The position numbers and the translations under genes were made by a program. From IMG/VR virus record IMGVR_UViG_3300019756_000006, positions 1-33,044 of that record: a stretch of 33,044 nucleotides of DNA; one strand, 5' to 3'. Shown piece by piece: positions 1-33,044 of this stretch. The DNA comes from a virus. How positions within the stretch are numbered: position 1 is the first letter of the stretch; each line of letters begins with the position of its first letter. The notes below the pieces were generated by a model. The model saw only the letters and a list, made by a program, of their open reading frames with translations, had not been told where the DNA came from and made no database searches.

Positions 1-328
1 AGTCTAATTCTAATGCTCCTGTTAATGAAGCAGTAAATTCAAATGTAGTTCCAGCTGACCAGTCAATACTAACTGCTCCTGAAGTATCTGATTTTTCTAC
101 TTTAGCTGTATATCTATTTTCTAGCATTGCGAATTCAACAGCGTCATTTGCTATTGTAACTGCTCCTGCTGACATTGTTACGTCTCCACTAATTGATAGT
201 GTACTACCGTCTCCTAAAAGACCATATAGTTCATTAAAGTTTGAATTTGTAGATTGCATCGCAGTTCTCAATGGGTCACCTGTCCCATCGTTTGCCGAAC
301 TTCCTACATTTATTGCTGTTTTTGCCAT
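1..328 (-). CDS. Phage tail/virion structural protein, 3' part missing
   Basis: The reading frame opens at ATG 328-326 and runs off the left edge after 109 codons, so the C-terminus is not seen. It begins MAKTAINVGSSANDGTGDPL and continues RTAMQSTNSNFNELYG. This INVG-ANDGTGDPLR-A--K-N-NF-E-YG pattern is common at the N-terminus of tail fibre and other virion proteins in marine phages. The visible remainder is Thr/Ser/Ala-rich and beta-like. It is the last gene in the transcription direction within the window, behind the portal and connector genes. The family resemblance is by motif only; which part of the virion it forms cannot be told here. Confidence 0.7.
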   Translation of the reverse strand, partial: MAKTAINVGSSANDGTGDPLRTAMQSTNSNFNELYGLLGDGSTLSISGDVTMSAGAVTIANDAVEFAMLENRYTAKVEKSDTSGAVSIDWSAGTTFEFTASLTGALELD

Positions 329-339
329 TTTATTTTATT

Positions 340-507
340 TTAATATTGTGTTGCATCTGCTGTTAAAGTTGTGCTATCTGCACTAAATAATGTCGTATCT
401 ACTGTCAAGTATGAGCCGTCTGCATCAAAAGGATATATTATACCCCATCCATTAGCTTCATTAACGCTTCCAAACCAACTTACACTATATATTGACCCGA
501 ATGACAT
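340..507 (-). CDS. Small conserved marine-phage virion-associated protein
   Basis: This 55-residue protein starts MSFGSIYSVSWFGSVNEANG and continues WGIIYPFDADGSY. The W-G-VNEANGWGIIYP-DADGS pattern resembles short proteins common near the tail genes of marine phages. Its C-terminus, LTVDTTLFSADSTTLTADAT, closely matches the end of the 902-residue tail protein at 9468-12176 (LTVDTNLYSVDTTDITADQT), so the two genes share a short acidic tail motif. It lies 11 bases from the next gene and overlaps the small upstream frame at 485-595. The function is unknown. It is probably virion-associated, judging by its place in the late operon. Confidence 0.65.
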   Translation of the reverse strand: MSFGSIYSVSWFGSVNEANGWGIIYPFDADGSYLTVDTTLFSADSTTLTADATQY

Positions 508-595
508 CTTTTATCTTTTTTAAATAACTACTTAATTTAATTTCGTTTTCTTTTTTAGGCTTATATGTATAAACCTTCTTTTTTATAATACCCAT
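485..595 (-). CDS. Small basic hypothetical protein, overlapping both neighbours
   Basis: This 36-codon frame (MGIIKKKVYTYKPKKENEIK, then LSSYLKKIKDVIRVNI) begins inside the last codons of the connector gene and ends inside the first codons of the gene at 340-507. It is rich in Lys and Tyr. It fills the only space between the two larger genes, and overlapping starts of this kind are the rule in this operon, which argues for it. Its short length and double overlap argue against it. I recognise no family. Confidence 0.4.
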   Translation of the reverse strand: MGIIKKKVYTYKPKKENEIKLSSYLKKIKDVIRVNI

Positions 596-1080
596 CCTGT
601 AAAATTAACATCTCTCTCTGGATACATTCCTCCATCTTGACTACCAATATAATCAGGATAAAGGTCTAAATTATCATCCATGTAATCCATAAATCTTTTA
701 GCATAAAAATCTGCTGTTTCTGTAGCATGTCTTGTTAATTTAGTAATCTCACTTTCTGATACAGATGTTGCATTTTCACTATTATGCTTATAAATCCCAC
801 CATTACTGATTTGATATGCAGCATAAGGTAAATATGTTGCCTGTGTGTACCAAATAAGCATAGGTTTTATATATGTATTTAATAATGTTTCATTTGCACT
901 TGTTAATGTGCTATTTATTACTTGAGTTTGCAATGCATTGTAAAATCTTGTACCTAAATAATTCTGTATATGTGTATCTTGAGCAACTTCTACAAATTGT
1001 ATTAGTTTATCAGTATCTACATTCCCATCTATGATGGATTTTCTTTTTAACTCTTGTAATGTAATAAATAATGCTTTCAT
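583..1080 (-). CDS. Head-tail connector-like protein
   Basis: This is a 165-residue, mostly helical protein. It resembles DUF6712-type head-tail connector proteins of Bacteroidota phages: an N-terminal L-KR--IDGNVD-DKLIQF segment, then a DTHIQNYLGTRFYNAL segment, and a long helix with TADFYAKRFMDYM. It begins with an ATGA overlap directly behind the portal gene, the usual place for a connector or adaptor that closes the portal ring and docks the tail. The family assignment comes from recalled sequence patterns and gene position. No catalytic residues are expected. Confidence 0.6.
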   Translation of the reverse strand: MKALFITLQELKRKSIIDGNVDTDKLIQFVEVAQDTHIQNYLGTRFYNALQTQVINSTLTSANETLLNTYIKPMLIWYTQATYLPYAAYQISNGGIYKHNSENATSVSESEITKLTRHATETADFYAKRFMDYMDDNLDLYPDYIGSQDGGMYPERDVNFTGWVL

Positions 1081-2810
1081 TTTTTATAATTTGGATGATG
1101 TCCTCTATTTGCCATATCTCTTGGTGCAATTTCTACTTCTGCAGGGTTTTTAGGCTCTTTTAAGCCATCTTTTATTGCTTCTGCTTCACTAACAAGGTTC
1201 TTATCAGTAACTTTCTTTCTATATACCTTTAATTCCCAGTAATGATGACAATTTACACCGCCTTTATACTTAAATAATGAATAGTTTTGTCCTTTATGAC
1301 CTAATTCTTTATTTACACCTCTAAAAGACATCATATTTATATCTTCTTTTCTAAATACAAGATTTTGACTTGTTAATAGCTCCATTTTTTGACAAAAACG
1401 TCTGCTATCTGCTGAATTTCTTACAGGACCATAAGAATATCTAACCTTATATGTTGAATTATCTTGTGATGACTCCTTATTAGGTTTAGCATCATCTTTT
1501 GATACTTCTGCAAGTTTAGTAAAGTCAAATTCTGCTTCTGTGTCTTCTACTTTTTCTGTATGTATAAGTTCCCAGTTGTCTTCATCTACTTTTTCACCTA
1601 ATTCTTCTAATTGAGACAATAAATCATCTCCTTCTTCGTCATCAAAATCATTTTTCTCTTGTGATGATAACTTTTCACCTGTTTCTTCTTCTCTTTTAAT
1701 CTTTGTTTCAATATTATCAAGTTCTGTAAACTCAATTGGTTGTAAAGTAACAAAGTAAAGATTAAGATTTATACCATTAAAGCCTAATAACTCATTAAAG
1801 GAGTTGATTAGTAGGGTTTGAAATGGTCTAATAACAATATTATCCATTAAAACAGATGCAGTTCTTAATTCTTCTGCATTATTTCCAAATCCAGTGTTAT
1901 CTTTTATACCAAGTAGTATAGGAGAAACTACACCGTGACCAATCATTATCTTTTCTCTTGATTCTTTTGCTAAAAACTCATATTGAGCATGAGCATCTGG
2001 TAAATGTATTGGCTCTACTGTAGATTGTGCTTCACTATCTTCATTAAAACATAGAATAAATTTACCCGCATTAGAAGAACCACTAAACTTCTCATATATT
2101 TTAGACTCTATAAGCTGTTGAGATTCATCTGATGGAATACCATTGTTAAAGTTTAACAGTAATGATGGTTGTAATCCATTTTGTATGTTGTTTATATGGT
2201 AATTTGATACTTCTTCTTCAAGAGAACAATATTGTAAACATCCTTGATAATCTACTGGAGAATAATAATAAAAACCAGCTCTATATGGTTTAATATAATA
2301 TATTTCTACAGTTTCACTTTTTCTACCAAACTTAAATGCTGGTATTCTTTTAGGTTTATCTTGTGGTTTTAATTCTTTCCATTTAGGATGATAGTAAAAT
2401 GCTTCTATCTTTCCATTTACTGCTTTTTCTGCTCTTAATGTTTCAGTAGGAAAATGTTGTAGCTGCATAATTTTAGTTTTCTGTTTATTATATACAACTT
2501 GTATTGCAGCTTGTCCAAGTAATTTTAAATCACTTACAATTCTTCTTATATCTTTATCTTTAAGAATTTGTTGCATTTGACCAAACTGAATAGCATTGTC
2601 TTCTGAATCTGTTGCGTTTAATCCTCTACCGTAAATTAAATCAGTAATACCATTAACACATCTTGAGTTAGTTGGACTACCTAAATATCTTTCTATTAAT
2701 TCACCAAAATAGTTATTATCATCACCATATTCTATCCAATCGTGTCTTGGTGATTCTTTTATAGTTGGTACTTCGTACCCTGATAGATTTATTACTTTTA
2801 TTTTGTTCAT
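1077..2810 (-). CDS. Phage portal protein with C-terminal extension
   Basis: At 577 residues this is the portal, the twelve-subunit ring at the capsid vertex through which DNA is packaged and ejected. Residues from about 30 to 370 show the helical and clip features of flavobacterial phage portals (GELIERYLGSPTNSRCVNGI, IYGRGLN, LQHFPTETLRAEK, NNAEELRTASVLMDNIV). From about 385 to 450 there is a very acidic stretch (DFDDEEGDDLLSQLEELGEK). After this comes an extra domain with DSRRFCQKM, MSFRGVN and GGVNCHHYWE, of the kind found at the end of minor head or portal proteins of such phages. It is unusual that this gene lies downstream of the capsid gene. It overlaps both neighbours by ATGA. Confidence 0.8.
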   Translation of the reverse strand: MNKIKVINLSGYEVPTIKESPRHDWIEYGDDNNYFGELIERYLGSPTNSRCVNGITDLIYGRGLNATDSEDNAIQFGQMQQILKDKDIRRIVSDLKLLGQAAIQVVYNKQKTKIMQLQHFPTETLRAEKAVNGKIEAFYYHPKWKELKPQDKPKRIPAFKFGRKSETVEIYYIKPYRAGFYYYSPVDYQGCLQYCSLEEEVSNYHINNIQNGLQPSLLLNFNNGIPSDESQQLIESKIYEKFSGSSNAGKFILCFNEDSEAQSTVEPIHLPDAHAQYEFLAKESREKIMIGHGVVSPILLGIKDNTGFGNNAEELRTASVLMDNIVIRPFQTLLINSFNELLGFNGINLNLYFVTLQPIEFTELDNIETKIKREEETGEKLSSQEKNDFDDEEGDDLLSQLEELGEKVDEDNWELIHTEKVEDTEAEFDFTKLAEVSKDDAKPNKESSQDNSTYKVRYSYGPVRNSADSRRFCQKMELLTSQNLVFRKEDINMMSFRGVNKELGHKGQNYSLFKYKGGVNCHHYWELKVYRKKVTDKNLVSEAEAIKDGLKEPKNPAEVEIAPRDMANRGHHPNYKK

Positions 2811-3172
2811 ATTATTATATATTTTTGGTCATCCGTATCAGTACCAACATACTGGTTATATTTATTACTGTTTAATGTGTGGTCTGTTGTATTATCTGTT
2901 TGTGATGTACAGTATGCTTTACCTCTGTATAATAAAGTACTTCCTTGTTTAAGTTCAAACGAATAACTGTTTTCTGCAGTTAAAATACTAAATGCAATAG
3001 ACATCTCCAAGAAATTACCATTAGATGATAAAGCAGATGTAATGCTATTTATTGTTTGTGTTTTCCTTGTTCCATCTTCTACGATAACCATAGATAAGTC
3101 ACTGGCAACTGTATATGCTCTTGGTATTATACTTACAGTTTGAGATGAAGTTGTTGGTGATAATCTTATCAT
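2807..3172 (-). CDS. Small virion structural protein, probable
   Basis: This 121-residue, beta-rich protein is full of Ser and Thr. It contains SYSFELKQGSTLLYRGKAYC followed by TSQTDNTTDHTLNSNKYNQY. The pattern E-SY-FEL--G--LYRGKAYCT resembles small structural proteins found between head and tail genes of flavobacterial phages. The stop is TGA in an ATGA overlap with the portal start, so the two are translationally coupled. A terminator lies just upstream, so this gene and the portal may depend on read-through or on a separate start of transcription. The precise role is unknown. Confidence 0.55.
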   Translation of the reverse strand: MIRLSPTTSSQTVSIIPRAYTVASDLSMVIVEDGTRKTQTINSITSALSSNGNFLEMSIAFSILTAENSYSFELKQGSTLLYRGKAYCTSQTDNTTDHTLNSNKYNQYVGTDTDDQKYIII

Positions 3173-3204
3173 ACTTATATAACCTATTAAGTTAAATATT
3201 GTTC

Positions 3205-3229
3205 AAAAAAAAAGAGGCAAATTGCCTCC
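3205..3229 (-). terminator. Intrinsic terminator after the tube-like gene
   Basis: On the minus strand GAGGCA and TGCCTC form a six-base stem with a three-base loop, followed by nine T residues. It lies 25 bases beyond the stop of the gene at 3254-3844 and ahead of the gene starting at 3172. Confidence 0.85.
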
Positions 3230-3253
3230 TTTTCTTTTAAGAACACTCTATAT

Positions 3254-3844
3254 TTAATCGTTAGTACCTTCAGTAATTGTAATAGTACCAGTTAAACTTG
3301 GGAAATCTGTAACATTAAATACAGCACCACCACTATTTTTCATAAATACAGCTGGTTTTTTCTCCATTGCAGTAAGAGTTAAAGTATAACCACTTAAATC
3401 TCCCATAGCAGCACCAGTTACAACTGTACCTCCTGATACATCTGCACCGTGTTCAAGACCTACCATCATATAGTTACCGTTATAATCTTCAACAACAACG
3501 TGAGGTCTTCCATAAGCCATTAATTTTAATTCTTTATTATCTAATTTAGATAACTTTTTAAGAGTTAAGTTAAGTGTTTGCTCATAGAAAGTAGTTCCGT
3601 TTTCTCTTGAAGAGTTAACAGTTTGTTCTAATGATGAATTTCCTTTTACTTCGTATTTATAACAAGTTAAGTTACCAGCTACATCACCAGTGTATCCACT
3701 GATATCTGTAATTTCTTCCCCAGTAGCGTCATCTGTTATATCTACAGTACCTAAATCTCCGTAGTTGACAAAATAAAGATTTTTTATTCCACCAACGACA
3801 TCTTTACAAGGTTCTTTTCTTCCTTTTGCGATATCACAAGCCAT
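3254..3844 (-). CDS. Major tail tube-like structural protein
   Basis: This 196-residue beta-rich protein starts MACDIAKGRKEPCKDVVGGI and contains a repeated-strand core (TFYEQTLNLTLKKLSK, VVVEDYNGNYMMVGLEHGAD, GYTLTLTAMEK) ending in TGTITI. It resembles tail tube-like proteins of Bacteroidota siphophages, in which the virion protein has an N-terminal Cys-rich strip and Ig-like strands. It sits between two intrinsic terminators as a single gene unit immediately behind the major capsid gene, which suits a highly expressed virion protein. It could alternatively be a capsid decoration protein. The assignment rests on pattern and context. Confidence 0.5.
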   Translation of the reverse strand: MACDIAKGRKEPCKDVVGGIKNLYFVNYGDLGTVDITDDATGEEITDISGYTGDVAGNLTCYKYEVKGNSSLEQTVNSSRENGTTFYEQTLNLTLKKLSKLDNKELKLMAYGRPHVVVEDYNGNYMMVGLEHGADVSGGTVVTGAAMGDLSGYTLTLTAMEKKPAVFMKNSGGAVFNVTDFPSLTGTITITEGTND

Positions 3845-3860
3845 AATTTTTATATTTTAT

Positions 3861-3901
3861 AAAAAAAGGCAGGTAGTATCAATTCCCACCTACCTTTTTT
3901 T
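3861..3901 (-). terminator. Intrinsic terminator after the major capsid gene
   Basis: On the minus strand AGGTAG pairs with CTACCT across a 13-base loop, with further A/T pairing outside, followed by GCC and seven T residues. It is 19 bases beyond the capsid stop and just ahead of the next gene. Confidence 0.75.
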
Positions 3902-3919
3902 GAGTTGAACAATTATTTA

Positions 3920-4864
3920 TTATGCAGTAGCGTATAATACTACTTCACTTCCAATTCCGTGCTGAATACCAGCAGTAAATCTCATTACGACTCTTACGTT
4001 TTGAGAACCATCAAGGTCAGCCATATCAATTACTTTTACTTCGTTTTGGTCAGAAAGTAATCCTGTACCGAAGAATAAGTTTGATTTTTGAGCTGCTACA
4101 GCATCACTTGTTGATAAACCAGGAGCGTAAACTACTTGAATACCATCAAATGATAAACCAGAACCCATATTGTACCATTGAGTACCTTGGTCGTTAGTAC
4201 CTGCTGCTCCTAATCCTGAAGCACCAAATCCACCTAAAGCTCTAATGTAGTTTCTGTACATATCAGCTGGTAAGAAAATAGTCATATCTTCTGCACCATA
4301 TACAGTTGAAGGAATTGCATCAGCAATTTTACCAAGCTCTGTAATAATGTTAGCTGCAGTTGAAGTTGTACCTGTTACATCAACTACATCTGCGTCAGCA
4401 CCTAAAGTAGTGATGAATCCATCAAATTGACCTGAAGTAGCGTTAGTACCTGTCCAAATATTAGTCTCAATTCTTTGAGCTACTTTATCTGCTACGTGAG
4501 CAATTAAATAATCAGAAAATGAAGGAGGTAAGTTATCAAATGCAGAATATCCCATTTGTACTGCTTCCCAGTCACTTCTAAAGTCTTTTTTACATAATTC
4601 TATGTTTACTTGAAACTCCTCTGGAGTTAAGATTCTTTCAGTTAATGTTAAAACACTGCTTTCACCTGAAAAGTCACAAGCTGCATCTTTTACGATGTCA
4701 CTTGAAGCAAGTTTTTTCATTACCTGTTTGTACTTTACATTAGGTACAATTGTAATGTTACCTTCTGCTAAAGTTTTACCACTTAATAGTGCTGCAGAAA
4801 TATACTTCCCTGCAAATTCACCAGCATAAGTAGTAGTTATTGGTGTGTTTAAACTATTTGCCAT
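3920..4864 (-). CDS. Major capsid protein
   Basis: At 314 residues this is the HK97-fold shell protein. The features are an N-terminal arm (TTTYAGEFAGKYISAALLSG), an E-loop region with LTERILTPEEFQVNIELCKK, an APSFSDYL-type helix (LPPSFSDYLIAHVADKVAQR), and a C-terminal beta strip (DGIQVVYAPGLS, RFTAGIQHGIGSEVVLYATA). These agree with flavobacterial phage capsids. It follows the scaffold-like gene with 15 bases between them and is followed by its own strong terminator, as expected for the most abundant virion protein. Codon use appears better adapted (many GCA, GGT and GTT codons) than in the small accessory genes. The family is likely rather than proven. Confidence 0.8.
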   Translation of the reverse strand: MANSLNTPITTTYAGEFAGKYISAALLSGKTLAEGNITIVPNVKYKQVMKKLASSDIVKDAACDFSGESSVLTLTERILTPEEFQVNIELCKKDFRSDWEAVQMGYSAFDNLPPSFSDYLIAHVADKVAQRIETNIWTGTNATSGQFDGFITTLGADADVVDVTGTTSTAANIITELGKIADAIPSTVYGAEDMTIFLPADMYRNYIRALGGFGASGLGAAGTNDQGTQWYNMGSGLSFDGIQVVYAPGLSTSDAVAAQKSNLFFGTGLLSDQNEVKVIDMADLDGSQNVRVVMRFTAGIQHGIGSEVVLYATA

Positions 4865-4879
4865 TTTAAATTAATTTAA

Positions 4880-5383
4880 TTAGTTATTAGTTATTGCGTT
4901 TAATACTCTATTGTAAGTAGTGTTTCTATTTGCATTAGGAGCGAACCTAACACCAATATTATTACTTACTTCGTTTTCTGGTGAATGAGAGATTGCTTCA
5001 GCAGGTTCATCAGCAGATAATTCTTGTGGAACTTCAGCTTTTGCTTCTTCTTTAGCTTCAATCATACCTTTTAATTTTTCTACCATTGATTTAAGTTCAG
5101 CGACCTCATCTTTAGTAGCATATTCTACAGATTCTGTTTCTTCTGGCATATGCTCATCATAAACATCTTCTTGTAGTTCTTCAGCACCTTCTTCTGCAGA
5201 ATATGTAATTTTTTCTACATTAGAAGCAGGAGCTTCCTCTTTAATCTCCTCTTTAGCTTCTTCTTTTTTAATTTTAGCTTTAGGAGCTTCTTCTTTTAAC
5301 TCAACTTCAGGAGTAGTTTCCTCTTCTTTAGTTGAAGACAAAAGAACATCTTTGATTTTTGTTACAATTTCACTTGCTTTCAT
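4880..5383 (-). CDS. Scaffold-like acidic coiled-coil protein
   Basis: This is a 167-residue, extremely Glu/Lys-rich protein with a low-complexity N-terminal half (repeats of KEEAPKAKIKKEEAKEEIKE type), then a coiled coil around residues 90-115 (KDEVAELKSMVEKLKGMIEA). It ends in a conserved-looking FAPNANRNTTYNRVLNAITN. Charged coiled-coil proteins placed just before the capsid gene are usually scaffolding proteins that guide shell assembly and are then lost or cut by the protease. The C-terminal 20 residues would be the capsid-binding part, by analogy. The 3' end of the gene contains the oriented sequence TGCGTTTAA seen elsewhere in the window. Confidence 0.6.
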   Translation of the reverse strand: MKASEIVTKIKDVLLSSTKEEETTPEVELKEEAPKAKIKKEEAKEEIKEEAPASNVEKITYSAEEGAEELQEDVYDEHMPEETESVEYATKDEVAELKSMVEKLKGMIEAKEEAKAEVPQELSADEPAEAISHSPENEVSNNIGVRFAPNANRNTTYNRVLNAITNN

Positions 5384-5432
5384 AAGATTCTTATTTATAG
5401 TTATTACTGATTTTTAATACTTTGTTGTATTT

Positions 5433-5888
5433 TTATGCTTTAGCCTGGATTATATACCAGTTTATTCCATCACTCCAAACAGTGATACCTTCAAATGCTT
5501 TATTAATTTCATAATAAGCAGATGAACCATCTAATGTTTGTCCTGCTCTTGGTGATAAGTGTGCTCTTGTACTTACATCAAATCCTCCATTAGAAATAAA
5601 TCTCATTATTCTGTAAGTGTTGTTTGCAGTTGTTGCATCAGGTAAAGTAAGAGTCATACTCCCTGCACCTCCAGACCAAGATAATTTTATCATTTCAGAA
5701 TCTTCATAAGTAGAACTATTTAAATCAACAGTTTGACCACTTGAAACAGTTAAACTTGTTGGAACTATATAGTTTACTATATCTTTTATTTCTGCATATT
5801 TTGTTTCACTGCTCTGTACTACTGCTATTTTTTCATCTCCTTGAAGAGCTGTAGCTGCGTTTAATTCTGATATTTTTTTATCTGCCAT
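5433..5888 (-). CDS. Virion decoration/head-fibre-like protein
   Basis: This 151-residue protein starts MADKKISELNAATALQGDEK IAVVQSSETKYAEIKDI. The opening KKISEL-AAT---GDE---VQS--TK is a common N-terminal anchor in phage head fibre and decoration proteins. The remainder is a Thr/Ser-rich beta domain (LTVSSGQTVDLNSSTYEDSE, MTLTLPDATTANNTYRIMRF, AFEGITVWSDGINWYIIQAK) of the sort found in trimeric surface proteins. It overlaps the upstream small gene by TAATG and lies among head genes. A role on the capsid surface is inferred. Confidence 0.55.
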   Translation of the reverse strand: MADKKISELNAATALQGDEKIAVVQSSETKYAEIKDIVNYIVPTSLTVSSGQTVDLNSSTYEDSEMIKLSWSGGAGSMTLTLPDATTANNTYRIMRFISNGGFDVSTRAHLSPRAGQTLDGSSAYYEINKAFEGITVWSDGINWYIIQAKA

Positions 5889-6106
5889 TATTCTAAATTT
5901 ATTTTACTATTATTTTCTTGTAATATAAAACTCCTATCTTCCTGTAATAACCAATTTGCTGTTTTATATATCGCTCCTATTCCTTGTGCTTCTAATGTTC
6001 CATCACAACATTTTCTTGAATACGTTCTTCCATCAGGACACAAACAAGCTCTTGATGAACTTCTTGGAGAAGAATAACTTAATGTTGCATTTTTTCTTCT
6101 TTTCAT
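5888..6106 (-). CDS. Small Cys-rich conserved phage protein
   Basis: This protein has 72 residues if translation begins at ATG 6106, which forms an ATGA overlap with the stop of the protease gene. A TTG further upstream is less likely. The core RACLCPDGRTYSRKCCDGTL EAQGIGAI is a motif (ACLC--- -YSR-CCDG---AQGIG) that I recall from small proteins beside the head genes of marine Bacteroidota phages. Four cysteines in the pattern C-x-C and CC suggest disulphides or metal binding. The C-terminus (WLLQEDRSFILQENNSKI) has a repeated LLQED/ILQEN pattern. The function is unknown. Confidence 0.65.
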   Translation of the reverse strand: MKRRKNATLSYSSPRSSSRACLCPDGRTYSRKCCDGTLEAQGIGAIYKTANWLLQEDRSFILQENNSKINLE

Positions 6107-7269
6107 TTTATTGGAACACAATTAGGTACTTTTCTACCGTCTTTATCTTTCATACCTATCTGCTCATATCCATCCTGGCAAGGAGCTTTAAGATTGTGTT
6201 CCTCACAGGGCATATACCAAGTGTCACCTTCGTACTCGTGTGTATGATACCCTGAACAGCCAATATCTTCAGCAGCTCTTTCTGCTTCTTCTTGAGTTGT
6301 GTAAGCAGCTCTACCATCAATAATAGTTGATGCTGCTTCTATTGCATCAAGTCCTTTAAGTTTAGATGTAACCCAAGTTAACATTGATTTACCACCCCAT
6401 AATAAATATGAGATAGTTCCACAAGCCTCATTATTTCCTTCTTGATAATAAGCAGAAGCTCTTGATAAATATGAATATATGCGTTTAAGAGTAGGTAAAG
6501 TAAATTTTTCTCCTTTTTCAAGTTGTCTTGCTCTAACTTTACCAACTTGAGTTGCACATTTATTATTTACAGCTTCGTTATATTTAATTCCTCTTTTAGC
6601 ATTGTTTCTTGCAGATTGTGGATATCCTCCATAAGATTCAAGTTCTACTTCTTCAGATAAACTTGCTAATACTTCTGCTAATTCAAACTCTGCATTAAGT
6701 TCACTTAAACATTCACTACAAGCATTTTCTTCTATACTTTCTTTAGGTCTTTCCATATTATCAGCAAAATAACCTTCTATAGAAAATCCTTTTACTTCTC
6801 CTTCTTTTACTGCTCTCCATACATCATCATTTAATACTTTCATTGATACCATCCAAGTTCCTTTTGGTAGGTCAAATCCATAAGCAGCAGCTTTGTCTTT
6901 TTTAGGGTCTTCAATAAGCCAAGATTCTACTACAGACATATCTGATAATTCAAATGAATGTTCAAACGTAGAATTTCTATGTTTACTTTTAATAAAGAAT
7001 AATTCTGATGCTTTTCTTACTGTATCTTCAGAAAAGTATATGTAGTAATCTTCATCATCTTCTCCTTTTCTAAATATCTTCTTATTAGGAATAAGAGCAG
7101 GACCCATTAATATTCTTTTCTCTGCATCTACTTCAGCAAGTTTGATATCTTTATGTTCTTTTAGTGCTATAAAGTCTTCTTCTATAGCTGGATTTTCAAC
7201 GACAGAAATAGCTTCAATACCACTAATTTCATTTTCTTCGTCTATAATAAGTTCTATTATTTTTTCCAT
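6103..7269 (-). CDS. XkdF-like prohead serine protease with fused C-terminal modules
   Basis: This 388-residue protein combines several parts. Residues 1-175 match XkdF-type putative phage serine proteases: EAISVVENPAIEEDFIAL near the start, a candidate catalytic His104 in STFEHSFE and Ser163 in GFSIEGYF. Residues 213-300 hold a second module, YPQSARNNAKRGIKYNEAVN, with WGGKSMLTWV at its end, a combination often attached to phage proteases or portals. Residues 322-358 hold a Cys/His module (IGCSGYHTHE, WYMPCEEH), and the end is GYEQIGMKDKDGRKVPNCVP. The protease would mature capsid proteins during assembly. The extra modules have no known function that I can state. Lying directly ahead of decoration, scaffold and capsid genes supports the call. 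Confidence 0.75.
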   Translation of the reverse strand: MEKIIELIIDEENEISGIEAISVVENPAIEEDFIALKEHKDIKLAEVDAEKRILMGPALIPNKKIFRKGEDDEDYYIYFSEDTVRKASELFFIKSKHRNSTFEHSFELSDMSVVESWLIEDPKKDKAAAYGFDLPKGTWMVSMKVLNDDVWRAVKEGEVKGFSIEGYFADNMERPKESIEENACSECLSELNAEFELAEVLASLSEEVELESYGGYPQSARNNAKRGIKYNEAVNNKCATQVGKVRARQLEKGEKFTLPTLKRIYSYLSRASAYYQEGNNEACGTISYLLWGGKSMLTWVTSKLKGLDAIEAASTIIDGRAAYTTQEEAERAAEDIGCSGYHTHEYEGDTWYMPCEEHNLKAPCQDGYEQIGMKDKDGRKVPNCVPIK

Positions 7270-7304
7270 ATCTAAATAACTATATTTATTTTATTCTGTT
7301 TTAA

Positions 7305-9332
7305 TTATCCAATAGAAGCTCCTTCAATTGTACTACGTTCAAGTTCTTGTGCAGTAGATATATCAGATGCTACAACGTATGCTCTTAATGGTTGTTGTTC
7401 GGCTTGTGATATTGTTTGAGCAAGTTGACTTGTCTGTGTTGCACCTACTACATTGAAAGCTGGTGGAGCTATAGGAGCTGAACCTCCTCCTCCTGAACTA
7501 ACTCCAGCTAAAGGACCTGATAATGCTTTTATCTGCTGTTCTGCTTTTTTTCTTGCAGTTGCTATTTGTGCTATTACACCACCTATCATTGCGGCATAAG
7601 CTATAGGACCAGCTATAGGACCTAATTCAGTTAAAAATTTACCTATAGAACCAGTAGCTTCAGCTGTTTGTTTAGCTCCTGTACCAATTACTCCAGCTAA
7701 TAATGTTTTACCTTGTAATGCTAATTTAGCAAGTTCTAAACCAGCTTCAAGTTGAAACATATCTCTTTCAAATTTTATTTGTTGTATTCTTATTCTTCTT
7801 GACTCTTTGTCATTTTGTTTTAATAACCTATCTTTTTCTTGTGCAGTAATATTATCATTATTTAAAATAATATCTCTTTCTGCGTCCAATCTGCTGACTT
7901 GTGCATCAAAGGCTTGTGATTGTATTTGAGCAAACTGACCAGCTTGTTGAGTTATAAAAGAAGCTAATTTTTCTTGAGCTGCTATTCTATCTTCAATTCT
8001 TTTTAAATCTTTTTGATGATTCTCTTCAGCTAAATCATCCTCAAAATTTCTTTGTCTTAATCTTTTAAGAAATGCTTCTTTAAGAGTTGTTTCTTTCTCT
8101 TCTTCTCTTTTCTTAAAAGCATTTACAGATTCAACTTCTTCTCTTTCTTGTACACCTTGAAGTTCATTTAATTCATCTTGAAGTTCTTTTATTCTTAATG
8201 TGAACGAATCATATTCTTTACCCGTGGTTGCTGTTTCATCTCTTAATTTTTCTAATACTTTTATTTGGCTCTCTATAGCTTTAACTGTGCCTTTTATAAT
8301 TATTTCCGCAGGAGATTCTTCTTCTATTTCTTTAACTTTTAATCCTATTAAAGAAGCATAAAAAGGATTATCTTTTATAGTTGGGTCATTAGTTATATCT
8401 TCTATACCATTTTTAAATGCTGCATTTATAGCGGATATACTTGCTTCTGTTGTTTGTAAAGAAATTTTAGCATTTTCAATTTCTTCTTTAAGACCTTTTT
8501 CCTGAAAAAGTAATGTACGTAATCTCCTTTCATCTTCTTCTGAATCAATTTCTTTTCTTTTAGCAGCAACTTCTGCTTCCTTTGTTGCTATCAATTCTAA
8601 TTGCTCTGTTCTCTTTCCTGTTAATTCTTCAATATTTTTTTGTCTTTTTTCATCTTCCGCATCTAAATCTTGTTTTATTTTATATGCTGCTATAAAATCT
8701 TCTAAAGAGCCTTTTGTTTCATCGAATCCTTCTTTTTGTAATTTAGCAAGGGCAAACTGCTGTTCTTCTATGCTTGAGTTAGCATCTTTTAACATTTCAG
8801 CAAAAACAAAAACACTCTCTCTTAAACCTTCTCTCCTTTTCATTGCATCAGCTAAATCATCAGCAGCTTCCTCTGCTTTTTTAGCTTTACCAGCAAAAGC
8901 ATCTAAAAGAGATATAACAACTTGAAAAGCAAGAATAATACCAAGAGGTCCACGAAGTGCTTCGTCTATAAGCATTTTACCAGCAACTTTAACTTTATTA
9001 AATCCTTTTACACTATCATCTACTTTTGCTACAAGAGTTACAAATAATGTGGATAATTGAGATAAGTTGTTTGCTACACCTCGAATACCATAAGGCATAT
9101 CCGAAATAGTACGACCAAGCTCTGTTAATGCAGCTCCTGCTAAACCAGTATTTCCAACTAATTTATCTCTTCCAGATAATTCTGTGTTAAATTCTTTTGT
9201 AGTTTGTGTAGCTTTTTTTAATTCTCTATCGAATTTTTTTACACTAACTTCGGCATCTCCAATTTTTCTTTTAACTCCTGTATCATCAAATATGATTTGG
9301 AATATTATTTCATTTTTTTGCTGCGTAGCCAT
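7305..9332 (-). CDS. Tail tape measure protein
   Basis: This 675-residue protein has the typical layout. The N-terminal region, FDDTGVKRKIGDAEVSVKKF, is followed by LGRTISDMPYGIRGVANNLS. There is a hydrophobic helix around 120-150 (GPLGIILAFQVVISLLDAFA), long charged coiled coils through about residue 540, and then a Gly/Ala-rich membrane-like segment (GPIAGPIAYAAMIGGVIAQI) around 575-600 ahead of a low-complexity Ser/Gly end. Tape measures set tail length and help DNA entry. At about 0.15 nm per residue, 675 residues would suggest a tail near 100 nm, which is an inference. It is short for the family but intact, and its start overlaps the 52-residue gene upstream. Confidence 0.8.
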   Translation of the reverse strand: MATQQKNEIIFQIIFDDTGVKRKIGDAEVSVKKFDRELKKATQTTKEFNTELSGRDKLVGNTGLAGAALTELGRTISDMPYGIRGVANNLSQLSTLFVTLVAKVDDSVKGFNKVKVAGKMLIDEALRGPLGIILAFQVVISLLDAFAGKAKKAEEAADDLADAMKRREGLRESVFVFAEMLKDANSSIEEQQFALAKLQKEGFDETKGSLEDFIAAYKIKQDLDAEDEKRQKNIEELTGKRTEQLELIATKEAEVAAKRKEIDSEEDERRLRTLLFQEKGLKEEIENAKISLQTTEASISAINAAFKNGIEDITNDPTIKDNPFYASLIGLKVKEIEEESPAEIIIKGTVKAIESQIKVLEKLRDETATTGKEYDSFTLRIKELQDELNELQGVQEREEVESVNAFKKREEEKETTLKEAFLKRLRQRNFEDDLAEENHQKDLKRIEDRIAAQEKLASFITQQAGQFAQIQSQAFDAQVSRLDAERDIILNNDNITAQEKDRLLKQNDKESRRIRIQQIKFERDMFQLEAGLELAKLALQGKTLLAGVIGTGAKQTAEATGSIGKFLTELGPIAGPIAYAAMIGGVIAQIATARKKAEQQIKALSGPLAGVSSGGGGSAPIAPPAFNVVGATQTSQLAQTISQAEQQPLRAYVVASDISTAQELERSTIEGASIG

Positions 9333-9468
9333 ATCTATTGCGTTTAATACTTTCTTTCATTTCTTTCCATGTAGTAGGAGATTTGTACCTTCCCTTTGCT
9401 ACATCTATATAATAACTAACTCCATAAAAGTTATCTGTCTTTAATGCTTCTATTATTAATTTTATCAT
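9310..9468 (-). CDS. Small basic tail-module protein
   Basis: The 52-codon frame starts at an ATG sharing a base with the upstream TAA stop (TAATG) and ends 23 bases inside the tape measure gene. The product (MIKLIIEALKTDNFYGVSYY, IDVAKGRYKSPTTWKEMKES, IKRNRYGYAAKK) is basic and contains no cysteine. The tight overlaps at both ends match this operon's habit, which is the main support. Its position directly before the tape measure is where the tail assembly chaperone often lies, but the chaperone pair is found instead at 18018-18805. I recognise no family. The segment 9336-9351 is identical over 16 bases to 4892-4907. Confidence 0.55.
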   Translation of the reverse strand: MIKLIIEALKTDNFYGVSYYIDVAKGRYKSPTTWKEMKESIKRNRYGYAAKK

Positions 9469-12176
9469 TATTCGTCTGTTTGGTCTGCTGTTATATCTGT
9501 AGTATCTACACTATATAAGTTTGTATCTACTGTTAAATTACCTGGTGTTGGAGTAGGTGTTGGTGATACTGAACAAGTTGCATTGTATGTTAAATTATTT
9601 TCACCACCCATATATCCGTGATTTGCACATTCATAACTTATTGTTTCAAAATCACCTAAAACTGTAACTGTTATATCTCCATAATAATATGTATATGTAT
9701 TTCCATCTAATCCTGTTTTAGTAACCGATGCAGTAGTACCTGTATATGTTATTAAAGATTCTTTTCCGTTATTATGAAATGCTATAGGATGTGTGGAAGG
9801 AATATCACTAAAAGTATATGTGCCAGTAGCCATTTGATAATTTCCATATTTGTTATCAAATATATATAAGTAACCTCCAGTAATAGTTTCTATCCTAACC
9901 TCAAATATAGAATTAAGACATAAATAACTTTTAGTTGCATAAGTAGAAATTAATTCTAAATCTGACCTACCTGTTACGATATCTAAATTTATTTTATTTA
10001 TATTATATTTTTCTCCTGAAACAATAAAAGTATCTGCTAATGAAAAATTACTGATAAAAGAATTACTAAATACTCCTTTAAGTTTTATTAATCTTTTCTT
10101 TGGATTAAATACAGAATCTATATAGTTTTGATAATATAAAGAATACAAGTTTTCTTCATAACTTTGAGAGTTTGCAATATTTGCATCATATTCATTTAAT
10201 TCTGCTCCAAAATGATTTGTTTTTGATATATCAGTACTTACTGCGTTGCTTGGTATAAAATATGTTGTAACATACGAGTAATCTCCTCTATTATTATAAA
10301 CATAAGGTATTGCTTGAGATGGAGATGATAATAATATAGGGTAAAATAAAACAGGTTTTCCTATATATGGATTATATCTTTCTTGTGTACCAACTTCTAC
10401 ATCATCATTTGACCTTGTTACACTTAATCCTGTTTGTATATCTGTAAAACTTCCTGTTGAATTATCTTTCAGTTTTTCAAACTTCATATGTCCGAAAGGA
10501 GGTTTTATCTCATATATAGATTCATATCTTTTATCTCCAACCTCATATCCTTCTCCACCCCAAGTTATATTATTAGTTTTTTTATGTTGGTCTGCAAGTA
10601 ATGAACCTGTATCTTCATACTCAAAATTAATTTTAGTATAAGGAAGAGCTTTATCAATCTTACTTGACGATACATCTATATTTGAAGTTATATCTGTCTG
10701 TACATTTGAAGATGTATAAAAATCATCAAGAGTTTTAACTACTACTGTTTTTTGAGTAGGTGAATCATTTCTAACTTCTGCAACAAGATTAAACATTTTA
10801 AATATTCCTGACATAAATTGAAGTATAGTCATATCAGGAAAGTTCTTACTAATAAAGAAATTACTTTGTTGTGGAGTTGTTATTGTATCTGCTGTTCTTG
10901 TTTTATTATCTACATAAACACCATAATCTTGTTCAATTCTTGCAATCAACTCTAAATTAAATGCTGTAAAAGTAATAGGATTTGCTGCTGTTGTTGTTAT
11001 AATAAACTCATAATCTCCATCATCAAAATCCATTTCTAAATAGCTACTAATACCTGTTTGAGTTTGTTTTGTATATGTTTTCCAAGTAGAACCATTCCTT
11101 TTGACTGTTAAATCAAATTCTGTTGATGTATTTGAACTAATTAAACTTAATCTACCTATAACAGAATCTACTCTATCGTTATCACTTATAGTTATCTTTA
11201 ATTTACTTCCCAAATCCCCACTTGTGTCTCCTGCGTCATTAAAGAACTTTGCTTTATATGCAAGTGCTGACCCATCTGTATAATAGGCATTAATAGTTCC
11301 TATAGAAAAAGTATTTATAGTTGTATCTACTTTATCTGTTTCAATAGCTCCTTCTTTTTGATGAAGCCACATATATAAATTATAATAATCTAAATTATTT
11401 GAATTAAAAAAGTCAGTAGAGAAATTAACACTAATATTTGTCGTGTCATCTGATAATTGATTTGACATAAATTTTTCTATTGCCTTTATGATTAAATCAA
11501 TTCTTACAGCTGGTTTTAATTGTTGCCAATCAAGTCCATTGTATTTTGAGTTTTTAGGATAATCTATTGGATTATAATATAAATTACCATCTGCTAATGT
11601 TCCATAATAATCTGGACCTGAATCATAATATAATCTGTCAGAATGAGTTATAAGAGGAACTACTATAGGTTGAGTGTATGTTGTTGAATCTACTGTAAAA
11701 TTTTTAGATGTAGTTAAATAATCTCTTACACTATCTGTTCCAGATGTATCTACAGCTCTATATGTAATGGAGAAATTATCTAACCATTCAAGTTCAGAAA
11801 GTTTACTATTAGAAAATAAATCATTTAATAATCTTAAATTACCATAAAATGTTACTCTATAAGAATAAGGTTTATTATATTTCAAATCAACACCCTCCAA
11901 CATTATATATCCTTCTCTAAATACTTTATTGTTTATTTCTATTCTTGCTTCTACAGTCTTCCTTGCATCAAATCCTCCTATTATATTATAGTTATAATAA
12001 TGTTTAAATATTTTATTATTTTTACTCGAAGCAGGTAAAGTAAAATTACGGCTAAAGTCAGTAAATATTTTAGCTGGGTCTTTTACATCTTTTATAGATG
12101 ATTGAATATTAATTGAACCACTATCAAAAACATCTACTTCTTGATTATTTATAAAAAGCTGTACTTTTTGTTTCAT
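9468..12176 (-). CDS. Large tail-tip/baseplate protein with cupredoxin-like C-terminal domain
   Basis: This is a 902-residue protein. The N-terminal region (VQLFINNQEVDVFDSG, KIFTDFSRNFTLPASSKNNK, FREGYIMLEGVDLK) is typical of the long tail proteins just before the tape measure in flavobacterial phages and probably forms the distal tail or baseplate hub. Residues about 757-860 form a separate domain with THPIAFHNNG and, later, ISYECANHGYMGG. A His followed by Cys-x2-His-x2-Met matches copper ligands in the cupredoxin fold and recurs in marine phage tail proteins. A (TP)3 linker follows, and then the acidic motif LTVDTNLYSVDTTDITADQT, shared with the gene at 340-507. Copper binding is unproven. 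The domain may simply be a stable carbohydrate-facing fold. Confidence 0.7.
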   Translation of the reverse strand: MKQKVQLFINNQEVDVFDSGSINIQSSIKDVKDPAKIFTDFSRNFTLPASSKNNKIFKHYYNYNIIGGFDARKTVEARIEINNKVFREGYIMLEGVDLKYNKPYSYRVTFYGNLRLLNDLFSNSKLSELEWLDNFSITYRAVDTSGTDSVRDYLTTSKNFTVDSTTYTQPIVVPLITHSDRLYYDSGPDYYGTLADGNLYYNPIDYPKNSKYNGLDWQQLKPAVRIDLIIKAIEKFMSNQLSDDTTNISVNFSTDFFNSNNLDYYNLYMWLHQKEGAIETDKVDTTINTFSIGTINAYYTDGSALAYKAKFFNDAGDTSGDLGSKLKITISDNDRVDSVIGRLSLISSNTSTEFDLTVKRNGSTWKTYTKQTQTGISSYLEMDFDDGDYEFIITTTAANPITFTAFNLELIARIEQDYGVYVDNKTRTADTITTPQQSNFFISKNFPDMTILQFMSGIFKMFNLVAEVRNDSPTQKTVVVKTLDDFYTSSNVQTDITSNIDVSSSKIDKALPYTKINFEYEDTGSLLADQHKKTNNITWGGEGYEVGDKRYESIYEIKPPFGHMKFEKLKDNSTGSFTDIQTGLSVTRSNDDVEVGTQERYNPYIGKPVLFYPILLSSPSQAIPYVYNNRGDYSYVTTYFIPSNAVSTDISKTNHFGAELNEYDANIANSQSYEENLYSLYYQNYIDSVFNPKKRLIKLKGVFSNSFISNFSLADTFIVSGEKYNINKINLDIVTGRSDLELISTYATKSYLCLNSIFEVRIETITGGYLYIFDNKYGNYQMATGTYTFSDIPSTHPIAFHNNGKESLITYTGTTASVTKTGLDGNTYTYYYGDITVTVLGDFETISYECANHGYMGGENNLTYNATCSVSPTPTPTPGNLTVDTNLYSVDTTDITADQTDE

Positions 12177-13270
12177 TACCTAATTGTGTTAATACCATCA
12201 AAAGCATATTCAAATTGAACAGTATAATTTACAAGTTTATCATTTAGGTGTGTTTTATATGTAAAATCTGTATCTTTTATTGTTACAGGCAAAGTATTAC
12301 TACCTTCTGTTATCCAAATATCTTCTGATTGCATTAATTGTCTAATCGTTTCATTATATTCTTCTTTTAAAAATCCTGTATTTAATGTAATAGATTTTTT
12401 ACTTGTAACATCTTGAATGATTGTTGTAGGATTATATGTATTATAATTTACAGAAGATGTAGTAGAATATATTGTACTTGTATCAAAACTATCTCTTTTT
12501 ACAGATAAACTATCTGTTCTTTTTTTATTAAACCATAAATCTTGTATAGCACCAAATTTATTTACAAAATTAATTTTATAATTATCATATTTACTACAAT
12601 CTAAATAAATAGGATAAACTGTTTCTACTGCAGTTCCTGTTATTGATGAATAATTAGGAGAAGATGTGTTACCTGATGTTATTTCTATTTTTGTTATTGT
12701 TGATGTATTTGAAATATATTTTATAAATCTATTACAATCTTCTGGTCCTTGTGGAGCTGTAGAGAAAGGTTGTGATGTATCAGAAAAAGCTATAAATTCA
12801 TTTCCTGAACTATCTTTACTATAAAATTTAACATTACTAACACCATTAGGTCCTTTGTAAACTGGTATTCTTACAGTGCCTCCTTCTGGGACATAAATAT
12901 ATTCGTTGCTTATTAATTTAGAAGATACATTATTTGAGTTTATTCCATCTTCAAAATATCCATATCCTTTTGTAGCAATACCATAAGCACTATCTATTGT
13001 TGTAGGAGTTGCATCACTATATGTATTTATTTTATCATATCTCCACCAACAAGCTGATTTTATATTAGAAAGACCACTTGAAGATACAGTATAATTATTG
13101 TTAAATACAACTTCAACATAATCCTGTATTAATTCAGATATTTCAAATCTAATTGTATTATTAGAATCTGGATTTGATTTTGTAATTGTGTATTGAGGAG
13201 AAGTTGGTTCATCTTCCCATCTTCCTGTCCAACAATATAGTTCTAATGTAGAACTTGATAATACTGCCAT
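12176..13270 (-). CDS. Tail protein, probably distal tail/baseplate component
   Basis: This 364-residue beta-rich protein begins MAVLSSSTLELYCWTGRWED and has FEISELIQDYVEVVFNN, then SACWWRYDK. The end has TIIQDVTSKKSITLNTGFLK, EEYNETIRQLMQSEDIWITE. The last part, in which a segment binds to a partner and IRQLM-SE-IWI occurs, recurs in the tail proteins of Bacteroidota siphophages placed between the adhesin and the tape measure. It overlaps the 902-residue gene by TAATG. It probably forms part of the tail tip with that protein. No enzymatic motif is seen. Confidence 0.6.
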   Translation of the reverse strand: MAVLSSSTLELYCWTGRWEDEPTSPQYTITKSNPDSNNTIRFEISELIQDYVEVVFNNNYTVSSSGLSNIKSACWWRYDKINTYSDATPTTIDSAYGIATKGYGYFEDGINSNNVSSKLISNEYIYVPEGGTVRIPVYKGPNGVSNVKFYSKDSSGNEFIAFSDTSQPFSTAPQGPEDCNRFIKYISNTSTITKIEITSGNTSSPNYSSITGTAVETVYPIYLDCSKYDNYKINFVNKFGAIQDLWFNKKRTDSLSVKRDSFDTSTIYSTTSSVNYNTYNPTTIIQDVTSKKSITLNTGFLKEEYNETIRQLMQSEDIWITEGSNTLPVTIKDTDFTYKTHLNDKLVNYTVQFEYAFDGINTIR

Positions 13271-13311
13271 ATCTTTTCTTTTAGTAAATAACTAAAAAAA
13301 TAAATATAGTA

Positions 13312-13890
13312 TTACAAGAATTTGTAGTGAACAAATAGGTTGTTATAATAAGTTCCTTGAAAAGGTTCAAACCTTGCGTGAGAACAAGCTGCAGATTCAT
13401 ATATTATCATATCTCCAGGTTCAGCATATATCTTGTGCCAATTTCCTTTATGGTCTTGTATATCAAGAGGCCAATCATCTCCAAATTCTTTATTTCTACA
13501 CCCACATCTTAAATCTTTATCTACAACAATGATTGACGCAATATGATGAGTTTCTACTCTATCTTTATGTTCTGTTAAAGTAGCTCCTCTTTTATATGAA
13601 CGAATACCATATACATAACTTGGTTCTATATCAACTTTACAGAAATCTTTATGTAATTCTAATAATCCTTGATGAATTTCATTTCTTACATTTAAAGGCA
13701 TTTGTATAATGTGGCTTATACCACTTCCTTTTATATATACATCCTTACCTTGAAATTGTTCATCTGATTCTGTTGATTTTAGACTTTTATATGTCTTTTG
13801 TATTAAATTCCAAACATCATCTGGACATTTAATCACTTTAAATCCTGTTTCTGTTAATTTAGGTATTTGCTCGTAACTTGTATATTGCAT
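13312..13890 (-). CDS. 2-oxoglutarate/Fe(II)-dependent oxygenase, prolyl-hydroxylase-like
   Basis: This protein has 192 residues from ATG 13890; a TTG two codons upstream also exists. Visible in order: YGIRSYKRGATLTEHKDR with iron ligands His108 and Asp110, a strand ASIIVVD, PWPLDIQDHKG-type (DWPLDIQDHKGNWHK), EPGDMIIYES, and the second His171 in CSHARFEPF, ending in YYNNLFVHYKF. This is the double-stranded beta-helix oxygenase pattern of a clade including marine eukaryote and virus proteins annotated as prolyl 4-hydroxylases. Such enzymes use O2, 2-oxoglutarate and ascorbate to hydroxylate a side chain or small molecule. It lies between the adhesin gene with Thr-Pro linkers and the tail-tip genes, which suggests a virion protein substrate (inference). 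Confidence 0.8.
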   Translation of the reverse strand: MQYTSYEQIPKLTETGFKVIKCPDDVWNLIQKTYKSLKSTESDEQFQGKDVYIKGSGISHIIQMPLNVRNEIHQGLLELHKDFCKVDIEPSYVYGIRSYKRGATLTEHKDRVETHHIASIIVVDKDLRCGCRNKEFGDDWPLDIQDHKGNWHKIYAEPGDMIIYESAACSHARFEPFQGTYYNNLFVHYKFL

Positions 13891-13908
13891 ATACAAATAT
13901 AATAAAAA

Positions 13909-16900
13909 TTAACAAACAGTTAGTTGAGTTATTTCTCCTGGATTATTTTCACCTATTCTAAATGAATAACCTGTATTTGACCTAACATAATTTGTACTTG
14001 TGGGTGTATATAGATTAGTTAATGTATCATTTGTATATAAGTAAGTTCCATTTGAAAGTGTTCCAGAATAAGCAAGTTTTACATCAAATACTGATATGTT
14101 AGAACAAGCTGCAACAGCTGTTGTTTCTGTAGAACTCGATACTTGAAATTTATTAATTGTTGGAGTAGGAGTAGGTGTTGGAGTCGGTGTAGGACTAACA
14201 GCTTCTTCACACTGGTCACAATTTGTATATTGAATTAAGTTTGCTACATTCACATTTGAGTCAAGTCCTGCACTACCTAAATCTTGCATACATAATCCAT
14301 TATCATTAATTACTGCTGGCCAATTGCTACCTAAATCTGTTATACTTCCATAATCTTTTACAATATCAAGACCTCCAGTAGCACAATCACCATATTGTCT
14401 ATAATAAGATATTGATGGAGTTGGTGTTGGAGTTATAGTAGCTAAACAAGCAGCACATCCAAAATATGTATCTGTAAAAGTAGATATGTCTGGTGCGTCA
14501 GTAACTTCTACATCATCTAAATATTCTTTACATACATTATTTACTGTTTTTATTACAAGAGATGTAGATATTTCTCCAGTTGAACGAACAGCAGTTATAT
14601 TACCTCCATCTTCATTACAATCAATAAATCTTGCATAATAATATACAATTGGTGTGGGGGTTGGTGTAGGGGTTGGGGTTATTCCTTGACATTCTTCACA
14701 ATTTGTATATGGTTGCTGTCTTTCTAAATCAGTCAACTCTATATTAAAATATCCTGAAGGTAAAGTATATGTATCTTCAAATGTTTGTATAATTTCATAA
14801 CAACCTCTTCCACCTGTTTGACCCACGTCTTTTATATCTAAAATATAAGTTGATGTTTCTCCTGGTTGATTATATTCAAATCCATCAAATCTAAAATATT
14901 CATAATTTCCAGTATCACATCTTCTTGCAAGTAATCTTTGTTCTGTAGGAGTCGGAGGAGGTGTTGGTGGTTCTCCAGCACATCCAAAATTAACACAACC
15001 ACCTACAGTTCCATTTATCTGTACATATCTAAAATTAGTTCCATCAGAATATGTTCTTCCACCTGTAGCTAATGTAGTTCCTGCTGCATCACTATAAAAT
15101 TTAGTTGCAGTACAAAAAGCTGTTGTTCCATTTCTATCTGGATATAATGTTGTAGAATCACTTGAAGTACAAGCATTAATATCTGCAGAACCAGAAGTTG
15201 TGTATGTAACAGAATAAGAATAACTTGCCCTTGAATCCCATTGTATTAAATAATCGGTATCTGCTGAATAAGTTCCATTTACAACTACATTATAATAAAT
15301 ATTTCCAGTTGTTGTCTGGTCACTAAAAGTATATGTTTGAGAAGTGGCTCCTGATATATTAGATAAACTTCCTGGTGAAGTTCCTTTTTGCCATTGATAA
15401 CTTATTGTTCCTGATAAATTAGACACACTTGCGTTTAATGAAACTTGTTGAGATGTAAAGGCTTGTACAATTCCACTACCATCTGAACTACTTGCTGTTA
15501 TAATAACTTCAGGAGTTAATGCTACTTCACAAGTTTCTACTGGTGATTCTCCTATTGCAAAACCACATTGGTCAATAGTATCTACTTTTCCTGCTGGAGA
15601 TGACAATACTCTTGCATAATAAGAAATTAAATTACCATCACAGTTTGGTATTAATAATTTAAAATAATTTCCTGTTCCTCCAAAAGGAGAAGATAGTGAT
15701 TCATTATTAAATAACTGAACTCCTGTTTGTATTTGACCTGAATAATATACTGTTTTATCTGCTACTAAATCACAAGCAGTATCACCTGAAGGTCCAGGAT
15801 TTGCTGTATCTAAAGATGATATAACTATTGAATTTGTTCCGCTTGATTGAAAAATATCTTCTTTTGTTACTGGAGTTGGACATTGATTATAGTTTGTTAA
15901 CTCACCAGGATTATTAACTCCTATTCTACCATAATAACTTCCGGTAGTTCCTATTTTATAATAATTACCAGATGATGTATATGGTTGCGTAAGTTGCATA
16001 TCTTTATATAAAATCACACCACTACCAAAAGTTTGTCCAGATGCAAGTCCATAATGAGCATCTTCAGTTGCTGTTTGACTACAAGCATTTGTTGCATTAG
16101 AATATCCTAACTGGCTAACTAAAATTGTTTGAGCCTGATTTTGATTACTATCACTTATAACTACAGATATACTAACTTCTGGTGATATATTATTAAGTTT
16201 TAATGTAAATGTTTCATCTCCTTCAGAAGAAAAATCATCAACAGGTTCAAATGTAGCTTGAGCTGTGTTATTATTTACAACAAAAGCTCCTACTAAAGAA
16301 CCTCTCTCTAAATCTGATGCTGATACACCACTTATTGTAAAAGGAACAGAAACTCCATTTTCTACATTTTCTGTGTTTAATGTTATAGTAAAAGTATTTC
16401 CTTCAAAAACATTAGTTGCAGTTGATGATAAATAGTATTGTGGCTGTAAATCTTCACCAAGAGATACCTCTCCAGATAAAGTAGCTGTTTCAGTTACATT
16501 TGCACCAGAGAAAGTTCCTGTAATCGGTGATGAAACGCTTAATGTTAAAGGAGTATCTACATCATATCCTGTATTACCAGCTACAGATACACTAAATGAA
16601 TAGCTTGTTGTATCTTCTCCAGTTATTCTTGCTTCTAAAAATCCTGTAGTAGGATTATATTGTAATGTAGGACTTGAAGTTATTGTATAACCTGCAGGCG
16701 GTCCTATAATATTGTTTGTTACTTGAAGTAGTGCTGTATATTGAACATTTGTTGACCAGTTAACATCTATTGTTGCTGGATATTCATTTCCTGCTGAATC
16801 AAAAGCTGTTACTCCATATTGTATTGTAGAATTTACAGTTCCAGTTTCCGTAAAGTCAATTTGTTTTAATGTACTTCCAGCAGCAGTTCCTCCTGTCCAT

Positions 16901-17100
16901 AAATAAGATGAAGGTGTAAAATTAGTAGCAACAACTTTTAAAGATATATTAGTTCCGTAAACACCAGACACTGGTCCTTCTTCATCTCCAGTTTCTGTTA
17001 CTTTAACTATTTTTACTGATGCGTTTTCTATTGTACCCCCGTCAGCTCCTGATGCTACAACGTAATAAGGACTTCTACTGTTTACTTTGACTGTTGCCAT
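13909..17100 (-). CDS. Modular tail adhesin with Calx-beta, Ig-like and Cys modules joined by Thr-Pro linkers
   Basis: This 1063-residue protein has N-terminal beta domains (1-215) and a Calx-beta domain at about 218-320 (VFEGNTFTITLNTENV, FEPVDDFSSEGDETFTLKLN). A repeat of type B has the pattern AC...GvxLYxd...GNYYKIG...RIG-NNPGE-T...C. Copies lie at about 338-405, 441-508 and 644-705 (divergent), with a fourth at 990-1063. An Ig-like domain lies at 520-620. A repeat of type A has Cys near the start and C-x2-C at the end (YTNCEECQG, YFGCAACLA, YTNCDQCEE). Three copies lie between 720 and 965, separated by PTPTPTPT linkers. Such proteins usually sit at the tail tip and bind host surface glycans. 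The neighbouring oxygenase could modify its Pro or Thr residues. Confidence 0.75.
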   Translation of the reverse strand: MATVKVNSRSPYYVVASGADGGTIENASVKIVKVTETGDEEGPVSGVYGTNISLKVVATNFTPSSYLWTGGTAAGSTLKQIDFTETGTVNSTIQYGVTAFDSAGNEYPATIDVNWSTNVQYTALLQVTNNIIGPPAGYTITSSPTLQYNPTTGFLEARITGEDTTSYSFSVSVAGNTGYDVDTPLTLSVSSPITGTFSGANVTETATLSGEVSLGEDLQPQYYLSSTATNVFEGNTFTITLNTENVENGVSVPFTISGVSASDLERGSLVGAFVVNNNTAQATFEPVDDFSSEGDETFTLKLNNISPEVSISVVISDSNQNQAQTILVSQLGYSNATNACSQTATEDAHYGLASGQTFGSGVILYKDMQLTQPYTSSGNYYKIGTTGSYYGRIGVNNPGELTNYNQCPTPVTKEDIFQSSGTNSIVISSLDTANPGPSGDTACDLVADKTVYYSGQIQTGVQLFNNESLSSPFGGTGNYFKLLIPNCDGNLISYYARVLSSPAGKVDTIDQCGFAIGESPVETCEVALTPEVIITASSSDGSGIVQAFTSQQVSLNASVSNLSGTISYQWQKGTSPGSLSNISGATSQTYTFSDQTTTGNIYYNVVVNGTYSADTDYLIQWDSRASYSYSVTYTTSGSADINACTSSDSTTLYPDRNGTTAFCTATKFYSDAAGTTLATGGRTYSDGTNFRYVQINGTVGGCVNFGCAGEPPTPPPTPTEQRLLARRCDTGNYEYFRFDGFEYNQPGETSTYILDIKDVGQTGGRGCYEIIQTFEDTYTLPSGYFNIELTDLERQQPYTNCEECQGITPTPTPTPTPIVYYYARFIDCNEDGGNITAVRSTGEISTSLVIKTVNNVCKEYLDDVEVTDAPDISTFTDTYFGCAACLATITPTPTPSISYYRQYGDCATGGLDIVKDYGSITDLGSNWPAVINDNGLCMQDLGSAGLDSNVNVANLIQYTNCDQCEEAVSPTPTPTPTPTPTINKFQVSSSTETTAVAACSNISVFDVKLAYSGTLSNGTYLYTNDTLTNLYTPTSTNYVRSNTGYSFRIGENNPGEITQLTVC

Positions 17101-17560
17101 TTATTTGTTCATTTAAATCTTTTAAATAACTCTCTTCTATATCTTTTGTTAAAGATGCCATAATATTTTTACTTACAAAATCAATAAATTTAGAGCCTTG
17201 ATTCCCAAATCTTTCTATAGTTCCTTTATTTGCTATTTTTTTTGCAATCATCCAAGCAATATCTCTTAACCTATTAACTCTTTTGTATTTTATATTTGAA
17301 GATGCTCCGATAGCAGAACCTTTATCTTCAACCCACTGTAATATTTTACTTACTGGAGGCATTTTTCCTGGTCCTCTTCCCTCTTCTACAAATATTCCAT
17401 AATCTTGAGCAAATATATTAATGCCTGTTTGAGTTACTACACCGTAAATACTATCTCTTAATCTTTTAGATGCAACTAAACCTTGCTGTGTAAGGCGGTC
17501 TTTTAGTTCTTCTACAATTTTATCTTTGTATTGTTCTAATGTAGCTTGAACTCTTTTCAT
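17075..17560 (-). CDS. HK97 gp10-like neck/tail-completion protein
   Basis: This protein has 161 residues from the ATG that shares a base with the preceding TAA (TAATG, 17560). The pattern is that of the gp10 family: a helix (MKRVQATLEQYKDKIVEEL), KRLRDSIYGVVTQTGINIFA, QDYGIFVEEGRGPGKMPPVS, ILQWVEDKG and a helical end with AWMIAKKIANKGT. The YGIFVEEGRGPGKMPP motif is very characteristic. Gp10-type proteins close the head-tail joint. The gene overlaps the adhesin start by 26 bases. Confidence 0.75.
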   Translation of the reverse strand: MKRVQATLEQYKDKIVEELKDRLTQQGLVASKRLRDSIYGVVTQTGINIFAQDYGIFVEEGRGPGKMPPVSKILQWVEDKGSAIGASSNIKYKRVNRLRDIAWMIAKKIANKGTIERFGNQGSKFIDFVSKNIMASLTKDIEESYLKDLNEQINGNSQSKQ

Positions 17561-18021
17561 TAACAAAGAGATAATTCATTATTAGGAACTTCTATGTTTA
17601 CTGTCATTCCCCATCCAGCTAATTGATTCTCGAAGTTATCTTGAAATGGTTCAGCAACTACATTTGTAGTAATTTGAAAGTTATCAGAAAAAGCAGAACC
17701 TCTTCTCATCTCTTGTTGCAAATCATTTACCACCTGTAATTGAGTGTTTAGGATGTCTTGTAAGTTATCATTTCCAAACATCATATCTTCAGTTTCTTTA
17801 TTCTTATTTACATCTACTACATCTAAACACAATATTCTAATAGAAGCTGACATAATTCTTTCCTCAAATGTAACATTACCAAATACAATATGACATAGAG
17901 GAAATATACTTGTTTTGTTTAAGTCAACCTCTGTAATGTCACCGAAGGTGACGGTTTTTGTAATTCCATTTGCTCTTAATATTTCTTTTATTTTATCTAA
18001 TACTGTATATACTTGTCTCAT
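17560..18021 (-). CDS. Tail terminator/tail-completion-like protein
   Basis: This 153-residue protein begins MRQVYTVLDKIKEILRANGI. It contains FPLCHIVFGNVTFEERIMSA and then a beta-rich section ending WGMTVNIEVPNNELSLC. The pattern of a helix followed by a strand ASIRILCLDVVD and a C-terminal beta pair is typical of small neck proteins (tail terminator/completion) in Bacteroidota siphophages. Its start ATG forms an ATGA overlap with the stop of the -1 frame of the tail chaperone, which couples the two. The exact neck position is not certain. Confidence 0.5.
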   Translation of the reverse strand: MRQVYTVLDKIKEILRANGITKTVTFGDITEVDLNKTSIFPLCHIVFGNVTFEERIMSASIRILCLDVVDVNKNKETEDMMFGNDNLQDILNTQLQVVNDLQQEMRRGSAFSDNFQITTNVVAEPFQDNFENQLAGWGMTVNIEVPNNELSLC

Positions 18022-18805
18022 TTTATATTTTGTTTTATCATTTTAGCTTCTAATTCGTTTTTCTCTCTTTCAAATTCTAACCAGGTTAAACATTGAGAAA
18101 TGGGGAGTTTTGTAACTTCTTCAAATTTGCTGACATCTCCTCCAGCGAGTGCGTAAATTGACTGATACCAACCCCACTTTGCTCCAAATGTTGCTTGAAA
18201 TCCGAGTCCTCCTTCAGATGTTTCGCTAAAGAGTCCATCAAATGTTTCGACAATTCGGTCCCTAAACTGTAAAAAAAAACCATCGCTCCAAGTGCAGCCT
18301 GTATAGGCGAGTCCAACATTACTTCTGCATATTTATCAGAACCCTCATAATCCTCTATTAAATAGAAATTATTCTTCTGGTGTATTACAGGTCTATATAA
18401 TACTGCCATTGCTTTATGCATCTGTTGCCAATCTGAAATATATTTTTCTAAATCTATAAACTCTCCCATTGATATATCATCTAATTTAGGAATAAAGCCA
18501 AAAGTAACTTTATTACCATCTTTATCTACCATATCAAATTTATTATGTAAGGTATGTTTAGTGTTAAACAATTCATTTATATGATTTATTACAGAATTAA
18601 ATTCTGTCATAGGTAATTTATAAGCCTGTTTTAAATTAACACCACAAAAACATTCTAATAGTTTTAAATTGGCAAACTCTATTTCCTCTTGTGTAGGTTC
18701 TTCCTTTTCTGTTAATTTAGCTACATCCTTTATATACTTTTGATATTGACTTAACTTAATATCTTGCAGAGATGTAGGGATGTTTAGTGTGACCGTATTA
18801 CTCAT
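18018..18805 (-). CDS. G-T tail assembly chaperone fusion made by programmed -1 frameshifting
   Basis: Ribosomes slipping back one base at the T-run (minus strand GTTTTTTTTTACAG, Ts at 18279-18271) would join residues 1-178 of G to 84 residues in the -1 frame, giving 262 residues. I read the hidden frame as LQFRDRIVETFDGLFSETSE and then GAKWGWYQSIYALAGGDVSK, LPISQCLTWLEFEREKNELE, ending NIK. WGWYQSIY-LA-GD-----VT-LP---CL--L-FE is a classic T-domain signature of tail chaperones in Bacteroidota siphophages. Its TGA stop (18020-18018) overlaps the next start as ATGA. A T-TTT-TTT heptamer lies at 18278-18272. G and G-T proteins bind the tape measure while the tail tube forms. Confidence 0.85.
18086..18805 (-). 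CDS. Tail assembly chaperone G (unshifted product)
   Basis: The zero-frame product has 239 residues. It starts MSNTVTLNIPTSLQDIKLSQ YQKYIKDV and includes NLKLLECFCGVNL and IPKLDDISMGEFIDLEKYI, as in flavobacterial siphophage chaperone proteins. After V176-F177-F178, the zero-frame tail (YSLGTELSKHLMDSLAKHLK to SPFLNV) is unlike the rest and reads through DNA that also encodes the better-conserved -1 frame. It is the first gene of the late operon, following a 590-base leader region. G is made in excess of G-T in well-studied phages; that ratio is not visible here. Confidence 0.8.
   Translation of the reverse strand: MSNTVTLNIPTSLQDIKLSQYQKYIKDVAKLTEKEEPTQEEIEFANLKLLECFCGVNLKQAYKLPMTEFNSVINHINELFNTKHTLHNKFDMVDKDGNKVTFGFIPKLDDISMGEFIDLEKYISDWQQMHKAMAVLYRPVIHQKNNFYLIEDYEGSDKYAEVMLDSPIQAALGAMVFFYSLGTELSKHLMDSLAKHLKEDSDFKQHLEQSGVGISQFTHSLEEMSANLKKLQNSPFLNV
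18271..18283 (-). other. Programmed -1 frameshift slippery site
   Basis: The run is nine T residues on the minus strand (nine A at 18271-18279), preceded by ATGG and followed by ACAG. Zero-frame codons are GTT TTT TTT TAC. The heptamer T TTT TTT fits the X XXY YYZ rule, and the -1 frame continues into the T domain. Confidence 0.85.
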
Positions 18806-18882
18806 ATTATAATAACTTTATATTTATATTATGTACTAAAATACGAAAATAAAACAAAATCAAAAAAGTTAGTTATATTATC

Positions 18883-19051
18883 GAAGAGTTTCTGAAGACA
18901 TAATTTTTCTTCGAAGATTATCATTTGAGACTCTTCTCAAAAGAAATAAGGTTAGGTTTAGGATAACTATGTTTCATAGAAACCTTTCATTTAATCTGAA
19001 TTTTTCATATAAGTGTTTTGAAGCTCTGAATCTCTTTCAGGGCTTTTTTTT
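18883..19051 (+). ncRNA. Candidate structured small RNA, antisense to the late-operon leader
   Basis: Three nested or adjacent structures are visible. (1) GAAGAGTTTC at 18883-18892 pairs with GAGACTCTTC at 18927-18936, with one G-U pair, around an inner hairpin at 18900-18921 (ATAA/TTAT and TCT/AGA). (2) GGTTT 18955-18959 pairs with AAACC 18980-18984, and CTATG 18967-18971 with CATAG 18975-18979, with a seven-base bulge. (3) The terminator hairpin is at 19022-19044, followed by eight T. The T-run is on the plus strand only, which gives the direction. The 5' end and promoter were not found: no TAnnTTTG lies within 60 bases upstream. It would be transcribed against the 5' leader of the tail/head operon. 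Confidence 0.45.
19022..19051 (+). terminator. Plus-strand intrinsic terminator
   Basis: On the plus strand AGCTCTGAA (19022-19030) pairs with TTCAGGGCT (19036-19044) through nine pairs including one T-G pair, with loop TCTCT, followed by eight T residues ending at 19051. The minus-strand version is not followed by a T-run. No protein gene on the plus strand would need it. Confidence 0.75.
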
Positions 19052-19102
19052 GATATCCCTTTGAATTTTCTTAAATGGAGAACTCACCCACCCAATTTTT
19101 AG

Positions 19103-19136
19103 TTTTACGTGACTTTCCTTTATTTTACGTCATTTT
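19103..19136. repeat. Two direct repeats of TTTTACGT, candidate operators
   Basis: TTTTACGTGACTTT (19103-19116) and TTTTACGTCATTTT (19123-19136) are 20 bases apart start to start, about two turns of the helix. They lie just downstream of the promoter-like box at 19147-19140 and may bind a regulator of late transcription. This is an inference. Confidence 0.45.
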
Positions 19137-19139
19137 ATC

Positions 19140-19147
19140 CAAATTTA
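19140..19147 (-). promoter_or_regulatory. Candidate late-operon promoter -7 box
   Basis: The minus strand reads TAAATTTG, an exact match to the Bacteroidota -7 consensus TAnnTTTG. A clear -33 TTTG is missing; TTTT occurs 17 bases upstream. It is the only exact match I saw between the accessory-operon terminator and the first late gene. Confidence 0.4.
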
Positions 19148-19272
19148 CTTATTGAGTTGAGTATAAAAGATATTTATAAACGTGTTGAATTTATAAGTAT
19201 TTTTTATATATAAATTTAAACTATATCTCATTAACAAATGATTAGCAAATTTTATAATTTTATTTTAAAGCG

Positions 19273-19289
19273 TTTTAAGGGCCTTAAAA
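19273..19289. repeat. Short inverted repeat TTTTAAGG-G-CCTTAAAA
   Basis: Eight bases are mirrored around a single G. It shares the GGGCC core with the terminator hairpin 30 bases away. It could be a protein binding site or a remnant of a second terminator. Confidence 0.4.
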
Positions 19290-19319
19290 TATTAATCTAT
19301 AATAATAGCTGCAGGGCAT

Positions 19320-19344
19320 AAAAAAAGGGCCTAAAAAGGCCCTA
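19320..19344 (-). terminator. Intrinsic terminator closing the accessory-gene operon
   Basis: On the minus strand AGGGCC and GGCCCT form a six-base stem with a six-base loop, followed by seven T. It lies 54 bases beyond the stop of the last accessory gene at 19398. Confidence 0.85.
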
Positions 19345-19397
19345 AATAAACAAATAACTAACATGAAAAAATGTTTATTTGTCTTATATAAATTAAA

Positions 19398-19547
19398 TTA
19401 TTTTTTGAACATATTTAATATTAAATTCATTTCCTTATCAGATAAATTATTGACTCTATCCCAATTTATAACGCTTGGTTTTTTACTGTTGAAAGCGTCA
19501 TTAATAAAATCTAAATCTTTGTTTTTATTTGTGTTTGTGTTTTTCAT
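19398..19547 (-). CDS. Small hydrophilic hypothetical protein
   Basis: This 49-residue frame begins MKNTNTNKNKDLDFINDAFN and ends in SKKPSVINWDRVNNLSDKEM followed by NLILNMFKK. It is the last gene before the terminator at 19320-19344. The N-terminus is Asn/Lys/Thr-rich and disordered-looking. The C-terminal part could form a short amphipathic helix. I do not recognise a family. The gap of 11 bases from the previous gene and the terminator position support it as a real gene. Confidence 0.55.
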   Translation of the reverse strand: MKNTNTNKNKDLDFINDAFNSKKPSVINWDRVNNLSDKEMNLILNMFKK

Positions 19548-19558
19548 TTGTGTTTGTT

Positions 19559-19690
19559 TTAAATTATTAATTTTCCTTTAATCTCTAAATTATCGTCATA
19601 GATAAAAATAGTTTCTCTATTTAGATAATTCTTTAAATTCTTTTTATTTACTTCTACTGTCTTATTGTTTTTAAATATATAATATTTCAT
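19559..19690 (-). CDS. Small hypothetical protein
   Basis: This is a 43-codon frame, MKYYIFKNNKTVEVNKKNLK followed by NYLNRETIFIYDDNLEIKGK and LII. It begins with an ATGA overlap with the stop of the gene at 19687-20001, a pattern that supports translation. The repeated beta-turn-like YYIFKNNKTVEV resembles the start of many small phage proteins but is not diagnostic. The function is unknown. Confidence 0.6.
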   Translation of the reverse strand: MKYYIFKNNKTVEVNKKNLKNYLNRETIFIYDDNLEIKGKLII

Positions 19691-20001
19691 AAGTTTATAA
19701 CTTTATTTTCTTTTAAGTCATATATAGCCAATTGGTCGTATAGTTTACCAATTTTTAAAGCGTCATCTTTACTGTCTAAATGTATATTTAAATCTAAATA
19801 GTAATCGTTATTTTCATCCATCCATCCGCCTAATGAGTCAAATTTGTTCAAATTCTTAACGTTAATTAATTCATTAGCTTTAGGGGTTTTTCCTTTATAT
19901 ATATTTTTAATTGATACAACAAATCGAGCGGTAGTATTTTTAAGTTTATAAGTGAAAGGAAGTTTATTTTTAATAAAATAAGGTATTGTATTTCGTTTCA
20001 T
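19687..20001 (-). CDS. Hypothetical accessory protein
   Basis: This 104-residue protein opens MKRNTIPYFIKNKLPFTYKL and includes ISIKNIYKGKTP-type sequence (VVSIKNIYKGKTPKANEL) and a WMDENNDYYLDLNIHLDSKD segment. Its character is mixed beta and alpha with an acidic C-terminus (AIYDLKENKVINL). It lies in a cluster of early-type small genes, 2 bases downstream of the next gene. No known family is recognised. Small phage proteins in such clusters often act on host functions, but nothing here shows that. Confidence 0.6.
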   Translation of the reverse strand: MKRNTIPYFIKNKLPFTYKLKNTTARFVVSIKNIYKGKTPKANELINVKNLNKFDSLGGWMDENNDYYLDLNIHLDSKDDALKIGKLYDQLAIYDLKENKVINL

Positions 20002-20003
20002 GA

Positions 20004-20276
20004 TTATAATATTATATAATGTAATGTAAAATAGCTAATAGCAAAAATTAAAATTATTGGCGTTAAATATTCTTCCATAAAAAAATAAAATTTGTCAATG
20101 TTTTTATCTTTTCTCAAAAAGTATTTAATTCTTTTTGGCGTGGTAGCGTGCGGGTAGTTAGTTGCATAATTAACCGCTTTTAATAATTCTTTTTTTTGTG
20201 TTTCGTTAGCCTCTTGATAAAGTTGCGTAACTTTAAAGCGTGCAAGAGTTAACTGTTTTATTGATATTCTTTTCAT
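20004..20276 (-). CDS. Small membrane-anchored hypothetical protein
   Basis: This is a 90-residue protein with a basic N-terminal part (MKRISIKQLTLARFKVTQLY, later PKRIKYFLRKDKNIDKFYFF) and a C-terminal hydrophobic helix (YLTPIILIFAISYFTLHYII), about 20 residues and probably membrane-spanning. The layout suggests a cytoplasmic head with a C-terminal tail anchor. It overlaps the 36-codon gene before it by ATGA. It is not recognised. It might alter the host envelope; that is a guess from topology. Confidence 0.6.
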   Translation of the reverse strand: MKRISIKQLTLARFKVTQLYQEANETQKKELLKAVNYATNYPHATTPKRIKYFLRKDKNIDKFYFFMEEYLTPIILIFAISYFTLHYIIL

Positions 20277-20383
20277 AATTGTTTTTTTATTTTCTCTAAT
20301 TTTAAATTAATCTTATTTAAAGAGGCTAATAATTTAGCCCCTTTATTCTTATATGTTTTATTTGGTTTCTTAATATCTTTCAT
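20273..20383 (-). CDS. Small basic helical hypothetical protein
   Basis: The 36-codon frame runs MKDIKKPNKTYKNKGAKLLA then SLNKINLKLEKIKKQL. The second half would form an amphipathic basic helix with Leu/Ile at regular spacing. The stop is TGA in an ATGA overlap with the next gene, and the start lies 2 bases after the previous stop, so it fills the gap exactly. No family is recognised. Confidence 0.55.
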   Translation of the reverse strand: MKDIKKPNKTYKNKGAKLLASLNKINLKLEKIKKQL

Positions 20384-20384
20384 A

Positions 20385-20672
20385 TTATGCATATATAGGG
20401 TTAATTCTTTTCATTAACTTTTCATTAGCTTTAATATTTTTCAATATTGTTTTTAAGTCATTTACTTTTGTAGCTAAATCAAATTGAGACTCAAGCAATT
20501 CTTTATTTGTTATTTGGTTATCTTCTACTTTATAAATAAAACCTTGATACCCTAATGCATCATAATAAATTTTATCTTCAAAAGAAGATATAATAAAATC
20601 GCTATCTAATTCTAAATATTGTCTTGTTAATTCTATATATTCTTTAATATATCTTATTACTGTTTCTTTCAT
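20385..20672 (-). CDS. Hypothetical helical protein, first gene behind a promoter
   Basis: This is a 95-residue, mostly helical, acidic protein. It starts MKETVIRYIKEYIELTRQYL and has DFIISSFEDKIYYDALGYQG then a helical C-terminus (LATKVNDLKTILKNIKANEK). It is the first gene downstream of a promoter-like sequence at 20736-20706, so it heads a short operon ending at 19398. The domain is not recognised. Confidence 0.6.
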   Translation of the reverse strand: MKETVIRYIKEYIELTRQYLELDSDFIISSFEDKIYYDALGYQGFIYKVEDNQITNKELLESQFDLATKVNDLKTILKNIKANEKLMKRINPIYA

Positions 20673-20705
20673 GTTATTTATTTTTAATGTTATGAGGTAA
20701 AATTA

Positions 20706-20736
20706 CAAATCTAATGTTAAGTTAATGTTAAGCCAA
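20706..20736 (-). promoter_or_regulatory. Bacteroidota-type promoter over TTAACATTA direct repeats
   Basis: On the minus strand TTGG (20736-20733), 19 bases, then TAGATTTG (20713-20706), matching the -33/-7 pattern TTTG-N19-TAnnTTTG with one -33 mismatch. The spacer is filled by two direct copies of TTAACATTA, 10 bases apart, a likely regulator site. The box lies about 30 bases before ATG 20672. Confidence 0.6.
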
Positions 20737-20899
20737 TATTATCAAATTGTTAAGTTTTTAATTAGCAAATTACCTATTAAATATTTTGTAATTTTGCAAA
20801 TTGGTAAAATTGTATAATTATGACCTATACAAATTTTTTGGCACAAATACAAATATTTTTACAATTTAGAATCATTCTAAATAAGGAAATTCAAAACCT

Positions 20900-20959
20900 A
20901 CTGCGTTTAGGTACTGCGTTTAAGAAACCCACTGCGTTTAATGACGTACTGCGTTTAAG
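20900..20959 (+). repeat. Array of four ACTGCGTTTA repeats (array 1)
   Basis: ACTGCGTTTA starts at 20900, 20913, 20931 and 20948; three of the four continue with AA. Spacings of 13, 18 and 17 bases vary, so this is not a strict tandem repeat. The units lie in different reading frames, so the DNA rather than a peptide is repeated. The last unit overlaps the 3' end of the gene at 20938-21075. Confidence 0.8.
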
Positions 20960-21075
20960 AATAGTTTTCTATTCTCTTGCGTTAATCTCTCAACTTCTTT
21001 TCTTAATTGTACAATCTCAATTGCTTGAGACTGCACAATTTCTTTTGTTGTTTCACTGCTAAAATTAAATTTCAT
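20938..21075 (-). CDS. Small coiled-coil protein ending in the repeat array
   Basis: The 45-residue frame begins at ATG 21075, 2 bases after the previous stop. Residues 11-38 (KEIVQSQAIEIVQLRKEVER followed by LTQENRKL) show a heptad pattern with I/V/L at a and d positions, a leucine-zipper-like coiled coil that would dimerise. It ends FLNAVRH, where LNAV is encoded by the first copy of the repeat. The protein could be a small regulator, but no DNA-binding basic region is evident before the zipper. Its gene may have been shortened by the repeat array. Confidence 0.55.
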   Translation of the reverse strand: MKFNFSSETTKEIVQSQAIEIVQLRKEVERLTQENRKLFLNAVRH

Positions 21076-21076
21076 A

Positions 21077-21322
21077 TTATTCATAATTTATATTTATTCC
21101 TTCGTAAATATCTATAAGTTTTTCAAGTTCAATCTCCTTATATTTATTTTCAAATTCAACTAAATCTCTTCCATTTAAGGGCGGTTCACAATCTAAATAA
21201 GTTCCTCCGCCATTTCCATCATTCCAAATAAGTAAACCTTTTATATTTGTTTTACATTCATATCCTAAACCTCTACGAGTCTCAAAATATCTTACGTTTG
21301 TAACTTTTAATTCTTTATTCAT
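21077..21322 (-). CDS. Hypothetical accessory protein
   Basis: This is an 81-residue protein, MNKELKVTNVRYFETRRGLG then YECKTNIKGLLIWNDGNGGG and TYLDCEPPLNGRDLVEFENK, with an acidic helical end. The first half resembles a small beta-barrel with Gly-rich turns; the two cysteines are unpaired in the pattern. It overlaps the zinc-ribbon gene upstream. It is not recognised as a named family. Confidence 0.6.
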   Translation of the reverse strand: MNKELKVTNVRYFETRRGLGYECKTNIKGLLIWNDGNGGGTYLDCEPPLNGRDLVEFENKYKEIELEKLIDIYEGININYE

Positions 21323-21437
21323 AATTTCTATTTATTACTTCGTTAGTATAATTATCCTCACAATTAGGGCAATTAAAACAATCTCTATCATTTACCCAAT
21401 AATAGCATCCGCAATTATAACATTCAAATTTTTCCAT
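21315..21437 (-). CDS. Small zinc-ribbon protein
   Basis: The 40-residue frame (MEKFECYNCGCYYWVNDRDC and FNCPNCEDNYTNEVINRNYE) has cysteines in C-x2-C-x-C and C-x2-C-x2-C arrangements, which would bind one zinc ion as a zinc ribbon. Such small proteins bind nucleic acids or act as partners of phage enzymes. It lies between two accessory genes, 5 bases from one and overlapping the other by 8, which supports it. The family resemblance is by cysteine pattern only. Confidence 0.65.
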   Translation of the reverse strand: MEKFECYNCGCYYWVNDRDCFNCPNCEDNYTNEVINRNYE

Positions 21438-21442
21438 AATTT

Positions 21443-21787
21443 CTATTTATTTATATCTTCTATTATCTCAATAATTTTATAATACATTTCACTTTTTACT
21501 ACGTCAATAATTGAATCATAATAATTAAGTGTCTCCTCTTCGGTTAAATACCTGTCTTTTAATTTATGATTAAACAAATTAAATTGTACTATACAGGCTA
21601 AAGCATCATTCATTGAAACAATAGTTTCATCAAGAAAATTAAATAAGTACGTGCTTGTTTTTCCTTTTGCTGAACCTAATTCAATCTCTTTTAATGTTTG
21701 ATACTCCTGATTAATTACTTTAACTGCTTTATCGAAATTAAACTTTCTAAAAGTTCCTCTTTCGTACTTCCAAAAATTACTTTTCAT
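21443..21787 (-). CDS. Hypothetical helical accessory protein
   Basis: This protein has 114 residues from ATG 21787; an upstream TTG is an alternative. It starts MKSNFWKYERGTFRKFNFDK. The rest is helical with a mid-protein segment YLFNFLDETIVSMNDALACI. The pattern TLKEIELGSAKGKTSTYLF is not familiar. It overlaps the 3' end of the gene at 21777-22046 by 11 bases. No motif or signal peptide is seen. Confidence 0.6.
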   Translation of the reverse strand: MKSNFWKYERGTFRKFNFDKAVKVINQEYQTLKEIELGSAKGKTSTYLFNFLDETIVSMNDALACIVQFNLFNHKLKDRYLTEEETLNYYDSIIDVVKSEMYYKIIEIIEDINK

Positions 21788-22046
21788 TATATTCAATTTC
21801 TATTTCATCAAGTAAATAATCATATCTCGCAACTTTTAAAAGTCTATTGTCTAAATAAAACCTGTATTCGTGTAGATTAGGTTTAATTTCTCGGTGTGTT
21901 GTTTTAGTGTCAAAGAACTTATAAGACCTTTTAACGCTGGTACCTATATAACAATTAAGTTCTCCGTGTTCCCTAATACCATAACTTTTATTTCCTGCAT
22001 ACGTACAAGAATTAATTTCGTTCCAAATTGGGTATTGTTTACTCAT
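21777..22046 (-). CDS. Hypothetical accessory protein
   Basis: This is an 89-residue protein (MSKQYPIWNEINSCTYAGNK, SYGIREHGELNCYIGTSVKR, HREIKPNLHEYRFYLDNRLL). The pattern of short strands with a basic centre resembles small phage proteins of unknown function found in early gene clusters of Bacteroidota phages, where WNEI-SC-Y---KSYG is common, to my recollection. It lies 5 bases after the gene at 22052-22237. The function is unknown. Confidence 0.6.
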   Translation of the reverse strand: MSKQYPIWNEINSCTYAGNKSYGIREHGELNCYIGTSVKRSYKFFDTKTTHREIKPNLHEYRFYLDNRLLKVARYDYLLDEIEIEYNEK

Positions 22047-22051
22047 CTTAT

Positions 22052-22237
22052 TTATTCTTTAATTATACCTTGTTCAATTAATTGTCTTGCTGTTCTACCG
22101 AACCAACCTTGTAAATTATAAGCTGTTCTTGTGTCGTGTAAATATTGCCACGCATCAATAACTTCGTTTTTTGTACCGCTAATAAACCCCTCACAAAGGC
22201 CAACTGCGGTATAACTATCTAAATTTTTATTTTTCAT
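22052..22237 (-). CDS. Small conserved phage protein (LQGWFGRTA motif)
   Basis: This is a 61-residue protein. The centre AWQYLHDTRTAYNLQGWFGR followed by TARQLIEQGII matches a short family found across many tailed phages (A--YL-DTG-A--LQG-FGR-A--LI--G). The family is typically carried by early genes and its role is unknown to me. It is the first gene of this cluster and lies downstream of the repeat region at 22290-22455. Confidence 0.65.
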   Translation of the reverse strand: MKNKNLDSYTAVGLCEGFISGTKNEVIDAWQYLHDTRTAYNLQGWFGRTARQLIEQGIIKE

Positions 22238-22287
22238 TTTTAAGTGTTTTAAAATTATGCAGCAAATATTTAAAAAAAAGTTATATC

Positions 22288-22323
22288 CAATGTTAACTTA
22301 ATGTTAAGAAATTATTATATTTG
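22288..22323. promoter_or_regulatory. Second copy of the TTAACATTA repeat region, with plus-strand TATATTTG
   Basis: On the minus strand CTTAACATTAAGTTAACATT (22309-22290) matches the promoter region at 20706-20736 base for base except one position. Its minus -7 box is degraded (TGGATATA). On the plus strand TATATTTG (22316-22323) matches the Bacteroidota -7 box. The region may be a shared operator; which strand is used is not clear. Confidence 0.5.
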
Positions 22324-22359
22324 TATTATGAAAATAAATAAGTTTAGCACAAAAAACCT

Positions 22360-22455
22360 ACTGAATTTAAGAAAAAGTATTTACAATCCCCTAAACTCAC
22401 TGCGTTTAAGAATTGCTGAACCTACTGCGTTTAATGATAAACCTACTGCGTTTAA
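22360..22455 (+). repeat. Array of one degenerate and three exact ACTGCGTTTA repeats (array 2)
   Basis: ACTGAATTTA starts at 22360, and ACTGCGTTTA at 22399, 22424 and 22445. The last ends four bases from the terminase stop. The units are preceded by CCTA or CTC and spaced 25 and 21 bases. A further exact copy lies inside the terminase gene at 22672. Confidence 0.8.
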
Positions 22456-22458
22456 TGA

Positions 22459-23667
22459 CTAACGTATCACATAAACGCCTTTATTTGCGTTGGCGAGGAA
22501 ATATTGTGCAGAGTATCGAAGTGCGTCTAACTGATGGTTCCATTTGTCAACAGGTCTTTCGTTCCTCTCATGCCAAACGTAATTATTCAGCTCTTTTATT
22601 AGCTCTGTACTATCAGCGTCAATTACTAAATCAAAGTCTTGAACAAGAGCAATCCCTGACAGAATAGACCCACTGCGTTTAACGGTTGGTTTTATATTAC
22701 AATACTCTTGAAGTTCTGATATAAGTCTTGGTTCTGCGTTATCACAGATAATTAAATCTTCTCCTGCATATCTTCTATTGAGTTCTCCTATTTCTTTTGT
22801 AGATAATCCTGGCTTTGCATACATTGTTTTAATCCACATAGTTTTTCTATCTCTATCTATTGCTACTTTTATAAGTGTTGTTGGGTCCACAGAAAAACCA
22901 AAGTCTTGACCGTATATAGAATCAGCATTATCATTAAACATCCCTATTGTCCAATTAGAAAATACAACTCCTTCTGCCTTATCGAGCCATCCTCCAAGTA
23001 TCTGGTGGTTGTATCTATCTGGCCTTCTGCGTCTTATATCTTCAAGTTGAAGTAAAAATGATTCTGATAGATTTTCTATATTATCTTTAAATGTAGTATG
23101 AATATAAGTTACATTATCTTTATATCCATTATGTCCTGCGTTTACTGCTTTACCTGCAAAGAATCTTTGATATATCCAATGTTCTTTAGTAGCTGGGTTT
23201 AATATCATAATAACTCTATTAGGTTTAGCTTTACTTCTTACTGATTGGTCTATCTTATCAAAGTCTTCTTCTTTTACAAGCTCTTCTGCTTCATCAAGTA
23301 CCCAAGTAGTAATCCCACTAATAGACTTTAAAGCTGCTGTTTGATTCCCTGCAGAAGTTCTAATTCCTTTAAACAATATTGAACTACCTGTAGATATATT
23401 TAATATTTCATCTTTAGTTATACGAAAATGTTCCATTATACCATACAATTCTAACTTTTCCAAAAACTCTGGAATAATCGAATTGGCGGCAGATATCATT
23501 GTATAACGAGTAAAAAGTATCTTGTGTCCCTGTTCGAACGTTAGAAAGGCTAAAAATGTGGTTATAGCGAATGATTTACCACTTCCTCTACCTCCTGTGA
23601 TTACAAAGTACCTGGTATCGTTACCAAGTGCATTATATTTCTTGTTCAGTATCGGTTTCTTCATCAT
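22459..23667 (-). CDS. Terminase large subunit
   Basis: This 402-residue protein is the packaging motor and nuclease. Walker A is at residues 25-32 (GGRGSGKS) and Walker B at about 122-126 (WVLDE, with D125-E126). The RNase H-like nuclease acids are D255 (YGQDFGF), D309 (IICDNAEP) and D381 (NHQLDALRY). The architecture and length match PBSX-type large terminases. Start codons at 23667 and 23664 are both possible. It overlaps the small terminase gene by 35 bases. Its last codons run into repeat array 2, and residues about 328-331 (PTVKRS) are encoded by another copy of that repeat. Confidence 0.93.
   Translation of the reverse strand: MMKKPILNKKYNALGNDTRYFVITGGRGSGKSFAITTFLAFLTFEQGHKILFTRYTMISAANSIIPEFLEKLELYGIMEHFRITKDEILNISTGSSILFKGIRTSAGNQTAALKSISGITTWVLDEAEELVKEEDFDKIDQSVRSKAKPNRVIMILNPATKEHWIYQRFFAGKAVNAGHNGYKDNVTYIHTTFKDNIENLSESFLLQLEDIRRRRPDRYNHQILGGWLDKAEGVVFSNWTIGMFNDNADSIYGQDFGFSVDPTTLIKVAIDRDRKTMWIKTMYAKPGLSTKEIGELNRRYAGEDLIICDNAEPRLISELQEYCNIKPTVKRSGSILSGIALVQDFDLVIDADSTELIKELNNYVWHERNERPVDKWNHQLDALRYSAQYFLANANKGVYVIR
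22672..22682 (+). repeat. Single ACTGCGTTTAA inside the terminase gene
   Basis: ACTGCGTTTAA occurs in the C-terminal part of the large terminase coding sequence, identical to the arrays about 220 bases away and in the same orientation. It may be a coincidence forced by codons (Thr-Val-Lys-Arg-Ser) or part of a packaging recognition site. Confidence 0.55.
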
Positions 23668-24040
23668 TAGATAATTCTATTACTTCATCATCTTCTTGAC
23701 TACCTGTAAACAGGTTTTTTATATTGATATTTACCTTCTGTTGTTTTTCTTCAGGTGTATCAAGTGGCTTGCCATATTTATATTCAAAGAGTAATTTAAG
23801 GTGAGGAAAAGAAGTTTTAGCCTGTTCTGCTAATGATTCCCATGCTTCTTCTTCGCTTCCAAATACTTTTGCCATTGCATTAAGAGCGTAGATTCCGACT
23901 CTGTTTCGCTTGGCATTGTTAATAGCAGCAGAAGATGTGGGTCGTACAACAGGCACGTTTCTAACGCCTGGTTTTCGTCCATTGTTTCTTCGTCCATCAT
24001 TGTCTTTGACATATTTGTATTGTTTAGGTTTTCTTCCCAT
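23633..24040 (-). CDS. Terminase small subunit
   Basis: This protein has 135 residues from ATG 24040 (MGRKPKQYKYVKDNDGRRNN GRKPGVRNV); upstream ATG or GTG starts would add 14 residues unlike the family. The basic, Gly/Arg-rich N-terminus resembles an AT-hook-like DNA-binding arm, followed by a helical AKVFGSEEEAWESLAEQAKT and a Lys-rich FEYKYGKPLDTPEEK segment, which is typical of small terminases. The acidic C-terminus would bind the large subunit. Position directly ahead of the large subunit supports the call. It would recognise the packaging site. Confidence 0.75.
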   Translation of the reverse strand: MGRKPKQYKYVKDNDGRRNNGRKPGVRNVPVVRPTSSAAINNAKRNRVGIYALNAMAKVFGSEEEAWESLAEQAKTSFPHLKLLFEYKYGKPLDTPEEKQQKVNINIKNLFTGSQEDDEVIELSNDEETDTEQEI

Positions 24041-24314
24041 ACTTATTATATATATAACTGATTGCAGACCAAACTGCATCACTTATCTCTTTTTTATCAT
24101 AAATTTTAGTTCCTAATTTTTTAATTCCGTCTTTTTCCACAGCGATTTTAAAATGTGTACAAACAGGAGAACAAGGACCATAAGGCTCCCTATAAATCCT
24201 ATAACCATTGTCAACGCACCAACGAGCATGGCTTTGGTTGTAAGAATTGTTATATTTACCAAGTCTCCAAGTTCTGTTATACTCATCAATTTGCTGTGGA
24301 GACCTCCTTCTCAT
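24024..24314 (-). CDS. Hypothetical basic protein before the terminase genes
   Basis: This protein has 96 residues from ATG 24314; a GTG two codons upstream is also possible. It starts MRRRSPQQIDEYNRTWRLGK and includes SHARWCVDNGYRIYREPYGP and a helical end WSAISYIYNKYG. It is basic and could bind nucleic acid, but no known fold is recognised. The tight overlap with both neighbours is consistent with a real gene. Confidence 0.6.
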   Translation of the reverse strand: MRRRSPQQIDEYNRTWRLGKYNNSYNQSHARWCVDNGYRIYREPYGPCSPVCTHFKIAVEKDGIKKLGTKIYDKKEISDAVWSAISYIYNKYGKKT

Positions 24315-24825
24315 AAACACCTAAATTATTTTTAATTCTATCATATTTATCTTTTATTCCAACAGGAACATATCCATAAGAATTTTTAGCTGTACTTAAA
24401 AAATGTTCAAACTCTATATTTACAAAAGTTCTTAAATCATTATACTTTTGTTTTAATTCAATGTGATGATTTAAAAGTGCATAGTACTTATCTTTATTCT
24501 GACCATCAGCTACATCATTAAAATAAAAGTCATTCTTTAATTCTATAAACATTTTTTTATACGGTTCTAAATAATCAGTTTCATTCCAAAGCTCAAGCAA
24601 TTCAAAAGTTTTTAAACCGTGTAGAACACAGGCGTGGTCTTTATAAACCAATACACCAATGTGTGTTAAAGTGTAATGAGTTAATTCTCTTGCTAACTTA
24701 TAATAAACAGCTCTTGCATAAACATAATCAACTGTTCTTTTTCTATTACTTATTGTTAATCCAAAAGCCTTATTGACTTTTTTCATAATTATATTTAATC
24801 TATTTCTTCTTTTACTATTATTCAT
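24286..24825 (-). CDS. DnaA domain IV-like DNA-binding protein
   Basis: This 179-residue protein has a stretch at residues 20-77 resembling the last domain of the replication initiator DnaA: SNRKRTVDYVYARAVYYKLA, RELTHYTLTHIGVLVYKDHA and CVLHGLKTFELL. D63-H64 and the following V-H match the GxDHTTVxH signature that reads DnaA boxes. There is no AAA+ ATPase, so this is a stand-alone DNA-binding domain with a helical extension. A start at ATG 24786 (residue 14) is possible. In phages such proteins bind origins or act as regulators. Two candidate targets in this window are the repeat arrays and AT-rich gaps. This is an inference. Confidence 0.7.
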   Translation of the reverse strand: MNNSKRRNRLNIIMKKVNKAFGLTISNRKRTVDYVYARAVYYKLARELTHYTLTHIGVLVYKDHACVLHGLKTFELLELWNETDYLEPYKKMFIELKNDFYFNDVADGQNKDKYYALLNHHIELKQKYNDLRTFVNIEFEHFLSTAKNSYGYVPVGIKDKYDRIKNNLGVYEKEVSTAN

Positions 24826-25066
24826 ATTTGTGTTTTAAAGTTAATATTTCTTTTTGAATTTCGCTATACGTTTTGTTTTCGCTAAATTCTAAAGCTCTTA
24901 AAATTCCTGCACAGTATTCGTACATCTCATCTTGTTCATAAACATATATCTCATCTTCAATTTCTTCCAATGCTACTCCCATTATTATATCAACAAGAGT
25001 TAGATAATATGCTTGTTCTATTCTACTTTTATATTCATTAGATTGTACCTCTTCTAACAAACTCAT
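24818..25066 (-). CDS. Small acidic helical protein
   Basis: This 82-residue, very acidic, helical protein (MSLLEEVQSNEYKSRIEQAY, YLTLVDIIMGVALEEIEDEI, YVYEQDEMYEYCAGILRALE) is between the DnaA-like and nuclease genes and overlaps both. Its many Glu residues could imitate DNA or bind a basic partner such as the DnaA-like domain, but nothing supports that directly. No family is recognised. Confidence 0.6.
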   Translation of the reverse strand: MSLLEEVQSNEYKSRIEQAYYLTLVDIIMGVALEEIEDEIYVYEQDEMYEYCAGILRALEFSENKTYSEIQKEILTLKHKYE

Positions 25067-25823
25067 TGGGGTCTTGTATTTTTCTTACAAAATAATCTTC
25101 GTAGGTTTTGCAGACTTTTTGTAATTTACGTTCAGCTCTTTGCATTGACTCTTCACTACAATCATATATTCCTATTTCTCCAGTTCCTTTTTCTATTACT
25201 AAAAATGTAAAGTTAGTAACGTTAAACAGTTTAGAATATATATAACATTGCATATCATAATGCCAAGTATTTTTAGCTGCCCATAACCATCCATCAAGTT
25301 TAGATGTGGTTTTTAAATCTATTACGTGATTATCTTTTAAATAATCAGCTTTACCTCGAAAAGGAAAACCGAAAAGCTCACCAATCATAGGAACTTCTGG
25401 GCTTCCTCCTCGCAGTAATTCACTCGCTTCTGTATTCTTATTCATTATGTTTAACAATGATGCAAATGTACTATATTCTTTTTGAAGCATAACTTCTTTA
25501 CCTTCATTTTCTTTTACTGCATCTTTAAATTTATTTGTATATCTTGTTGAAGCATCTATAAATAAATAGCTATTATCTATCTTCTCTGGTTCAAGTGCCA
25601 TCATGTGAAACAGTCTACCTTCCCTTAAAGCTGGTATATCATTTCCTGATTCATTTAATGAATTTAAATATGATTTAGGAGAATCAAGTAGTTTTTTAGC
25701 AGAAGATGATGATAATGCTGTTTTACCTAAATATCCATAGTAAAAACTATCATCATACATCTTTGATAATATCTCTTGTTTACTCCAAGATTTACCGTCT
25801 AATAATGTGATTTGTTCATTCAT
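25038..25823 (-). CDS. RecE/Exo VIII-like PD-(D/E)XK exonuclease
   Basis: This protein has 261 residues from ATG 25823 (MNEQITLLDGKSWSKQE); a TTG at 25850 is in frame but unlikely. The catalytic pattern is GKADYL (D160), IDLKTT (D169, K171) and the QCY motif (Q192), preceded by REGRLFHMMALEPE (H73). The layout agrees with the DUF3799 exonuclease family (RecE/Exo VIII-like), which resects DNA ends 5' to 3' for annealing by the ERF protein in this same operon. The C-terminal helix ends VRRGTI. This is the nuclease partner expected for recombination. Confidence 0.8.
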   Translation of the reverse strand: MNEQITLLDGKSWSKQEILSKMYDDSFYYGYLGKTALSSSSAKKLLDSPKSYLNSLNESGNDIPALREGRLFHMMALEPEKIDNSYLFIDASTRYTNKFKDAVKENEGKEVMLQKEYSTFASLLNIMNKNTEASELLRGGSPEVPMIGELFGFPFRGKADYLKDNHVIDLKTTSKLDGWLWAAKNTWHYDMQCYIYSKLFNVTNFTFLVIEKGTGEIGIYDCSEESMQRAERKLQKVCKTYEDYFVRKIQDPNEFVRRGTI

Positions 25824-25857
25824 AATTAAGTCTAATATTATTGCGTCCAATTATTTA

Positions 25858-26013
25858 TTAATCATACAATTTTAATAAATTAAAATAATTTCTTGAACAT
25901 ATAGCATATCTTTGGTCCGTATTTTTATATTCTGATACCATTGTTGGGTCAGCCATACATCTTTTTAAATATTCTTTTTTTGTTTCTGTTGGTGTGGGTT
26001 TAGGTATTGGCAT
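25858..26013 (-). CDS. Small Cys-containing conserved phage protein
   Basis: The 51-residue frame begins MPIPKPTPTETKKEYLKRCM and continues ADPTMVSEYKNTDQRYAICS. The pattern P-P-P--E---Y--RCM-DP-M--E------QR-A-C is a known short phage motif, often fused to the end of prohead proteases; here it is a separate gene. It sits alone between the exonuclease and an HNH gene. Two conserved cysteines are visible. The function is unknown. Confidence 0.7.
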   Translation of the reverse strand: MPIPKPTPTETKKEYLKRCMADPTMVSEYKNTDQRYAICSRNYFNLLKLYD

Positions 26014-26018
26014 AATTA

Positions 26019-26519
26019 TTAATTTATATTTTCTCTATACAGAATGTAATTCATAGAAGAGCCATTAGGAACATTGTATTTTTTTTGTAGTTGCCTATAT
26101 GACATCCCTAATTCTCTATCTGCTCTTATCTGTAAAATTGTTTCTCTTGAGTACTTTACATTGCCTCTTGAAGCATTTATAGCTTTTGCTACTCTATCTT
26201 CTTTATCGCAATCCATCATATTCTGACTTTGTGTTCCTATTTCAATATTGTCCCAAGAATCATCGTTTCTTACACCGTTTAAATGTCTTACAACAATTCC
26301 TTCCTCATATATCTTATCACCGAATTTACAATAAGCCTGAAATCTTGACAATTTAAAATGATAGTATTTTCCATAATCACCAGGAACTCTTAATTTATAT
26401 TTTCTATATCCATTGTGCAAGTAACCACGTACAATATTTCCTTTAGGATTATAAAATGTACCATCTTTATCCATTCTATATCCTTTTTCGTGTGCAAATT
26501 TTTCATTTTTATTAAACAT
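26019..26519 (-). CDS. HNH endonuclease with C-terminal helix-turn-helix
   Basis: This 166-residue protein has an N-terminal MDKDGTFYNPKGNIVRGYLH segment like NUMOD-type domains. The HNH core follows at residues 77-100 (VVRHLNGVRNDDSWDNIEIG, with H79, N81 and N91). A C-terminal HTH (SRETILQIRADRELGMSYRQ then LQKKYNVPNGSSMNYILY) follows. This is the layout of free-standing homing endonucleases, which cut DNA and spread among phages. It may be such a mobile gene or a working recombination enzyme. The site is not known. Confidence 0.75.
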   Translation of the reverse strand: MFNKNEKFAHEKGYRMDKDGTFYNPKGNIVRGYLHNGYRKYKLRVPGDYGKYYHFKLSRFQAYCKFGDKIYEEGIVVRHLNGVRNDDSWDNIEIGTQSQNMMDCDKEDRVAKAINASRGNVKYSRETILQIRADRELGMSYRQLQKKYNVPNGSSMNYILYRENIN

Positions 26520-26823
26520 ATAATTGTGGATTTTTTTCTATATCTACTTGCAATTCAGCTAATGCTCTCCAAGCAACTTTTACCTTATGAGGTATTTTAT
26601 CATCATCTAAAGGTTCATTGATGCTATCTATCGCATGTCTCATCATTGAGTCATAATGGTCCATAGATTTTTCTCTATTCCAATGTAATGGTTGACCAGG
26701 ATTATGTTGTAAATTTCCTGTATAACTTAATTTTGCAACCTGTTTAATTGCATCAGGAAAATATTTTATAACACCAGAATATACTGGCATTTCTTTTCTT
26801 AATTTATGTTTATTTTTTTTCAT
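26512..26823 (-). CDS. dATP/dGTP diphosphohydrolase-like protein (DUF5664)
   Basis: This is a 103-residue protein. Residues about 19-50 are IKYFPDAIKQVAKLSYTGNL QHNPGQPLHWNREKS, followed by DHYDSMMRHAIDSI and VKVAWRALAELQVDIEKNP. The NPGQPLHW motif with KYFPDA and MMRH marks the N-terminal domain of phage dATP/dGTP diphosphohydrolases, a MazG-like helical fold that acts on deoxynucleotides. The likely role is to alter the host dNTP pool or destroy dATP/dGTP during infection. The companion domain found in longer homologues is absent. No adenylosuccinate synthetase-like gene for a modified base is seen in this window. Confidence 0.75.
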   Translation of the reverse strand: MKKNKHKLRKEMPVYSGVIKYFPDAIKQVAKLSYTGNLQHNPGQPLHWNREKSMDHYDSMMRHAIDSINEPLDDDKIPHKVKVAWRALAELQVDIEKNPQLYV

Positions 26824-27250
26824 TATTAAACAAATATAATTGATTTTTATTTATATCATTAAATCTATACAGACTATTTTCAGCAGCAGTGACCCATTCT
26901 AAATTATTTCTATGGTTATGTTGAGGGTTTTCGTCTATATGATGAACATGTGTATAAAGCATTCTGTCTATATTCTCTATAAAAGTGCAAGCTACTATTT
27001 TATGGACATAAAAGTTTTTTTTATATCCTTTTTTATAAATAAATTCTTTTTTTATATTATCATTACATATTCCAACTTGCAAATAATTACCTCTGTTAGG
27101 GTTTGCAAACGGCTTTAAATATTTGTCTGATTTTACTGAATAAATCTTACCTTCTATGTTTACCAAATAATCTTCAAAAACTAAAATATCTCTATCTTGC
27201 TGTCTCCAGTATTTAATCGGAACAAACTTATCAACATCATTAGTAAACAT
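26810..27250 (-). CDS. HNH endonuclease
   Basis: This protein has 146 residues from ATG 27250; a TTG five codons upstream would overlap nothing but is weaker. The features are NIEGKIYSVKSDKYLKPFAN (NUMOD4-like), YVHKIVACTFIENID, and the HNH site at 101-125 (HVHHIDENPQHNHRNNLEWV, with H103, H104, D106 and N116), then TAAENSLY. This is a homing-type nuclease with AP2/NUMOD features. A second HNH gene lies about 300 bases further along, with the diphosphohydrolase gene between them. Confidence 0.75.
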   Translation of the reverse strand: MFTNDVDKFVPIKYWRQQDRDILVFEDYLVNIEGKIYSVKSDKYLKPFANPNRGNYLQVGICNDNIKKEFIYKKGYKKNFYVHKIVACTFIENIDRMLYTHVHHIDENPQHNHRNNLEWVTAAENSLYRFNDINKNQLYLFNNEKK

Positions 27251-27261
27251 ATTTATCTGAT

Positions 27262-27672
27262 TCAAAACTTACATTTCTTACACTTCCAAAACTCTCCAAG
27301 TTTATTTAATGTATAAACTAAATCTATAGGTTTGTCAAGTTGTTTCCATTTACCTACTTTATCCCAAATATAAGTTACTTGACATTTATGTAAAGGTACA
27401 TCTTTTTTATCATCTTCAAAATCATGAGACACTTTCAGTATAGCTGCATCTTTTCCAAGATTAGCACACCAAGCATCTGCAATGCGTTCAAGAAGTAATC
27501 TTTGACCTGTAGGAATATAAGCATCTTTATATTTAACTTCCATCAATATAAGAAACTTATTATCAAATTCCAAAACAGCATCAACATCAGAAGGATGCAT
27601 CTTTCCATTCTGTACACCAGTAAAATCTATAACTTGTCTAACTCTATCGCTATTTTTAATTAGGCTACTCAT
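27262..27672 (-). CDS. PD-(D/E)XK nuclease, resolvase-like
   Basis: This protein has 136 residues from ATG 27672; an upstream TTG is also in frame. The pattern is DFTGVQNGKMHPSDVDAVLE, with D29/D31, a strand FLILMEVKYKD supplying E45 and K47, and GQR at residues 56-58. This D-x(12-20)-E-x-K plus Gln arrangement is typical of small PD-(D/E)XK nucleases such as VRR-Nuc or Holliday-junction resolvase relatives. The C-terminus carries CKKCKF, perhaps a metal or DNA contact. It belongs to the recombination module together with RusA and the RecE-like enzyme. Confidence 0.65.
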   Translation of the reverse strand: MSSLIKNSDRVRQVIDFTGVQNGKMHPSDVDAVLEFDNKFLILMEVKYKDAYIPTGQRLLLERIADAWCANLGKDAAILKVSHDFEDDKKDVPLHKCQVTYIWDKVGKWKQLDKPIDLVYTLNKLGEFWKCKKCKF

Positions 27673-28093
27673 ACTTATCAAATAAAGATTTTAATTTACT
27701 TAACTTACCAGCGAAACAACTTCCACAGTTTGTCATCTTATCATTGTAATTAAAAACTCTATTATATATATTTAAAAGATGTCTTTGTTCTTCTGCAGTA
27801 ACTCTTGTTTTTTTAGCATCATAAAATTCACTTAAAAAAGTGTATTCATCTAATGTTAAACAATTAGGTTTATTATAAGGAAACATTTTATTTAATACTT
27901 CCTTTCTTTTATCACATCCACAGTCTTTTCCAAGAGCATCAAATACTCCGTCAACTGCAGCTTTAATTCCTGTAGCTTTTGTTATTTTTTCTACAGTATC
28001 ACCAACGCCTTCAGATTGCTTTTCATATTTAGCAACCCATTCTTTATAACGTTTGGTTCTTTTGTCATTAGGTTTGGGTGGTATTTTATTCAT
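27665..28093 (-). CDS. Conserved phage protein with Cys motifs
   Basis: This 142-residue protein begins with a basic helix (MNKIPPKPNDKRTKRYKEWV), followed by EGVGDTVEKITKATGIKAAV, DALGKDCGCDKRKEVLNKMF PY, and a Cys-rich end MTNCGSCFAGKL. The GVGD-VE---KATGIK---D-- -GKDCGCDKRK--LN-MFP pattern recurs in Bacteroidota phages beside sigma-like genes, as I recall. Cysteines in C-x-C and C-x2-C form could bind zinc. The role is unknown; its neighbourhood suggests a link to transcription or DNA metabolism. Confidence 0.65.
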   Translation of the reverse strand: MNKIPPKPNDKRTKRYKEWVAKYEKQSEGVGDTVEKITKATGIKAAVDGVFDALGKDCGCDKRKEVLNKMFPYNKPNCLTLDEYTFLSEFYDAKKTRVTAEEQRHLLNIYNRVFNYNDKMTNCGSCFAGKLSKLKSLFDKYE

Positions 28094-28658
28094 TGTTATT
28101 ATTAATTAAGTGAAAATCTCCGTTTAAATAATCTTCAAAGTCTTCACCAAACTTTGATTTGATTATATCTTTGTAGTTCTTACAACTATTAAAAATAGAT
28201 GTAACACTAATATTAGTTTCTCTTGCAAGTTTCCTCATACTTATATCGGTCTCATAGTAAATCTTAAATAATTTTCTATCATACCAATGCTCCCAATTTT
28301 CAACTTCTACTTCTATCTTTTTAAGAAGTCTGTCTTCTGCACTTTGTTTTGCATAATTATAATTAGTATCATCACTTCCATCTACAATCTCAAAATTAAC
28401 ATCATAATCATCTATTCTAATTATTTTATGTTTTCCTTTGGCCTTTGCATAATCTCCCCATAGATTTTTAAGTGTGATATAAACATAAAATTTATTAACC
28501 TCCTTTTCATTATACATAATCTTTTCTGGTTCTTTTATGTATTTGTCTAATCGAAGATACATCTCGTGTATAAAATCTTCAACTAAATCTCTTGGTATTC
28601 CAATTGAAAGTCCCATTGCAATCCAAGTATTATGATATTTTGATAATAACTCAAGCAT
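28086..28658 (-). CDS. Sigma factor-like transcription regulator
   Basis: This 190-residue protein has a region-2-like segment (GIPRDLVEDFIHEMYLRLDK) and a helical middle (ITLKNLWGDYAKAKGKHKII). Its C-terminal helix-turn-helix resembles sigma region 4 (EDRLLKKIEVEVENWEHWYD, then ISMRKLARETNISVTSIFNS). It looks like a distant ECF-type sigma factor. It could direct host RNA polymerase to phage promoters, for example the late box at 19147-19140. It overlaps the 50-codon gene before it by 8 bases. The family assignment is by pattern only, and no anti-sigma is seen. Confidence 0.65.
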   Translation of the reverse strand: MLELLSKYHNTWIAMGLSIGIPRDLVEDFIHEMYLRLDKYIKEPEKIMYNEKEVNKFYVYITLKNLWGDYAKAKGKHKIIRIDDYDVNFEIVDGSDDTNYNYAKQSAEDRLLKKIEVEVENWEHWYDRKLFKIYYETDISMRKLARETNISVTSIFNSCKNYKDIIKSKFGEDFEDYLNGDFHLINNNNE

Positions 28659-28803
28659 TTCTAAACATAAATATATTAATCCAAACTATACCTAAACTAA
28701 TACGTATTAAGTCTGCAGTAACATCAAAGTCAGGTATTTCTATGTCTTCTACATAATCTATACCTAAAACAAATCCTTTTATAAATTCTAATTGTATATT
28801 CAT
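28651..28803 (-). CDS. Small conserved phage protein with a hydrophobic end
   Basis: The 50-residue frame begins with an ATGA overlap at the stop of the RusA gene (MNIQLEFIKGFVLGIDYVED, IEIPDFDVTADLIRISLGIV, WINIFMFRNA). The start I-LEFIKGF-LGI is a recurrent N-terminus of short proteins in flavobacterial phages. The last 20 residues form a hydrophobic helix, possibly membrane-associated. It lies between the resolvase and the sigma-like gene. The function is unknown. Confidence 0.65.
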   Translation of the reverse strand: MNIQLEFIKGFVLGIDYVEDIEIPDFDVTADLIRISLGIVWINIFMFRNA

Positions 28804-29213
28804 TCGTATTGAAATTGTACTTTTATTTTGTCTTCTGGCCCATAATATTTAGCCATATTGTTTATTTCTACTATATTTTGGTCTTGCTCGTAAATAAGCC
28901 CTTCTAACGCATCAAAAAATGCTTTATTAAGATTATCTTGTAAATCTGGTTTTGTTACTTTAGGAGCCTTTAAAATACGCTTATTCTTGCTCATACTCTT
29001 TGGGTACGCATAGATATATTCAATGTAGTTTACTTTGATAGGACATCCAGCAGGTATTATGTTGAAGTCTTTAGGCAATTGATTTTCTATTAAAGTTCGT
29101 ACATATTTTTGATAATCCAAAACTTTTTTGGGTTTATATTTAATTCCACCTCTTCCAAATCTTACAGATTGATGAGCCAGTGGACGTAGGTTAAGTTCAA
29201 AAGATATTATCAT
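28800..29213 (-). CDS. RusA-like Holliday junction resolvase
   Basis: This is a 137-residue protein. The RusA signature is KPDLQDNLNKAFFDALEG (D90, D93-N94, D101), followed by the acidic site DQNIVEI (D111). These acidic residues bind Mg2+ and cut four-way DNA junctions near recombination and replication intermediates. The N-terminal section (ISFELNLRPLAHQSVRFGRG) has the usual RusA strands. The size and spacing match the family well. It overlaps the ATPase gene by four bases. Confidence 0.85.
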   Translation of the reverse strand: MIISFELNLRPLAHQSVRFGRGGIKYKPKKVLDYQKYVRTLIENQLPKDFNIIPAGCPIKVNYIEYIYAYPKSMSKNKRILKAPKVTKPDLQDNLNKAFFDALEGLIYEQDQNIVEINNMAKYYGPEDKIKVQFQYE

Positions 29214-30046
29214 ATATTTAAAAAAGGTTCTCTGTTTATTGATTGTGGAAGACTGTCTTGTATATATGGAAGTCCGTCTGATTCAATTCTAAATGCAAAA
29301 TCTTCAAATGGATAACCTCTTGCTCTTCTACATTTAACTACTGCTAAATCTCTATCATCTGGAGATAATTGTAAACTTATTTGGGTTTCAGTTTTCTTTT
29401 CCATAAAAGACCCTAAATGTCCAGTTGCTTTATCACTATTAAAATTAGAATGTATTACAGTTATAATATGTATATTTAAATCTTGTGTCCATTTCATTAA
29501 GTATTGTATAAGTTCATTAGATTGAACTAAATCATTACTGTCTAATATTAAATCAGCAATACCATCTATAATTACAAGACCTGGATTATCTACATTATAT
29601 AAATGCCAATTAATAAATTCTAATCTTTCATAAGCAGAATATTCTCTCAAAGCATAACTATAATAATCAGATGTATCTTCACACATTCTAACAACTCTAT
29701 TAAAAGTTCTTTGAGCATGGAATCTTCCTTGTTCTGTATCATAGTGTATTAATTTTTTCTTCTTTCTACTTCCTACCATATCCTTTGTATATTTCTTATC
29801 ACACGATAAATATGCAGCAGCAAGTAGCGAAACCAGGAAAGTCTTTTTACTTTTAGGAGCAGCAGATATGAAGCTAAAATTCCCATAGGTTCCTAATGGT
29901 AAAGGTATAGGATTGTTTCCACCTGTTTCACCTTTCGAGATAGCGATTGGAGGATATTCAATCTTTTCTTGTGGGTCGACATAGCTTTGCTGTAATATTT
30001 TTTTGAACCTTTCATTGTAATCTAATTGAATTTGACTCATTTTCAT
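29210..30046 (-). CDS. RecA/DnaB-fold ATPase, RepA-like replicative helicase candidate
   Basis: This is a 278-residue RecA-fold ATPase. The P-loop is unusual: SAAPKSKKTF at residues 61-70, where the consensus GxxxxGK[ST] is replaced by AAPKSKKT. Lys68-Thr69 remain, so ATP binding is plausible. HYDTEQ (residues 101-106) carries the acid that activates water; LVIIDGIADLI at about 157-167 is Walker B (D161), and HSNFNSD is a sensor-like segment. This pattern matches RepA or AAA_25-type ATPases in Bacteroidota phages and probably makes the replicative helicase or loader. M1 or M3 (ATG 30046 or 30040) could start translation. Confidence 0.75.
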   Translation of the reverse strand: MKMSQIQLDYNERFKKILQQSYVDPQEKIEYPPIAISKGETGGNNPIPLPLGTYGNFSFISAAPKSKKTFLVSLLAAAYLSCDKKYTKDMVGSRKKKKLIHYDTEQGRFHAQRTFNRVVRMCEDTSDYYSYALREYSAYERLEFINWHLYNVDNPGLVIIDGIADLILDSNDLVQSNELIQYLMKWTQDLNIHIITVIHSNFNSDKATGHLGSFMEKKTETQISLQLSPDDRDLAVVKCRRARGYPFEDFAFRIESDGLPYIQDSLPQSINREPFLNI

Positions 30047-30335
30047 TTGTAAGTTTATGTTTTAATAATTTTCTAACAAGCGTTTTCATACTCTTTGCAA
30101 CTTCACCTGGTTTTTTCATCTTGTTATTATGAGCCACGTCGTGAGCAAAAACACTAACATCTAATCTGTCGTAATAAAAATCAACATTCGTTTCAAGAAT
30201 GTCATTAATCTTATTGAGCATCTGATACTCTACAAATAAGGAACTTAATTGTTCAATATCGTATTGGTTGTTTTCAAATACAGTAAAAACAAACCAAGCA
30301 CACATTTTTTCTAAATATTCGTATTCTCTTGACAT
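30012..30335 (-). CDS. Hypothetical helical protein of the replication module
   Basis: This 107-residue protein, helical and acidic in the first half (MSREYEYLEKMCAWFVFTVF, NNQYDIEQLSSLFVEYQML), has a basic C-terminus (KKPGEVAKSMKTLVRKLLKH K). It is the first gene after the UUCG-type terminator and overlaps the ATPase gene by 35 bases. Such a partner of a replicative helicase might be a loader or primase-associated protein, but no motif proves this. The start, ATG 30335, is the only good one. Confidence 0.55.
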   Translation of the reverse strand: MSREYEYLEKMCAWFVFTVFENNQYDIEQLSSLFVEYQMLNKINDILETNVDFYYDRLDVSVFAHDVAHNNKMKKPGEVAKSMKTLVRKLLKHKLTNENESNSIRLQ

Positions 30336-30339
30336 ATTG

Positions 30340-30360
30340 AAAAAGGGAGCCGAAGCTCCC
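30340..30360 (-). terminator. Intrinsic terminator with a TTCG tetraloop
   Basis: On the minus strand GGGAGC-TTCG-GCTCCC is a six-base stem with the very stable TTCG loop, followed by five T residues. It lies 8 bases beyond the stop of the SSB-like gene and just before the gene starting at 30335. Confidence 0.9.
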
Positions 30361-30368
30361 TATCACAT

Positions 30369-30632
30369 TTAGAATGGTAAATCAGAATCAGTTGATGCTG
30401 CTGCAGTTTCTTTTTCTACAGCTTCAGCTACTGATACTTTCCCGTCAGTCCAAAAGATTTTGCCGTTACCAACATAAGTTCTTGGTTCACCAGCTTCTCT
30501 TTGCTCTTTTGTCTGCTCTTCGAACATAGTCACATTTTGACCATATTCGTTAGTCTTATCGCTAATAGATAATGTATAATTCTTATATACACCATCTTTA
30601 GTCTTAATACTAATGCTACCTAATGCACTCAT
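30369..30632 (-). CDS. SSB-like single-stranded DNA-binding protein
   Basis: This 87-residue protein has five short strands in its first 60 residues (MSALGSISIKTKDGVYKNYT, then NGKIFWTDGKVSVAEAVEKE), a linker rich in Ala/Thr, and the acidic tip DSDLPF. The C-terminal D-x-D-L-P-F is the hallmark of SSB proteins, which bind other replication enzymes through it. The size suits a reduced phage SSB with a single small OB-like fold. It is in the same operon as the ERF protein and is followed by a strong terminator. Confidence 0.7.
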   Translation of the reverse strand: MSALGSISIKTKDGVYKNYTLSISDKTNEYGQNVTMFEEQTKEQREAGEPRTYVGNGKIFWTDGKVSVAEAVEKETAAASTDSDLPF

Positions 30633-30637
30633 ATAAA

Positions 30638-31192
30638 TTAATTTGTGGCAAGTAATGCCTGTTCAACTTCTTTAGACATTGCGTATTTTTCCATAATAGC
30701 GTCTATACTCCCACCGTCTTTAATGTACTTTGCAGCCTTTACAAAATTCTGCGTATTAGCACTTAAAGTTGGTTTTCCTTTAACTTCTGATGTATCATGT
30801 GTATTTGTTGCATCAGAATCTTTGGTGTCATCTAATAAGAATAGATTACCAATTGCGTATTTCTTTGCATAAGAAGATGCAGCTCCTGTTCTTTGAGGAT
30901 GTTGCATACCTTTTGCATTAAAATCGATTACAGCTTGTGCAGATGATTCTATCTGCATATTTGGTTCCTCACAATCTATCAACTTTGCAGTTGCTTCAAT
31001 GTAAGGCATATCTCCTACGATTTTTAATTCATCGTGCATCTTTAAAATACATTTATATTTTAATAGATGTGGTTTAAGTGCTTCAAGACAATCTTCAGCA
31101 CTTCTATACTTATAGCCACCAAATTTATTCATTTGATTCTTTGGTGCTTTAAGTTCAGTCGTAATTTTAAGTAATTTTTCTGATAAGTTCAT
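30638..31192 (-). CDS. ERF-family single-strand annealing protein
   Basis: This is a 184-residue protein. The N-terminal LKAPKNQMNKFGGYKYRSAE and the core QHPQRTGAASSYAKKYAIGN LFLLDDTKDSD match ERF recombinases, which form rings on ssDNA and anneal complementary strands. The segment around residues 95-125 carries the conserved GA-SSYAKKYA--NLF motif. Together with the RecE-like exonuclease and SSB-like protein, it makes a full annealing recombination set. It is separated from the SSB-like gene by 5 bases. Confidence 0.85.
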   Translation of the reverse strand: MNLSEKLLKITTELKAPKNQMNKFGGYKYRSAEDCLEALKPHLLKYKCILKMHDELKIVGDMPYIEATAKLIDCEEPNMQIESSAQAVIDFNAKGMQHPQRTGAASSYAKKYAIGNLFLLDDTKDSDATNTHDTSEVKGKPTLSANTQNFVKAAKYIKDGGSIDAIMEKYAMSKEVEQALLATN

Positions 31193-31222
31193 AATAAATG
31201 TTTTTGTAAATATATATAAAAA

Positions 31223-31585
31223 TTATGAATATAACCAAATAGCTGGTTTTTTTTGGTCATCATTATCTACGTGAATAAATGTAGATGCAATGCCAAACCT
31301 CTGAAAACCTACCATTGATAATGCTTCAATAATCTTTAATCTTTTTCCTGTATGTGTACAGTGAATGTCCGCAGCTCTGCCAATTAAATGACTGCTGGTA
31401 GAAACACCACCCACTTTAGCATTATGAGCTGGTGTTCTATAACCTGAATTAATTTTAAATTGAACCCCTGCGATATCTCTTGCTTCGTCTAAACATTCAA
31501 GAAATTCACGGTCCATATATTTCTCTCCACTTCCTGGAGCATCAGGTGAATCAAATTCTTCGAAAGTAAAATATTTTAATTCCAT
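31223..31585 (-). CDS. Endolysin, M15-type zinc peptidase
   Basis: This 120-residue enzyme has the M15 signature: SGYRTPAHNAKVGG at residues 47-60, then SSHLIGRAADIH with ligands His66 and Asp73, and FIHVD with His105. It would bind zinc and cut peptide bonds in peptidoglycan stems (L-alanyl-D-glutamate or D-Ala type). A cell-wall-binding domain is absent, so it is a small catalytic-only endolysin, as is common for phages of Gram-negative bacteria. There is no signal peptide, so release depends on the holin. Confidence 0.85.
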   Translation of the reverse strand: MELKYFTFEEFDSPDAPGSGEKYMDREFLECLDEARDIAGVQFKINSGYRTPAHNAKVGGVSTSSHLIGRAADIHCTHTGKRLKIIEALSMVGFQRFGIASTFIHVDNDDQKKPAIWLYS

Positions 31586-31735
31586 ATTGTAAATTTATAA
31601 AATAATTTTATATTTGCAATGAGTAGCTGTAAATCTACTATAAAAATTACTAAACTTCAATAGGAATATTGTTGGAACAGATAAAATAATTATTTTCTTT
31701 TTTTAGGGGGGCTTTTTTCTTTTCTTTCTTTTTGG

Positions 31736-31870
31736 TTACTTTTTCTTTCTTTTCTTTTTAAATAACCTATTTATATAATCTTTTAGTGTTATATTTTTTT
31801 TTCTTTTAACCCCTTTAGCTTGTCTGTATCCATTTATAAAATATCTCTTAATTACTTTTTCTAATTTCAT
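31736..31870 (-). CDS. Small very basic protein
   Basis: The 44-codon frame is MKLEKVIKRYFINGYRQAKG followed by VKRKKNITLKDYINRLFKKK and RKKK. Its ATG 31870 forms an ATGA overlap with the stop of the gene before it. It is strongly positive. It could bind nucleic acid or the negative cell membrane. No family is recognised. The 150-base gap after it contains a six-G run and the palindrome AAAATAATTATTTT (31683-31696), without an obvious promoter. Confidence 0.55.
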   Translation of the reverse strand: MKLEKVIKRYFINGYRQAKGVKRKKNITLKDYINRLFKKKRKKK

Positions 31871-31995
31871 TTTCTTTTACCTTGTCCACGATATTTCTTT
31901 TTATATCCACTTTGACCTTTAGATGCGTTTTTAGAATGTACTCCAGGTCTTCTTTTTTTAGGTTTAAATATATATGTTGATACAGCTTTAGGCAT
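31867..31995 (-). CDS. Small basic conserved phage protein (KRPGVHSKN type)
   Basis: The 42-residue frame runs MPKAVSTYIFKPKKRRPGVH then SKNASKGQSGYKKKYRGQGK and RK. The motif KRRPGVH-KN-S-G---YKKKYRGQGR recurs in short genes of marine and Bacteroidota phages, as I recall, often near lysis or head genes. It is very basic and disordered-looking. It could compact or neutralise DNA or RNA, but the role is unknown. It overlaps the next gene by ATGA. Confidence 0.7.
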   Translation of the reverse strand: MPKAVSTYIFKPKKRRPGVHSKNASKGQSGYKKKYRGQGKRK

Positions 31996-32028
31996 TATCT
32001 ACATATACAAATCTCACAATTACACATA

Positions 32029-32403
32029 TTATTTTGCTTTATCTTTAAACTTCTCAAATGTTCTCATACCACCAAGTCCTAACATACCAATTAATACTGT
32101 CATTAAATGTTCCATCTGTAGAGCTGGAGGTACTTGTTCAGGTCCTATAAACCATACAAGTAAATCTCTTAATATAAAGTTATAGGCAAGTGCAAACCCA
32201 CAAACCCATCCAATAAAAGGTCTCCAACCAGCAACGAATATCGTTCTATGTTGAGCTTCTATTTTATTAATCTCTGCTTGTAGTTCAATTAGCTTCTGTG
32301 GGTCTATTTCTTTTCCTTTAAGCAGTTCTCTAATTTCTAACCCTAAACCACTTATATCATCTTTTTTAGATAAACCCAGTATGTTTAATAATGCTCTTAA
32401 CAT
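32029..32403 (-). CDS. Holin-like three-helix membrane protein
   Basis: This 124-residue protein has a charged N-terminal half (LKGKEIDPQKLIELQAEINK IEAQHRTIF) and then two or three hydrophobic segments: VAGWRPFIGWVCGFALAYNF, ILRDLLVWFI and MTVLIGMLGLGGMRTFEKFK. The GWRPFIGW----LAY and LG--GMRT-EK motifs are typical of the Holin_3TMs family. The product would open the inner membrane at lysis time so that the M15 endolysin can reach the wall. It shares its ATG with the stop of the small gene before it (TAATG). Confidence 0.8.
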   Translation of the reverse strand: MLRALLNILGLSKKDDISGLGLEIRELLKGKEIDPQKLIELQAEINKIEAQHRTIFVAGWRPFIGWVCGFALAYNFILRDLLVWFIGPEQVPPALQMEHLMTVLIGMLGLGGMRTFEKFKDKAK

Positions 32404-32513
32404 TATAGTCCTTGTTTGAATAATAACTTCTTAATAATGTTATTCCAACTGGTTTTAAACCAATTGTTAAATGTTCTGAATTGATGAGCTAACCACTCAA
32501 ATAATTTTACCAT
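32403..32513 (-). CDS. Small amphipathic protein before the holin gene
   Basis: The 36-residue frame is MVKLFEWLAHQFRTFNNWFK then TSWNNIIKKLLFKQGL. It is aromatic-rich (F and W) and basic, and would form an amphipathic helix that can lie on membranes, like small lysis regulators or antiholins. It ends exactly at the holin start (TAATG). No family is recognised. Confidence 0.55.
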   Translation of the reverse strand: MVKLFEWLAHQFRTFNNWFKTSWNNIIKKLLFKQGL

Positions 32514-32517
32514 AATT

Positions 32518-32859
32518 TTATTTTTTAATTAATTCTAATTCTTTAACTTTTAATTTTAATGCATCTATATCAGTTATTCCTTTTGTTTGATATTTTTCTA
32601 AATACATTAATCTCATATTTTGTTCTGCATCATCAGGTAAAGCACCTAATTCACCTCTCGGCCATTTAATTCTAAACTCGCTGTTCATTTCAACTTCAGC
32701 CTCCATTCTCAACATAGTAATTTCCATTTGCTGAATTTGAGCTATTAAAGTAAAATAAACACCTGCTAAAGATAAAAGTCCAAAACAAATAGCAACTATT
32801 GTTTTAATATCTACATTAAATTGAGTTGATTCTGTGAGTGATGTAGATTCATTTGCCAT
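32518..32859 (-). CDS. Membrane-anchored coiled-coil protein, lysis module
   Basis: This 113-residue protein has one membrane helix at about residues 21-43 (TIVAICFGLLSLAGVYFTLI) followed by coiled coils and a mixed C-terminal part (EITMLRMEAEVEMNSEFRIK, WPRGELGALPDDAEQNMRLM, ending LKLKVKELELIKK). With a short N-terminal segment inside and a long periplasmic coil, it resembles a spanin-like or holin-associated protein. It lies in the lysis cluster, and its start overlaps the upstream gene by 11 bases. A role in disrupting the outer envelope is possible but unproven. Confidence 0.6.
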   Translation of the reverse strand: MANESTSLTESTQFNVDIKTIVAICFGLLSLAGVYFTLIAQIQQMEITMLRMEAEVEMNSEFRIKWPRGELGALPDDAEQNMRLMYLEKYQTKGITDIDALKLKVKELELIKK

Positions 32860-32998
32860 TTCTTAATAGTTGATATATTTTAATGATTGTATAAACCAAC
32901 GTTGCTATAATTAGTAGTCCTTGTAGAGCTTCATTAATTTCTGCTATTGTTATTATGTAAACATAGACTCCAAGTAAAGTAGGCTCAAATCCATTCAT
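32849..32998 (-). CDS. Small single-span membrane protein
   Basis: The 49-residue frame is MNGFEPTLLGVYVYIITIAE INEALQGLLIIATLVYTIIK and IYQLLRNGK. Residues 24-44 (ALQGLLIIATLVYTIIKIYQ) form a clear membrane helix with a basic end, so the N-terminus faces out and the tail faces the cytoplasm or the reverse. It is the first gene of the lysis cluster inside the window and could be a second holin or pinholin-like protein. The remaining 46 bases to the right edge contain only the possible last codons of an upstream gene (...AEAP). Confidence 0.55.
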   Translation of the reverse strand: MNGFEPTLLGVYVYIITIAEINEALQGLLIIATLVYTIIKIYQLLRNGK

Positions 32999-33044
32999 TT
33001 TATTATTTTTTAAATCATTAATTTATTTTAAGGTGCTTCTGCAA

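Follow-up and report, generated by a model that had tools for sequence, protein, structure and literature searches.

Comparative evidence for a programmed -1 frameshift in a probable tail assembly chaperone gene of flavobacterial phages

The window, that is the whole stretch of 33,044 nucleotides analysed here (IMG/VR record IMGVR_UViG_3300019756_000006, a marine flavobacterium phage), carries on its minus strand a gene with a run of nine T's, for which the earlier note had proposed a hidden -1 frameshift producing a G-T tail assembly chaperone. This raises the question whether the gene encodes one protein or two and, if two, by which route the second is made and what the pair may do. The elements concerned are listed below.

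18086..18805, minus strand: zero-frame ORF (G), 239 amino acids, ATG at 18805 and stop at 18086, identified by phrog_32199 (E=5e-17) and by relatives
18271..18279, minus strand: nine-T run G-TTTTTTTTT-AC, codons 176-179 being GTT TTT TTT TAC
18272..18278, minus strand: slippery heptamer T_TTT_TTT in zero-frame phase, kept in relatives, with A_AAT_TTT instead in six loci
18018..18272, minus strand: -1 frame part (T domain), 84 codons and a TGA (18020-18018), with a WGWY motif
18089..18271, minus strand: stretch of 61 codons that belong both to the G tail and, in the other frame, to the T domain
18018..18021, minus strand: ATGA in which the T stop overlaps the ATG (18021) of the following gene, ATGA or TAATG-type junctions being common among relatives

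The individual elements that the earlier note had read in the gene were all recovered. Indeed, the nine-T run (18279-18271) and the in-frame heptamer (18278-18272) were both located, 84 sense codons were counted in the -1 frame before the TGA, this TGA overlaps the ATG of the following ORF, and both signature strings (WGWYQSIYALAGGD and LPISQCLTWL) were found in the -1 frame, which past the slip site encodes ...FGAKWGWYQSIYALAGGDVSKFEEVTKLPISQCLTWLEFEREKNELEAKMIKQNIK in the translation of the window. Residues 1-178, at the N-terminus, are common to G and GT, the distance from the slip site to the zero-frame stop is 183 nt, and a reading of the window revealed no start codon in the T frame between the slip site and the WGWY motif. 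Its place at the head of the late operon, given in the earlier note, was not established, as a same-strand terminase gene and small ORFs lie upstream of it.

That the open -1 frame is beyond chance, as had been claimed, was borne out within the window. When the zero-frame protein was kept fixed and synonymous codons were resampled according to the codon usage of the family itself, none of 1000 trials gave a -1 frame free of stops over the whole overlap. The ORFs of the window (approximately 10,000 codons) contain 72 in-frame heptamers of the type X_XXY_YYZ, four of which are followed by a -1 frame open for at least 60 codons, namely the G/GT site and three sites within approximately 16 nt of gene ends, where the open frame is that of the following ORF. 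Such a site is the T_TTT_TTA located approximately 16 nt before the stop of the ATPase-like 29210-30046 ORF; the gene next to this ORF lies in the -1 frame and overlaps it by ATGA. Taken as a control, this T_TTT_TTA turned out not to be conserved among relatives with 83-88% identity and is probably due to chance.

Relatives were collected by scanning IMG/VR with the G protein, which gave 42 of them, and by wider scans with hundreds of further matches, the best of which were kept. The gene pair also occurred on three bacterial contigs, labelled Flavobacterium, Psychroflexus, and Bacteroidetes bacterium, and a genome search within one bacterial family added two more bacterial copies. After removal of duplicates, 247 distinct loci holding both parts were retained, originating from many metagenomes, cultured phages, and bacterial copies. 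The T domain lies in the -1 frame in all 247. Homologous loci, which the earlier note had named as a check, keep both the heptamer and the -1 relation: T_TTT_TTT is in phase in 241 of them (T9 in 233 and T10 in eight), and the remaining six, from three lineages, have A_AAT_TTT at the identical two codons (GTA AAT TTT). With respect to locus L031, these lineages are 63% (L130) and 52-53% (L132-L135) identical. In addition, T occupies all three wobble positions of the run in each of the 112 T-run loci examined for codon usage, whereas elsewhere in those genes Phe is encoded by TTC in 190 of 966 codons (20%) and Val by GTT in just 378 of 1110 (34%). An in-frame fusion of G and T was found in none of the 247 loci, nor in further viral scans and approximately 790 bacterial genomes; as a single T insertion would join the frames, this indicates that the split is maintained. 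Some unnamed viral proteins of 240-267 amino acids in BFVD, among them A0A516L611, A0A516L5A8, A0A6J5N0W0, and A0A6J7WJY4 (243-267 amino acids), match the predicted models of both G and T, and may represent in-frame G-T fusions in other phage lineages.

Some more distant sequences deserve mention in their own right. In L259, a divergent bacterial-genome copy, nine T's are kept at approximately position 2004, the run being displaced by one base (GGT TTT TTT TTG) with the heptamer phase preserved. A weak match in G671 (L264) resembles a protein kinase and was considered spurious. In Flavobacterium phage 6H (L266), gp10 (10352-10927; 191 amino acids) ends in CFFYSTR with T_TTT_TTC, but the -1 frame stops at once and this candidate was rejected; further on, that frame reopens for approximately 100 codons.

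The manner in which the gene changes among relatives is consistent with translation in two frames. Substitution rates were calculated from 151 close pairs without length differences in zero-frame codon numbering, these pairs not being independent, so that no p-value is attached. Upstream of the slip site, the substitutions per codon position amounted to 0.097/0.041/0.273, which is the pattern of the zero frame; in the overlap to 0.077/0.152/0.125, which reflects both frames; and past the zero-frame stop to 0.054/0.198/0.062, which is the pattern of the -1 frame only. Thus, the fastest-changing position passes from the third position of the zero frame to that of the -1 frame across the gene, the overlap being intermediate. 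This matches the prediction for a frameshift, with both frames under protein-level selection as judged from the substitutions. The tail of G is probably under selection as well: in the window, it is open for 61 codons, compared with a median of 6 when codons were resampled with the T protein fixed (P 0.008), and across loci it measures 25-81 codons (median 62). The coding of both frames as well as the direction and site of the shift are therefore apparent from the comparison of sequences.

The best explanation, and a quite probable one, consists of a two-product G/GT gene that is decoded through a -1 slip of the ribosome, the chaperone role being assigned by analogy. Most ribosomes would stay in the zero frame and produce the 239-residue G-type protein, and a minority would slip back one base with UUU UUU (Phe Phe) of U_UUU_UUU in the P and A sites, resulting in a 262-residue GT-type protein of which the final 84 residues would form the T domain. 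Both the slippage of ribosomes at this site and its frequency are what we infer from the comparison. The heptamer alone would drive the shift, without a strong downstream structure or a Shine-Dalgarno-like stimulator. A downstream stem, which the earlier note had suggested to look for, was not found with folding models that leave pseudoknots aside: downstream folding was not clearly stronger than that of shuffled sequences in the window (z -0.65), there was no mean folding excess over 76 non-redundant loci (z -0.08 +/- 0.10), and no covarying stem was seen among 16 relatives. Similarly, a Shine-Dalgarno-like motif occurs upstream in ten of the 76 loci and is no commoner than at control offsets, which gave 0-20. 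A GGAG upstream of the site in the window was considered as such a stimulator and rejected, as it lies within two codons for Gly and Ala and shows no conservation.

Concerning the function of the two products, the genes around the pair are informative. The following ones are referred to below.

22459..23667, minus strand: terminase large subunit; its homologue in P12024S carries a terminase annotation and lies 3 bp ahead of the G gene
17560..18021, minus strand: next gene, 153 amino acids, phrog_30964, conserved directly or shortly downstream of GT
17075..17566, minus strand: 163-amino-acid protein with a weak tail-completion/Neck1 match (phrog_5)
7305..9332, minus strand: probable tape-measure protein, 675 amino acids, phrog_30292, which the protein annotated as tape measure in Flavobacterium phage 6H also matches

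A second basis for the tape-measure assignment is that the P12024S protein at the same place matches phrog_58. The order terminase - GT - 153 amino acids - (163 amino acids, often present) - ... - 902 amino acids - tape measure is conserved, the terminase large subunit being located 3 bp to 5.8 kb upstream of GT across loci. A position directly before the tape measure, which is customary though not obligatory for chaperones, was found neither in the window nor in relatives. Indeed, the distance of 8.7 kb given in the earlier note was measured as 8,686 nt from the GT stop to the tape-measure ORF, and this separation is conserved across the lineage, with a tape measure 5.7-9.0 kb downstream of GT in the window and in relatives in which it was detected over its N-terminal part.

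In lambda, many G and few GT proteins act on the tape measure, T recruiting the tail-tube subunits (PMC5009743). If the present phage resembles lambda and P2-type phages in this respect, its tape-measure protein would be bound by many G and few GT molecules, which would recruit tail-tube subunits during tail assembly and then leave, a role suggested only by architecture and neighbourhood. The product is thus likely a tail assembly chaperone (G/GT), an assignment by analogy that is based on the architecture, on the neighbouring genes, and on family matches that are weak or lack a name, and not on detectable homology with lambda G/T. No similarity to lambda G or T was found by hhalign, and neither Pfam nor NCBIfam placed G, T, or the scanned tail-gene neighbours in a meaningful family. 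The predicted models of G (pLDDT 79) and T (pLDDT 81) both match unnamed viral proteins; a PDB fold search with them yielded no interpretable relative, the rows for G covering only its helical C-terminus. Of what the earlier note had called a G-T tail assembly chaperone, the -1 frameshift is strongly supported and the chaperone role is probable.

The frameshift may also be real and its product not be a tail-assembly chaperone, but for instance a head-tail joining or packaging-associated protein. Such a function would suit both the undetectable relation to lambda G/T and the location of the gene in many loci, 3-54 bp past the terminase match and ahead of a connector-like gene. It is nevertheless unlikely, as the two-product -1 architecture and the place in a tail-gene run constitute a known chaperone pattern, and as there are weak matches to the tail protein family phrog_166 (three members) and, for the G model, to two BFVD proteins named tail assembly chaperone (ranks 37 and 40). 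More specifically, a stimulator-free U_UUU_UUU shift with a long dual-coded tail might control a non-chaperone pair at the terminase or neck step, which is quite unlikely.

Further features of the surrounding DNA were recorded. On the 5' side of the frameshift gene, approximately 500 nt (18806-19343) lack a long ORF, and a terminator-like GGGCCTTTTTAGGCCC-T7 hairpin (approximately 19343-19319) lies ahead of this ORF-poor stretch. It is a possible late promoter region, for which neither an Rfam match nor an exact Bacteroidetes-type promoter consensus was found in 18806-19343. Between 20894 and 22686, a direct repeat of approximately 20 nt of the type AAACCTACTGCGTTTAA occurs in two clusters with seven copies in approximately 1.8 kb, which looks like iterons or an operator array. 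An ORF between two tail genes (13312-13896) displays an H-x-D...H pattern that recalls 2-oxoglutarate/Fe(II) oxygenases and had no Pfam match. Lastly, 13909-17100 encodes a structural-looking protein of 1063 amino acids, in which PTPTPTP linkers recur between repeated units that contain cysteine.

With respect to the mechanism of recoding, slippage of RNA polymerase at T9 is a serious rival, as it would add a base to part of the mRNAs and result in the same two proteins. Transcriptional and ribosomal routes are both documented in bacteria (PMC5009743), the 9 or 10 T's in all 241 T-run loci are a plausible length for it, and L259 keeps nine T's despite the one-base displacement of the run against the codons. 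The A_AAT_TTT variant speaks against it on sequence grounds, since GTA AAT TTT, present in six loci of three lineages, contains no long homopolymer, yet offers a canonical X_XXY_YYZ in the right phase. Moreover, the nine-T length needs no separate selection, as in most loci the heptamer and the neighbouring Val/Leu and Tyr/Trp codons together give it. Polymerase slippage hence appears improbable.

A separate T gene with its own start, next to which the slippery run would be incidental, is represented in the annotation of the phages P12024S/L by a 55-amino-acid ORF of the -1 frame with an internal ATG as its start. This is very improbable: the slippery site is present in all loci, conservation in the -1 frame begins at the slip site itself (F, L, F ahead of any start), and in 120 of 184 loci the T frame contains no ATG, GTG, or TTG before the WGWY motif, which excludes a separate T start as a general route; an ATG between the slip site and this motif occurs in just ten of the 184. 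T9 runs are error-prone on some sequencing platforms, but the probability of a homopolymer sequencing or assembly error, or of a decayed single gene, is negligible, given that 247 loci, from many metagenomes and from cultured phages, show one and the same frame relation, that both frames are under purifying selection, and that the zero-frame tail extends over 61 codons in the window, compared with 6 as the median after resampling (P 0.008). The programmed -1 frameshift in this gene is thus strongly supported by comparative evidence, namely the conservation in 247 loci, the substitution patterns, the lack of a T start in most loci, and the swap to another canonical heptamer.

Frameshifting by -1 for tail chaperones is widespread among long-tailed phages (PMC5009743), and prediction tools for it exist, such as PRFect (PMC10885494). 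As in lambda gpG/gpGT (PMC5009743), the present gene consists of two overlapping ORFs with a -1 shift, an N-terminus common to the short and long product, and a tail-gene context. It differs in the lack of detectable sequence similarity, the slippery U_UUU_UUU, the zero-frame tail of 61 codons past the slip, and the location behind the terminase and apart from the tape measure. The tail chaperone frameshifts of the SEA-PHAGES set are of the same recoding type, mostly backward shifts, but the slip averages 26 nt from the zero-frame stop there, versus 183 nt here; the viral set of Atkins et al., with an average of 169 nt according to the same paper, is nearer (PMC10885494). The closest described counterparts are found in the cultured Nonlabens (formerly Persicivirga) phages P12024S (gp38/gp39; JQ823122) and P12024L (gp40/gp41; JQ823123), which possess a homologous gene with the same flanking genes and, in P12024S, a CTT TTT TTT TAT site, past which the T domain lies in the -1 frame. 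Unlike here, the zero-frame tail is shorter (25 codons) and the two parts are annotated as separate hypothetical proteins. Similarly, PHROGs holds the G and T halves as separate families (phrog_32199 and phrog_38404). A search mainly outside subscription journals retrieved no published description of the frameshift in this flavobacterial group.

The finding is a well supported case of the G/GT type that was previously unannotated in this phage group, and that combines three less usual traits, namely an extended overlap coding in both frames, the lack of a visible stimulator, and a distance from the tape measure that is conserved. It allows the annotation to be corrected, in that gp38 and gp39 of P12024S, and likewise phrog_32199 and phrog_38404, represent the two parts of a single product. 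Shine-Dalgarno pairing plays little part in flavobacterial hosts, which makes a site without a detectable stimulator a useful natural test of frameshifting by a heptamer only, and thanks to the A_AAT_TTT subclade two heptamers can readily be compared at the same site. With these phages of aquatic flavobacteria, a large group joins those with a G/GT-type frameshift, and the gene pair is seen to be separable from the tape measure by 6-9 kb.

Follow-up and report, generated by a model that had tools for sequence, protein, structure and literature searches.

The window, meaning the whole stretch of 33,044 nt that was analysed, carries all of its major genes on the minus strand and contains a short repeated unit, ACTGCGTTTA. 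Eight exact copies start at 20900, 20913, 20931, 20948, 22399, 22424, 22445 and 22672, and a degenerate copy, ACTGAATTTAA, lies at 22360. An earlier note on this DNA had described these units as two clusters plus one copy in the terminase gene, and every one was found where it had been placed. The note had also counted 11 copies of the core TGCGTTTAA, all on the plus strand; the strand assignment held but the count did not, as 13 copies were found (2613, 4895, 5856, 6480, 9339, 15430 and seven at 20915–22682). Chance would account for less than one copy, as had been estimated, with a mean of 0.29 and a maximum of 2 in 100 dinucleotide shuffles. The bias to one strand extended to the whole record, in which ACTGCGTTTAA occurred seven times forward and never in reverse. 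Because the major genes lie on the minus strand, the unit in the sense of transcription is TTAAACGCAGT, with a coding-strand consensus of TTAAAC[GA][CT]AGT[AG]GG. The consensus across IMG/VR loci was CC[CT]ACTGCGTTTAA[GTC], equivalent to TTAAACGCAGT[AG]GG on the coding strand. The features of the window considered here are:

2613..2621, minus strand: isolated core unit inside the portal gene
3205..3256, minus strand: end of gene 3254-3844, with degenerate units TTAAATATAG and TTCTTAAAAG followed by an intrinsic terminator
4895..4903, minus strand: isolated core unit near the end of gene 4880-5383 (21 nt from the stop), just before gene 3920-4864
5856..5864, minus strand: isolated intragenic core unit
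6480..6488, minus strand: isolated intragenic core unit
9339..9347, minus strand: isolated core unit near the end of a 52-aa gene (35 nt from the stop)
15430..15438, minus strand: isolated intragenic core unit
20709..20742, minus strand: TTAACATT repeats downstream of array 1
20900..20958, minus strand: array 1, made up of units 20948-20958, 20931-20941, 20913-20923 and 20900-20910 and lying at the 3' end of a 48-aa ORF
20938..21084, minus strand: 48-aa ORF, whose TAA stop codon lies inside array-1 unit 20931-20941
22285..22318, minus strand: TTAACATT repeats downstream of array 2, the presumed promoter region of the next unit
22360..22458, minus strand: array 2, directly 3' of terL (units 22445-22455, 22424-22434 and 22399-22409; degenerate unit 22360-22370)
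22459..23667, minus strand: terminase large subunit gene terL (Terminase_3), whose stop codon anchors array 2
22672..22682, minus strand: unit within terL, 221 nt upstream of its stop codon, kept at synonymous positions in unit phages
24024..24320, minus strand: 98-aa protein confined to unit phages, the alternative candidate for reading the units
24286..24825, minus strand: DnaA-domain-IV protein, leading candidate reader of the units

Counting from the first nucleotide of the stop codon of terL, the nearest unit (22445-22455) starts 6 nt further on. At the place matching 3205..3256, relatives have intact units and a hairpin.

Same-strand arrays of the unit or of its ATG variant were present in more than 200 IMG/VR stretches. 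The exact-pair pattern was found in at least 118 stretches, a few of which are coding-repeat false positives (L023, L058, L103 and L111 among others, set aside on reading), and a second pattern, with TTAAACATAGT, in at least 120 stretches, which added 109 new loci. Units on both strands were seen in one of the 118 loci of the first set and again in a single locus of the second. Long records held 3–18 sites, nearly all on one strand, and spacing within arrays was mostly 17, 19, 21 or 23–25 nt. A terminase was detected by profile search in 89 of 118 GCA-type loci and 62 of 109 ATA-type loci, those without one being mostly short fragments; in most GCA-type loci extending that far the terminase was 56–100 % identical to the TerL of the window. 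Searching a collection of 50,697 deposited phage records by blastn with idealised arrays gave either nothing or matches at E 7 only, so the group seems to be uncultured. The unit phages comprise many uncultured marine phages, probably with Flavobacteriia as hosts. A host element, or an antisense to a conserved host RNA, was rejected as an explanation of the unit, since 100 Flavobacteriaceae genomes gave 13 matches versus 9 control matches, which is the chance level. None of the pattern matches in genome contigs was accompanied by a TerL of the window type, and most of the contexts inspected were unrelated repeats. One unit pair (L192) lies near an integrase in a Flavobacteriaceae MAG. No relevant paper reporting the motif was found in the literature searched.

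Array placement was examined in the window and in 20 other long genomes that carry units. Each of these 21 genomes has 2–4 arrays, in rows of 2–6 units, at different operon ends: 3' of terL, of early genes, of a structural gene that is conserved (182-aa homologues) and of small cassettes located in the hypervariable island that follows terL. Unit orientation follows transcription. The first unit most often sits at -1 relative to the stop codon, its own TAA being the stop, or at +6/7. Downstream of the arrays lies the presumed promoter region of the next transcription unit: within 400 nt, TTAACATT occurred 34 times forward versus 6 in reverse, and TAnnTTTG, which is the flavobacterial sigma-A -7 box (PMC9723704), 38 times forward versus 15 in reverse. 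The distance from array to promoter varies widely, whereas that to the stop codon does not, and activator sites at a fixed distance from the next promoter were rejected because the distances are too variable. Leader peptides were likewise rejected, since the reading frame differs between units (LRL, TAF) and the ORFs are antiparallel to the genes.

The nearest relatives provide a comparison. The terminase of the Nonlabens phage P12024S is 52 % identical to that of the window, and the 80 loci nearest to P12024S, with terminases 61–71 % identical to its own, were taken as a sister clade. Within the clade of the window, where TerL is at least 57 % identical to that of the window, the repeats are kept beside terL; no array was found in the 80 sister loci or in P12024S. 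Most sister loci have, about 35–50 nt after terL, a homologue of gene 18086-18805 by sequence; as terL is directly followed by this gene, the island and the arrays belong to one side of the split. Some sister phages carry a GC-rich hairpin where unit phages have the array after terL, and no comparable repeat arrays of their own were found in sister phages or in the phages L252–L262, which encode a DnaA domain IV. These results bear on the proposal that the units are a packaging (pac/cos) set bound by the small terminase subunit. The main array does adjoin terL, and two further sites lie inside that gene. However, the sister clade has related TerL and TerS (TerS was detected in 6 of 11 sister genomes) and no units, and arrays also end other genes, structural and early ones included. 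Known pac sites are in or near terS, not after terL. A packaging role, one of the functions put forward in the earlier note, is thus very improbable.

The link with gene ends was also seen at intrinsic terminators. Among 268 distinct intrinsic terminators from unit phages, a unit was present between -40 and the hairpin end in 53, compared with 1 of 268 in a control window 200 nt upstream (Fisher p=4e-16) and 0 of 34 sister-clade terminators, these sets being deduplicated by sequence and not by descent. The commonest offset was -11, which means that the unit touches the hairpin. Eleven units lay inside hairpins, on different stems; in one genome (G014) the terminator loop is TTAAACATA, in two others (G008 and G017) the terminator is formed by the last unit and an inverted copy of it, and several terminators have the unit embedded in the stem (offset -2). 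Apart from G008 and G017, a separate intrinsic terminator was found in 0 of 34 gaps holding an array versus 18 of 100 other gaps. The window itself has array-free intrinsic terminators at 30361-30344 and 19343-19326, and neither of its two arrays has a hairpin followed by a T tract. An array of RNA hairpins was rejected on a mean folding z of -0.04 over 32 arrays, and no Rfam family matched the window at the gathering score. As the arrays lack RNA structure and mostly lack a T tract, they would need a factor in order to act as terminators. The unit resembles a hitherto undescribed transcript-ending signal, for which the reader is probably a phage-made protein. The tie of the units to stop codons and transcription terminators goes beyond what the earlier note had described.

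Units also occur inside genes. Over the 21 genomes together, genes contain 58 sense copies of TTAAACGCA, where shuffling of synonymous codons predicts 6.7, and a single antisense copy, where it predicts 2.0; the 58 are not independent events because the genomes are related. Synonymous positions are kept at two sites in terL, AAA-CGC-AGT at 221–224 nt before the stop and TTA-AAC-GCA at 867 nt before it, the latter being absent from the terL of the window. Selection acts on the nucleic acid itself, as the codon-shuffle excess and the synonymous conservation support and as had been argued from the units falling in all reading frames. Isolated units inside genes, terL included, are odd places for a terminator and count against that reading; since these single units are selected too, a pure terminator model leaves them unexplained. 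The strict sense orientation, single intragenic units and terminator loops are also left unexplained if the arrays are recombination sites, serving as homology tracts by which small-gene cassettes are shuffled. This idea draws on the hypervariable small genes flanked by arrays and on the presence of ERF, exonuclease and a RusA-like gene; it is scarcely credible as the function of the unit, and cassette exchange is likely to be a side effect at most.

Two neighbouring genes encode candidate readers. The product of 24286-24825, called DnaA-like in the earlier note, is certainly a true DnaA domain IV and was present in 21 of 21 unit-bearing genomes. It matches Pfam Bac_DnaA_C (38.2 bits against a cut-off of 31.5, E 1.5e-9), has profile matches to DnaA chains, and its fold aligns with the DNA-bound DnaA-DBD of M. 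tuberculosis (Z 15.0, rmsd 1.8, 93 aligned) and with E. coli 1j1v (Z 14.3); a helical tail takes the place of the AAA+ domain. One block of genes before TerS-TerL (exonuclease, 82-aa protein, DnaA-domain-IV protein and 98-aa protein) was found in 21/21 unit phages, compared with 0/11, 0/11, 2/11 and 0/11, respectively, in sister genomes. In G023 (49.8 kb), the most distant of the unit phages, the DnaA domain IV, the 98-aa protein and the exonuclease have been kept, while TerS, 82-aa protein, ERF, SSB and AAA ATPase were not detected. DnaA domain IV was also present in 12 of 15 independently found ATA-array records. However, it occurs without units in P12024S (gp17), in L252–L261 and, at E 0.05, in 13 of 24 records of the sister clade; shared descent confounds its association with units; and the recognition helix of the protein is variable whereas the unit is not. 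The likeness of TTAAACGCA to the DnaA box TTATCCACA is weak, with agreement at 6 of 9 positions, and falls short of a DnaA-box match.

In a rival reading, the DnaA-domain-IV protein would bind the direct repeats as origin iterons and start replication, with further arrays serving copy control. Direct repeats at 17–25 nt spacing agree with this, as does the co-occurrence of arrays with DnaA domain IV and a distinct replication set (SSB in 19/21, AAA ATPase and ERF each in 20/21). The number of arrays per genome and their position at various operon ends, including those of structural genes distant from the replication genes, disfavour the single replication initiator site that had been suggested, and units within or touching terminator hairpins and strictly sense-oriented single units in genes do not agree with origin iterons. 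Such a role is unlikely.

The 98-aa family is tied more tightly to the units than DnaA domain IV, being found in 21 of 21 unit phages, 0 of 11 sister genomes and 0 of 80 sister loci. Its predicted model has an alpha-beta3-alpha order, and matches to RNA-binding folds were too weak for the fold to be named, a dsRBD-like fold being a lead only. The units could instead act in nascent RNA: UUAAAC[GA][CU]A in mRNA 3' ends would be read by a nuclease or by an RNA-binding protein of the phage, for which the 98-aa protein is a possibility, so as to stabilise, process or antiterminate these ends, and DNA would not be bound. An orientation that always follows transcription, units displayed in terminator loops on different stems, and the confinement to unit phages of a family with this predicted order are consistent with such an element, whereas the burial of the unit in the stem of several terminators and the weak fold matches are not; it is regarded as fairly unlikely. 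Strict sense orientation and units in loops suit either RNA or a polar DNA roadblock, and units buried in stems suit reading of the DNA. The likeliest reader is the DnaA-domain-IV protein, with its 98-aa neighbour, or reading of nascent RNA, as the alternative.

The reading with the best support is a directional 3'-end or termination element specific to this phage clade. On balance, somewhat more speaks for than against the repeat being phage-specific directional punctuation for the 3' ends of transcription units. A phage-encoded protein would bind the units and cause RNA polymerase to stop, either at arrays alone or where units assist a hairpin, which would insulate modules that have their own promoters. 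The DnaA-domain-IV protein may act in this way, forming a polar roadblock like that of E. coli DnaA on a DnaA box. A more tentative and fuller proposal, possible but short of probable, is a factor-dependent polar termination code of the clade's own, in which a DnaA-derived protein or the 98-aa protein reads rows of 11–14 nt words that lie in terminator loops and at operon ends and that replace or reinforce intrinsic terminators, while single intragenic words tune read-through. If the unit is a terminator element, then transcript ending can be coded in sequence and probably read by a protein, beyond the hairpin and Rho routes, and this has been kept across a large group of marine phages. The role of DnaA-domain-IV proteins borne by phages could then also be tested directly, and rows of the coding-strand consensus would be a simple operon-end marker in many unannotated viral contigs.

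Comparison with known systems helps to place the unit. Integron attC sites have a GTTRRRY core with inverted arms and are accompanied by an integrase gene. The phage units do not qualify as attC: G precedes TTAAAC in only about one in five units, the arrays have no inverted arms, and no integrase was found among the window genes scanned. Iteron origins of plasmids and phages resemble the arrays in having direct repeats near two DNA turns apart and an initiator-like gene in the genome, but the phage arrays are several, at gene ends, irregularly spaced and tied to terminators. Intrinsic terminators, consisting of a hairpin and a T tract, share the operon-end positions, and some units lie in or against such hairpins; the arrays differ in having no hairpin excess or T tract and in a conserved sequence that hairpins do not need. 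In eukaryotic rRNA genes, Sal-box/TTF-I terminator arrays are oriented words read by a protein after the transcription unit. The fuller proposal would make the phage arrays their bacterial-virus counterpart, a likeness of working and not of kinship, as polymerase and protein differ. The DnaA box of E. coli asnC, a roadblock terminator, is alike in that the phage encodes a DnaA domain IV protein and has short asymmetric sites, and differs in that the phage unit is TTAAACGCAGT[AG]GG and not TTATCCACA, in rows of two to six at many operon ends, with a candidate reader that lacks an AAA+ domain. RNA polymerase can be blocked by DnaA sitting on a box (refs 27-29 in PMC11317965), and at asnC DnaA bound within the transcribed region can stop the polymerase.

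A hypervariable island of small genes lies in the window between terL and gene 18086-18805, while in the sister clade, whose phages have related terminases and no units, the homologue of this gene almost adjoins terL. The features in and around the arrays are as follows.

18806-22458, hypervariable island of small genes
20709-20742, TTAACATT repeated every 11 nt, downstream of array 1
20865-20881, palindrome core TTTAGAATCATTCTAAA, near array 1
22285-22318, TTAACATT repeated every 11 nt, downstream of array 2

The TTAACATT repeats are probably part of the promoter of the next transcription unit. The palindrome core, which has the form CTTATTTAGAnnnATTCTAAATAAG in relatives, was found near a unit in 17 of 19 occurrences among phages carrying units, usually 20-60 nt 3' of it, and is operator-like. 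In one subgroup, represented by locus L014, a promoter-like TATATTTG and a hairpin were located between terL and the array (about 100-160 nt), which suggests a putative small RNA gene with its 3' end at the array.

A tandem unit pair was also present in a Flavobacteriaceae MAG (G074:C2:307542-307573, roughly 4.4 kb into locus L192), with excisionase-like and integrase-like genes a few hundred bases away; no further units were detected in the G074 genome. In the Nonlabens phage P12024S, which lacks arrays, gp17 (L263 11277-11738), annotated as hypothetical, matched the phage DnaA-domain-IV profile (7.7e-17).
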